From positions 1 to 48,517 of the forward strand of contig SCQH01000044.1 of the NCBI GenBank assembly GCA_004321925.1: a stretch of 48,517 nt of DNA. The letters are read 5' to 3'. Of this stretch, positions 1 to 48,517 are shown in pieces; positions within the stretch are counted from its first letter, which is position 1; each line of letters starts with the position of its first letter. The notes under the pieces were generated by a model that ran no database searches, had not been told where the DNA came from, and was given only the letters and a program-made list of their open reading frames with translations. The translations under genes and the position numbers were made by a program. The DNA comes from Nitrospirota bacterium. GTDB lineage: Bacteria > Nitrospirota > Thermodesulfovibrionia > Thermodesulfovibrionales > UBA6898.

Positions 1-2
1 CT

Positions 3-773
3 CCGGGCAACATCGTCATCGGGAGCGGCGTGTCTCGCACAGCCATATCACAGGAGGACAATATCCTGCCGTTTTGGGCCTCTGACGGCTCCCTGATAAG
101 CTACCGGGTAGCTGAGGTCCTGCCCTCGGAATCCGAGCTGGTCTCGTCTGATCTCATCCTGCTTTCCGAGGCTGACTTCCGGAGGCTTTTCAATATTCAG
201 CCTGGCTCTTTTACGGATATAGCCGTCAGCGTGAAGAATGTAAAAGAGATCCCTGTCATTGCAGAGAAGATAAAGAAGCAGATCCCCGACAGCCGACCGA
301 TAACCAGGGACGAGATCCTGAGGACCTATAATGCTGTCTTCAGCTGGCGGGGAGGGATGATGCTGATGATCTTTTCGGGTGCGGTGACTGCCTTCTTCAT
401 CTTTGCCTGGGACAAGGCCTCTGGCCTGAGCGCAGAGGAAAAGAAGGAGATCGGTATCCTGAAGGCGACCGGCTGGGAGACCTCTGACGTGCTCCTGATG
501 AAGTTCTGGGAGGGCGTGCTGATCTCAATGTCATCCTTCCTTGCCGGGCTGCTGCTGGCTTATGTCCATGTCTTTTTCACCTCTGCCGCCCTGTTTGCCC
601 CGGTGCTCAAGGGCTGGTCTGTCCTTTATCCGGAGTTCAGGCTGGTCCCTTTCATCAATAGTTATCAGGTCGCAACGCTCTTTTCCCTGACGGTCATCCC
701 CTATACCGTTGCGACGCTCATCCCCTCCTGGAGGGCAGCGACCGTTGACCCTGATGCGGTGATGCGGGGTTAG
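3..773 (+). CDS. FtsX/MacB-type ABC transporter permease, C-terminal part (cut by left edge)
   Basis: This is the membrane subunit of an ABC exporter of the FtsX/LolC/MacB class. The reading frame is open from base 3, so the GTG at 30 is probably internal and the true start lies left of the window. The visible part begins with the end of an extracytoplasmic domain, followed by three hydrophobic segments. The first two frame the cytoplasmic motif EEKKEIGILKATGW, which is typical of FtsX permeases (contact with the ATPase). The protein ends in the usual short tail (SWRAA..DPDAVMRG). One base separates its stop from the start of the ATPase gene, so the two are almost certainly co-translated. The substrate cannot be told from the sequence; lipoprotein, peptide or metal-related export are all possible. 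Confidence 0.9.
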   Translation, partial: PGNIVIGSGVSRTAISQEDNILPFWASDGSLISYRVAEVLPSESELVSSDLILLSEADFRRLFNIQPGSFTDIAVSVKNVKEIPVIAEKIKKQIPDSRPITRDEILRTYNAVFSWRGGMMLMIFSGAVTAFFIFAWDKASGLSAEEKKEIGILKATGWETSDVLLMKFWEGVLISMSSFLAGLLLAYVHVFFTSAALFAPVLKGWSVLYPEFRLVPFINSYQVATLFSLTVIPYTVATLIPSWRAATVDPDAVMRG

Positions 774-774
774 C

Positions 775-1443
775 ATGATCGTCCTCAACGATATACGAAA
801 GGTCTTTAATGCCGGGAGGCCCAATGAGTTCACGGCGCTGGACGGTGTCAGCCTTTCGATAGAGGCTGGGAAGGTCACGGTCCTGAAAGGGCCGAGCGGG
901 TCAGGCAAGACAACCCTCCTGGGGATCATCGGTTGCATGGCAAGGCCGACCGCAGGCAGGATCATGCTCCTCGATGACGAGATCACGAGCCTCCCCGAGA
1001 GGTTCCTGACCGGGGTCCGGAGGAAGACGTTCGGTTTCATATTCCAGCAGTTCAACCTCATCAAGGGGATAACCACGTTAGAGAATGTGATGCTGCCTGC
1101 CCTGCCCAACGGGGAACGGCATGCCCTGCTGAAGAAGAGGGCACTGGACCTGCTGGAACTCTTCAAGCTCTCCCCGAAGGCCCTGTCAAAGGTGGAATGG
1201 CTTTCAGGGGGGGAGGCCCAAAGGGTGACGATCGCCCGGGCCCTGATCAACGACCCCTCAGTCATCATCGCGGATGAACCGACCGCACACCTCGACACAC
1301 GGTTGTCTGAAGAGTTCATGGAGATCATGAAGGGGCTGAATGGTGAGGGCAGGACGATCCTTATTGCAAGCCATGATCCGATCGTCTGCACCTCGGGGAT
1401 CGTGAACCGGGTAGTTGAGATGAGGGACGGCAGGCTCGCATGA
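775..1443 (+). CDS. ABC transporter ATP-binding protein (LolD/MacB type)
   Basis: This is the cytoplasmic ATPase partner of the permease just upstream. At 222 residues it has the normal size for a single nucleotide-binding domain of the LolD/MacB/FtsE group. Visible motifs are Walker A GPSGSGKT (residues 39-46), the Q-loop near Q91, the signature LSGGE (143-147), Walker B VIIADE (163-168) and the switch histidine H200 in ASHD. The ATG follows the permease stop by one base. The stop overlaps the next gene by four bases (ATGA), so permease, ATPase and the following membrane protein form one translation-coupled unit. ATP hydrolysis here would drive the mechanotransmission type of transport known for FtsX-family exporters; the cargo is unknown. 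Confidence 0.95.
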   Translation: MIVLNDIRKVFNAGRPNEFTALDGVSLSIEAGKVTVLKGPSGSGKTTLLGIIGCMARPTAGRIMLLDDEITSLPERFLTGVRRKTFGFIFQQFNLIKGITTLENVMLPALPNGERHALLKKRALDLLELFKLSPKALSKVEWLSGGEAQRVTIARALINDPSVIIADEPTAHLDTRLSEEFMEIMKGLNGEGRTILIASHDPIVCTSGIVNRVVEMRDGRLA

Positions 1444-2441
1444 CGCTCCACCCGGCGATCATCGCGCTGATAACCGGTTCTTTCTTTGTCAGTTACATGC
1501 TCCTGTATTCCTCATATTTCGGGCTGCAGATACTCAGGAAATGGGACATTAACAGCGGCAGCGAGCTCCAGTTGCGTCTCGAAAGAAAGACCTACCTTAT
1601 CTCGATGATCATGGCCTATGCCTTCGGCTTTCAGCTCATTTCGCTCTTCCTCTTCATCTTTACGGCCGACGACCTCTGCACGCTCTTTGTAGGCGCCATG
1701 TGCGCAGTAGGGACCCTCAACGTCAACCAGTTCGGGTATCCGACCCTTGCGTTAAAGGTGCTCAATTTCCTCTGTGCGGGCATATGGCTGATCCTGAACT
1801 TCACCGACAACAGGGCGAGGGACTACCCACTGATAAAAACGAAGTACCTTCTTCTCCTGCTGGTCACCCCCCTCATCCTGGCCGAGACATTCCTTCAGGC
1901 CAGATACTTTCTGGCCCTCGAGCCGAACGTCATAACCTCCTGCTGCGGCAGTCTCTTCAGCACGGAGACGGGCGGCGGCGCCTCTCAGCTGATCTCTTTC
2001 AGGAGCATACCCATGAAGGTCGTCTTTTATTGCAGCATCGCCCTGACCATCGGCTCGGGTCTGTTTTTTTATCTCAGGGGAAAGGGGGGATATTTCTTTT
2101 CCCTGATGAGCGCCGCTGCTTTTTTCGTATCAATAGCAGCGCTGATAACGGTCTTCTCCCTATATTTTTATGAGCTGCCTTCGCACCGCTGCCCGTTCTG
2201 CATCCTGCAGAAGGAGTACGGGTATGTGGGCTATCCGCTTTATATCGCCCTGCTCGGCGGAGCGGTCCCGGGGCTGGGGGTGGGTGCGCTGATGCCGCTG
2301 CGGACGATCAGCAGCCTGAAGGAGGTCCTTCCCCGGATACAGCGGCGGCTTGTCATGGTCTCGGTCGCTTTTTATCTTTTTTTCACCGCGATCGTCACCT
2401 ACCGCATGATATTTTCACATTTCATCATGGAGGGGTACTGA
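1440..2441 (+). CDS. Polytopic membrane protein with DsbB-like CPFC motif
   Basis: The protein has 333 residues with about eight hydrophobic segments (near 5-30, 52-75, 80-95, 103-121, 137-160, 192-211, 219-243, 265-290, 303-325). Near residue 250 it carries HRCPFCILQKEYGY (C251, C254) directly before a membrane segment. This resembles the quinone-linked CXXC site of DsbB (C-x-x-C-I-x-E/Q-R/K). A second cysteine pair, CC at 168-169, lies in a likely extracytoplasmic loop, and C80 and C88 are in or near the membrane. DsbB itself has four helices and about 170-180 residues, so this is at best a distant or enlarged relative. The gene overlaps the ATPase by four bases. I infer a thiol-redox or metal-handling membrane partner of the exporter; the function is not proven. 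Confidence 0.7.
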   Translation: MTLHPAIIALITGSFFVSYMLLYSSYFGLQILRKWDINSGSELQLRLERKTYLISMIMAYAFGFQLISLFLFIFTADDLCTLFVGAMCAVGTLNVNQFGYPTLALKVLNFLCAGIWLILNFTDNRARDYPLIKTKYLLLLLVTPLILAETFLQARYFLALEPNVITSCCGSLFSTETGGGASQLISFRSIPMKVVFYCSIALTIGSGLFFYLRGKGGYFFSLMSAAAFFVSIAALITVFSLYFYELPSHRCPFCILQKEYGYVGYPLYIALLGGAVPGLGVGALMPLRTISSLKEVLPRIQRRLVMVSVAFYLFFTAIVTYRMIFSHFIMEGY

Positions 2442-2581
2442 TCTCGCCCAGGCAGGCGTCGGGAGGAAGATCAGAAAAATAGATTGCTAATTTAATATAT
2501 TTCTACTATAATTAATATACAAAATTAATAGTGCAAGGCGTAGTTATATATAAAATATATAGACCGGATGATGGAGGAAAT
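2442..2581 (+). promoter_or_regulatory. AT-rich intergenic region with sigma70-like promoter
   Basis: The 140-bp gap before the first repeat-protein gene is strikingly AT-rich. It contains TTGCTA (2484-2489), a 17-bp spacer and TATAAT (2507-2512), a near-consensus sigma70 promoter. Transcription would begin near 2519, leaving a leader of about 60 nt before the GGAGG ribosome site at 2574-2578 and the ATG at 2582. This marks the start of a new transcription unit after the ABC operon. Confidence 0.6.
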
Positions 2582-4174
2582 ATGAAGAAATGGTTCGGGT
2601 TTTTATGTCTCTCGGTTTTTGTCCTCACCATGCAGGGAGCGGCCATTGCTGTTATCACCGACGATCTGAATACAACGGTGCCAGTCCCTATAACAGCTCA
2701 GTCCCTGGCCGATACCGTATTCGGGTTGGGCGGGGCAACAGTCTCGGCCACTGCTGTGCATACGGGAGACCCGTCTGCTGCAGGTCTCTTTTCAGGGGGC
2801 GTCGCTGACGGGCTTGGGGTTGAAGAGGGGGTTATCCTCAGCACGGGGGATATCTTTAATGCTGAACTCACGCCGAATACCGATACGTTGATAGGCACGT
2901 CCTTCAACCTGGCAGGAGATGCCAATGTCAGCGCTGTCCTGCAGGGAAAGATCACCCGCGATGCCTCCGTGCTCGAATTCGATTTCGTCCCCAATCCGAA
3001 TCAAAATGTCGTTGACTTTAACTTTGTCTTTGCCTCTGACGAGTATAACGAAAATACTGACGGCGGCATATACGGGAATGACGCCCTTGTGCTGTTGGTG
3101 GACGGTGTCAACTTTGCTCTCGTCCCCGGTACGGGGACCCCTGTCTCGATCGATGCCATTAACCTGAATGTCAACCCGTTATTTTTCAATAACAACGATC
3201 CGAACCAGTTCCCTGATCCCACCCAGCCCTTTGCCACACAGTTTGACGGTTTTACTACAGCGCTTACTTCCCGGGTGATCGTAAAACCCGGTCAGAGCTA
3301 TCACGTCAAGATAGCGATAGCCGATGACGCCGGCACGTTCAATCCGGCTGATCCCCTTGATGATTTTGTGGATTCCGCGGTCTTTGTTGCCCCTGCGGTC
3401 GTGCAGAGCCTGCCTGTCAATACGGTCGGGATCTTCAGGAGCGGTGAATGGTATCTGGATATCAACGGGAACTCTGCCTGGGACGGTACCGCTGTAGACC
3501 GCCTGAATGTCTTTGGGGTCGGGCTTACCGGGGCAGTCCCGGTGACCGGTGACTGGGACCACACGGGCGTTACAAAGATGGGGATATTTCATGACGGTGT
3601 CTGGTACCTGGATATGAACGGCAACGGGGCATGGGACGGGGAGCCGACCGACAGGAGGCTCGTCTTCGGGGTCGGGCTTGTTGGGGCGATCCCGGTCACC
3701 GGCGACTGGACCGGGTTTGGCACAACTTTTATAGGGATATTTCATAACGGCGTCTGGTACCTGGATATGAATGGTAATGGAGCCTGGGACGGAACGTCGA
3801 CGGATGCCATGCTTTCCTTTGGTGCGGGTCTCACCGGCGCAGTGCCGGTGATAGGGAACTGGACCGGCCTTTCGGCAACGAATATTGGGATCTTTCATGA
3901 TGGTGTTTGGTACCTTGACCTCAACGGTAACGGTGCATGGGACGGCGCCCCGGCTGACGGCATGTATACGTTTGGGGTGGGTCTGCCGGGAGCAGTACCG
4001 GTCACCGGCGACTGGAACGGTTCAGGGTCAAAGAAGATCGGTATTTTTCTGGATGGCACCTGGTATCTCGATTACAACGGTAATGGTGCATGGGACGGTG
4101 GTGTGACAGACAGGATGTCGGTCTTCGGGGCCGGCCTGACCGGTATTGTCCCGGTCACCGGGAAGTGGAATTAA
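2582..4174 (+). CDS. Exported choice-of-anchor L domain protein with five C-terminal propeller-like repeats
   Basis: The start is set at ATG 2582, after GGAGG at 2574-2578. This gives a clean signal peptide (MKKW, then a hydrophobic core ending near AIAV, residue 24). An earlier in-frame GTG at 2531 would add 17 residues and spoil the signal. Residues about 40-270 match the choice-of-anchor L domain pattern: the QSLADTVFGLGG opening, a GLGVEEGVILSTGD segment, FVFASDEYNE and a late AIADD segment. From residue 282 to the end there are five repeats with the core WYLD.NGNG.WDG and PVTGDW, ending in PVTGKWN. There is no lipobox, PEP-CTERM tail or sortase motif. It is probably an extracellular or surface protein, perhaps matrix-related. 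First of five neighbours with the same cassette. Confidence 0.85.
   Translation: MKKWFGFLCLSVFVLTMQGAAIAVITDDLNTTVPVPITAQSLADTVFGLGGATVSATAVHTGDPSAAGLFSGGVADGLGVEEGVILSTGDIFNAELTPNTDTLIGTSFNLAGDANVSAVLQGKITRDASVLEFDFVPNPNQNVVDFNFVFASDEYNENTDGGIYGNDALVLLVDGVNFALVPGTGTPVSIDAINLNVNPLFFNNNDPNQFPDPTQPFATQFDGFTTALTSRVIVKPGQSYHVKIAIADDAGTFNPADPLDDFVDSAVFVAPAVVQSLPVNTVGIFRSGEWYLDINGNSAWDGTAVDRLNVFGVGLTGAVPVTGDWDHTGVTKMGIFHDGVWYLDMNGNGAWDGEPTDRRLVFGVGLVGAIPVTGDWTGFGTTFIGIFHNGVWYLDMNGNGAWDGTSTDAMLSFGAGLTGAVPVIGNWTGLSATNIGIFHDGVWYLDLNGNGAWDGAPADGMYTFGVGLPGAVPVTGDWNGSGSKKIGIFLDGTWYLDYNGNGAWDGGVTDRMSVFGAGLTGIVPVTGKWN
3425..4171 (+). repeat. Five-copy array of ~51-residue repeats in the choice-of-anchor L protein
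   Basis: WYLD occurs five times, spaced about 50 residues apart. Each unit runs from IGIF..G.WYLD.NGNG.WDG through FG.GL.GAVPVTGDW. The D-x-N-x-N-G-x-x-D stretch fits a calcium-loop pattern. DNA copies have diverged, so the array is old compared with the one at 14685-15143. Confidence 0.85.
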
Positions 4175-4191
4175 GTCAATAAACGCTGGCC

Positions 4192-4220
4192 CAGTGCAGA
4201 TCTGGACACGGTCTGCACTG
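4192..4220 (+). terminator. Hairpin after the first repeat-protein gene
   Basis: A perfect 9-bp inverted repeat, CAGTGCAGA (4192-4200) and TCTGCACTG (4212-4220), has an 11-nt loop and lies 18 bp after the stop at 4174. Only a broken T-run follows (TAAGGTTTTA), so intrinsic termination is plausible but not certain. The rest of the 230-bp gap up to 4404 is AT-rich. It holds a TTGACT (4272) but no well-spaced -10 partner, so I call no promoter. Confidence 0.45.
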
Positions 4221-4404
4221 TAAGGTTTTACCTACAAAGAGACGGGTCAATACGTACAGAAAAACAGGTTATTGACTATAGCTATGAGGAATTCTCAGTG
4301 ATAAAATATATGAACAATTACTCCGGTAATGGGATCCAGTGCAGCGGTCTATGGACGAATACCATTGTTATAAATCTTGGTTCCTTAAGAAGGGGGAAAT
4401 GAAG

Positions 4405-6483
4405 ATGAACAGAAAGATTTTTTTAGCATTCCTTATAGCAGCATTATTGCTCGTATCTCTGCCGCTTGCGGCCAATGCAGTTCTGCAGGCTGTGGGTCCG
4501 ATCGATGCCACAAACGGCTTCCCGGTATGGTATCAGGATACAGACGGCCTGACCCTGGATCTCTGTCTGCCCAAGAATCAGGCTCAGTTGGACTCAGGCG
4601 TCTGTCTGATCGTGCCTACGGACCCCGGTCCTCCCGTGGTTCCGGGATTCGATGTGCTGCCAGTGGCATTTCCGGGCAATTTTCCTGACGAATCCTTCTA
4701 TTGGAACGCTACCGCGGTCTCTGACCTGAGCCTTGCAGGCGACAATGCGGTGCTGGTGCTCGGGCTGGAGGCCGCCTTCTCAACCGGCAACGTGGTCCCG
4801 GGCGCCCAGATCGTCTTCAGTCGTCTGCGCATCGTTGTTGATGCCCCCTTGTCCGGCGACTACACCGTGACCACCCCGTATGGCACATTTGAATTCCCGA
4901 ATGTGGCAGCCGGCAAGAGGGCGATTGTCCAGCCCCTTGACATCGGCATCGGCGCACCGGGAGATTTTACCGGAGCGCTCGGTGGTCATACCGGGCCCTT
5001 TCTTCAGGCATCGGCTACCGAGGGGGGCGTTGCTCTGCCTCCGGTGACCATTCCGCTTGATACCAGCGGCGACCTTTTCCTGTCGGATGGTGTACTGACT
5101 ACGGTGACAGGCAGCCCCGGCAACACGAACTATTTCAGGATCTGCACCACCGGAGGGAACTTTGACATAAACGGAAGTAATTGTGTGACCCAGAACCTCT
5201 TCGTTCTGATTGGCAGGGTCTTCAACGGCACTCCGTTCGTTGCTGACAAAGCTCATTATATACGCAATGCAGCCGGAGCCGGAGTCGTTAATGCTTACGG
5301 ATCTACAAATACCAGTTCGGCGACTGCCGTCTATGAGGCCGGCGGGACTGGTCTTACAACGACAACCATGTCGAGAACGGTTGCAACCGGAGACCTTTTT
5401 GCCCAGATCCCGTTTACAACAGGGACAATCCTCCCGGCCGCAGTGACATTGACAGCGACCGATACAGGGAAGACACCGACTGCGGTTTTAAGCAATCTTA
5501 CGGACCTGGTCACAATAACAAGTGCAGCCTATGATAAAAGCAGGCTGGCGCTTATCATTAAGGCGTCTTCCAGTGATCAGTTCGCTCTGCCGGCCCTTAC
5601 TGCAACCGGCCTGGGAGCTCTGGTCAATGGGCAACTGGAAGTTTCACCGGTGGTAGCTCCTCCAGCATCAATAACCGTGACCTCTGCGAAGGGTGGATCT
5701 GCCACGGCGGTAGTGACCGTCTTTTCCTCGCCTAAAATAGGGGTCTATAGTGACGGCCTCTGGTATCTGGATAACAACAACAACGGAGCATGGGATGGGC
5801 CCCCGACTGACCTCCTGTATTCCTTTGGGGAAGGTCTTGCCGGTGCAGTGCCGGTGACCGGAGACTGGAACGGCACCAGTCAAACCAAGATAGGCATATA
5901 TGCTGATGGTCTCTGGTATCTGGATAATGACGGCAACGGTGCCTGGGACGGGACCCCCACTGATCTCTTCTATTCTTTTGGCGTAGGTCTGATTGGCGCG
6001 GTGCCGGTGACCGGTGACTGGAACGGGAGCGGCACGACAAAAATAGGTGTATATGCCGGCGGCGTCTGGTACCTGGATACGAACGGCAACGGGGCGTGGG
6101 ACGGTGCACCGATCGACACGGTATTTATTTTCGGGGGCAGCCTTGTCAACCCGATCCCTGTCACCGGAGACTGGGACGGAAACGGCACGACAAATATAGG
6201 CATATATTCGGACGGGGTCTGGTTCCTGGATACGAACGGCAGCACCGTGGAGGCGTTCCCGGCTGACCGGATCTACAATTTCGGACTCGGCCTGGTTGGA
6301 GCGATACCGGTTGCGGGAGGCATCAGCGGAGCTTCAGGGACAGTGATCGGAGTTTTCCTCAACGACGGCACCTGGTACATTGACTATAACCCCAACGGAG
6401 TATGGGACGGGACACCGACCGACCTTTTATATTTCTATGGCGGCGGTCTTATCGGCGCCATACCGGTGACCGGGCAGTGGTAA
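4405..6483 (+). CDS. Exported protein with unknown beta-rich domain and five C-terminal propeller-like repeats
   Basis: The start at ATG 4405 is chosen because GGGGG (4392-4396) sits eight bases upstream. ATG 4399 is too close to it, and the longer frame from 4339 would put 22 extra residues before the signal peptide. The signal peptide is MNRKIF plus a long hydrophobic core ending at AANA (about residue 25). Residues about 26-440 are not recognised with certainty. The opening (GFPVWYQDTDGLTLDLCLP) and a segment on YTVTTPYGT resemble a conserved hypothetical beta-sandwich found in secreted bacterial proteins. Two early cysteines (in LDLCLP and VCLIVP) could form a disulfide. Residues 444-692 are five repeats of the shared cassette, the fourth degenerate (DTNGSTVEAFPAD), ending PVTGQW. 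Presumed surface or extracellular. Confidence 0.8.
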   Translation: MNRKIFLAFLIAALLLVSLPLAANAVLQAVGPIDATNGFPVWYQDTDGLTLDLCLPKNQAQLDSGVCLIVPTDPGPPVVPGFDVLPVAFPGNFPDESFYWNATAVSDLSLAGDNAVLVLGLEAAFSTGNVVPGAQIVFSRLRIVVDAPLSGDYTVTTPYGTFEFPNVAAGKRAIVQPLDIGIGAPGDFTGALGGHTGPFLQASATEGGVALPPVTIPLDTSGDLFLSDGVLTTVTGSPGNTNYFRICTTGGNFDINGSNCVTQNLFVLIGRVFNGTPFVADKAHYIRNAAGAGVVNAYGSTNTSSATAVYEAGGTGLTTTTMSRTVATGDLFAQIPFTTGTILPAAVTLTATDTGKTPTAVLSNLTDLVTITSAAYDKSRLALIIKASSSDQFALPALTATGLGALVNGQLEVSPVVAPPASITVTSAKGGSATAVVTVFSSPKIGVYSDGLWYLDNNNNGAWDGPPTDLLYSFGEGLAGAVPVTGDWNGTSQTKIGIYADGLWYLDNDGNGAWDGTPTDLFYSFGVGLIGAVPVTGDWNGSGTTKIGVYAGGVWYLDTNGNGAWDGAPIDTVFIFGGSLVNPIPVTGDWDGNGTTNIGIYSDGVWFLDTNGSTVEAFPADRIYNFGLGLVGAIPVAGGISGASGTVIGVFLNDGTWYIDYNPNGVWDGTPTDLLYFYGGGLIGAIPVTGQW
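5734..6480 (+). repeat. Five-copy propeller-like repeat array (second protein)
   Basis: Five units of KIG.Y.DG.WYLD.N.NGAWDG....GAVPVTGDWNG are present. Unit four has lost the WDG segment and the unit-four/five junction is altered (PVAGGISG), so selection on individual units appears relaxed while the total of five is kept. Confidence 0.85.
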
Positions 6484-6581
6484 CAGGCCCTTGATGCCGG
6501 GTCACGGGTCGGAAATGAAACGTGAAGATCGTAAGAGAGCATAGATGAAAAATAAGGAACAGGAAAACAGGAGAGAACGAA

Positions 6582-9497
6582 ATGAAGAGAGTTGAGAGAG
6601 GCAGCATAGTGTTAGCGGTGCTTATGACGGTTGCGCTGGTCCTTTGTTCCAGCCTGACGGTAGAGGCGGCCCCGGTGCGGGCGCAGATCAATGGCGAGAT
6701 CGATCGCATCATCATCAATAATCCGGCCGACCATTGGTCGGGCGGCATTATTGTGGTGAACGGCGGAGCAGTGATTCTTCCCAAAAACCTGCTCATCGAC
6801 CTGCCTGCCAACCGGCTGACCCTGAAGCAGATATTCGACCAGGCGCCGGCTGCCTGCATTGCCGCCGGTGAGACCGGTCTGGCCAAAGGCGATACCTGCA
6901 ACAAGAGCGGCACGGGCGGCATCGCGGCGATCTCGGCCAACAGGCTCGATAACGGCAATGTCATTGCCGGGGACGTTCTCATCTCAAAGGGTGCGGAGCT
7001 GGTGACCGGTACGGTCACGTTCATCAATTATACGGACGGTTATCTCAGAGTCAACGGCAATGGGTTGAACGCTACCCAGATTGACGACAATACCGGTGTC
7101 ATGATCCGGCTCAACGATCCTTCGGGCCGCCATTCGCTTCAGCAGGGCCTGGGCTGTATTCCGGGGGCATTGAACTGCAGTCCTGACCCGCGCTTCACGC
7201 TCGATCCGGATAACTATACGAACGTTTTTATTTCCGGGTTTCCCCTTTGCATACCGAGTACCACCCAGCGTACCTTCGTCGATGTTCTGGGCCTCGGCAC
7301 CACGACCGCTCAGGGTCTGGCCAACGGGACAGGAGACGTCCTGTGTCCCTCGACCAACCGGACCATCAGCAACGGCCAGCCGGTGGATGATTCCCGGCGC
7401 TTTGCCCCGATCATGCTTGGTGACAGCATCACCGCTGAAGGCAACTATGAGACGATCAACTGTGTGCGTTTCATCTCCTCCCACACCATGATCGTATCGC
7501 GGGCGCTGACCACCAAATTCGGCGATCTTACGCAGCCGGACTACATGTTCCTTGACGAGGTCGGGCTCGACGCTGCCGGCTTTCAGAACCAGCGTGCCCG
7601 CACGCTTCTTATAGGTTTTACGACCGAGTCTGATACGGACGTCATGGTCTGGTCTCTGCACCGTGATCCGGTCACCAACCAGGCCCACGAATTTCCGCTT
7701 GCTACGGTAAAGGGCTGTGATGCTCCTGCTGCCGGAGGCCCCGGCACGTGCGGCGGTGTTGGTCTTTTGGGTGTCTCCAACATCTTCAAGGTCCGCCACG
7801 ACGTCGACTTCCTTGTCGGCGCAGGCCCGAAGCTTGACCCCTGCACCCATCTCAATAATGATATCAGGATGGGCTCGGGCTTCTGCCCCGGCGGGTCCAC
7901 GATATCGAATATGTTCGGGGTCTTGGGTACCCTTCCTCACGAGATACAGGCACGGACAGGGAAGAAATTTGCAAACCCCGGTCTGGTGACTATCGATATC
8001 CGGGGCAACCAGGCGACGAACGGACAGTACCTCTTTCCCCTCGGCATAAACCTCGGGGGTGTCGTAGGCCCTGAGTTTGTCGAGATCAACCTCGATGCGC
8101 TCAATACCCCGTTCTCCTTTTCGGGAATACCCTGGAACCTCGACCGCAGGCTCAGTCCGGGAGGGTGCAGCGACCCCGTCAGCGGCTGCGGAGCCGGACC
8201 CTATGCGCTTGACCCCTTTCCCTATGAGGGGATAGACCCCCGTACTCAGGCAGTCGGCATGCCCACAGGGGCGTTCAGTGATCCGAACTTTACGGCCACC
8301 ACTCTCAATGCCGTGCCCTATGGCGTGAGCAACAGGATCCTGTCCTATGTGACAGAGGTTTCCCCCGGCGTGTTCAATTTCAATGGCAATAGTACCATCC
8401 TTGCCTGGCCGCCTGCTTCCCCGGCTTTAATCTCGGTCCCTGTCTTTCCGCCGGTTGCTCCTCAGGTGCCGGTCGTCACTATCGCCTCATTCCCCGGGAC
8501 CACCGCCTTCATCGGCCAACCATACAACTATCAGGTGGTTGCCACAAATCCATCACCTGTCTGCGGTTCGCTCACGTATACACTGGATCTGAACCCGGCC
8601 GGGATGAGCATCAGCCCCACGGGACTGATCCAATGGACCCCGACCCCGGCCCAGGCCGGCTCCAATGCTGTGACGGTCAGGGTGACCGACCCGATCGGCT
8701 TCTTTGATACCCAGAGCTTCACTGTTGTTGCGGGCATTTCTCCTGCGAAGATAGGCGTATATGGTGACGGTCTCTGGTATCTGGATGGAAACAATAACGG
8801 TGTATGGGATGGAACTCCATCTGATTTTCTGCAGACCTTTGGTATCGGGGTGCCGGGAGCAGTGCCGGTGACAGGAGACTGGAACGGCAGCGGCACGACG
8901 AAGATCGGCATATATGCTGACGGGCTCTGGTATCTGGACCTCAACGGCAACGGAGCCTGGGACGGAACTCCAACGGACGGTATATATGCGTTCGGAGGCG
9001 GTGTGGCCGGAGCAGTGCCGGTAACGGGCGACTGGAGCGGCAACGGAATAACCAAGATCGGCATATATGCTGACGGCTCCTGGTATCTTGACCTCAGCGG
9101 CAATGGATCCTGGGACGGAACTCCGACGGATAGTCTCTATTCATATGGAGGCGGTGTGGCCGGAGCAGTGCCGGTGACGGGCGACTGGAGCGGCAGCGGC
9201 ACGACCAAAATAGGCATATTTGCTGACGGTGCCTGGTATCTGGACAATAACGGCAACGGCATCTGGGATGGTGTCCCTATTGACCTCCTGTACTCCTTCG
9301 GGGTCGGCCTTCCGGGAGTCGTTCCGGTCACCGGTGACTGGAGCGGGACCGGAAGTTCATCGATAGGCATCTACCTTAACGGCACCTGGAATCTTGATTA
9401 CACCGGCAATGGTGTATGGGATGGCGCCCTGGCCGATCTGCTGCGCAGTTTTGGCGGCGGGGTCACCGGTGCCGTACCTGTCAGCGGGAAGTGGTAA
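6582..9497 (+). CDS. Exported cysteine-rich protein of unknown function with Ig-like domain and five repeats (paralogue of 12375-15269)
   Basis: The start is ATG 6582 with AGGAGAG just upstream (6570-6576). The signal peptide ends near VEAA (residue 28). Residues about 30-620 form a domain I do not recognise by name. It is closely similar over its whole length to the protein at 12375-15269, sharing DHWSGG, LPANRLTLKQIFDQAPAACIA, NYTDGYLRVNG, SPDPRFTLDPDNY and RTFVDVLGLGTTTAQGL. About fourteen cysteines are conserved between the two, which suggests disulfides outside the cytoplasm. Residues about 631-720 look like a putative Ig/cadherin-like (He_PIG) domain (YNYQVVATNPSP, LTYTLDLNPAGMSI, WTPTPAQAG). 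Residues 723-971 are five shared repeats ending PVSGKW. The tandem arrangement suggests related work on the surface; the role is unknown. Confidence 0.8.
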   Translation: MKRVERGSIVLAVLMTVALVLCSSLTVEAAPVRAQINGEIDRIIINNPADHWSGGIIVVNGGAVILPKNLLIDLPANRLTLKQIFDQAPAACIAAGETGLAKGDTCNKSGTGGIAAISANRLDNGNVIAGDVLISKGAELVTGTVTFINYTDGYLRVNGNGLNATQIDDNTGVMIRLNDPSGRHSLQQGLGCIPGALNCSPDPRFTLDPDNYTNVFISGFPLCIPSTTQRTFVDVLGLGTTTAQGLANGTGDVLCPSTNRTISNGQPVDDSRRFAPIMLGDSITAEGNYETINCVRFISSHTMIVSRALTTKFGDLTQPDYMFLDEVGLDAAGFQNQRARTLLIGFTTESDTDVMVWSLHRDPVTNQAHEFPLATVKGCDAPAAGGPGTCGGVGLLGVSNIFKVRHDVDFLVGAGPKLDPCTHLNNDIRMGSGFCPGGSTISNMFGVLGTLPHEIQARTGKKFANPGLVTIDIRGNQATNGQYLFPLGINLGGVVGPEFVEINLDALNTPFSFSGIPWNLDRRLSPGGCSDPVSGCGAGPYALDPFPYEGIDPRTQAVGMPTGAFSDPNFTATTLNAVPYGVSNRILSYVTEVSPGVFNFNGNSTILAWPPASPALISVPVFPPVAPQVPVVTIASFPGTTAFIGQPYNYQVVATNPSPVCGSLTYTLDLNPAGMSISPTGLIQWTPTPAQAGSNAVTVRVTDPIGFFDTQSFTVVAGISPAKIGVYGDGLWYLDGNNNGVWDGTPSDFLQTFGIGVPGAVPVTGDWNGSGTTKIGIYADGLWYLDLNGNGAWDGTPTDGIYAFGGGVAGAVPVTGDWSGNGITKIGIYADGSWYLDLSGNGSWDGTPTDSLYSYGGGVAGAVPVTGDWSGSGTTKIGIFADGAWYLDNNGNGIWDGVPIDLLYSFGVGLPGVVPVTGDWSGTGSSSIGIYLNGTWNLDYTGNGVWDGALADLLRSFGGGVTGAVPVSGKW
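8748..9494 (+). repeat. Five-copy propeller-like repeat array (third protein)
   Basis: Five units begin at KIGVYGDGLWYLD. The last unit reads TWNLDYTGNGVWDG, a WYLD to WNLD change, and closes with AVPVSGKW. Unit spacing is about 51 codons. Confidence 0.85.
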
Positions 9498-9514
9498 CCG
9501 TATAGTTGAAAGAA

Positions 9515-9550
9515 ACGGGGCATGGAATGTTAAAAGGTTCCATGCCCCGT
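9515..9550 (+). terminator. Perfect 13-bp stem-loop between two repeat-protein genes
   Basis: ACGGGGCATGGAA (9515-9527) pairs perfectly with TTCCATGCCCCGT (9538-9550) around a 10-nt loop. It lies 18 bp after one stop and 18 bp before the next ATG (9568), whose AGGAGG ribosome site is 9557-9562. There is no downstream T-run, so it may act as an RNA-processing or attenuation element rather than a classic terminator. Confidence 0.55.
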
Positions 9551-9567
9551 ATTAACAGGAGGTTTTG

Positions 9568-12348
9568 ATGCAAAAAAAATGGAAGCGCATGAGGGCAGGA
9601 ATTTCGTTTCCCGGAGCCATGACGCTTTTGGTTATGAGTTTTATTCTCTCGGTCACACTGCTGGGGTCCGTGTCACTGGCTGCTCCGGATCCGGTATTAT
9701 TAAGGCAGGCCTCTCCTCCCTCTCTTAAACTTGTTCCAATTCCTGAGCCGGCGAATCTCGCCGAGTATGTGATAAATAAACCCGCTGCCATAGCGCTCGG
9801 GAAGGCCCTGTTCTGGGACATGCAGGTGGGGAGCGACGGCATACAGGCCTGCGCCTCGTGCCATTTCCATGCAGGGGCCGACAGGCGGGCGAAGAACCAG
9901 CTCGGCCCCGGCTTAAACGCAGGGGATACGACCTTTCAGTCACGCGGCCCCAACGCAACCCTTGCAGCCTCTGATTTTCCGTTCCATCAGCGGGCCAACC
10001 CTGATTTTCAGAATTCGCCAATCGTACGAAATACCAATGACATAGCCTCATCTATGGGTGTTTTTCTCTCGGACTTTGTCGATATCACCCCGGGGTCCCC
10101 TCTCGATCAGACCTCTGTTCTTTTTGACACGGTATTTAATGTGGGCGGCATCAACACCAGGCGGGTAGAACCCCGGAATGCGCCGACCGCGATCAATGCG
10201 ATCTTTACTTTTGCGAACTTCTGGGATGGCCGGGCCAATAATATCTTTAACGGCGTCAATCCCTTCGGCCCTGAGGACCTCAATGCGAAGATCTGGGCCA
10301 ATAATGGAGGACTGCTGCAGCAAGTCTCTACAATAGGGCTTAATAATTCGAGCCTGGCCTCCCAGGCAGTAGGCCCCCCGGGGAGCGAGTTTGAGATGTC
10401 TGCCCGAAATCGCCCCTTCCAGAAGATAGGCAAAAAGATGCTCAGCCTGCCTGCGCTTGCAAAACAGAAGGTCTCGCCGACCGACAGCGTGCTCGGGCCG
10501 ATCGCTGCACCGGGCAAGGGACTGACTACAACCTATCCCCTGCTGATCCAGCAGGCCTTTAATGCAAAGTACTGGAACTCCACCGATATCATCATCTTTA
10601 ACAGCGGGGTGCCTGCGGTCCTTCCTGATCCCGGCCGTCCGCTGACAACAGATGAGTTCACCCAGATGGAGGCGAACTTTTCATTGTTCTTCGGGCTTGC
10701 TGTCCAGCTCTATGAGGCCACCCTTGTGTCGGATGAGACCCCTTTTGACCGTTTTGCCTCAGGAGACAACAATGCCCTGACCGAACAGCAGTTGAGGGGG
10801 CTTGAAACCTTTTTGAATCAGGGCAAATGCATCAACTGTCACGGCGGTGCTGAATTCACGAATGCCTCGGTCACTGCGGCCCGGTTCCTCAACAATGGGA
10901 ATCACGGCCTTTTTGAACAGGTACCGCAGGTCCAGAATACGGTTATCTATGACGAAGGCTATTACAATATAGGGCTTATACCTACGACCGAAGACCTGGG
11001 AAGGGGCGGGACAGCGCCGTTCATTAACTCCTTGACCGGAAGTTCCTTCCCTCTTTCTTTTATTTCGCTTGCAGTTCTCCAGAACCAGGGTCTGCTTCCG
11101 TTCCCCACCCCACAGCTCTCGACTTCCTTTCCGGCCGATTTTATCAGACCGAGCGCAAACGGCAGGTTCAAGGCGAGCAGTTTGAGGAATGTGGAGCTGA
11201 CCGGCCCTTATTTCCACAACGGCGGGGCTGCAACCCTTGAAGAGGCGGTCGACTTTTATACCCGCGGCGGAAACTTCCCGCATGTGAATATTGTTGACCT
11301 TGACCCCGAGATCGCCGAGATCGTTTTGCTTCAGAATGCTCCCGAAAGGAACGCCGAGGTGGTTGCCTTTATGAAGGCCCTTACCGACGAGCGTGTCAGG
11401 CAGGAGATGGCGCCCTTTGATCATCCGCAGTTATTTGTCCCCAACGGCCATCCGGGAGACAACCTGGGCCTCACCTGCGTAGCCGGAGCAAATGCCTGCG
11501 ACAGTCTTCTGCCTGTCCCGGCTGTTGGTTCCGGAGGCCGGCCTGCTGCCGGTCTGCCCCCTCTGCAGCCCTTCCTTGGCGTAAACCCTGTGCCACAGAA
11601 GATAGGGGTCGCCGCAAACGGGACCTGGTATATCGACGTTGACGGGAACAGTTCCTGGGACGGTACCCCTGCTGATCAGGTCTACAGTTTCGGTGCAGGG
11701 CTGGTAAATGCTATCCCGGTGACCGGTGACTGGAACGGCAGCGGCACCACGAAGATCGGGGTATACAGCGACGGCCTCTGGTACCTGGATCTCAACGGTA
11801 ACGGTATATGGGACGGTACGCCGACGGATGCGCTGTTCACCTTCGGCGGAGGGCTCGTAAATGCAGTCCCGGTTACCGGAGATTGGAACGGAAGCGGGAG
11901 CGCGAAGATCGGTATATACAGCGATGGAACCTGGTACCTGGACCTTAACGGAAACGGTATATGGGACGGTACGCCGACGGATACCCTGTATACCTTCGGC
12001 GGAGGGCTCGTAAATGCAGTCCCGGTTGCCGGAGATTGGAACGGAAGCGGGACCGCGAAGATAGGCATATACGGCGATGGGACGTGGTACCTTGACCTCA
12101 ACGGAAATGGTATATGGGACGGTACGCCAATTGATGCGCTGTATAGCTTCGGGGGCGGGCTTGTGAATGCAGTGCCTGCAGTTGGTGACTGGACCGGCAG
12201 CGGCACAGCGAAGATAGGTGTATACAGCGATGGGACGTGGTATCTGGACCTTAACGGTAATGGTGCCTTTGATGGGATTCCGACGGATGACATATATACA
12301 TTCGGCGTTGGCTTCCCTGGTGCAACCCCCGTGACCGGCACATGGTAG
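9568..12348 (+). CDS. Exported di-heme cytochrome c peroxidase (CcpA/MauG family) fused to five propeller-like repeats
   Basis: The start is ATG 9568 after AGGAGG (9557-9562). The signal peptide is long and ends near SLAA (residue 39). Two c-type haem sites are visible: CASCH (95-99), followed by H-A-G-A-D, and CINCHGG (421-425). The family signature FHNG, followed by ATLEEAVDFYTRGG, lies before residue 600. These mark the bacterial di-haem peroxidase/MauG group, which reduces hydrogen peroxide or oxidises protein side chains in the periplasm. The catalytic part (about 600 residues) is longer than the ~320-350 of classical CcpA. Residues 678-926 are five shared repeats ending PVTGTW. The fusion suggests a peroxidase held at or outside the cell surface. 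The next gene starts 26 bp downstream, so both are probably one transcript. Confidence 0.9.
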   Translation: MQKKWKRMRAGISFPGAMTLLVMSFILSVTLLGSVSLAAPDPVLLRQASPPSLKLVPIPEPANLAEYVINKPAAIALGKALFWDMQVGSDGIQACASCHFHAGADRRAKNQLGPGLNAGDTTFQSRGPNATLAASDFPFHQRANPDFQNSPIVRNTNDIASSMGVFLSDFVDITPGSPLDQTSVLFDTVFNVGGINTRRVEPRNAPTAINAIFTFANFWDGRANNIFNGVNPFGPEDLNAKIWANNGGLLQQVSTIGLNNSSLASQAVGPPGSEFEMSARNRPFQKIGKKMLSLPALAKQKVSPTDSVLGPIAAPGKGLTTTYPLLIQQAFNAKYWNSTDIIIFNSGVPAVLPDPGRPLTTDEFTQMEANFSLFFGLAVQLYEATLVSDETPFDRFASGDNNALTEQQLRGLETFLNQGKCINCHGGAEFTNASVTAARFLNNGNHGLFEQVPQVQNTVIYDEGYYNIGLIPTTEDLGRGGTAPFINSLTGSSFPLSFISLAVLQNQGLLPFPTPQLSTSFPADFIRPSANGRFKASSLRNVELTGPYFHNGGAATLEEAVDFYTRGGNFPHVNIVDLDPEIAEIVLLQNAPERNAEVVAFMKALTDERVRQEMAPFDHPQLFVPNGHPGDNLGLTCVAGANACDSLLPVPAVGSGGRPAAGLPPLQPFLGVNPVPQKIGVAANGTWYIDVDGNSSWDGTPADQVYSFGAGLVNAIPVTGDWNGSGTTKIGVYSDGLWYLDLNGNGIWDGTPTDALFTFGGGLVNAVPVTGDWNGSGSAKIGIYSDGTWYLDLNGNGIWDGTPTDTLYTFGGGLVNAVPVAGDWNGSGTAKIGIYGDGTWYLDLNGNGIWDGTPIDALYSFGGGLVNAVPAVGDWTGSGTAKIGVYSDGTWYLDLNGNGAFDGIPTDDIYTFGVGFPGATPVTGTW
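11599..12345 (+). repeat. Five-copy propeller-like repeat array (di-heme peroxidase)
   Basis: Five units of KIG.Y.DGTWYLDLNGNG.WDGTP.D, with GLVNAVPV in place of the GAVPV seen in the other proteins. This array-specific variant points to homogenisation within each gene rather than between genes. Confidence 0.85.
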
Positions 12349-12374
12349 GAATACGAAGCGTAAAGGAGAGTGGA

Positions 12375-15269
12375 ATGCTTAGAGAGAAAAACAGCATCAT
12401 GGTGCCCGGAGTGCTAATGGCCATTATATTGGTTCTCGGCATCAGTCTTGCAGCGCATGCTGCCCCGGTACAGGCGCCGATCATCGGTGAGATCGAAAGC
12501 ATCACGATCAATACGCCTTCCGACCACTGGTCAGGCGGTTCGATCGTGGTCGGCGGGCAAAGCGTCATCCTTCCGCGCAATCTCCTTATCGACCTGCCGG
12601 CCAACCGGCTTACCCTGAAGCAGATATTCGACCAGGCCCCTGCGGCCTGCATCGCTGCCGGCGAGAGCGGTCTTGCCAAGGGTGACAGCTGCAACACCAG
12701 CGGGGCAGGCGGCTTTGCCACGATCTCGGCGAACGTTACGAATGCCGGCAACATCATTGCCGGCGACGTGCTCATTCAAAAGGGCATCGAGTCGGTGGCC
12801 GGCCGTGTCACCTACATCAACTACACCGACGGCTATCTGCGGGTCAACGGCGGCATATTGAATGCCACGCAGGTGGACGACAATACCGGCGTTATGATCC
12901 GGCTCAATGACCCAACCGGACGTCATACGGTCCAGCAGGGACGCGGCTGTCTGCCCGGGGCATTGAACTGCAGTCCTGACCCGCGTTTCACGCTTGATCC
13001 GGACAACTACGTTTTTGCTTTCAGTACCGGCTTTCCGGCCTGCATTCCGAGTACGGTGGCGCGGACCTTCGTTGATGTTCTCGGCCTTGGCACCACCACT
13101 GCCCAAGGGCTGGCAGACGGCAGCGGGGATGTCTTGTGTCCTGCCACGAACCGGAGCATTAACAACGGGATGCCGGTGGACGATTCCCGGCGTTTTGCCC
13201 CGCTTCAGCTTGGAGACCACATCGCTGCCACGGGCAACTTCGAGACGATCAACTGTGAGCACTTTATCTCGGTCAACAGTCTTAAGGTCTCAAAACAACT
13301 GGCAACCAAGAGCAACGCAGATCAGCCCGATTATATGTTCATCGAACTGGCGTTTCTCAAGGCGCCGGGGTTCCAGGACCAGATCATCGAGTCCCATTTC
13401 TTCGGCTCAACCACCCGTTCGCCTGCAGACGTGGTCATCTGGTCTGTTCATAACGACCCGGCTGCGAACCAGCCCCACGAGTTTCTTCTGGCCACGACCC
13501 TGGGATGTGACGCTGCAGCGGGGGTTGGCTCCTGTACGGCCAAGGCTGTTCTTCCTGCTGCCGGGGTAGACATATTTTCTATCACCCACCTTGTCAACTT
13601 CCGGATCCTCCCGACAGCACGACTGTTTGATCCCTGTGCCCATTTCAGGGCAGATTCCCGGTTCATACCTCTTAACGTCTGTCCGGCAGGCGGGACCTTT
13701 GCCGAGCAGTTCAGCATGCTGAGCCCGCTGCCGCGCCAGATCCATGCCAGGACCGGACGCGGCATTGCCACCCCCGGTCTGCTCTCTGTTGATGTCCGGG
13801 GTAATTCAGCTCCGAACGGTCAGTACTATTTTCAGATCGGGATCGGGCTGGCAAGTATACAGCTCCCTGACTTCGCCGGTATTGATCTTAATCTGCTCAA
13901 TACCCCGATAAGTTTTTCGGGGATCCCCTGGAACCTTGACCGCCGGCTCAGTCCGGGCGGTTGCAATGGCCCCTGTGAAGCATCCGCTCAACCGCTCAGT
14001 CCTTTCCCCTTTGAGGGATTTGACCCCCGCACGGCGGCCGCCACGCCCACAGGCCCTTATATCGACCCCAACTTTAACCGTGGCGTCCTGAGCGTAGCGA
14101 ATAACCGTGTTCTCTCCTATGTGAGCGGCACACCTGTTGCCGGTATTTTCAACTTCGACGGCAATAATACCATACTGGCCTGGCCGCCGGTTGACCCGGT
14201 CTTCATTTCTGTGCCTGCCCTGCAGCCGGTTCCCCCTCAGGTGCCGGTTGTGAGCATCACCTCATTCCCCGGGTTTACCGCTACTCAGGGCCAGCTTTAC
14301 AGCTACCAGGTGGTTGCCACCAATCCTTCTCCTGTCTGTGGTCCTCTCACCTTTTCTCTGGACCTCAAGCCGGTCGGGATGACCATCAGTGCAACAGGGC
14401 TGATCCAATGGACTCCGACCCCGGCCCAAGTGGGTCCCAATTCGGTTACGGTCAGGGTGACGGACCCGATCGGGTTCTTCGATACCCAGAGCTTTGTCAT
14501 TGCTGCTGCCGCCGCTGGCCCGGACAAAATAGGAGTTTTCAACAGCGGCACCTGGAATCTGGATGTTAATGGCAACGGCGTATTTGATGGACCGCCCGCT
14601 GACCGCACCGATGTGTTTGGCGGCGGAGTTGCCGGAGCAGTGCCGGTGACGGGAGACTGGAACGGCAGCGGCACAACGAAGATAGGCATATTTGCTGATG
14701 GCACCTGGTATCTCGACGTAAACGGTAATGGCGCATGGGACGGAGTTCCAACGGATAGTATCTATGCGTTTGGCGGCGGAGTTGCCGGGGCAGTGCCGGT
14801 GACGGGAGACTGGAACGGCAGCGGCACAACAAAGGTAGGCATATTTGCTGATGGCACCTGGTATCTCGACGTAAACGGTAACGGCGCATGGGACGGAGTT
14901 CCAACGGATAGTATCTATGCGTTTGGCGGCGGAGTTGCCGGGGCAGTGCCGGTGATGGGAGACTGGAACGGCAGCGGCACAACAAAGGTAGGCATATTTG
15001 CTGATGGCACCTGGTATCTCGACGTAAACGGTAATGGCGCATGGGACGGAGTTCCAGCGGATAGCATCTATGCGTTTGGCGGCGGAGTTGCCGGGGCAGT
15101 GCCGGTGACGGGAGACTGGAACGGCAGCGGCACAACGAAGATAGGCATATATGCCGACGGCACCTGGTATCTGGATATGAACGGCAATGGGGCCTGGGAC
15201 CAGCCTGCAGATATCATCAGTATCTTCGGGTCAGCCGGACTTATCCCGGTCTCCGGAAAGTGGAATTAA
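12375..15269 (+). CDS. Exported cysteine-rich protein of unknown function with Ig-like domain and five repeats (paralogue of 6582-9497)
   Basis: The start is ATG 12375, six bases after GGAG (12365-12368). The frame also opens at 12342 inside the end of the peroxidase gene, but that would add 11 residues before the signal peptide. The signal core ends near AHAA (about residue 24). The unknown domain (about 25-615) matches the protein at 6582-9497 along its length, with the cysteine positions kept. An Ig/cadherin-like stretch follows (about 625-712), then five repeats (718-964) ending PVSGKWN. Repeats two to four are almost identical at the DNA level. The peroxidase gene sits between the two paralogues, which suggests a shared pathway or a duplication around it. 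The function is not known. Confidence 0.8.
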   Translation: MLREKNSIMVPGVLMAIILVLGISLAAHAAPVQAPIIGEIESITINTPSDHWSGGSIVVGGQSVILPRNLLIDLPANRLTLKQIFDQAPAACIAAGESGLAKGDSCNTSGAGGFATISANVTNAGNIIAGDVLIQKGIESVAGRVTYINYTDGYLRVNGGILNATQVDDNTGVMIRLNDPTGRHTVQQGRGCLPGALNCSPDPRFTLDPDNYVFAFSTGFPACIPSTVARTFVDVLGLGTTTAQGLADGSGDVLCPATNRSINNGMPVDDSRRFAPLQLGDHIAATGNFETINCEHFISVNSLKVSKQLATKSNADQPDYMFIELAFLKAPGFQDQIIESHFFGSTTRSPADVVIWSVHNDPAANQPHEFLLATTLGCDAAAGVGSCTAKAVLPAAGVDIFSITHLVNFRILPTARLFDPCAHFRADSRFIPLNVCPAGGTFAEQFSMLSPLPRQIHARTGRGIATPGLLSVDVRGNSAPNGQYYFQIGIGLASIQLPDFAGIDLNLLNTPISFSGIPWNLDRRLSPGGCNGPCEASAQPLSPFPFEGFDPRTAAATPTGPYIDPNFNRGVLSVANNRVLSYVSGTPVAGIFNFDGNNTILAWPPVDPVFISVPALQPVPPQVPVVSITSFPGFTATQGQLYSYQVVATNPSPVCGPLTFSLDLKPVGMTISATGLIQWTPTPAQVGPNSVTVRVTDPIGFFDTQSFVIAAAAAGPDKIGVFNSGTWNLDVNGNGVFDGPPADRTDVFGGGVAGAVPVTGDWNGSGTTKIGIFADGTWYLDVNGNGAWDGVPTDSIYAFGGGVAGAVPVTGDWNGSGTTKVGIFADGTWYLDVNGNGAWDGVPTDSIYAFGGGVAGAVPVMGDWNGSGTTKVGIFADGTWYLDVNGNGAWDGVPADSIYAFGGGVAGAVPVTGDWNGSGTTKIGIYADGTWYLDMNGNGAWDQPADIISIFGSAGLIPVSGKWN
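14526..15266 (+). repeat. Five-copy propeller-like repeat array (fifth protein)
   Basis: Units one and five are divergent (WNLDVNGNGVFDG; GAWDQPADIIS). Units two to four are near-identical, so the outer units are fixed and the inner ones have been copied or converted recently. Confidence 0.85.
14685..15143 (+). repeat. Three near-identical 153-bp tandem DNA repeats
   Basis: Copies at 14685-14837, 14838-14990 and 14991-15143 are each exactly 153 bp (51 codons). By eye the first two differ at about two bases and the first and third at about four. This is a sign of recent duplication or gene conversion, and a likely site of copy-number change or assembly collapse. Confidence 0.9.
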
Positions 15270-15286
15270 GAGTTACTGCAAGGGAG

Positions 15287-15326
15287 ACAGGGGATGCGCC
15301 CCAGGAGAGAATTACCTATCCCCTGT
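15287..15326 (+). other. Stem-loop in the gap after the fifth repeat-protein gene
   Basis: ACAGGGGAT (15287-15295) pairs perfectly with ATCCCCTGT (15318-15326) around a 22-nt loop. It lies between the stop at 15269 and the stronger hairpin at 15371. I compared it with c-di-GMP riboswitch patterns and saw no match. It may be a 3' end structure. Confidence 0.4.
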
Positions 15327-15370
15327 GCAGGGATCCCAACTGAGCCCGGGACATCTGGTTTTCAAGTGAG

Positions 15371-15408
15371 AAAGGGTGCGCGGTGAGGACCGCGCGCCCT
15401 TTACTTAT
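15371..15408 (+). terminator. Strong rho-independent-like terminator before the exopolysaccharide genes
   Basis: AAAGGGTGCGCGGT (15371-15384) pairs with ACCGCGCGCCCTTT (15389-15402), with one G-T wobble and a GAGG tetraloop, followed by a T-rich stretch (TTTACTTAT). It would end transcription from the repeat-protein genes and separates them from the export gene at 15466. Confidence 0.75.
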
Positions 15409-15428
15409 GTCAGGGTACGTGTTAAAAT
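15400..15428 (+). promoter_or_regulatory. Possible sigma70-like promoter of the exopolysaccharide operon
   Basis: TTTACT (15400-15405), a 17-bp spacer and TAAAAT (15423-15428) fit a sigma70 promoter with moderate agreement. It sits just after the terminator hairpin and about 35 bp before the start at 15466, a sensible place for the first promoter of the polysaccharide operon. Confidence 0.45.
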
Positions 15429-15465
15429 TTTTATGTTAAAAATAATTCAAAGCAGGGGATGATAC

Positions 15466-17646
15466 ATGAAAAAAAATAGGTGTTATGGAATCGTTGCACT
15501 GCTCTGTTCCCTTATTCTGACAGGCCAGGTCTATGCCCAGGAGATCCAGAGCACGCAGGGGCTGTCCGGTTCCCCGTCTCAGCAGCTGTCGTCCCCGCAG
15601 TCTCTCCAACAGCCTGTCAACCAGCCTCTCCAGCAGCTCATTCTCCAGCAGCCGGTGAAGGCAGTAGAGCATAAGACCGTGCCAGACCGCACTTCCTCAG
15701 GGTTCGAGCAGTATGTGGCCGGCACCGCGTCCCTTGCCTTATCGACCGACATCAGGCAGTTCGGTTATGACCTCTTCGAAAAGCCGCCCTCGACCTTTGC
15801 CCCTGTCACGTCAGTGCCTGTCGGGCCTGACTATGTCCTTGGACCGGGAGACGAGATCAGGATAACGGTCTGGGGAAAGATAGACGGCACGTGGAATGTC
15901 GTGGTCGACAGGGATGGCAGCATCAGCCTCCCGAAGATCGGTATGCTCGGGGTGACCGGCCTGACCTTTCAGGAGCTGAAGGGGCTTCTGCAGAAGGAGT
16001 TCTCGAAGTACTTTACAGGATTTGAGATGAATGTCAGCATGGGGCCGCTCAGGACGATGAGGGTCTATATAGTCGGAAATGCGCAGCGGCCAGGGGCTTA
16101 TACGGTCTCTTCTCTCTCTACCATTATCAATGCGGTCTTCGAGGCCGGCGGACCGGCCAAGACAGGGAGCCTCAGGGACCTGCAGGTGAAACGCAACGGC
16201 CGGACGGTCGGCCATTTTGATATGTATGATTTCCTTCTGAAGGGAGATAAGGCACAGGACATCAGGCTTATGCCGGAGGATGTGATCTTTATCCCGCCGG
16301 TCGGGCCTCTGGTGGGGATAGCCGGCAATGTGAATACCCCTGCCATTTATGAGCTCAAGGGTGAAACGAGACTCCTCGATCTCATCCGGACGGCCGGCGG
16401 ACTTACCGGTATTGCCTTTAAGGGGCGGGTCCAGGTCCAGAGGATCGAGTCCCATCAGTTCAGGACGATCTTTGAAGGCGACCTGATCGATATGGATAAG
16501 AACGTTGCGAAGAATTTCCTCCTCCAATCCGGAGACCTTGTGAAGGTCTTCTCCGTGGTCGAGGCGAAGAACACGGTCACACTGACGGGAGCGGTCTCCT
16601 ATCCGGGAGACTACGGGGTGACCGCCGGCGTGACAAAGGTGAAGGACATTATCCAGCTTGCGGGAGGCCTGCTTTACTATGCTGCAAATCAGGCTGAGGT
16701 GACGAGGGTCACGGTTACGGGCGCGGGCCCGGTGACCGAGGTGTTCCCGATCGACCTTTCAAGGGCGCTTGAGGGCGATCCCCAGCATAACGTAGCCATG
16801 AAGGTGAATGATTATATTTTTGTCAGGACCGTTCCTGAATGGGACCTCTACCGTCTGGTGAGCATCTCCGGGGAGGTCAAATACCCCGGCGTATATACCA
16901 TCAGGAAGGGTGAAGTGCTGTCATCACTAATAGAAAGGGCCGGCGGATATACGGACAAGGCGTACCTGAAGGGGGCCATATTCAGGAGGGAAAGCGTCAG
17001 GGCGCTCCAGCAGAAGAGCCATGCCGAGATGATAGAGAGGCTCGACAGGGAGCTTTTTGCCAGAGGTTCTGCCCAGGCGTCTGTCGCCTCAAGCCAGGAG
17101 GAGATCCAGTCGAAGAAGGTCGAGCTTGAGCAGAAGCAGAAGTTCGTCGAATCCCTTCGCAGCATTAAGGTCACGGGGAGGATGACGATCGGACTGTCTC
17201 ACCTGAGACTCCTGAAGGGGAGCGAATCAGACCTTGAACTCGAAAACAACGACAGTCTTTTTATTCCGGCCAAAAACAATGTGGTCAACGTGTCAGGCTC
17301 TGTCATGTCCCTGGGCAGTTTTGTCTATCGCAGCAGCCTGGACTACCGGGACTATGTGGAGATGGCCGGCGGGTACTCGGATTCAGCCGACCGGAGCAAT
17401 GTCTATGTGCTGAAGGTCGACGGGAGCGCGAGAAAGCTTACACGGGGCTTCATGAACTGGAACTCAGCAAAGACCCGCTGGGAAGTGAGCGCCTACGGTG
17501 ATGACGTCAGGGAGATCGACCCCGGGGATACCATTGTCGTTCCTGAGAAGCTTGAGCGTATCGCGTGGCTGCGCGAGTTCAAGGACATAACCCAGATCCT
17601 GATGCAGATCGCGGTGGCCGCAGGCGTTGTCGTGAATCTTTTTTAG
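15466..17646 (+). CDS. Polysaccharide export protein with several SLBB domains (Wza-like)
   Basis: This is the outer-membrane/periplasmic export channel component of a Wzx/Wzy-type exopolysaccharide pathway. The start at ATG 15466 follows AGGGG. The signal peptide ends near VYAQ (about residue 25), without the lipobox cysteine of Escherichia coli Wza. A glutamine/proline-rich linker (about 30-65) follows. The Poly_export domain begins at YVLGPGDEIRI (residue 123). About five SLBB-like repeats follow, each with a G.V..PG.Y start and an AGG end; the fourth is interrupted by a charged, probably coiled-coil stretch near 525-565. A hydrophobic C-terminal segment (about 705-726) may cross a membrane. 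At 726 residues it is about twice the length of Wza (~380), as in other multi-SLBB homologues. Confidence 0.9.
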   Translation: MKKNRCYGIVALLCSLILTGQVYAQEIQSTQGLSGSPSQQLSSPQSLQQPVNQPLQQLILQQPVKAVEHKTVPDRTSSGFEQYVAGTASLALSTDIRQFGYDLFEKPPSTFAPVTSVPVGPDYVLGPGDEIRITVWGKIDGTWNVVVDRDGSISLPKIGMLGVTGLTFQELKGLLQKEFSKYFTGFEMNVSMGPLRTMRVYIVGNAQRPGAYTVSSLSTIINAVFEAGGPAKTGSLRDLQVKRNGRTVGHFDMYDFLLKGDKAQDIRLMPEDVIFIPPVGPLVGIAGNVNTPAIYELKGETRLLDLIRTAGGLTGIAFKGRVQVQRIESHQFRTIFEGDLIDMDKNVAKNFLLQSGDLVKVFSVVEAKNTVTLTGAVSYPGDYGVTAGVTKVKDIIQLAGGLLYYAANQAEVTRVTVTGAGPVTEVFPIDLSRALEGDPQHNVAMKVNDYIFVRTVPEWDLYRLVSISGEVKYPGVYTIRKGEVLSSLIERAGGYTDKAYLKGAIFRRESVRALQQKSHAEMIERLDRELFARGSAQASVASSQEEIQSKKVELEQKQKFVESLRSIKVTGRMTIGLSHLRLLKGSESDLELENNDSLFIPAKNNVVNVSGSVMSLGSFVYRSSLDYRDYVEMAGGYSDSADRSNVYVLKVDGSARKLTRGFMNWNSAKTRWEVSAYGDDVREIDPGDTIVVPEKLERIAWLREFKDITQILMQIAVAAGVVVNLF

Positions 17647-17692
17647 CGTTACACATGGGGAGAAGGAAGCGATGCATTCAGGCTGACGGCCC

Positions 17693-19756
17693 ATGACGTA
17701 TATCCGCGGCCTCGTTCTTTTTTTTCTCATTCTGTTCTCCTTTGTTGTCACCCCTGTCCGTGCAGGCGACGAGCCCTTTACGGGGCCTGCCAGCGGCGGG
17801 GGCACCGGCCTGCTGACGATTCCCACGGCACGTGTCATAAAAGAAAATACCTATCGTATCGGTTTCGGCTGGGTGGATCCCTACACGTATTATTATGCGA
17901 CCCTGAGTCCGCTCGCGGGTCTCGAGATAAACGGCAGGATCACCTCGATCAGGGGCGTGCCCGCATTTCCCGGCAGGACCGGCGGCCAGGGCGATTTTAA
18001 GGACAAGGCGATCGACTTCAAGTTCCAGCTCATACCCGAAGGGAAATATATGCCCGCCATGGCCGTAGGGATAATGGACCCGCAGGGCACGCGCATTTAT
18101 GCGTCCCAACTCGTTGTAGTAAGCAAACAGATATATCCCTTCGATTTCACTCTGGGTTTCGGCAATGGCAGGTTCGGGAAAAAGCCGCTGCTGCCCCTGG
18201 ATGAGACGATAAAGATCGAGATGATCTCCGACCCAAAGGCATGGCTTAAAGACTCTCAGTTTTTCTGGGGTGTGCAGTTCAGGCCCTCTGAAAAATACGC
18301 CCTCATGCTCGAATACAGCCCGATCCGGTATCACAAACAGACCAGCGACCCGGCCCAGGCGAAATACTTTAATGAGTCTGTGCCTTCGCACTATAGTTTC
18401 GGCGCCAGGTGGAGGCCATACAGCTGGGCTGAGTTCGATCTGAGCTACCAGAGGGGAAATAAATTAGGGCTCGGGTTTTCGATGGACTTTGAGCTCGGGA
18501 AGCCTCTTGTTCCGCTGTATGACCGCCCATACAAGGAGGCCCCGGGCAGCGGTCTGAATCCTGTGGCAGAGCGTATAACAGAGGCCCTGCATGCTATAGG
18601 GTTCAGTGATATCACGGTGACCCTGAAAGGCGAGCACCTTTCCCTTGCGGCTCAAAATGACACGTATTATTACGCACCGAAGGCCGTGGGGAGGATGCTG
18701 AAGACCCTGCATGGCATTGCGCCTGACACGGTGAAACATTTCCATCTCCTTCTGAGGGAGAACGGGGTCCCCATGACCAGCTTTTCCATGGAACGGATCG
18801 ATGTGAGAGATCTCTTCTCTGAAAAACTGAGCGCGGGGGAGTTCCTCCGTCTTGTAGAGACAAAGACCGATCCTGCAGGCAGCGCTGACGCGACCGGCAG
18901 GCACAGGAAGTTGTTCACTTACGGGGTCAAGCCTGTTGTAGAGACGCTGCTTAATGACCCGACGGGCTTTTTCAGATACAGGGTCGGTGCAAAGGCATGG
19001 GGCAGTTATCATCCCTGGACGGGCGCTTCTTTCATTGCAGGGCTTGAGGGATTTCCCCTGAATAATGTTACTTCAACCAATGAACCGCTCTCAATACCTG
19101 TCAGGTCCGACCTTGTATTGTTCAAAAGGAAGGATGTGGTTCTTGACAGGCTTATGGTCGATCAGATCTACAAGGGAGGGCATGAGCTTTATGGCCGGGC
19201 CGCTGCCGGTCTGCTTGAGGTCCAGTACGCGGGGATCGACGCAGAGGTGGCCATGCCTCTTTTTAAGGGAAGGCTCCTGGTCGGTCTGGGGGGCAGCTAT
19301 GTTAAGAAAAGAGATCCGGACAATCTGTTTGCCTTGAAGACTGATGGCGTCAAGGATACCTTCAGCACCGCATTCGTGAACGCCAGGATTAATTTTCCGG
19401 AGAAGGAGATCTCTGTAGATCTCAAGGCCGGAAAGTTCCTGGCAGGGGATAAAGGGGTCAGGGTCGGCATGTCGAAGTTCATCAACGGTGTTGTTATCTC
19501 TGCCTGGTACAGCCGCACCGGCACATCCATCTTCCAGGACAATTTCAACAGGGGTTACCACGACAAAGGGATATCGATCTCGATCCCGCTGAGGCTGTTC
19601 AAGGGATCGGATTCGAAGACCTCGTACACGTATTCACTGTCCCCATGGACACGCGACGTTGCGCAGGATATCGACCACTTCAATACGCTCTTTGATTTCA
19701 TAGGAAGGAACCAGAAGATCTATATAGAGAAGGACGCCAGAGAGCTTATCAGGTAG
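17693..19756 (+). CDS. YjbH-like exopolysaccharide outer-membrane protein
   Basis: The protein has 687 residues, a signal peptide ending near VRAG (residue 25) and the motif GLLTIPTARV near residue 40. This matches the opening of the YjbH family (DUF940), whose members accompany YjbE-F-G in exopolysaccharide production. The long beta-rich body, with alternating aromatic strands and an aromatic/charged end, fits an outer-membrane barrel. It follows the SLBB export gene by 46 bp. No clear ribosome site precedes ATG 17693. Instead GGAGAAGGAAG precedes an in-frame ATG at 17672 that meets TGA after four codons, so translation may depend on restart or coupling. The family is normal in size and the exact biochemical role is not known. 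Confidence 0.8.
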   Translation: MTYIRGLVLFFLILFSFVVTPVRAGDEPFTGPASGGGTGLLTIPTARVIKENTYRIGFGWVDPYTYYYATLSPLAGLEINGRITSIRGVPAFPGRTGGQGDFKDKAIDFKFQLIPEGKYMPAMAVGIMDPQGTRIYASQLVVVSKQIYPFDFTLGFGNGRFGKKPLLPLDETIKIEMISDPKAWLKDSQFFWGVQFRPSEKYALMLEYSPIRYHKQTSDPAQAKYFNESVPSHYSFGARWRPYSWAEFDLSYQRGNKLGLGFSMDFELGKPLVPLYDRPYKEAPGSGLNPVAERITEALHAIGFSDITVTLKGEHLSLAAQNDTYYYAPKAVGRMLKTLHGIAPDTVKHFHLLLRENGVPMTSFSMERIDVRDLFSEKLSAGEFLRLVETKTDPAGSADATGRHRKLFTYGVKPVVETLLNDPTGFFRYRVGAKAWGSYHPWTGASFIAGLEGFPLNNVTSTNEPLSIPVRSDLVLFKRKDVVLDRLMVDQIYKGGHELYGRAAAGLLEVQYAGIDAEVAMPLFKGRLLVGLGGSYVKKRDPDNLFALKTDGVKDTFSTAFVNARINFPEKEISVDLKAGKFLAGDKGVRVGMSKFINGVVISAWYSRTGTSIFQDNFNRGYHDKGISISIPLRLFKGSDSKTSYTYSLSPWTRDVAQDIDHFNTLFDFIGRNQKIYIEKDARELIR

Positions 19757-19767
19757 GAAATAATCAC

Positions 19768-19796
19768 TTGACAAACCTGTACTTATGGGAGATAAT
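19768..19796 (+). promoter_or_regulatory. Consensus-like sigma70 promoter
   Basis: TTGACA (19768-19773), a spacer of exactly 17 bp and GATAAT (19791-19796) make this the best promoter in the window. It would start transcription near 19803 and give a ~65-nt leader with a small hairpin (AGCCG-GTAA-CGGCT) before the small gene at 19869. Confidence 0.75.
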
Positions 19797-19868
19797 AAAG
19801 ACATCAATATATTTATTGGCACAGCCGGTAACGGCTATATCAAGGTAACCAATCAGAGGAGGTCTGAC

Positions 19869-20150
19869 ATGAAGCATCTGTTGAACGCGAAAATGGTGGT
19901 GGTAGTCCTGAGCATCTTTCTGGTGAGCATGGCCCTGTTGCCCGGCTTTGTGACCAAGGTCATGGCAGAGAACCTTCCTCCGGGAAGCATACAGATTGCT
20001 GCTGTAGGTGACGCCGGAGCGTCCGGCGGTGGTGCAACGAATGCCGGGATCAGCGGCGGAACCGTTCTGCTGATAGTTCTCGGGGCAGCCGGACTTGCGG
20101 CGCTGGCCCTGTCCTCAGGCGGCAGCAACAGCACAACCGTAAATCACTAA
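19869..20150 (+). CDS. Small exported or membrane protein of unknown function (93 aa)
   Basis: The start is ATG 19869, seven bases after AGAGGAGG (19855-19862). A longer frame from ATG 19785 overlaps the promoter and is unlikely. The protein has an N-terminal signal-like segment (VVVVLSIFLVSMALLPGF, ending near MAEN), a glycine/alanine-rich middle (about 45-62) and a C-terminal hydrophobic segment (TVLLIVLGAAGLAALALSSGG), then a short serine/threonine tail. It has its own strong promoter and an excellent terminator, so it may be made in larger amounts than its neighbours. Its place between the YjbH-like and Wzz-like genes suggests a role in polysaccharide export or attachment. I do not recognise a family. 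Confidence 0.75.
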   Translation: MKHLLNAKMVVVVLSIFLVSMALLPGFVTKVMAENLPPGSIQIAAVGDAGASGGGATNAGISGGTVLLIVLGAAGLAALALSSGGSNSTTVNH

Positions 20151-20166
20151 GGAATTAATCATCCGA

Positions 20167-20202
20167 AAGGCTGAAGACCTCAAGGTTTTCAGCCTTTTTT
20201 TT
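20167..20202 (+). terminator. Rho-independent terminator after the small exported protein
   Basis: AAGGCTGAAGACCT (20167-20180) pairs with AGGTTTTCAGCCTT (20183-20196) through a two-base gap and one wobble, followed by a run of eight Ts. The next gene begins only 24 bp later with its own AGGAGG, so this may be a partial terminator that lowers read-through. Confidence 0.85.
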
Positions 20203-20225
20203 GACCGGGGAAAGGAGGAGCATTC

Positions 20226-20723
20226 ATGAAAGACCGTTTCATTCTCAGCTTCACGCTTCTCCTCCTTGTCTTCAGCCAGCCGCTTCCCGCTTTTGCCGTC
20301 AGTTCCGAGAGCGAGATGGATATGATACTCACCTCAGCGGAGTCCGTGTTCAAGTCAATGAAGAGCAGGAGCTATGCCCTCATATGGGGAGGGCTCTCGG
20401 CCAAATCACAGGAGACGATCGTGGAGGACACTCAGAAAAGCCTGCAGAAGTCAGGCGTAAGTTCTTATACGAATGAACAGCTCGCGGTTGATTTTTCTTC
20501 AGGCGCTGTCCTGGCGAAGGCGTACTGGGACTCTTTTTTAAATAATTTTGATCCCGACACGGTCCTGTCACAGAGCACCTGGAAGATGGGACCGATCAAA
20601 AACGATAAGGCTGATGTTATAATATCCTATAAGAAATCCGAAAATCCTGCGGTCCTGAAAATGCTCCGTGAGGAAGGTTCCTGGAAGGTCGGACTCGTGG
20701 AGACCTTCTGGCTGAGGAAATAA
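20226..20723 (+). CDS. Exported protein of unknown function in the exopolysaccharide operon (165 aa)
   Basis: ATG 20226 follows AAAGGAGGAG. The signal peptide ends near AFAV (about residue 24). The mature protein, about 140 residues, alternates helix (SEMDMILTSAESVFKSMKS) and strand (DKADVIISYKK, GSWKVGLVETFW). The order resembles small NTF2-like or DUF4878-like secreted domains, but that is only an impression. There are no cysteines and no lipobox. One base separates its stop from the Wzz-like gene, so it is tightly coupled to chain-length control. Confidence 0.7.
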   Translation: MKDRFILSFTLLLLVFSQPLPAFAVSSESEMDMILTSAESVFKSMKSRSYALIWGGLSAKSQETIVEDTQKSLQKSGVSSYTNEQLAVDFSSGAVLAKAYWDSFLNNFDPDTVLSQSTWKMGPIKNDKADVIISYKKSENPAVLKMLREEGSWKVGLVETFWLRK

Positions 20724-20724
20724 G

Positions 20725-21909
20725 ATGAGTTCGAAAGACGAAGCGAACATACTGGATCATGTTACGGTCCTCCTGAAGCGGAAGGGGTTTATTGCAGGCA
20801 TAACTGTCGCCTGTGTCGTTATAGCGGCAATAGCCGGTTTTGTCCTTCCCCCTACCTACCGGGCAGAGACGAGGATACTGCCTCCCCAGCAGAACAGCTC
20901 GGCATTGTCCGCATATCTTTTGTCCCAGCTGAACAGCCCGGTCCTGGCAAGCGGCGCACTCGGCATGAAGAGCAGCCCAGTCGGTCTTTATACCGGGATG
21001 CTCAGGAGCAGGGTGGTCCTTGACCGCATCATCGACCGGTTCAGCCTGGTTTCGGTCTATAAGAAGAAATACCGCGAGGATGCGAGGAAATGCCTGTCAT
21101 CCGCCCTGAAGGTGCAGGACGACAGGAAAAGCGGCATCATTGCGGTGCGTGTTGAGGACCGGGATGCAAAAAGGTCTGCGGATATGGCCAATGCCTTTGT
21201 CGAGGAGCTGAAAGTCCTCGCGCAGAGCCTCGCAGTTTCAGAGGCCTCCCAAAGAAGGCTTTTCCTTGAAGGTCAGATAAAGAGCACCCAGGAGAACCTG
21301 AAAAGATCAGAAGAGGCAATGAAGGGCTTCCTGGAAAGGACAGGAACGGTCAGGATCGAAGAACAGGCAAAGGTCCTCATCGAGGCCGTTGCTCGCCTGC
21401 GGGCGGAGATCTCGGCAAAGGAAGTGCAGTTGAGGGTCTTAAAAAGCTACTCCACATCACGCAACCCTGACGTCCAGAAGATCGAAGAAGAGGTCAAGGG
21501 GATGAGGGAGCAGCTTGCGAGGCTTGATACCAAAAGCAGCGGAGCTGCAGATAATTCCCTGTCCATGGGAAAACTGGCCGGGGCCGGTGTCGAATATGCC
21601 GGAAAGCTGCGGGAGCTGAAGTTCAATGAGGCGCTCTATGAACAGCTCGTCAAACATTTTGAGGCGGCGCGTCTTGATGAAGCGCGGGACGGAGCCCTCA
21701 TCCAGGTCATTGATAATGCGGTCACGCCTGAAAAGCGCATAAGGCCCAAACGCCTTCTCCTGATTGCCATTGCTGCAGTAGCAGGCTTTTTCTTTGCCAT
21801 CATTGCCGCTTTTTTCCTGGAATACCGCGATAGTCTTTCTGCTGACGCCGGAAACAGCGAGAGGATAGCAAAGCTGAAGCAGTATGCCGCAATCCTTCCG
21901 GGGCAGTAA
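20725..21909 (+). CDS. Wzz/GNVR-type polysaccharide chain-length determinant
   Basis: This inner-membrane protein sets polymer length in Wzy-dependent pathways. Its 394 residues show the family layout: a short cytoplasmic tail, a first membrane segment (about 21-41, ending in PPTYRAETRILPP), a long periplasmic coiled-coil region (about 160-300) and a second membrane segment (about 345-367). The usual GNVR-type sequence before TM2 is represented by VIDNAVTPEKRIRPKR. There is no tyrosine-kinase domain or Walker A after TM2, so this is a plain PCP1/PCP2b-like protein rather than a kinase fusion. The start overlaps by one-base spacing with the upstream gene. It ends inside the start of the flippase gene. 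Confidence 0.9.
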   Translation: MSSKDEANILDHVTVLLKRKGFIAGITVACVVIAAIAGFVLPPTYRAETRILPPQQNSSALSAYLLSQLNSPVLASGALGMKSSPVGLYTGMLRSRVVLDRIIDRFSLVSVYKKKYREDARKCLSSALKVQDDRKSGIIAVRVEDRDAKRSADMANAFVEELKVLAQSLAVSEASQRRLFLEGQIKSTQENLKRSEEAMKGFLERTGTVRIEEQAKVLIEAVARLRAEISAKEVQLRVLKSYSTSRNPDVQKIEEEVKGMREQLARLDTKSSGAADNSLSMGKLAGAGVEYAGKLRELKFNEALYEQLVKHFEAARLDEARDGALIQVIDNAVTPEKRIRPKRLLLIAIAAVAGFFFAIIAAFFLEYRDSLSADAGNSERIAKLKQYAAILPGQ

Positions 21910-23437
21910 TCAAAAAGGTGTGCAGCCCGCGCTGAGTTCCCCATCAACCAGCGGACGTCTACTCGCACATAACACACTCTTAACCCTCGCCGGTCAGGTC
22001 ATCCCCCTCGTTATTGCCCTTTCTGTCATCCCGGTGCTTCTGAAAGGTCTCGGCACCGACAGATTCGGTGTGCTGACACTTTCGTGGATGGTCCTCGGAT
22101 ATTTCAGTCTCTTTGACCTCGGGCTGGGAAGGGCAACGACCCGGTTCGTTGCTGAGGCCCTTGGAAAAAATGAGACCGGAAGTCTCCCTGAACTGATCTG
22201 GACATCCTTCAGCCTGCATCTGATGCTTGGTATCACTACGGGGCTTATCCTGGCGCTGCTCACGCCATTGCTGGCGGGGAGGATACTCAGGATCTCCCCT
22301 GAAATGATCGGGGACGCCATCACCACGTTCCTCATACTTTCTGCAGCCATCCCCGTTATCCTTGCATCCACCGTGTTGCGCGGAGTGCTTGAGGCAAGCC
22401 AGAGATTTGACCTCATCAATATGGTCCAGATACCGGCCGGCTCACTGACATTTTTGCTGCCGCTTGCAGGTCTTTTCATCGGCTTCGGGCTGCCGGGGAT
22501 CGTCGCCCTCCTGATGCTTGCCCGGTTGGGGGCAGCGTTCGCCTATCTTCTGTTATGCATGAAGGTCTTTCCCGTGCTGAGGAACGGGTACCGCTTTGAC
22601 CGGAGGGTGATGCGTCCGCTTCTGTCCTTCGGGGGCTGGATCACCGTCTCCAATATTGTGGGGCCTGTCCTGATATACCTTGACCGCTTTATGCTCGGGG
22701 CCCTTGTCTCGATGGCCGCGGTCGCTTACTATACGGCCCCTTTTGAGGTGGTGACGCGTCTCATGGTCTTTCCGATGAGCCTTATCATGGTCCTCTTCCC
22801 TGTCTTCAGCGCTGCAGGGAACCTGCCCGGGGAGCAGATCGCGCGGCTTTATACCCGTTCCATAAAGTATCTTCTCCTTGTGATGGGCCCCGTGCTGCTG
22901 ATCATGATCCTTTTTGCCGGCCAGATCCTCAGCCTCTGGCTCGGGAGCGACGTTGCGGAGAAGAGCACCCTGGCCTTCCAGATCCTTGCCGCTGGCATGC
23001 TGCTGACCCCTGTACAGGTCTCTGTCAGCCTGCTGCAGGGCATCGGCCGGCCGGATATCTCGGCGAAGTTCTATCTTCTTGAACTGCTGTTTTATCTGCC
23101 GATGCTGTGGTTCCTGGTCAGAGGTCTCGGTATCCCCGGCGCAGCCCTGGCATGGACCCTCAAGGCGCTCATTGACACAATTCTCCTTTTCATTGCCTCG
23201 GGGAGGTTTTATGATATCGGGACGAGGGTGCTTTCGGAAAATGGTCTCCTCAGAGGGATATTCGCCCTGATGACCCTGGCCGTCCTTTTTTCAGTTGTCC
23301 ATTTTTCAGGGCTCGCCCTTCGACCGCAGATCGTCATGGCGGCGGGAGCCCTTATCCTTTTTGGGCTGGTCTCCTGGTATTATGTGCTTGATGGTAAGGA
23401 CCGGGCACTGCTTCATGCCGGTTCGTCAGGGAGCTAG
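21884..23437 (+). CDS. Polysaccharide flippase (Wzx/MATE-like oligosaccharide transporter)
   Basis: This is an inner-membrane exporter moving lipid-linked repeat units to the periplasmic face. The 517 residues contain about 12-14 hydrophobic segments and the early motif GLGTDRFGVLTLSW, typical of the RfbX/Wzx group. The listed ATG overlaps the Wzz-like gene by 26 bp. A GTG at 21920 would start after that stop and is equally possible (neither has a strong ribosome site). Its location between chain-length control and the polymerase/transferase genes matches a complete Wzx/Wzy set. Confidence 0.9.
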   Translation: MPQSFRGSNQKGVQPALSSPSTSGRLLAHNTLLTLAGQVIPLVIALSVIPVLLKGLGTDRFGVLTLSWMVLGYFSLFDLGLGRATTRFVAEALGKNETGSLPELIWTSFSLHLMLGITTGLILALLTPLLAGRILRISPEMIGDAITTFLILSAAIPVILASTVLRGVLEASQRFDLINMVQIPAGSLTFLLPLAGLFIGFGLPGIVALLMLARLGAAFAYLLLCMKVFPVLRNGYRFDRRVMRPLLSFGGWITVSNIVGPVLIYLDRFMLGALVSMAAVAYYTAPFEVVTRLMVFPMSLIMVLFPVFSAAGNLPGEQIARLYTRSIKYLLLVMGPVLLIMILFAGQILSLWLGSDVAEKSTLAFQILAAGMLLTPVQVSVSLLQGIGRPDISAKFYLLELLFYLPMLWFLVRGLGIPGAALAWTLKALIDTILLFIASGRFYDIGTRVLSENGLLRGIFALMTLAVLFSVVHFSGLALRPQIVMAAGALILFGLVSWYYVLDGKDRALLHAGSSGS

Positions 23438-23487
23438 AGGCATGCGAATTCTGACTTATATTAACTGCGAGTGAAGAGGGGCGCGCT

Positions 23488-24177
23488 ATGTGCAATATGG
23501 CCTGTATAGAGTTTGGAGAGAAGAACCTGACCAATGAGGATATCGGCCGGAAGAGGGTGATCGAGGTCGGGGCCTACGATGTGAACGGGAGCCTCAGGCC
23601 GGTGATCGAGGTGCGGAAGCCTGCAGAGTACGTCGGGGTCGATATCGCGGGGGGATACGGGGTCGATGTTGTCTGCCCTGCCGAAGATCTCCTGGAGAGG
23701 TTCGGCAGGGAGAGCTTCGACCTTGTTGTATCGACCGAGATGCTGGAGCATGTCAGGGACTGGAGAAAGGTCATATCGAACTTCAAGGGTATCTGCAGGC
23801 CCGGGGGGGCGATCCTTATTACGACAAGGTCACGGGGGTTTGCCTATCATGGCTGGCCCTATGATTTCTGGAGATTCGAGCCTTCGGACATGGAGCAGAT
23901 ATTCGCCGATTTCAGTATCGAGCATCTGGAGAAGGACCCGCTGATGCCCGGGGTCTTCATCAAGGCCAGGAAACCGGAGGTCTTTCATGAAAAGGGTCTG
24001 GCGGATATGGAGCTCTATTCGGTCATAACAGACGGGAGGGTCAGGGATATCGACGACAGGACACTTGAAGGCCGCCTGAAACAGCTCGCTGAGCAATACC
24101 CCGCTGAAAGGATGACCCTTAAGGGCCGGCTGCGGACGATGCTCAGGAATATGATATGGAAGCTAAAGAAGATATAA
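23488..24177 (+). CDS. Class I SAM-dependent methyltransferase
   Basis: The 229-residue protein has a Methyltransf_11-like fold. The SAM motif I is VIEVGAYDVNG (residues 24-34), where the usual second glycine is replaced. The acidic strand-two end is VGVDI (49-53), and FDLVVSTEMLEHV follows near 77-89, the standard motif II region. GAGGGG lies just upstream of ATG 23488. It is the first of two methyltransferases in a row, six bases before the next. It probably methylates a sugar nucleotide or a glycan residue in this polysaccharide pathway. The substrate cannot be read from sequence. Confidence 0.85.
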   Translation: MCNMACIEFGEKNLTNEDIGRKRVIEVGAYDVNGSLRPVIEVRKPAEYVGVDIAGGYGVDVVCPAEDLLERFGRESFDLVVSTEMLEHVRDWRKVISNFKGICRPGGAILITTRSRGFAYHGWPYDFWRFEPSDMEQIFADFSIEHLEKDPLMPGVFIKARKPEVFHEKGLADMELYSVITDGRVRDIDDRTLEGRLKQLAEQYPAERMTLKGRLRTMLRNMIWKLKKI

Positions 24178-24183
24178 TAGAGA

Positions 24184-25248
24184 ATGGATCAAAGCTGCGC
24201 GGTGCTCGCTGAGCCTCTCATGAAGACAGATCCCCCAGGCAGGCCTCTTTCCGCGAACCGTGATGCGGTCGGCCTGACCTGCCGGATCTGTTCGAACGAA
24301 AAGGATAACAGGGGTTATTCTGTCAGGGAAATGTATTTCGGGACCCGGGAGGAATTCACCTATTTCCAGTGCGCCTCCTGCGGCTGCCTTCAGATCACGA
24401 CGATACCCGGGGACATGGCCCGGTATTATCCGCAGGGCTATTACTCTCACATGACGATCGACGAGACCTCTCCGGTCGCACGCCTCAAGGGGATGCTCCG
24501 GAGGATCAGGAACCGCTCCATCCTGTTCGACAATGGAGTTCTCGGAAGGATCATCCGGCGCATGAGGCCTGCTGATTTCCCTCTGGAACTCCTCAAGAGG
24601 ACCGGTCCCCTCAAAGATATGTCTATCCTGGACGTGGGATGCGGCAGCGGCATGTTCCTGTATCAGCTGAAGGAGGCCGGCATCGACAAGGTGCTCGGCG
24701 TCGATCCGTTCATTGAGCACGACATCGAATACCGCAGCGGACTGCGGATCATCAAGAGTTCCCTTATGGAGCTTCAGAGCAGCGGACAGAGGTTCGACCT
24801 CGTCATGTTCAACCATTCGTTCGAGCATATGCCCGATCCCGGCACCGTCATGAAGGCTGCCGCCGGTCTGCTCACGGAGAAGGGCACCGTCCTCATCAGG
24901 ATACCGACCGTTGATTCGTATGCCTGGGAACACTACCGTGAGAACTGGGTCCAGCTCGATGCGCCCCGCCACCTGTTTCTGCATTCCCGGGCATCCCTCG
25001 GGATCCTCGCTACTCAGGCCGGGTTGTCCGTAACCGAGGTGGTCTATGATTCGGAGACGCTGCAGTTCTGGGGCAGTGAACAGTACCTCAGGGATATTCC
25101 GCTTGACTCGGACCGGTCAGTGAAGCATGGGCCGGGATGTTCCGTCTTCAGCAGGGAGCAGCTCAGCGGGTTCGCTCAGGAAGCTCTGAAACTGAATGAA
25201 GAGGAAAGGGGAGATCAGGCCGCCTTCTTCCTCAAAAAGCGATCATGA
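24184..25248 (+). CDS. SAM-dependent methyltransferase with N-terminal zinc ribbon
   Basis: The protein has 354 residues. Cysteines at 33, 36, 63 and 66 (CRIC and CASC) form a four-cysteine metal site, as in sugar C-methyltransferase-like families. The SAM motif I ILDVGCGSG lies near 148-156, followed by FDLVMFNHSFEHMPDP at the expected distance. Such proteins act in deoxysugar biosynthesis or glycan methylation. The stop overlaps the following glycosyltransferase start by four bases (ATGA), so the two are translated together. The N-terminal 30 residues have no ribosome site of note, so the start is moderately certain. Confidence 0.85.
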   Translation: MDQSCAVLAEPLMKTDPPGRPLSANRDAVGLTCRICSNEKDNRGYSVREMYFGTREEFTYFQCASCGCLQITTIPGDMARYYPQGYYSHMTIDETSPVARLKGMLRRIRNRSILFDNGVLGRIIRRMRPADFPLELLKRTGPLKDMSILDVGCGSGMFLYQLKEAGIDKVLGVDPFIEHDIEYRSGLRIIKSSLMELQSSGQRFDLVMFNHSFEHMPDPGTVMKAAAGLLTEKGTVLIRIPTVDSYAWEHYRENWVQLDAPRHLFLHSRASLGILATQAGLSVTEVVYDSETLQFWGSEQYLRDIPLDSDRSVKHGPGCSVFSREQLSGFAQEALKLNEEERGDQAAFFLKKRS

Positions 25249-27743
25249 ATGAACAATCAATGAATACAAAAAACAAGACAGGCGTCGTTCTGGTGAACTG
25301 GAACGGGGTTGAGCTGACGGTCCCCTGCATCGCGTCTCTCCTGGAGGGCACGGTCAGGCCTGACCAGATCGTGGTGGTCGATAACGCCTCTGAGGACGGC
25401 TCGGCCGACCTCATTGCCCGGCAGTTCCCGGAGGTCGAGCTGATCCGTAACAAGGAGAACCTGGGCTTTACGGGAGCCAACAACATCGGCATCAGCAGCC
25501 TCATGGCCTCGGGCTGCGGCTATATCTGGATATTGAACAACGACACCACCGTGGACGACCGGTGCCTGGAGGTCCTGAAAGGCCATTTGGACGCCCATCC
25601 GGAGGTGGCGGCCTGCTCGGGGAAGATACTCCATGACGAGCCCCGGAACCTTGTCTGGTACGCGGGCGCGACCTATAATCCCTGGACCGTACGCACCAGA
25701 CACCGTGGCCACGGGGAACAGGACACAGGCCAGTATGAGAGCATCGAGAAGGTCCCGTTCATATCGGGCTGCTGCATGTTCGTCCGCAGTGAGGCCATAA
25801 CGAACGTCGGCCCTTTTGACGATCATTTTTTTGCCTATGATGAGGACAGCGACTGGTGCCTGCGCGCGGCAAAGGCCGGGCTGCGGCTGGAGTATCTGCC
25901 CGGGGCCGTGATCCGGCATAAGGTCTCTGCCTCTGTAGCCAAGCTTAAGAAGCAGGAATACGGTGGGGACACCTCGCTGTTCGCCGTTTATGTCACCAGC
26001 CGCAACAGACTGTTCCTCATCAGGAAACATGCAGCGGGCCTGCTTCATGCCTGCACGGCATTCTCGGTATTCTTTTTGTGGGCCCTTTATTATGGCGCTG
26101 CACTGATGCTTCTTGGCAGGATAAAGAAATTCAAGGCTCTGGCCATGTCCGTGTATGACGGCATTCTGCAGCCTCTCGATGATGGGGGCCCTGTCAGCCG
26201 GAGGACATGTCTCATTCAGTCAGAAAGTCAGCTTATGGACGATCAGCAGCTGATACTCGGTAATCTCGTGAACTCCGGCCGCTCAGGTGCGCTGGACAGG
26301 CCCTGGGTGCTTCGCTGGTATATTCTTGCTTTTTGCTTTGCGCCGGCAGTGATGATATTGATCATGAGCGCCAGGGCCGAAGAAGCCCGTGCCGTCGTAC
26401 TGGCCGGACAGTTTGCACTTGCTGCCGGCACCTGTCTGGCCCTCTGCCAATTATGCAGCAAGCCGCTGATCAATCCGATCCAGGCAGTTGTCTTCCTTTT
26501 CCACTGGTGGTTTGCCGTTGGCCCGGCCTCGGCTGTCCTGTTTGCTGTCCTGAGAGACGATGCTGACCTGCTCGGAAAGTATGTGGGAGCCGGCGGGGCA
26601 TCTCTCTGGGTCGTTGCCCTTGGCCTGCCCCTGTATGCCTATTCGGCGAAAAAGACCATGCAGTGGAGCCGCGACCGGATTCGGCATCTGTCCTTCCTCA
26701 TGCCCGAAGGACCTCTCTACCGGCCGGCTGCCCTGTATGCTTACTGGCTGCTCGGCGGCGTGCTTGCGGTCACCGTTATCGTCCTTGGCCAGTTCGGGAT
26801 CGTCGGCCGGCAGGCGATAAGCTATCTCGGGGCAACGATAAGCGAGAACTGGTTTGTTTCGGTCCTGGAGGCCATCAGCACCATTTCTGTTTTTGCTACG
26901 GTCGGGGTCATGGCATACCTGATAGGTCCGGTGCGGCAGGGGACGGGTAAATTCAAGGCGATCGCTGTCGGCCTTATCCTTTTCAATACCGTGACCGCAT
27001 TTACCTCCGGTTGGAAAGGCGCCATAGTCCAGAGCTTCGTCCTGCTGTTCATCGTCATGTACGTCTGGAGACAGAAACTGCCGATACTTCTCGTGGTCAT
27101 GCTGGCCCTCTCGTATCTTTTTGTTGTTGAGCCCTTTGTGAGGGAGACCAGGATCGTCGCGGAAATAACTCAGATATCAACCCCCGAGGAGAGGTATGAA
27201 TTGTTCAAGGCCGCCATGGGGGAGGCAACGCTGGACGATCTGGCAGCCATAGAACTTAACATCGAGTCGCCCTTCCGGTATATATTTGAGTATGCAGAAA
27301 TCATTGCTTCTGAAAGTTCACTGTTCAATGGCCCCTGGTCCGGTACCATTTCCGACGGACTGCTGGCGCTTGTCCCGCGTGCCCTGTATCCTGATAAGCC
27401 CGAAGGAACCGTCGGCAATTTCTTTGCCCGGTACCTCGGCAATGCCGCCCCCGACGATTATGAACAGAATATAGGCGTCAGCCTTCCCTTCGAGATCGTT
27501 GGCAATTATGGTTATATCATGGGTGTTCTATCGTTCATTGGTATCGGCGTCCTTTGGACTCTTTTCTGCGTCTGGCTGCTTTCCGAGGCAAGGCTTGCGA
27601 CCCATCCGCTCGCACCGCTCTGCATCATGTATGCCCTGTCTATGGAGGCCAGTATAGGACAGTTCCTGGCCCGGTTCCGGGACCTCCCTCTTTTGCTTGT
27701 GGCGGCATATCTTTTGTGGCTTCTCCTGAGAAAGCGGATCTAG
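25245..27743 (+). CDS. Family 2 glycosyltransferase fused to a Wzy-like oligosaccharide polymerase
   Basis: The 832-residue protein has two parts in one uninterrupted frame. Residues about 12-245 are a GT2 rhamnosyltransferase-type domain, with VVLVNWNG (14-21), VVVDNASEDGS (43-53), NLGFTGANN, the metal-site NNDT (98-101) and DEDSDWCLRA. A membrane hairpin (about 265-295) links to a polymerase-like part (about 350-832) with about ten membrane segments and a large loop carrying ALVPRALYPDKP and FFARYLG, a pattern of O-antigen/EPS polymerases. Wzy links repeat units on the periplasmic face, whereas GT2 domains act in the cytoplasm, so the linker must cross the membrane. The fusion would couple unit assembly and polymerisation. 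I saw no frameshift at the joint. Confidence 0.8.
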   Translation: MNEQSMNTKNKTGVVLVNWNGVELTVPCIASLLEGTVRPDQIVVVDNASEDGSADLIARQFPEVELIRNKENLGFTGANNIGISSLMASGCGYIWILNNDTTVDDRCLEVLKGHLDAHPEVAACSGKILHDEPRNLVWYAGATYNPWTVRTRHRGHGEQDTGQYESIEKVPFISGCCMFVRSEAITNVGPFDDHFFAYDEDSDWCLRAAKAGLRLEYLPGAVIRHKVSASVAKLKKQEYGGDTSLFAVYVTSRNRLFLIRKHAAGLLHACTAFSVFFLWALYYGAALMLLGRIKKFKALAMSVYDGILQPLDDGGPVSRRTCLIQSESQLMDDQQLILGNLVNSGRSGALDRPWVLRWYILAFCFAPAVMILIMSARAEEARAVVLAGQFALAAGTCLALCQLCSKPLINPIQAVVFLFHWWFAVGPASAVLFAVLRDDADLLGKYVGAGGASLWVVALGLPLYAYSAKKTMQWSRDRIRHLSFLMPEGPLYRPAALYAYWLLGGVLAVTVIVLGQFGIVGRQAISYLGATISENWFVSVLEAISTISVFATVGVMAYLIGPVRQGTGKFKAIAVGLILFNTVTAFTSGWKGAIVQSFVLLFIVMYVWRQKLPILLVVMLALSYLFVVEPFVRETRIVAEITQISTPEERYELFKAAMGEATLDDLAAIELNIESPFRYIFEYAEIIASESSLFNGPWSGTISDGLLALVPRALYPDKPEGTVGNFFARYLGNAAPDDYEQNIGVSLPFEIVGNYGYIMGVLSFIGIGVLWTLFCVWLLSEARLATHPLAPLCIMYALSMEASIGQFLARFRDLPLLLVAAYLLWLLLRKRI

Positions 27744-27749
27744 CCGCTT

Positions 27750-28790
27750 ATGCAGGCAAGAGATCACGTGCCCGTGCATAACCGGTCAGAGCCGTTGACC
27801 GTTACGCACTACCATAGAAGGTTTGACGACTCTTATTCGAGCATTGAGGGCCTGTTTGCGGAGATCCGCAGCGGGATGCCTCCCTTTATCAACTGTAAAA
27901 TAGTTGTCGCCCCGTTCGTCAGTCGCGGATTCTGGAGGCGACTGGCCAATATTATTACCGCACCTTTTTATCAGAGTGACGTCAACCATATTACCGGCGA
28001 CATCAATTATGTCTCTTTCCTGCTGAGCAGAAAGAAAACGATACTGACCATCCATGACTGTGTCGTCCTTGAGCGGTTAAGCGGGTTGAAAAAAGCAATA
28101 TTCTTTTTGTTCTGGTACTGGCTGCCGGAGAAACGTATCGGTATCATAACCGCTGTCTCCCACTCGACCAAGAAAGAACTGCTCCGGTATCTGCACTGCG
28201 ATCCGGAAAAGATACGGGTCATCCATAATTGTATTTCGGCTGATTTCAAACCACAGGCAAAGGTCTTCAATGCAACCAGGCCGGTCTTGCTCCAGATAGG
28301 GACCAGGTACAATAAGAACCTCATCCGCGTTGCCGAAGCGCTCCGGGATATCCCCTGCCACCTGAGGATCATTGGCGTCCTGAACAGGGAGCAATCTGCG
28401 GCCCTGTCACGGTTCAATATCGATTATTCGGCAAAGGCCGGTATAACCGGCCAGGAGATGGTAAGGGAATATCAGGATGCGGACATGCTCGTTTTCGTAT
28501 CGACCTATGAAGGTTTCGGCCTTCCTGTTGCCGAGGCCAATGCCGTTGGCCGGCCTGTGGTGACGAGCAACCTCCTGTCCATGCCTGAGGTTGCCGGTAC
28601 CGCAGCCTGCCTCGTTGATCCATACAGCGTCCCGGATATCAGAAAAGGTATACTGAGCGTTCTGTCCGACAGGGACTATCGTGAAAAACTGATAGCCGAT
28701 GGGTATGAGAACGCCAAACGGTTCAATGCAGCAATTATCGCCGGACAATACGCCGGGCTTTACGAAGAGGTGTATCGAAACAGCTTTTGA
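27750..28790 (+). CDS. GT4 family glycosyltransferase
   Basis: The 346-residue protein has a GT-B fold. The C-terminal donor-binding half shows STYEGFGLPVAEA (an E-x7-E motif, near 250-264) and GRPVVTSNLLSMPEVAG, both typical of GT4. The N-terminal half is short and lacks the usual glycine-rich start, beginning instead with HYHRRFDDSYSSIE. No clear ribosome site precedes ATG 27750; a GTG at 27768 is an alternative. The gene lies six bases after the GT2-polymerase fusion and its stop is inside the next frame, so it belongs to the same operon. It transfers an unknown nucleotide sugar to the repeat unit. Confidence 0.85.
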   Translation: MQARDHVPVHNRSEPLTVTHYHRRFDDSYSSIEGLFAEIRSGMPPFINCKIVVAPFVSRGFWRRLANIITAPFYQSDVNHITGDINYVSFLLSRKKTILTIHDCVVLERLSGLKKAIFFLFWYWLPEKRIGIITAVSHSTKKELLRYLHCDPEKIRVIHNCISADFKPQAKVFNATRPVLLQIGTRYNKNLIRVAEALRDIPCHLRIIGVLNREQSAALSRFNIDYSAKAGITGQEMVREYQDADMLVFVSTYEGFGLPVAEANAVGRPVVTSNLLSMPEVAGTAACLVDPYSVPDIRKGILSVLSDRDYREKLIADGYENAKRFNAAIIAGQYAGLYEEVYRNSF

Positions 28791-28948
28791 GAAAGAAAAT
28801 GATCTGTATGCCTGAAGCGTTCCCGGTAATAGATACAGTGCGGCGACGGTCAGATTTTATGGAGAACAGTATGAATGAAGAATGCGCGTGTTTTGAGGGT
28901 AAAAGGTGTTGTCATGATGAGCTGCCCCATCCTGCAGGGGCGGTCTTT

Positions 28949-31714
28949 ATGGCGGCAGTAAAATGCATGTATGGCATGATCGTCCTGCTGACGATGTTTG
29001 GCCTGGATTGGGGGACTGCTCAGGCGGAGGACTTTATATTCGAGACCTCAACCGTACGCCTGGTGATCGATGACAGCGGCTCTGCTAAAAGCATGCGGGA
29101 AAGAACAGGCGGCAGGGAACTGCTTGCCGGCAGCCCGGCGCCTCTTTTTTCGGTCCGGCGTGCAGGGAAATGGAACGCGGTCACGAAACTTGCCCGCGAG
29201 GGCGGGAACTTTCGGGCTCAATTCGGACAGTCAGGCATGTCTGCGGATCTACGGATATCTGCCGGCCCGGACCGCGTCGTGATCGAGCTGGTGCGTCTGG
29301 ACGCAGCCGGTGCTGAAGAGGTCAGGCTCGCCCAGGTCAGGGCGGGCGGGCTGCCTAATTCCGGGGTCACCCTTACCGTCCTATGGGACGCCCTGATCGC
29401 GATCAGCCTTATGGGGTTGAGCGACAAGGTGGATTCCCGGTTCGGAGAAGGCATGCTGCTTGCGTCGGTCTATCCCGAGTTCGGCATGCTCGGCGAGAAG
29501 GTTGCTCTGGTGACGGTTCCGACGCAGCAGTTCAGCGCAGCAGTTCAGCGAGTTGAAAAGGAATTCGGGCTGCCCTCGCCCATGATCGGCGGTGTCTGGG
29601 CAAAGGCATCATCTGATGTGCGGACAAGCTATCTTTTTACGGACCTGACGGAAGCGAATGCCGACGATACGATCAGGTATGCAAAACGGGCAGGCTTCAG
29701 ATACATCATGATCTATAGCCATATCTGGTCTTCGTCGCTCGGTTCTTATCCCATCAATCTCCGCTCCTTCCCCCGGGGAGAAGAGGGCCTGAAGACGGTG
29801 ATCGATAAGTGCCACGCGGCCGGGCTCAAGGTGGGCATGCATGTGATGACCAGCTTCGTGGGAAAGGATGATGCGTTCGCCTCTGCGCGGGTGCGGCATC
29901 TGTTCAGCGATGCCGGACAGGTGCTTTCGCGGGATATCGGGGCCAGCGACCGGGAGGTCCCGGCAGAGGGGAGTCTGTCAAAATTCCTGACGGGCGCATA
30001 CGGCCCGGCAAAAGACTTGCGGGTCGACGACGAGATCATCCGCTGCGAGACAGCAGGAGGCCCCGGCTCCACGGTGCTTATGCAGTGCCAGCGTGGTTAT
30101 GCCGGGACCAGACCCGCATTTCATAAGGCAGGTGCGAAGCTGCAGCATTTGGCCGAATACAGCGGTTTTTATCTCGCGGACCTTCGCACGCCGTTAAAGG
30201 AAGAGATAGCCGAGCGCATCTCGGGAGTGATCGATCGCTGCGGGTTCGACATGATATTCTTTGACGGAGCCGAGGTCAACTGCATCAATGGGCCTTGCTG
30301 GCACTGGGCAGGTCAGCAGGAACTGAGCATCACAAAGAGGGTCAAACGCGACCTCCTGATCGAGGGATCGGGAATGTCCCACTGGGGCTGGCATATGACG
30401 ACGCGGGGCTATTGCAGCGATTTTGCCGCAGTAGCCCCGAAGCAGTATCTCGACCACCACAAGATCGACTATTGGTGGAATTTCTATTTCCGAAGCTTTA
30501 TGCCCGTTGAACTCGGCTGGTGGGGGGTTCTGACGGCCACGCCTGACCACCCGGCAACAACGCCTGATGAGGCCGAGCTCTACGCGGTCAGGATGCTTGC
30601 CTTGAACACCCCGGTGTCGATCGAGACCACCCTTGACGCATTGCGGTCGAACGGCAGGACCGAGGAGATGCTGGCCATGCTCGGCAGGTATGAAGAACTG
30701 CGGCTGGGTGATGTTGTCCCCTCAACGATCCGGGAACAACTGCGGACAGGAGAATGGCATCTGACAAATAAGGACGGCCGCCGCCAGTTCAGCCAGATCA
30801 GATACCAGACAGTACGATCTGACGAGAGCGGTGAGGTTTTGGTCAGGAACGAATTCGCGCCGCAGAGATTGAAATTCCGGCTTCAGGCAGTTCCCGCACT
30901 GACGATGGTCGGCAACAGGTCAAACATTGCGCTGCTTCCCCCTGGTTCGCAGCTGGTCCTGAACAAGCCGGGTCCAACCGGGGTCTCGCCGGGAATGCTG
31001 GCTGGACGGATACTTTTTACGCAGGCAGGCGCCGGGCAGCCCGCTTCATCTTTTCCGGGCAGAGGGTCCAGTACGGTCCAGGGAAGTGCGCCTCCGAACC
31101 TCATGACCCACAGGGCACTTGCGCTGAATGTGAAAACTGAAGGGATGCCGCCGAAAGCCGGAGAAAAGGGGGCCGTCCTGAACGTCCAGCTGGAATCGGG
31201 AGGCTTATATCGGGATCATTACATTGACCTGGATTTCATCGGCGAGCGTGCGATCATTATCGCAGGATCGAACACAGAGCGAATGCTTCCAGAGCTGCGA
31301 CCTTCATACACGACATATGCCATCAATGCGGCGATGTCAGGATTCAACTATCAGAGCATCGATGCGGTCAATTTCCGGTGGATGCAGCAGTCGAGGACCA
31401 ATCCCCTGAAAGCTACGGTTACCCTTGTTGAGGCCCTTTCCGAAACGGATGCCCTGGTGAAGGACCCTGAGATCACGGTGGGAAGATCAAGGGTGGTCAT
31501 CCCGGGGACCCTGAAGACCGGAGACTATGTTGAGTATTGGGGGGATGGACCGGCACGGATATTCGATCGCAATGGACGGCAACTCTCAACAACTGAGGTC
31601 GTCGATGCACCGGTTCTTTCGACAGGAGAAAATAAAATGGTTGTAACATCCAAAGGAATTAAAATGCCGGTCAAAGTGACAACGATCTTGCTTGGTAAAT
31701 CATTGTCGTTTTAA
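28949..31714 (+). CDS. Putative secreted glycoside hydrolase-like protein (TIM-barrel)
   Basis: The start is placed at ATG 28949, after GCAGGGGCGG, because this gives a clean signal peptide (MAAVKCMYGMIVLLTMFGLDWGT..AQA, 26 residues). Upstream in-frame starts at 28871 (with GGAG) and 28799 would add 26-50 odd, cysteine-rich residues. The centre resembles a TIM-barrel glycosidase, with YIMIYSHIW, AAGLKVGMHVMTSFV, MIFFDGAE (D439) and LIEGSG (E472). These acid residues are plausible catalytic groups by analogy with alpha-galactosidase-like enzymes, but no family is named with confidence. The last ~200 residues look beta-rich and may bind carbohydrate. Within a polysaccharide locus this suggests an editing or release enzyme for the secreted polymer. 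Confidence 0.6.
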   Translation: MAAVKCMYGMIVLLTMFGLDWGTAQAEDFIFETSTVRLVIDDSGSAKSMRERTGGRELLAGSPAPLFSVRRAGKWNAVTKLAREGGNFRAQFGQSGMSADLRISAGPDRVVIELVRLDAAGAEEVRLAQVRAGGLPNSGVTLTVLWDALIAISLMGLSDKVDSRFGEGMLLASVYPEFGMLGEKVALVTVPTQQFSAAVQRVEKEFGLPSPMIGGVWAKASSDVRTSYLFTDLTEANADDTIRYAKRAGFRYIMIYSHIWSSSLGSYPINLRSFPRGEEGLKTVIDKCHAAGLKVGMHVMTSFVGKDDAFASARVRHLFSDAGQVLSRDIGASDREVPAEGSLSKFLTGAYGPAKDLRVDDEIIRCETAGGPGSTVLMQCQRGYAGTRPAFHKAGAKLQHLAEYSGFYLADLRTPLKEEIAERISGVIDRCGFDMIFFDGAEVNCINGPCWHWAGQQELSITKRVKRDLLIEGSGMSHWGWHMTTRGYCSDFAAVAPKQYLDHHKIDYWWNFYFRSFMPVELGWWGVLTATPDHPATTPDEAELYAVRMLALNTPVSIETTLDALRSNGRTEEMLAMLGRYEELRLGDVVPSTIREQLRTGEWHLTNKDGRRQFSQIRYQTVRSDESGEVLVRNEFAPQRLKFRLQAVPALTMVGNRSNIALLPPGSQLVLNKPGPTGVSPGMLAGRILFTQAGAGQPASSFPGRGSSTVQGSAPPNLMTHRALALNVKTEGMPPKAGEKGAVLNVQLESGGLYRDHYIDLDFIGERAIIIAGSNTERMLPELRPSYTTYAINAAMSGFNYQSIDAVNFRWMQQSRTNPLKATVTLVEALSETDALVKDPEITVGRSRVVIPGTLKTGDYVEYWGDGPARIFDRNGRQLSTTEVVDAPVLSTGENKMVVTSKGIKMPVKVTTILLGKSLSF

Positions 31715-31729
31715 TTCGGCACGCAGGCT

Positions 31730-32965
31730 ATGAAAATACTGACCATCAATACTCATTCTACGCGCGGAGGCGCCGCCAGGGTTGCCGGTACTATCCATAA
31801 CTTCCTGATGCGCCGGCCGTTAAGCGAAGGGATCTCCTCTGAAATGGTTACCGGGTGGGGTGACAATGAACCTGCGGCTCACCGTGCAGCAGTTTTCAAT
31901 GGGCAAGCAAGCAAATATATCAATGCAGCATGGTTCAGGCTGCACGGGAGCGATGGCGGCATGCTGATAAGAAGGGCCGGAACAAGACTGGCAAAAGAGG
32001 TCGAAGATGCAGACCTGGTGCATATTCATAACCTCCATGGATATTATGTGGCTCTCGATTTTCTGAAATTGCTGGAAGATAAACCCGTCGTCTGGACGCT
32101 GCATGATTTTTGGATCGCTACAGGGCGTTGCGCTTTTCCGATCGATTGTACCGGTCCTCTGGATCAATGTGCCCGCTGCCCTGATCGGGCCAAGTATCCG
32201 GCCGCCATCCGTCGCAGCTTCAGAACGCAATATATGAATAAAATGGCCCTGATCTCCAGGCTCAAAAAGTTAACGATCACCTGTCCTTCTCACACCTTTA
32301 GCGGGGAATTGGCCCGCTATGGCCTGGACATAGCGGGTTTGCGCGTTATATACAATGGCGTGGACACTGCAGTGTTCAAGCCCGGGAATGATCGGGAATA
32401 CGATAGTATACGGGCAGATATTAGGCTGCCGGATACTGGTCGACCCGTGCTTGCCTTTGCTGCAAACCAGGTTGCGGACCCGAGAAAAGGGTTGTACTAT
32501 CTGGCGCAAGCCATGGATAGGCTGGAAGATCCTGTAACGCTGATCATCATTGGCGAACACAAGGGCGCGCGGCGCTTATTGCCGGTAAATACGAAACACA
32601 CGGTCATTTTTACCGGTTTTCTGCAGGACAAGCTTCGTGTCGCTGATTTGTTGAAGATATCGGATTATTTCATCAATCCTTCAATAGCGGAAACGTTTGG
32701 TATGATCAACCTGGAAAGTCTGAGCTGCGGGACCCGCCCGATCGTATTCGCATTGCCTGTTTTCCGGGAGACCCTGTCCGATTGGGGTATATTTGTCGAC
32801 AAGGCAGAGACACCATCCTTAACGGCGAAAATAAAAGAATGTATTGCAGACAAAACAACGAACGAAATGCGCTTTCTCGCGCACAAGTATGTCTGTGATA
32901 AATTCTCTGAAGACATAATGTGCAGCAATTATTTAAATCTCTACAAAGAGATCCTTAAGCAATAG
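31730..32965 (+). CDS. GT4 family glycosyltransferase (WcaC-like)
   Basis: The 411-residue protein opens with MKILTINTHSTRGGAARVA, the N-terminal glycine/alanine turn of a GT-B enzyme. The segment near 120-160, HDFWIATGRCAFPIDC, then CARCP, is the cysteine-containing loop seen in colanic-acid WcaC-type transferases. The C-terminal motif AETFGMINLESLSCGTRPIV gives the E-x7-E pattern of GT4. The gene starts 15 bp after the hydrolase stop. Codons look more AT-rich than in the first half of the locus. The sugar and acceptor are unknown. Confidence 0.85.
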   Translation: MKILTINTHSTRGGAARVAGTIHNFLMRRPLSEGISSEMVTGWGDNEPAAHRAAVFNGQASKYINAAWFRLHGSDGGMLIRRAGTRLAKEVEDADLVHIHNLHGYYVALDFLKLLEDKPVVWTLHDFWIATGRCAFPIDCTGPLDQCARCPDRAKYPAAIRRSFRTQYMNKMALISRLKKLTITCPSHTFSGELARYGLDIAGLRVIYNGVDTAVFKPGNDREYDSIRADIRLPDTGRPVLAFAANQVADPRKGLYYLAQAMDRLEDPVTLIIIGEHKGARRLLPVNTKHTVIFTGFLQDKLRVADLLKISDYFINPSIAETFGMINLESLSCGTRPIVFALPVFRETLSDWGIFVDKAETPSLTAKIKECIADKTTNEMRFLAHKYVCDKFSEDIMCSNYLNLYKEILKQ

Positions 32966-33259
32966 GGTAGCTAATTAATCGAAAAGGGTATATCGCGATG
33001 TAGATAGCAGAACTCGTTAATGACCGGCATCCGGTCTGAATATCCCGGAGTTCTCTCGTCCGTACTTGAATTTATTGCACTGATAGATATAGCATACCAA
33101 ATAAAATGGAATTGTATGACTTTTGGCTCACGGAAAAATAAAAAGACTGACAGATCGTGAAGAATTTAGAGGTTCCGGGGACTACCGTGTATGAGATATT
33201 GCCTGGATGATCTGCCGTATAGTTCAGGTAGTACGGTGCTGCCTGGTTAAGGAGTATTG
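32966..33259 (+). promoter_or_regulatory. 294-bp gap with a possible promoter
   Basis: No convincing gene lies here. TTGAAT (33066-33071), a 16-bp spacer and TATAGC (33088-33093) could be a weak sigma70 promoter for the next three genes. A small hairpin, GACCGG-CAT-CCGGTC (33022-33036), has no T-run. The gap is unusually long for this operon and AT-rich, and may mark a join between two gene blocks. Confidence 0.35.
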
Positions 33260-34027
33260 GTGCTGTCTACGAACACTGACAAAGACTGGGAATATTACGG
33301 TAAGACGAATCCGTACTATGGGGTGCTGACCGCTGATGATTTCCTGAGCCGCAATCTCTCGCCTGACGCCAAGGCCAGGTTCTTCGAATCCGGCAGACGG
33401 TATGTCGACCTTATCATAAAACTCGTTCAGGACGAGTTCTATGCATCCTTCAAGCCGAAACGGGCCCTCGATTTTGGCTGCGGAGTCGGTCGTCTGGTGA
33501 TCCCGCTGGCGGAGATCTGCGAAACCGTAACCGGTGTCGAAATATCCGATTCCATGATCGAAGAGGCGGGGAAAAACTGCTCTGAGCGCGGCATTTCCAA
33601 TGTGAAGATCGTAAAAGGCGACGATTTCCTTTCTCTGGTCTCCGGTACTTATGACCTGGTCCATTCCTATATTGTTTTTCAGCATATTGCCCCTCATCGC
33701 GGCGAAATGATCCTGAAGCGTCTTATCGGCATGCTGCAGGACAACGGCATCGGCGTCCTGCACTTTACCTACTTCAGCAAGGAGTCATCACGGCGAAAGC
33801 TGCTGACCGCTGCCTATAAGCATGTGCCTTATCTTTTCGGACTGCGGAATATCCTTAAGGGCAGACCCTTTTCAGAGCCCATGATGCACATGAATGAATA
33901 CGACCTGAACCATATATTCCGGGTCCTCCAGGAAGCGGGATGCCACCGCTGCTGCACCCGCTTCACGGACCATAACATGTACGGTATCATCCTGTTATTT
34001 CAGAAGAAACGGCTCGAAACACTTTGA
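33260..34027 (+). CDS. Class I SAM-dependent methyltransferase
   Basis: The 255-residue protein starts at GTG 33260, five bases after GGAG (33251-33254); a TTG three bases earlier is less likely. The SAM motif I ALDFGCGVGRL (about 69-79) is canonical, followed by VTGVEISDSMI and YDLVHSYIVFQHI. The helical N-terminus (about 30-62) is typical of small-molecule and sugar methyltransferases. It stands after a 294-bp gap and is followed by a glycosyltransferase, so it probably modifies the same polysaccharide. The substrate is unknown. Confidence 0.85.
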   Translation: MLSTNTDKDWEYYGKTNPYYGVLTADDFLSRNLSPDAKARFFESGRRYVDLIIKLVQDEFYASFKPKRALDFGCGVGRLVIPLAEICETVTGVEISDSMIEEAGKNCSERGISNVKIVKGDDFLSLVSGTYDLVHSYIVFQHIAPHRGEMILKRLIGMLQDNGIGVLHFTYFSKESSRRKLLTAAYKHVPYLFGLRNILKGRPFSEPMMHMNEYDLNHIFRVLQEAGCHRCCTRFTDHNMYGIILLFQKKRLETL

Positions 34028-34108
34028 ACCGTTTGTGAGCCATGTGGATGCCCCTCTCATAATAAGAGAACATCGAAATTGTCAAAGAGGTGAGTTGGTG
34101 CCGATACC

Positions 34109-34876
34109 ATGAAAGTCACGATCATCACTGTTGTTCATAACGGCAGGGAATTCATAGCCGACTGCCTCGAGAGCGTCCTCGGGCAGACGTATGACAATAT
34201 TGAATATATCGTTATCGATGGCGGCTCGACCGACGGCACGCTTGAGGTGATCGATCAATATCGCGCGCGAATAACCAGGGTCATTTCGGAGGCCGATCAG
34301 GGGGTCTACGATGCGATGAACAAGGGCATTGCCCTGGCGACGGGTGACATTGTCGGCTTGCTGAATTCAGACGATATCTATGCCGACAGGGATGTGATCA
34401 GCAGGGTCGTGGCAGAATTTATAGAGTCGGACGTAGAAGCCTGCTATGCGGATCTGGTCTACGTGGACCGCATGAATACGGATAGGGTCGTACGCTACTG
34501 GAGATCGTGCGACTATAAGGAGGGTTTATTCCGGCAGGGTTGGATGCCGCCTCATCCGACTTTTTTCGTCAAAAGAAGTGTGTATGCTGCTTATGGCGGA
34601 TTTAACCTTGCGCTCGGGTCATCGGCAGACTACGAGCTTATGCTCAGATTTCTGCATAAGAACAGGGTCACGTCATCATATATTCCGCAGATCCTTGTCC
34701 ATATGCGCATGGGAGGAACGAGCAATGCGTCCCTCACGGGCAGACTGCGTGCCCATTGCATGGACCGGAAGGCATGGCGCGTCAATGACCTTCGGCCTGC
34801 ACTCTGGACCGTGATCCTCAAGCCGCTGAGAAAGATCCCGCAATACTTCCGACGCCCGCCCCGCTCAGGCCCGTGA
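34109..34876 (+). CDS. GT2 family glycosyltransferase (WcaA/WcaE-like)
   Basis: The 255-residue, single-domain protein has a GT-A fold. Visible motifs are TIITVVHNG (4-12), YIVIDGGSTDGT (33-44), the DXD-type NSDD (86-89) and, further on, WMPPHPTFFVKRSVY, a conserved acceptor-side block of WcaE-like transferases. There is no membrane segment, so it acts in the cytoplasm or at the inner leaflet. Only a weak ribosome site precedes ATG 34109; a GTG at 34096 is followed directly by a stop in its frame. It adds one sugar of the repeat unit, the identity of which is unknown. Confidence 0.9.
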   Translation: MKVTIITVVHNGREFIADCLESVLGQTYDNIEYIVIDGGSTDGTLEVIDQYRARITRVISEADQGVYDAMNKGIALATGDIVGLLNSDDIYADRDVISRVVAEFIESDVEACYADLVYVDRMNTDRVVRYWRSCDYKEGLFRQGWMPPHPTFFVKRSVYAAYGGFNLALGSSADYELMLRFLHKNRVTSSYIPQILVHMRMGGTSNASLTGRLRAHCMDRKAWRVNDLRPALWTVILKPLRKIPQYFRRPPRSGP

Positions 34877-34901
34877 CCCGCATCGGGGAAGATCAGGTTC
34901 C

Positions 34902-35657
34902 ATGAGCATAATAAAAGACTTCGTTGCACTGAACAGAAAATGTTCAAGATCTCTGGAAGAAAAGTTTCCGCAATCTTTTGGACCGGACCTGCCTTCTTAT
35001 CGTGATGAGTTGTTATCAAGAATATCCGCGGGAATAAAAAGAGGGGCCGTCACAAGGGTTCTTGAGATCGGGGGGATAGATCGTCCGCTTTTGCGCAAAG
35101 GGTCCGGATTTATCTATGACGGAATGGATATTGAAACAAAGGACACGTGTTTCAACATATATGATAAATTTATCGTTCAGCCTGTTGAAAAGATGCAGCT
35201 TACTGATACGTATGATTCCATAATCTCAATAACGCTGCTTGAGCATGTTACGGACAACAGATCCGGCATCGATCGCATATTTTTATCGTTAACGCCGGGA
35301 GGGGAGATGCACCACTACGTACCATCAAAATGGCATCCTTATGCTGTCGCATTGCGCCTCGTAGGCCCCATTCTCCAGAAGAAACTAATTCCTGTCCTTC
35401 GGCCGGGGGCGGAAAGCGTATCCGGCTACCCGGCATACTTCGATCACTGCACAATTCCGGCGATGAGAAGATTGCTGACAGAACGCGGCTTTACCGATAT
35501 AAGAATAAAAGCTTTTTTCAGAGCGAATGATTATTTCGCATTTTTTACGCCGCTGTTCATACTGGTTACATTTTTCGAAAATATATGCCGAAGGCTCGAT
35601 CTGAATATTTTTGCTTCAGGTTTTGTCTTCAGCGCCAGAAAGAGGATCAACGCGTAA
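34902..35657 (+). CDS. SAM-dependent methyltransferase-like protein
   Basis: The 251-residue protein has RVLEIGGIDRPLL (52-64), a shortened SAM motif I without the usual GxGxG pattern. YDSIISITLLEHV follows at the right distance for motif II, then LTPGGEMHHYVPSKWHPY, a typical late strand. A hydrophobic stretch near 217-232 (FFTPLFILVTFF) may bind a membrane or lipid-linked substrate. The gene is clearly more AT-rich than the transferases upstream, which may reflect separate acquisition. It is the last recognisable gene of the polysaccharide block. The function is inferred from fold only. Confidence 0.75.
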   Translation: MSIIKDFVALNRKCSRSLEEKFPQSFGPDLPSYRDELLSRISAGIKRGAVTRVLEIGGIDRPLLRKGSGFIYDGMDIETKDTCFNIYDKFIVQPVEKMQLTDTYDSIISITLLEHVTDNRSGIDRIFLSLTPGGEMHHYVPSKWHPYAVALRLVGPILQKKLIPVLRPGAESVSGYPAYFDHCTIPAMRRLLTERGFTDIRIKAFFRANDYFAFFTPLFILVTFFENICRRLDLNIFASGFVFSARKRINA

Positions 35658-36233
35658 ATGCAGACCGCATGATATCCTGATCTCGGGTTGTCCCGGCAGG
35701 CCATACCTGAAAGCTGATACCCAGGCATATCTTCCTCGGTAATAGCCATAATCTATCCCTCTTTTGCGGCTAATCAAACTATCTATCTTTACTACCCGCC
35801 TTTCATCAACAATAAAACAGATGATACAGAGAAAAGGTCAGTTGATTCATATTCTGGACAGACATCCGTCTTTACTGGAGCTTTTTAATCATTTTCTAGC
35901 CGCTGATCCAGGAGGCCGCGGCCGGCGGCCGGACTGCGTTCACTCCGGAAAACCCTTCAGCAAGGCAGACGTTTCAGTGTGGCTGCAGGAGTACGGTGAG
36001 CGTCTGTCCTGTGCACAGAGAAGCTGTTATCAGGGAAAGCAACGGCGCCGGCCGCAGTAACGTGATCCTGTCCTGTCACCGTCCTTGTCTTAGATAATAC
36101 CTGACCCCGGACCTATCCTTTGCGGTGTATCGAACCGGGTGGTTCTCCGGGGCAGGTTGCGTTCAGGCCCCCAAAGGGATGACCTTCCCGGCACGCTTTA
36201 AAAGATGCAGAAGACCGAAAAAGGATGTAAAAT
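35658..36233 (+). other. 576-bp gap between polysaccharide and signalling genes
   Basis: No gene is well supported here. A 98-codon frame at 35764-36060 has no ribosome site, has an arginine/glycine-rich second half and is unlike any family I know, so I do not call it. A GC-rich palindromic stretch, GGCCGCGGCCGGCGGCC, lies near 35920-35940. A GATAAT near 36092 has no good -35 partner. The ribosome site for the next gene is AAGGA at 36221-36225. Confidence 0.5.
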
Positions 36234-38207
36234 GTGATTAAGCTGCAGGTTCAGTTGCTAATGCCACGATCATGGAGGGCAACAGAGTTGGCCATCGAGA
36301 CTGAAAAGAAGATACTTATTGTCGAGGACGAAGCCATAATAGCCTGCGACCTCCAGCGGAGGCTGGAGCATCAGGGTTACACCGTAACGTCCGCTGTCGC
36401 AACCGGCGAGGATGCCATAAAAAAGGCCGGCGAGGATTCCCCTGACCTGGTCCTGATGGATATCGTGCTGCTGGGGGAGCTCGACGGGATAGATGCGGCA
36501 GGCCAGATACGGGCACTCTATGGCATGCCCGTTGTCTATTTGACGGCCTATGCCGATGAACGGACCCTGGAACGCGCGAAATTGACCGAGCCCTTCGGAT
36601 ATGTCCTGAAACCCTTTGACGACCGTGAGCTCAGGAGCATCATCGAGATGGCCCTGTATAAGCACAATATCGAACGTCAGCTGAGGCAGAGCAATGAATT
36701 TCTGATGACGGTGATCGAGTCGATGAGCCATCCCTTCTATGTTATCGATGCGGATAACTTCACCGTGGTTCTGGCAAACACTGCCGCCAGATTCGGCACT
36801 TTGACCGATAAAAGCTTCTGCTACGCCCTTACTCATAACGCGGACAGTCCCTGCAGCGGGACCGATCATCCCTGTACGATCATGGAGATCCGGAGAACAG
36901 GCAAGCCGGTACAGCTTGAGCATGTCCATTATACCCATGACGGAAAGGCCCTGACCTATCAGATATACGGCTACCCTGTTTTTGACAAGCAGGGGAAGGT
37001 GGCCAGGGTCATCGAATATGCGCTTGACGTGACCGAGAACAGGATACTGGAGGGCCAGCTTCGACAGTCTCAGAAGATGGAATCGATAGGGAGACTGGCC
37101 GGCGGGATCGCACATGATTTCAATAATCTGCTGACGGCTATCCTGGGCTATAGCGAACTGGCCATGGCCGAGCTGCCGGAGGGCCACCCTGTTAGACGGC
37201 AGGTGAACATCATTGCAGAGGCCGGCAACAAGGCGGCTGCCCTGGTGCGGCAGCTCCTTGCCTTCAGCAAAAAGCAGGTCCTCGAGGTGAAGGTATTAAA
37301 CATAAATGAAGTTGTCGAGAATATCGGGAAGATCCTCAGCCTGGTCATAGGAGAGGATATTATCCTTGATATGAACCTGAGCCCCGGCATCTGGAGCGTC
37401 AGGGCCGACCCCGGTCAGCTGGAGCAGGTGCTGATGAACCTGGCAGTAAATGCACGGGACGCCATGCCCTGCGGCGGCCGGCTAACCGTAGAGACCGAAA
37501 ATGTGGAGCTGCATGAAGAATATGGCAGGACCCATGAAGGGGTAAAACCCGGCCCATATATTATGCTGGCGGTGACGGACACGGGCTCGGGAATAAGGCC
37601 TGAAGTGGTCGAGAAGATCTTTGAGCCTTTCTTCTCGACAAAGGGAAATAAAGGGACCGGGCTTGGACTATCGACGGTCTACGGGATCGTTAAGCAGCAC
37701 AATGGCCATATATACGTATACAGTGAAGAGGGCATCGGTACGACCTTCAAGGTCTATCTGCCGGCAGGGGTTGAGAATAGTGGAGGCACTGCCGAAGCCC
37801 CGGCCAAACCCCTGGACCTCCATGGGAGCGAGACTATTTTGGTTGTGGATGATGAGCCTTCGATCAGGCGGCTTATTGTCGATACGCTCGAACCGCTGGG
37901 GTATCACCTTTTAGAGGCATCCTGCGGAGAGGAAGCATTGCAGAGGGGCATCATGTTCAAGGGGACGATAGATCTCCTGCTGACTGACGTCATCATGCCG
38001 GATATGAACGGCCATGAGCTTGCCCAGAGGCTGAAGCTGACCAGGCCTGAAACGGACATCCTTTACATGTCCGGGTACACTGACGAGACCATATCGAGAC
38101 TCGGCATAGCTCATATCAAAAAGATGTTCGTCCAGAAACCGCTGACCCCCAAAAAACTTGCCGGGATAATCCGGGAGATCCTCAATGAGAGACGGGACCG
38201 GACCTGA
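36234..38207 (+). CDS. Hybrid sensor: receiver - PAS - histidine kinase - receiver
   Basis: The 657-residue protein starts at GTG 36234, eight bases after AAGGA. There is no membrane segment, so it is cytoplasmic. An N-terminal receiver occupies about 25-145, with acidic pair E31-D32 and phosphoacceptor D76 (LVLMDIV). A PAS-like domain (about 155-275) contains C196, H201, C207 and C214, which could bind metal or respond to redox. The NtrB-type kinase core follows, with IAHDFNN (H294), an N box (NLAVNARDAM), DTGSGI and GTGLGLSTVYG. A second receiver has D585 (LLLTDVIMPD). The end overlaps the next gene by 23 bp. It probably passes phosphate to the LuxR-type regulator; the signal is unknown. 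Confidence 0.9.
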   Translation: MIKLQVQLLMPRSWRATELAIETEKKILIVEDEAIIACDLQRRLEHQGYTVTSAVATGEDAIKKAGEDSPDLVLMDIVLLGELDGIDAAGQIRALYGMPVVYLTAYADERTLERAKLTEPFGYVLKPFDDRELRSIIEMALYKHNIERQLRQSNEFLMTVIESMSHPFYVIDADNFTVVLANTAARFGTLTDKSFCYALTHNADSPCSGTDHPCTIMEIRRTGKPVQLEHVHYTHDGKALTYQIYGYPVFDKQGKVARVIEYALDVTENRILEGQLRQSQKMESIGRLAGGIAHDFNNLLTAILGYSELAMAELPEGHPVRRQVNIIAEAGNKAAALVRQLLAFSKKQVLEVKVLNINEVVENIGKILSLVIGEDIILDMNLSPGIWSVRADPGQLEQVLMNLAVNARDAMPCGGRLTVETENVELHEEYGRTHEGVKPGPYIMLAVTDTGSGIRPEVVEKIFEPFFSTKGNKGTGLGLSTVYGIVKQHNGHIYVYSEEGIGTTFKVYLPAGVENSGGTAEAPAKPLDLHGSETILVVDDEPSIRRLIVDTLEPLGYHLLEASCGEEALQRGIMFKGTIDLLLTDVIMPDMNGHELAQRLKLTRPETDILYMSGYTDETISRLGIAHIKKMFVQKPLTPKKLAGIIREILNERRDRT

Positions 38208-39468
38208 AGGCGCTGAGATGACCGTTTCCGCCGGCAGTTTCAGGATAATGGTCGCCGAGGACGAGGGGATCATCGCCAAAGACCTCGAACGCCGCCTGAC
38301 CAAACAGGGGTATTCAGTCGCCGCGGTCGTGGCCTCCGGCGAGGACGCCATACGCAAGGCTCAGGAGACGCTGCCTGACCTCATCTTGATGGATATCGTC
38401 CTCAACGGGGAGATCGACGGCATAGATGCCGCAGCGGAGATACGGCGATGTCTTGATGTCCCGGTGATCTATCTGACGGCCTATGCCGATGACAAGATCC
38501 TCCAGCGGGCCAAACTGACGGAGCCTTACGGATATATCATCAAGCCCTTTGATGACCGCTCCCTCTGCAGTGCCATTGAGATGTCCCTGTATAAACATAC
38601 CATGGAACGGAAGGTCAGGGAGAGCGAGGAGTGGCTCTCGACGATCCTGCGCAGCATCGGTGACGGGGTCATAGCCTCAAACGCCGGGGGCAGCGTGATC
38701 TTTATGAACACGGTGGCGGAAAAGCTCACCGGCTGGACCTTTGATGAGGCAAAGGGGAGGCATATATCCGAGATCTTTATGATCGTCAACGGGCAGGAGA
38801 GGGCTTCCTGCCTGGATACCTGGGCTGCGATCATGGAGTCAGGAGCAACGACAAGTCTTTCCCAGGACTGCACCCTTACGGCAAAGGATGGCACCGTGCG
38901 GGTAATAGGGGACAGCGGCGCTCCGATCAGGGGCAGGCATGGCGGCATCCTCGGTATCGTGCTCGTCTTTCGGGATGTCACGGAACAGAGGAAGATGGAC
39001 CTCGCACTGAGAGAATCCGGGCAAAAGCTGCGCATGCACGCCCATGAACTCGAAGAGAGCAATACGGCCCTGAAGGTACTTCTGAAACAGCGCGAGAACG
39101 ACCGGAAGGAACTCGAGGAAAACATCCTGGCCAATGTAAAGCAGCTGATCCTTCCTTATCTCGAAAAACTCAAGAAGAACAAGGCCATGTCCGAGGAGCT
39201 TGCCTATCTGAACATAGTGGAGAGGAATCTTAAGGAGATCATATCCCCTTTTTCGATCAGGCTCTCATCCAAGTATTATGGCCTTACCCCGCGTGAGATC
39301 ATGATCGCCGAACTTATCAAGGAGGGGAAGCAGGACAAGGACATCATGGACGTTCTTAACATATCGTACGAAACAGTCAAATCGCATCGCCAGAACATAC
39401 GAAAGAAACTCGGCATCTACGCCAAACGGACGAACCTCAGGGCCCACCTCCTGATGCTGAGTGAATGA
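38185..39468 (+). CDS. Response regulator: receiver - PAS - LuxR-type DNA-binding domain
   Basis: The 427-residue protein carries a receiver (about 18-130) with D70 as phosphoacceptor and LTAYADD, clearly similar to the N-terminal receiver of the upstream kinase. A PAS domain covers about 142-270. A helical, probably coiled-coil linker follows (about 272-340). The C-terminal HTH reads LTPREIMIAELIKEG, then SYETVKSHRQNIRKKLGI, the LuxR/NarL pattern. ATG 38185 overlaps the kinase gene; ATG 38218 is an alternative. It may control the downstream NHL/cytochrome genes or the polysaccharide genes, but no binding site is visible. Confidence 0.9.
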   Translation: MRDGTGPEGAEMTVSAGSFRIMVAEDEGIIAKDLERRLTKQGYSVAAVVASGEDAIRKAQETLPDLILMDIVLNGEIDGIDAAAEIRRCLDVPVIYLTAYADDKILQRAKLTEPYGYIIKPFDDRSLCSAIEMSLYKHTMERKVRESEEWLSTILRSIGDGVIASNAGGSVIFMNTVAEKLTGWTFDEAKGRHISEIFMIVNGQERASCLDTWAAIMESGATTSLSQDCTLTAKDGTVRVIGDSGAPIRGRHGGILGIVLVFRDVTEQRKMDLALRESGQKLRMHAHELEESNTALKVLLKQRENDRKELEENILANVKQLILPYLEKLKKNKAMSEELAYLNIVERNLKEIISPFSIRLSSKYYGLTPREIMIAELIKEGKQDKDIMDVLNISYETVKSHRQNIRKKLGIYAKRTNLRAHLLMLSE

Positions 39469-39704
39469 AGCTGCCCCTTTAGCCTGCAGGACGATCTGAC
39501 GAAAAAGCCAGCCATTCAGGATGGCTTTCTGCAACCAGGCAGTTCATCTGTTTCAGTGCCCTCATGGAGCTTCAGAAATCAGTCAAACATGACATCTGCA
39601 GGTCTGAAAAAGAGCTATATTGTCTCCCCTAATTGACCCCATATATACCTACTTTATCAAGGCCGTCAGCCTGGTATATCATGGAATCATAGGGAGAAAC
39701 TTTG
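39469..39704 (+). promoter_or_regulatory. Gap with weak hairpin and possible promoter
   Basis: A weak hairpin, AGCCAT (39510-39515) with ATGGCT (39521-39526), may end the two-component operon. Further on, TTGACC (39633-39638), a 16-bp spacer and TATCAA (39655-39660) could be a promoter for the gene at 39705, whose ribosome site is AGGGAGA (39691-39697). No gene is seen. Confidence 0.4.
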
Positions 39705-42374
39705 ATGACAAACAGCAATTCTTTTCAGTTCAACAATGTCCTGCTTAAAGGTTTAGCCAGGATGATCTCCACGGGCCTGATCGCGGCTGTGCTGATGTCC
39801 TGCATGTCTGGCATTTCCTCTGCTGAAGGGGGACTGACGGAATATACAAGGCTTGCTGACCTTGTTCTACCCGGACGACCGGTCAGGGCATCGGTGGACG
39901 CATCCGGCAATATCTATGTGGTTGAAGCGGCAACGTCTTATCTTGCCAAGTATTCTCCTCAAGGGGAAGTCCTCACCAGCCTCCCGCTCTCTTCTGCCCC
40001 AACAGCAGTCAAGGTTGCTGATGACGGGCTTCTCTATATCGGATTAAAGGACAAAATAGAAATATATGACGGCACTACCCTCCGGAAGACTGTTCAGGGC
40101 ATAGCGCAGCCAGTAGCTATAGAAGTATCCTCAACAGGCTCCATCTATGCAGTTGATCTGAAGCGTTATTGCGTTACGATCATCTCTCCGGGTGGTGATA
40201 TTGCGGTGGTAGGAGATCATAATTCCTTCGGAAGCGACCTGCGCGACCTGGTGCTCGATGAGGCAAACCAGGAGTTCTACCTGCTTGACCGCAACGAACC
40301 TGTTTCCGGCTCCTCTGTCTGGCGCGTCCAGGTGTTCGACCTTAACGGGAGCCTGCTGCGGAGCTTTTCTCATTTCGGCTCTGCCACCGACGGCACGCTG
40401 ATATCGGCCTCAAGCCTGGCCGTGGATGCTCAGAGAAGGGTCTATATAGCTGATAACGTCCAGAACATCATCGGGGTATTTGATCATGCCGGAAATTACC
40501 TGGGTTCTTTGTACGACACGGCAGATCCGTACTATAACCCGGTTGAGATGGAATACAGGAACAACCGCCTCTACCTTATGTCGTTTCTCGGGAACAAGGT
40601 GACGGTCCTCGGGTTCGACGGGTACGCAGACCTTGTGGTATTGCCTGACAGGCTGGACCTGAAGGTCCAGGGCCCGTTTGTCAGCGGAGAGAGGCGCATG
40701 ACCCTTTCCAGCACCGGCAGGGGAACGCTCAACTGGAGCGCAGCCTCAGATCCGGACTGGCTCGGCCTGAGCAAAACAGCAGGCAGTATCGGGGGAGGTC
40801 TTGAGGATGAGGCCGAGGTGGCCGTAAATACAACCGGTCTCGGACCAGGCACGCATACCGGAAAGATAACGTTTTCATTTAACGGCGGCTCATCGACCGT
40901 TTCAGTGACCGTGGACGTCCTGCCGCCTCCTGTGCTGAGCGTATCGCCTGCACGCATGGCGTTCGACACATACTCAGGGACAATGCTCTCACGACAGGCT
41001 ACCATAGAACTTAATAATGACCTTTCAGGGGCCCTGGCCTGGACAGCGGTATCTGACAGCAGGTGGCTGGGTATCTCACCTGCCTCAGGGGAGTCCAACA
41101 CGATGACGACTGCGCTCGTCACTGTCGATGCGGCAGGGCTGCTGCCCGGTACGTATCGCGGAAAGATCTCCGTTGCAGCAGACGGGAATTCTGTTATCCC
41201 GGCGGAAGTATCAGTGGAACTTACCGTCCTTGCAAACAACACCATCCGGGTTAAGACCAATAAGGGGAATGCGGTCTTTTCCATAAGCGGCCCGCAAAGT
41301 TTTCAGGGCAGCGGCAGTTCCTGGTCGGTCAGCAACGTCGCTGACGGTTCATACACCATCACCTATGCAGAAGTAAGGGGAGCGAGGACCCCCGGGCCTG
41401 AGACACAGACAGTCGCCGGCGGCAGTACCATTATCTTTACCGGGAATTATAACGATATAGCGCATGAGAGCATCATCGTGACACAGGCCGGCCGGATGGA
41501 TACGACCGGTCTCAAGCTTATCGATATCTACGGCAACGTCAGGGAGTTTGCTGCCTTCGGCCTTATGCGCGGAGGCCTGGTGACCGCCCTTGGAGATCTC
41601 GACGGGGACGGGCTGAACGAGATCGCGGCAGCGATCCATCACGGGAGTTCCCGGGTCGGAATATTTGACCAGTCCGGCCGGGAGATCTTCAAGTTTGCGG
41701 CCTTCACCGGATCAGGCACCTATGATATCAGCGCCGCAGACCTCAGCGCCGACGGTTCATCAGAGCTGATCATCTCAAAAAGTTCTGGAACGCCGGTAGT
41801 AAGGGTGCTAAGCTTTAGTAAAGGCATGGTGGCCGATACCGGCATCCACTTCATACCGTATGGAGAGGCGAAGGGTGCGGACCTGCTTGTGGCTGCAGGA
41901 GATGTTGACGGGGATGGGAAGACGGATATCGTCACGGCCCTGGCCTCGGACAGCGCGATCCTGATAAAGGTCTGGTCGCCTGATATGTCCGAGGTTCACG
42001 GGAAATGGACCGTCAGCCTGAAAAAGGAGATATCCGTTGACCTTGCGCCGCGGGCAAGCCTTAAAGGCCTTGCCGTGAACCCGGCGGCCGGCAACAGGGC
42101 AGCTGATGTCATGGTCATGCGCAATGACGGCCACATGACCATCGTCGGCGCTGACGGCCCGGCACGGGAGGTCAGCGTCGGGGTTGAAGGCATCACGGAC
42201 ATGGAGGCCGGAGACGTCGATGGCGACGGAAATGTTGAGATCATAACCGGGTTGACGGATGGTACCGTGAAGATATTCAGTCTTGACGGTATCCTGGTCA
42301 ACTCAATGAGGACCTTTATCACGAGGTCGGGGGTCAGGGTCAGTGTCGGTGTCGCAGGGGGAGTGGTCAGATGA
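39705..42374 (+). CDS. Exported NHL-propeller / BACON / FG-GAP repeat protein
   Basis: The start is ATG 39705 behind AGGGAGA. A hydrophobic signal (about 18-38, ending near SSAEGG) is preceded by an 18-residue polar tail. LMSC within it is a poor lipobox, so lipidation is uncertain. Residues about 45-315 look like an NHL-type beta-propeller (VDASGNIYVV, VSSTGSIYAVD, VDAQRRVYIAD). Two BACON-like domains follow (about 320-405 and 410-510; WLGLSKTAGS and WLGISPASGE), then a short beta domain. The end is an FG-GAP/VCBS-like region with LGDLDGDG, AGDVDGDG and AGDVDGDG calcium loops. The stop overlaps the multihaem gene by ATGA. It is probably a surface or periplasmic partner of that cytochrome. 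Confidence 0.8.
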   Translation: MTNSNSFQFNNVLLKGLARMISTGLIAAVLMSCMSGISSAEGGLTEYTRLADLVLPGRPVRASVDASGNIYVVEAATSYLAKYSPQGEVLTSLPLSSAPTAVKVADDGLLYIGLKDKIEIYDGTTLRKTVQGIAQPVAIEVSSTGSIYAVDLKRYCVTIISPGGDIAVVGDHNSFGSDLRDLVLDEANQEFYLLDRNEPVSGSSVWRVQVFDLNGSLLRSFSHFGSATDGTLISASSLAVDAQRRVYIADNVQNIIGVFDHAGNYLGSLYDTADPYYNPVEMEYRNNRLYLMSFLGNKVTVLGFDGYADLVVLPDRLDLKVQGPFVSGERRMTLSSTGRGTLNWSAASDPDWLGLSKTAGSIGGGLEDEAEVAVNTTGLGPGTHTGKITFSFNGGSSTVSVTVDVLPPPVLSVSPARMAFDTYSGTMLSRQATIELNNDLSGALAWTAVSDSRWLGISPASGESNTMTTALVTVDAAGLLPGTYRGKISVAADGNSVIPAEVSVELTVLANNTIRVKTNKGNAVFSISGPQSFQGSGSSWSVSNVADGSYTITYAEVRGARTPGPETQTVAGGSTIIFTGNYNDIAHESIIVTQAGRMDTTGLKLIDIYGNVREFAAFGLMRGGLVTALGDLDGDGLNEIAAAIHHGSSRVGIFDQSGREIFKFAAFTGSGTYDISAADLSADGSSELIISKSSGTPVVRVLSFSKGMVADTGIHFIPYGEAKGADLLVAAGDVDGDGKTDIVTALASDSAILIKVWSPDMSEVHGKWTVSLKKEISVDLAPRASLKGLAVNPAAGNRAADVMVMRNDGHMTIVGADGPAREVSVGVEGITDMEAGDVDGDGNVEIITGLTDGTVKIFSLDGILVNSMRTFITRSGVRVSVGVAGGVVR

Positions 42375-45300
42375 GATATGCTGAGGGGAAAAAGGCACTT
42401 GTGTGGTCGGCAGTTGCGGTGCTGCTGCTCGCGCTGGTGTCTGACCTGTATAGCCTTGACTATCCCCATAACGCAGTGAACAGCATAAGCTGCGGTAACT
42501 GCCACTGGGTCCATGGAACTTCTATGCCGGCCTGGCTGACAAAAGGAGTGACACCGGACGATACGATCAATAACAACCGGTGTCAGCAGTGCCACGACAG
42601 CATCCCCGGCCCTGCTGTCGTCACCCATTCAGCGTACAGCACCGGAAGTGCGAAATGGGACGGCAACTGGGGAGTCGAGTGTGTTGACTGCCACAACCCG
42701 CATCAACAGCGGCAGCACAGGAGATGGGGCGCGGAAGCCTACCTGCAGACCGGGACCGTTGCTTCGATCGGGGTCTATGATGCAGGACAGAATGAAACAC
42801 CGGTAACCCTTTCCGCAGCTCTCGGGACCGAATACGAGGGATATTACCTGATCCCCAACACGCAGTACAGGGCTTTCAGCTACAAGATAAAGGAGAGCAC
42901 GCAGGGCAGAAGTGATATGAAAGTGAAAGGCCAGGTGAACACGGCCTATGCCGGAAGCGGCAAACCCTTTGCGATCGTCTACGCGAAGAATGTCACGGAT
43001 AATGTGTCCTATATCAACCCCGGCGGAATGCTCAGGAGCGTCAGCACCAAACTGTTCAGCCGGAACGGCCTCGGTGACGATTCGAACAACCATACAAGTT
43101 CCGACAAGATCTGCGAGGCCTGCCATACCAGGACCTCCTATCACCGGTATGACACGACGGAACAGTCCGATACATCACATCACAATAACGAATACTGTAT
43201 AAGCTGCCATTCCCACACCAACGGGTTTGCCCATGGGGGCGGCAGCGGCGGGAGCGGCTGCATAGCATGCCACGGACATGACGCCGGGTATGAATACAGC
43301 CCCGGGCAGTTCAGCCAGGGGAAGGGTACCTTTACGTCCCATTCAACGCATACGGAGAACGACAGCGACGACGTCAGGGGGCCGCATATCGCCTGCGATG
43401 CCTGCCACGACACCGCCAACTTCCCGTATTTCAAATCAGGGACAGACGTAAACGGCGACGGAAGGTATTCCCTCGCTGAGACCGATGTCTGCAACCCCTG
43501 CCATAGTCCGGCAGGGACGTATGACGGGGTCAATGATCCGGTGGTCGGTGCAAAGAAGAACTGGAAAGCGGGTGTCTATGACGGCAGCATGCTTAAGGCC
43601 GGCAAGGAGAAGTGGTGTGCAGGCTGTCACGACAACGGGGCATCGGCTATCGGCGGCGTGAACGCCCCGAATGTCATCGGCGACGAAAACGGAGCATACA
43701 CCTACGGCACCGGCTGGGGCTTCTATAAGACCGGCCACGGGCTGCCTTCCGCTGAAACATATCCGGCCAGCGGCGGAGTCATCGACGGAGCCGGCAAGGG
43801 TTGCCTGGATTGCCATGATGCGACTACTTCCCACATCGACGGCCTTGCGAGGACGTTTGATGACGGCAACAGCAGCACCACCGATCCGAGCGTCTATCGC
43901 ATAGGCTACCGGCTCAAATTGGTTGCCTCGGGCCAAGGGACCGGCGCCAGCACACAGGAACCCATGCTTGTCCCCTGGCCTGCTCCAACAGTAAACAGCG
44001 CCAACAATTACCGGCTCTGCGTCAATTGCCATAATTCCGGGCCATTTATGGATTCCGGCAATATGAATACAAATCTGATCAGCACAGGGACCGACGGCAC
44101 GAAAAACCGTCATGAGTTCCACTTGGGCTTTACTTACCAATTACGCTATTCCTCTGACTGGGCCAGCACGGTGAACAGCCAAATCAATTGTGTTACCTGC
44201 CACAATGTGCACGGTTCCACCCGTCTTGCCATGGTGCGGGACGGAAAGCTGATCGGGAGGGAGCCTGGATTACAGATATGGTACAACAACAGCGCCATTG
44301 TAAATCCCACCACTCCGCCTGATCCCCAGGACCTGCCTCTCACCGCCAGCACCGGCACGATCTGGATACCCGGCAGTGCGGGAAACCTCTGTGGACATTG
44401 TCACGGCGGGGGAGTCTCATCGATCGAAGACAGGACGCCATATCAGAATGTGCAGGAGACGCCGACCCTTGAGTGGACCGGCGAGAACGGCTACACGAAT
44501 GACGGGGTTAACCCGAACAGCGGCCCCAGCGGAAGCAGTTTTACCTTCCGGGTCACATATACCGACACCAACAACAACGCGCCGATAACCTACCAGGTTT
44601 GGGTGGATACAAACGACAACGGTGTATACGACCCCGGCGAGAAGTTTAATATGAATGAAGTCGATTCCGTTGATAAAAATTATTATAACGGGAAGCTGTA
44701 CACCTATACCATGCCGCTTTCAAAGGCAGTCGACAATACCTTCAATTACCGCTTCAAGTTCTCCGACGGCACTGCGGATGCTACAGGAGACCCCGCTTCC
44801 GACAGGACGGTTACAGTAACTAACAACGCACCGATCCTTTCCTGGACCGGCGAGTCTTATTACCAGGACTCTGGCGTTTATCCGCCGTCCGGTGGAAACA
44901 ACGCCACCTATACGTTCCGAGTCAACTATAAAGATGCGGACAACGAGTGCCCGCCCGCAGCGAGCGACATCCAGGTCTGGATCGATGAGAACAATAATGG
45001 CACATACGATCCGGGTGAGCAACACAACATGACCGCGGCAGACGGCAATGCCTGCTCAAGCGGCAGGGTTTATACCTACAGCTCGACATTGGCCAGTATC
45101 GGCGATGGTGAGCTATCATACACGTTCCGGGCATCTGATGGCTTTGCCCCAGCTGCAACCGATGCCGAGCCTCTGAGCGATAGTATCGTAACAGTTTTGT
45201 CCGTAACCAACACGCCTCCTCAGCTTGACTGGGAGAGTGGGGCCTGCCGGACAGAAGGTGTCAGCCCGCGCTCCGGTGCGGCTGGCGCTGATTTTACGTT

Positions 45301-48300
45301 CCTGGTTAAATATACAGACCAGAATAACTCGTGCCCTGCTTCAGGCAGCAGCAACATCCAGGTCTGGATCGATGAGAACAACAACGGGATATATGAGCCA
45401 GGCGAGAAATATAATCTAACCGAGGTCGACGCCGGCGATACGGACTGCACAAACGGCAAGCTTTACAAAACAACAAGAACGCTTGCATACACGGGCGACG
45501 GAAACCTCAACTACCGTTTCTATGCGACGGACGGCACCCAGACCGCAATCGGCGATCCTGCGGATTACGACGGCACGGTGACCGTTGTCAACGGCGCCCG
45601 CAAGGTCAGACCGACCGGCGGCAGCGGCTGGTATAGCACCATACAATCTGCAGTCGCTGCCAATCAGACGATCCTAGTCTATCCAAATGCTGATTTTACT
45701 CCGGCTACGTATAATGAAAGCGTTGCGGTGAATAGTGTCAGCAATTTGACTATTCGCTCGGTCTGCGGTCCGGATTACACAATAATAGACGGTGTGGGCA
45801 GCGGTTATGCGGTCTGGGGCAATTCCAGCAGCAGCAATCTTACGGTGGACGGGTTCTCGCTTACTGGAGACACAAATGGAATATACGCAAACGGCAGCAC
45901 TCCCGTAACCGTTTCGAATTGTAAGATCTTCGGCAATACTGGCGTCGGTGTTTCTGCAAGTAACGGCGCAAATCTGGCGATTGATAACTGCGAGATATAC
46001 TCAAACGCAAGCGCAGCAGAGCTTTACGGCGGCGGCATATACCTGAACGGCGGGACCCATACAATCCTGAATTCAACAATCAGAAACAATACAAGCCAAA
46101 CCGGAGCGGGCCTATATACCGTCAATGTTGTGTCTGCGACTATCACAGATACCACGATAAGGGACAACACGGCAACCGGCATTGCTGGCGGCGTATATAT
46201 TGCCGGCGGCACGGTCAATCTGCGCAAGTCTACGATCAGCGGCAACACGTCTTCCTCCGCCGGCGGCGGGTTATACACAAACAGCAGTCCAACGGTTAAT
46301 ATTGAAAACTGTCTCCTCGTAAAGAACCAGGGAACTGCCGGCGGCATGCTATACCTCAACTCCGGCACGGTAACCGTCAGGAACTGCACCATTGCCGATA
46401 ATCAGGCTACTTCCGGCAATGGCGGGGCCATCTACACGAACAATATCGCTGTCATCGTGAGGAACAGCATTTTCTGGAACAATCTTGCCTTTGGTGACGG
46501 TCATAATCTCTATAAGAATGGCGCTCTCCTTACGAACGGCAGCACTATAACCGATTCCGATATCATGACCGGCCGGTATTATATCGGCAACTGCGTACCT
46601 ACCTATGCAAACAATATAGCAACTGATCCGTTCTTTGTCGGCAGCGACAATTATCATCTGCAAGCCAACTCACCGGCTATAGACATGGCGAATGCAGCAT
46701 ATGCCCCGGCCGACGACAGAGACGGCAACGCGCGGCCCCAGGGCAGCGGCTATGATATGGGCGCATATGAGGTTGCTTCAGGGATGCCTGAAACTGAGGC
46801 TCCTGTTGTGACGAATTTCGCCGCAACGAGTCCGTCTTCAAGCCGCAATATTCCGATAGCGGTCTTCACGGCTACCGATAATACGGGCGTAACCGGCTAC
46901 AGGATAACGACATCACCGACGCCGCCGTCAGCAAGCGAAGGGGGCTGGTCTTCTACGGCTCCTGCAACATATCTGGTGACTTCCGACGGCACCCATATAT
47001 TGTATCCATGGGCAAAGGATGCCTCGGGCAACGTATCAGCGGCATTCGGTTCGCCGGCGACGGTTGTTGTGGATGCGACTGCGCCGAACGTGACTGCATT
47101 CACGGCCACAAGTCCCTCAATGAGCCTGAACATACAAATAACCTCATTTACGGCTTTTGATGTAGTAGGGGTGACAGGATATCATATAACCACGAACTCC
47201 ACACCGCCGGCAGCAGGCGGAGGCGGATGGTCGGGCACGGCGCCGACGACCTACACGGTCAGCTCGGAAGGGACCTACACGCTTTATCCATGGGCAAAAG
47301 ATGCGATCGGCAATGTGTCGGCCGTATATGCAACACCCATAACGGTTGTCGTTGACACAACGCCCCCGACCGTAAGCAGCACAACGCCTTCAAACGGGGC
47401 GACGGGCGTAATTAGCAATAGTCCAGTAACCATCAACTGGAATGAAAACGTTGACTGCTCAACAGTTACTACTTTCACCGTGACAATAAGCCCTGCTTCC
47501 GGATGGATAAGGACATCCTGCATCGGAAGTCAGGCGGTCTTCACACCGTCCGGCCAGAGCAACTCAACACTTTACAGCGTGACCGTATCTACATCGGTCA
47601 AGGATGCAGCAGGCAATGCAATGGCCTCGCCCTTTGAGTTCTCGTACACAACGGCAGCAGTATCCAATTACGCGCCAGTGCTGAACTGGGCGAGTGCTAC
47701 TAACTGCCTTGCTGAAGGAGTAAGGCCGCGCACCGGGGCAATGGACGCTGACTTCGAATTTCGGGTCAAATACAGCGATGCGGACAACCAGTGCCCGACC
47801 TCCATCCGTGTGACTGTAAACGGGACACTGTATGACCTCACAGACAACGACGGAGCATCGTGCCAGACAGGGCGGACTTATTACCGGTCGATAGAAATAG
47901 AAACTGCCGGTGACCTTAATTACTCTTTCTCAGCTTCGGACGGGATTGATACCGCCACCGGCACGCCCACCACCAACCATACGGTCAGTGTCATTAATAC
48001 AACATACAAGGTCAGACCGACGGGCGGCAGCGGATGGTATAGTGATCTCGCCACCGCGTATAACGCGACCCCGGCCTCGGGTATGCTTCTGGTATATCCG
48101 AATGCCGACTTTACAGCAGCCACCTATGCAGGCGGCCTGTCCAATATCAACAAGACGAACCGCACACTCCAGTCTGTCTGCGGAGCAGACCTTACGATCA
48201 TTTCCGGAGGAGCCAATGTCATTAGCCTCCAGGGCAATGACGGCGCGGTTATCGATGGCTTCAGTATAACCGCCGGAACTACTTATGGTATCTACTCAAA

Positions 48301-48517
48301 CAGTGATTCCCTGACCGTCAAAAACTGCAAGATCTATTCGAATCCTACCGGCATACACCTGAACAACGGCTGTAATCCGGTCAGTATCCAAAACAGTGAG
48401 ATTTACAACAATACGTCCTATGGGATAAATTCTCCAAGCACGCTAAATCTTGTCAGTATTGCGAACAGTAATATACACAACAACGGAGGCGGCTCCACGA
48501 ACGGCGCTGGTATTGCC
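42371..48517 (+). CDS. Giant multiheme c-type cytochrome with EF-hand-like, Ig-like and parallel beta-helix domains (open at right edge)
   Basis: ATG 42371 follows GGGGGAG (42357-42363) and overlaps the upstream stop. The frame stays open for 2049 codons to the window end. A signal peptide (core ALVWSAVAVLLLALVS) is followed by 13 CXXCH haem sites from CGNCH (42491) to CGHCH (44390-44404): CGNCH, CQQCH, CVDCH, CEACH, CISCH, CIACH, CDACH, CNPCH, CAGCH, CLDCH, CVNCH, CVTCH, CGHCH. Three Ig-like units with EF-hand-like loops follow (44606, 44984, 45371), then a beta-helix (about 45600-46780), two TATSPS-type units (about 46800-47360), a Big_5-like domain, a fourth Ig-like unit and a second beta-helix. 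It is probably an extracellular or surface electron-transfer protein. Confidence 0.9.
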   Translation, partial: MRYAEGKKALVWSAVAVLLLALVSDLYSLDYPHNAVNSISCGNCHWVHGTSMPAWLTKGVTPDDTINNNRCQQCHDSIPGPAVVTHSAYSTGSAKWDGNWGVECVDCHNPHQQRQHRRWGAEAYLQTGTVASIGVYDAGQNETPVTLSAALGTEYEGYYLIPNTQYRAFSYKIKESTQGRSDMKVKGQVNTAYAGSGKPFAIVYAKNVTDNVSYINPGGMLRSVSTKLFSRNGLGDDSNNHTSSDKICEACHTRTSYHRYDTTEQSDTSHHNNEYCISCHSHTNGFAHGGGSGGSGCIACHGHDAGYEYSPGQFSQGKGTFTSHSTHTENDSDDVRGPHIACDACHDTANFPYFKSGTDVNGDGRYSLAETDVCNPCHSPAGTYDGVNDPVVGAKKNWKAGVYDGSMLKAGKEKWCAGCHDNGASAIGGVNAPNVIGDENGAYTYGTGWGFYKTGHGLPSAETYPASGGVIDGAGKGCLDCHDATTSHIDGLARTFDDGNSSTTDPSVYRIGYRLKLVASGQGTGASTQEPMLVPWPAPTVNSANNYRLCVNCHNSGPFMDSGNMNTNLISTGTDGTKNRHEFHLGFTYQLRYSSDWASTVNSQINCVTCHNVHGSTRLAMVRDGKLIGREPGLQIWYNNSAIVNPTTPPDPQDLPLTASTGTIWIPGSAGNLCGHCHGGGVSSIEDRTPYQNVQETPTLEWTGENGYTNDGVNPNSGPSGSSFTFRVTYTDTNNNAPITYQVWVDTNDNGVYDPGEKFNMNEVDSVDKNYYNGKLYTYTMPLSKAVDNTFNYRFKFSDGTADATGDPASDRTVTVTNNAPILSWTGESYYQDSGVYPPSGGNNATYTFRVNYKDADNECPPAASDIQVWIDENNNGTYDPGEQHNMTAADGNACSSGRVYTYSSTLASIGDGELSYTFRASDGFAPAATDAEPLSDSIVTVLSVTNTPPQLDWESGACRTEGVSPRSGAAGADFTFLVKYTDQNNSCPASGSSNIQVWIDENNNGIYEPGEKYNLTEVDAGDTDCTNGKLYKTTRTLAYTGDGNLNYRFYATDGTQTAIGDPADYDGTVTVVNGARKVRPTGGSGWYSTIQSAVAANQTILVYPNADFTPATYNESVAVNSVSNLTIRSVCGPDYTIIDGVGSGYAVWGNSSSSNLTVDGFSLTGDTNGIYANGSTPVTVSNCKIFGNTGVGVSASNGANLAIDNCEIYSNASAAELYGGGIYLNGGTHTILNSTIRNNTSQTGAGLYTVNVVSATITDTTIRDNTATGIAGGVYIAGGTVNLRKSTISGNTSSSAGGGLYTNSSPTVNIENCLLVKNQGTAGGMLYLNSGTVTVRNCTIADNQATSGNGGAIYTNNIAVIVRNSIFWNNLAFGDGHNLYKNGALLTNGSTITDSDIMTGRYYIGNCVPTYANNIATDPFFVGSDNYHLQANSPAIDMANAAYAPADDRDGNARPQGSGYDMGAYEVASGMPETEAPVVTNFAATSPSSSRNIPIAVFTATDNTGVTGYRITTSPTPPSASEGGWSSTAPATYLVTSDGTHILYPWAKDASGNVSAAFGSPATVVVDATAPNVTAFTATSPSMSLNIQITSFTAFDVVGVTGYHITTNSTPPAAGGGGWSGTAPTTYTVSSEGTYTLYPWAKDAIGNVSAVYATPITVVVDTTPPTVSSTTPSNGATGVISNSPVTINWNENVDCSTVTTFTVTISPASGWIRTSCIGSQAVFTPSGQSNSTLYSVTVSTSVKDAAGNAMASPFEFSYTTAAVSNYAPVLNWASATNCLAEGVRPRTGAMDADFEFRVKYSDADNQCPTSIRVTVNGTLYDLTDNDGASCQTGRTYYRSIEIETAGDLNYSFSASDGIDTATGTPTTNHTVSVINTTYKVRPTGGSGWYSDLATAYNATPASGMLLVYPNADFTAATYAGGLSNINKTNRTLQSVCGADLTIISGGANVISLQGNDGAVIDGFSITAGTTYGIYSNSDSLTVKNCKIYSNPTGIHLNNGCNPVSIQNSEIYNNTSYGINSPSTLNLVSIANSNIHNNGGGSTNGAGIA
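45208..46780 (+). repeat. Module copy 1 in the giant cytochrome: Ig-like unit plus beta-helix
   Basis: This module runs from TPPQLDWESG through KVRPTGGSGWYS (45602) and LVYPNADFTPATY to a row of short N-rich coils (NSTIRNNT, STISGNTSS). The same order recurs at 47674-48517, showing an internal duplication. Confidence 0.75.
47674..48517 (+). repeat. Module copy 2 in the giant cytochrome (cut by right edge)
   Basis: APVLNWASATNCLAEGV, KVRPTGGSGWYSD (48008) and LVYPNADFTAATY repeat the first module in the same order. The EF-hand-like loop of copy 1 is replaced here by a shorter loop (VNGTLYDLTDNDG). The beta-helix continues past the window. Confidence 0.75.

Follow-up and report, generated by a model that had tools for sequence, protein, structure and literature searches.

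A 13-haem cytochrome with a putative adhesin-type arm in a Nitrospirota bacterium

One end of a Nitrospirota contig encodes a giant c-type cytochrome whose haems are confined to the N-terminal part of the chain. With moderate confidence, we take the protein to be an exported extracellular multihaem cytochrome: a long haem-free arm, built of Ig-like and beta-helix domains, bears a 13-haem head for electron transfer. The fusion probably holds the electron-transferring head at the outer cell surface or in slime. The window, the whole stretch of DNA that was analysed, is the entire contig C50 (48,517 bp), and its principal features are collected in Table 1 together with the homologous fusions.

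The cytochrome frame, 42371-48517 (+), stays open over 2049 codons and lacks a stop because the contig ends there. The initial annotation had reported thirteen CXXCH sites in the first third, followed by more than 1300 residues of Ig-like and beta-helix domains with no stop by the window edge, and this description holds: exactly 13 CXXCH motifs were counted (aa 41-678), and ~1,360 haem-free residues with Ig-like, beta-helix and Big_5 domains follow in the window. The missing end was located in the same genome, on contig C30, by using the C-terminus of a homologue (L089) as query against the genome's own contigs; searching these with the beta-helix and choice_anch_Q families had not recovered it. 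The reverse strand of C30 (6,200 bp) opens inside the second beta-helix, where it is 82% identical to L089, and the frame ends in a stop after ~260 residues with the terminal sequence DMGADEYKP. The start of C30 (reverse strand; bases 6190-6200, L102 = G000:C30) carries TCTTCCGATCT, presumably the end of an Illumina adapter, which it resembles, and the first few C30 codons are therefore not genuine. The join of C50 and C30 is supported because the next gene on C30 encodes a PAS-GGDEF protein, like the gene after the homologous cytochrome in L065. Extension to the stop adds no CXXCH motif, leaving the total at 13, and the C30 end contains no C-terminal anchor. Apart from a gap of ~28 residues, the full-length cytochrome thus comprises ~2,335 aa with 13 haems. 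Its predicted mature start, LDYPHN, recurs in similar form in homologues (LDYPHS, LDAPHT), and from its sequence the 13-haem cytochrome is probably exported.

Table 1. Features of the cytochrome locus and homologous haem-Ig-beta-helix fusions
Feature	Location	Strand	Details
Response-regulator/PAS/histidine-kinase hybrid	36234..38207	+	Pfam; same place in L065, 72% identity
Response regulator, PAS and LuxR-type (GerE) output	38185..39468	+	Pfam; 67% identity in L065
Partner protein, 890 aa	39702..42374	+	NHL/beta-propeller, two BACON, FG-GAP repeats
Giant 13-haem cytochrome	42371..48517	+	ATG start, 2049 aa in window, cut at contig end
Putative type I signal peptide	42371..42454	+	aa 1-28, by eye, without lipobox
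Haem domain	42455..44440	+	13 CXXCH; Pfam Paired_CXXCH_1, Cytochrome_C7
Three tandem Ig-like repeats (LxWTGExxYxxDGVxPxSG...)	44462..45595	+	aa 698-1075; repeat HMM, AlphaFold2, Foldseek
First right-handed parallel beta-helix, choice_anch_Q end	45641..46780	+	aa 1091-1470
Two OmpL47-type/FN3-like linker repeats	46781..47350	+	Weak NCBIfam OmpL47 match; internal repeat 59% identity
Big_5 bacterial Ig-like domain	47354..47653	+	Pfam; 69-72% identity to L088
Fourth Ig-like repeat	47675..48001	+	Repeat HMM
Second beta-helix (tip), start	48041..48517	+	Runs on into contig C30
Cytochrome C-terminal end	G000:C30:5392-6189	-	Last ~260 aa; ~28 aa lacking between contigs C50 and C30
Fusion homologue L065	G024		2819 aa; closest full-length homologue locus
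Fusion homologue L089	G339		2553 aa
Fusion homologue L088	G246		
Fusion homologue L092	G064		
Fusion homologue L035	Sedimenticola MAG		
Fusion homologue L033	Actinomycetota MAG		
Fusion homologue L032	Coriobacteriia MAG		
Fusion homologue L094	G373		Middle longer, single Ig repeat

The haem-free arm amounts to ~1,640 residues in the full-length chain, more than two thirds of which is without haem. Matches to Pfam and NCBIfam models within the arm include Beta_helix (1.3e-33), choice_anch_Q and Big_5 (3.1e-18). The AlphaFold2 model of aa 691-1475, with a mean pLDDT of 63, contained three beta-sandwiches followed in the coil region, mostly at 80-92, by a parallel beta-helix. With this model, Foldseek returned Ig-type adhesion proteins, the E. 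coli adhesin FdeC and beta-helix glycosidases; as the whole-model TM-scores were low, these matches support the domain type only. The presence of beta-helix and Ig domains is suggestive of an adhesin-type arm with putative surface or ligand binding, although the Ig repeats and beta-helix could also be a passive spacer.

The head and the tip of the protein appear to have different pasts. Compared with L065, a family-level relative, the haem domain is 70% identical and the tip beta-helix 30%, whereas L089, a class-level relative, shares 54% identity in the haem domain and 81% in the tip (82% on the C30 part). Likewise, Big_5 is 69% and the haem domain 52% identical to L088. The C-terminal beta-helix tip would therefore have a history distinct from that of the haem domain and may have been exchanged independently, as expected of adhesins with exchangeable tips. 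Third-codon positions of the window protein and L089 are alike at a fraction of 0.57 in the tip and 0.38 in the haem domain; since the likeness in the tip is far from identity, either the exchange lies some time back or strong constraint acts on the tip.

The initial annotation had proposed a wire- or tether-like carrier. A tether is plausible given the haem-free repeat arm and the exchangeable tip, but a wire is not supported: the haems are confined to the N-terminal 30% of ~2,335 aa, and the haem-free arm precludes haem hopping along the whole molecule, so that the term is wrong for the entire protein. Further, neither phmmer nor a profile search of the PDB with the haem domain returned any OmcS, OmcE or OmcZ entry. 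Like these filaments, the window protein would be an extracellular c-type cytochrome, but its haem domain is not detectably homologous to them, and OmcS, OmcE and OmcZ are small polymerising subunits with 4, 6 or 8 haems.

The link to nanowires is instead indirect, through paralogous gene pairs located behind OmcE-like tetrahaem genes. On contig C60 of the same genome, the order is a SurA/PpiC PPIase, an NHL propeller, a tetrahaem, a heptahaem and a second tetrahaem protein, the partner and a giant multihaem cytochrome (MHC). The first tetrahaem protein matches PDB 7TFS (E 1.5e-24), which is the OmcE filament (PMC12954529), and the second matches 9yuq (E 4e-22) and 7TFS (E 2.2e-19). The loci L071, L072 and L074 repeat the C60 cluster by size, haem number and order. 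Thus, the gene pair of the window belongs to a family of loci that also encode filament-type cytochromes, the window locus itself being without such a gene. Based on these clusters, the giant cytochrome might be regarded as a nanowire accessory, that is, a cap, base or assembly factor that links OmcE-type filaments to the cell surface or a mineral; the beta-propeller protein would then serve as a chaperone. In favour of this role, paralogous pairs lie directly behind OmcE-like tetrahaem genes that are accompanied by genes for a PPIase and an NHL propeller, both in this genome and at several related loci. However, the OmcE-like gene is absent not only from the window locus but also from its counterparts in G024, G246, G339 and G064, and the paralogues that do have OmcE-like neighbours carry up to 41 haems, with no Ig/beta-helix arm found by the repeat models. 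We consider the accessory role rather unlikely for the window protein.

A similar set of propeller, PPIase and large MHCs also speaks for the accessory role: Skennerton et al. (2017, PMC5539420) describe a SEEP-SRB1/HotSeep-1 operon encoding a six-bladed propeller, a PPIase, and 16-haem and 26-haem cytochromes. As described there, this operon shares with the window locus large exported cytochromes without membrane anchor next to a beta-propeller protein, and with the paralogous C60 cluster the propeller, the PPIase and several MHCs. It differs in its haem numbers and in that no adhesin arm is mentioned in the passages describing it, while the window locus lacks a PPIase and has a propeller/BACON/FG-GAP protein of ~900 aa as the only partner.

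A gene cluster conserved across the taxonomic order, seen in L073, L071, L072 and L074, runs PPIase, NHL propeller, 4-haem, 7-haem and 4-haem proteins, partner, and a giant cytochrome with at least 30 haems, so that OmcE-like subunits adjoin giant cytochromes; L070, L075, L076 and L084 contain similar clusters. The paralogue on contig C46 (L004 260-15358) has 2679 aa, 22 CXXCH motifs, an SBBP propeller and thrombospondin-type repeats; it is divergent from nifHDK, and its propeller partner lies downstream, not upstream. An NHL-repeat frame of at least 2673 aa (L081 11878-19899 (-), G004:C48) has three CXXCH motifs near its cut end, and the fetched piece may misrepresent the true domain order.

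The partner of the window cytochrome starts with a signal-peptide-like sequence (likely Met near 39762), and its stop overlaps the cytochrome start in an ATGA (42371-42374). Partner homologues adjoin giant cytochromes in seven related genomes (G024, G002, G017, G012, G019, G003 and G006) as well as on the own contigs C60 and C46, bringing the loci in the own genome to three with the window. A histidine-kinase and LuxR pair analogous to that upstream of the window pair stands ahead of the cassette in L094. Neither a porin-cytochrome conduit nor an OmcE-like gene was found at the window locus; the scanned upstream genes gave no match to porin or multihaem families, and the downstream side is covered by C30 only. 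The genome also contains type II secretin genes.

A few kb upstream of the cytochrome, at 15466-35657, lies an exopolysaccharide export and synthesis cluster comprising Poly_export/SLBB, YjbH, Wzz/GNVR, a Wzx-like flippase and several glycosyltransferases and methyltransferases. A 975-aa frame within this cluster (28787-31714) gave no Pfam match. With such a cluster nearby, the cytochrome could be a matrix-bound electron store, serving as a redox buffer or stepping stone in biofilm exopolysaccharide with no defined partner. This would be consistent with a cytochrome without cell anchor and with the GGDEF and sensor genes on its flanks. However, this neighbourhood is not conserved: in G024 the homologous locus lacks the exopolysaccharide cluster at its side, so that a linkage of the cytochrome to the cluster was rejected, and an independently exchanged tip suggests a specific target. 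We therefore judge an electron store of this kind to be unlikely.

The haem domain itself has a strongly conserved core, CxPCHSPxGxYDGVxDxxxGAKxNWxxGVY...LKAGKEKWCAGCHD. Its CXXCH motifs begin at aa 41, 71, 104, 248, 276, 297, 342, 374, 416, 478, 550, 607 and 674, and all 26 cysteines of aa 1-690 lie inside them; 2,000 shuffles of the haem region gave a mean of 0.04 CXXCH and a maximum of 2. The region has 21 spare histidines as potential distal ligands, nine of which are conserved in 13 or more of the 13-14 relatives with sequence at that position, a pattern that would be expected for bis-His haems. AlphaFold2 on the haem domain with 14 sequences reached a pLDDT of 33 and a pTM of 0.21. PF22113, the MtrC/MtrF domain, matches some members of the haem family (L065, E 1e-14; L035, E 1.3e-11), but not the window cytochrome up to E 1. 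The latter differs further from MtrC, MtrF and OmcA in being without a lipobox (by eye), and no MtrA or MtrB neighbours were found. In the PDB, the haem domain matched 9yuq at 5e-5 for the whole sequence, with single stretches weak.

One PDB match bears on a catalytic role. The haem profile matches the octahaem nitrite reductase 8rv0 over 94 residues (whole-sequence E 6.5e-8), as might be expected if the protein were an extracellular or periplasmic terminal reductase (e.g., acting on nitrite, tetrathionate or metals) whose accessory domains localise the substrate. However, the match is partial, Pfam gives no reductase family match, and the cytochrome contains neither CXXCK nor CX3-17CH variants, differing in its lack of non-CXXCH sites and of a family-level match from NrfA and the octahaem nitrite or tetrathionate reductases. 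The identification as an octahaem nitrite reductase was accordingly rejected, and a terminal reductase of any kind is very improbable; nor does the haem domain correspond to a common periplasmic reductase, a concern attached to the initial annotation.

A search for the same architecture, suggested at the same time, was carried out with repeat models built from the window protein and two homologues and run over the fetched long frames with at least five CXXCH; L065 and L035 were included in the models and match by construction. BLAST with the window sequence alone gives the same domain order. Eight other genomes, from Nitrospirota, Sedimenticola, Actinomycetota and Coriobacteriia, encode haems, Ig repeats and a beta-helix in this order within a single frame, often with more Ig and beta-helix domains after them. 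In L066 (G006), the contig end cuts the frame within the first Ig repeat. In L088 (10160-18367, G246), the frame breaks between 16288 and 16349, and the Big_5 and tip domains continue in a downstream frame, reflecting either a sequencing error or a decayed gene. In a wider sample, the haem profile matches in 109 of 396 genomes of the phylum Nitrospirota; the complete architecture is present in only a handful of the loci fetched from those 109 genomes. An assembly or frameshift artefact uniting a cytochrome gene with an adhesin gene, as could be suspected from the contig end inside the gene and from the break within the arm of L088, is refuted by this recurrence, since eight other genomes share the junction, the Ig repeat directly after the haems being 39-57% identical, and the frame has no stop or frame change. 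The fusion of cytochrome and arm is genuine.

Returning to the exported cytochrome with a haem-bearing head and a haem-free arm, we infer its secretion, location, electron direction and binding target as follows. The chain would cross the inner membrane by Sec, and 13 bis-His c-haems would be loaded in the periplasm. The cytochrome might then leave the cell with its co-translated beta-propeller partner, type II secretins being encoded. The arm may keep the protein at the cell surface, within exopolysaccharide, or in contact with a mineral or a second cell, and the head could take electrons from, or give them to, outer-surface conduits or the OmcE-type filaments encoded elsewhere in the genome. 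The C-terminus of the Coriobacteriia homologue has a hydrophobic tail resembling a surface anchor, and the arm may therefore be a cell-side stalk in that lineage.

In a limited literature search, the sole relevant precedent found was the ANME MHC type C; these extracellular multihaem cytochromes are very large, contain a pectin-lyase (parallel beta-helix) domain but no S-layer domain, and are proposed to recognise the cell surface of the partner (Chadwick et al. 2022, PMC9012536). The likeness is one of architecture, as both combine a multihaem region and a pectin-lyase-type beta-helix in one chain. However, the ANME proteins are archaeal, with the beta-helix N-terminal, and belong to a group with 20-80 haems (PMC9012536), whereas in the window protein, which is bacterial (Nitrospirota), 13 N-terminal haems precede the Ig repeats and the two beta-helices of the C-terminal part. 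The same limited search yielded no description of a bacterial cytochrome that has its haems at the N-terminus, Ig repeats after them and beta-helices at the C-terminus, and an earlier one is possible. We regard the bacterial architecture as a variant of the cytochrome and beta-helix type known from ANME MHC-C.

More broadly, and tentatively, the homologues could represent a family of 'redox adhesins' in Nitrospirota, Gammaproteobacteria and Actinomycetota, with a conserved multihaem head, exchangeable Ig/beta-helix tips and the beta-propeller protein as dedicated partner. If so, such proteins would aim electron exchange at a chosen surface, be it a partner cell, a mineral or the cell's own matrix. 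In bacteria, the fusion is the counterpart of the pectin-lyase cytochromes known from methane-oxidising archaea. To our knowledge, little has been established about how bacteria fasten their extracellular cytochromes to a given acceptor or partner. A haem head, an exchangeable arm and a conserved propeller partner make the question of attachment testable with one gene pair.

Two other regions encode proteins with CXXCH motifs. In a gammaproteobacterial MAG, a frame of at least 1745 aa with 43 CXXCH motifs (L039 1-5235 (-)) stands beside a relative of the window haem domain. In the window, a 927-aa protein with a MauG/CCP match and two CXXCH motifs (9565-12348) is flanked by two proteins of ~970 aa with He_PIG Ig-like domains (6582-9497 and 12342-15269), and this set (6582-15269) resembles a further cassette for surface redox chemistry or maturation.
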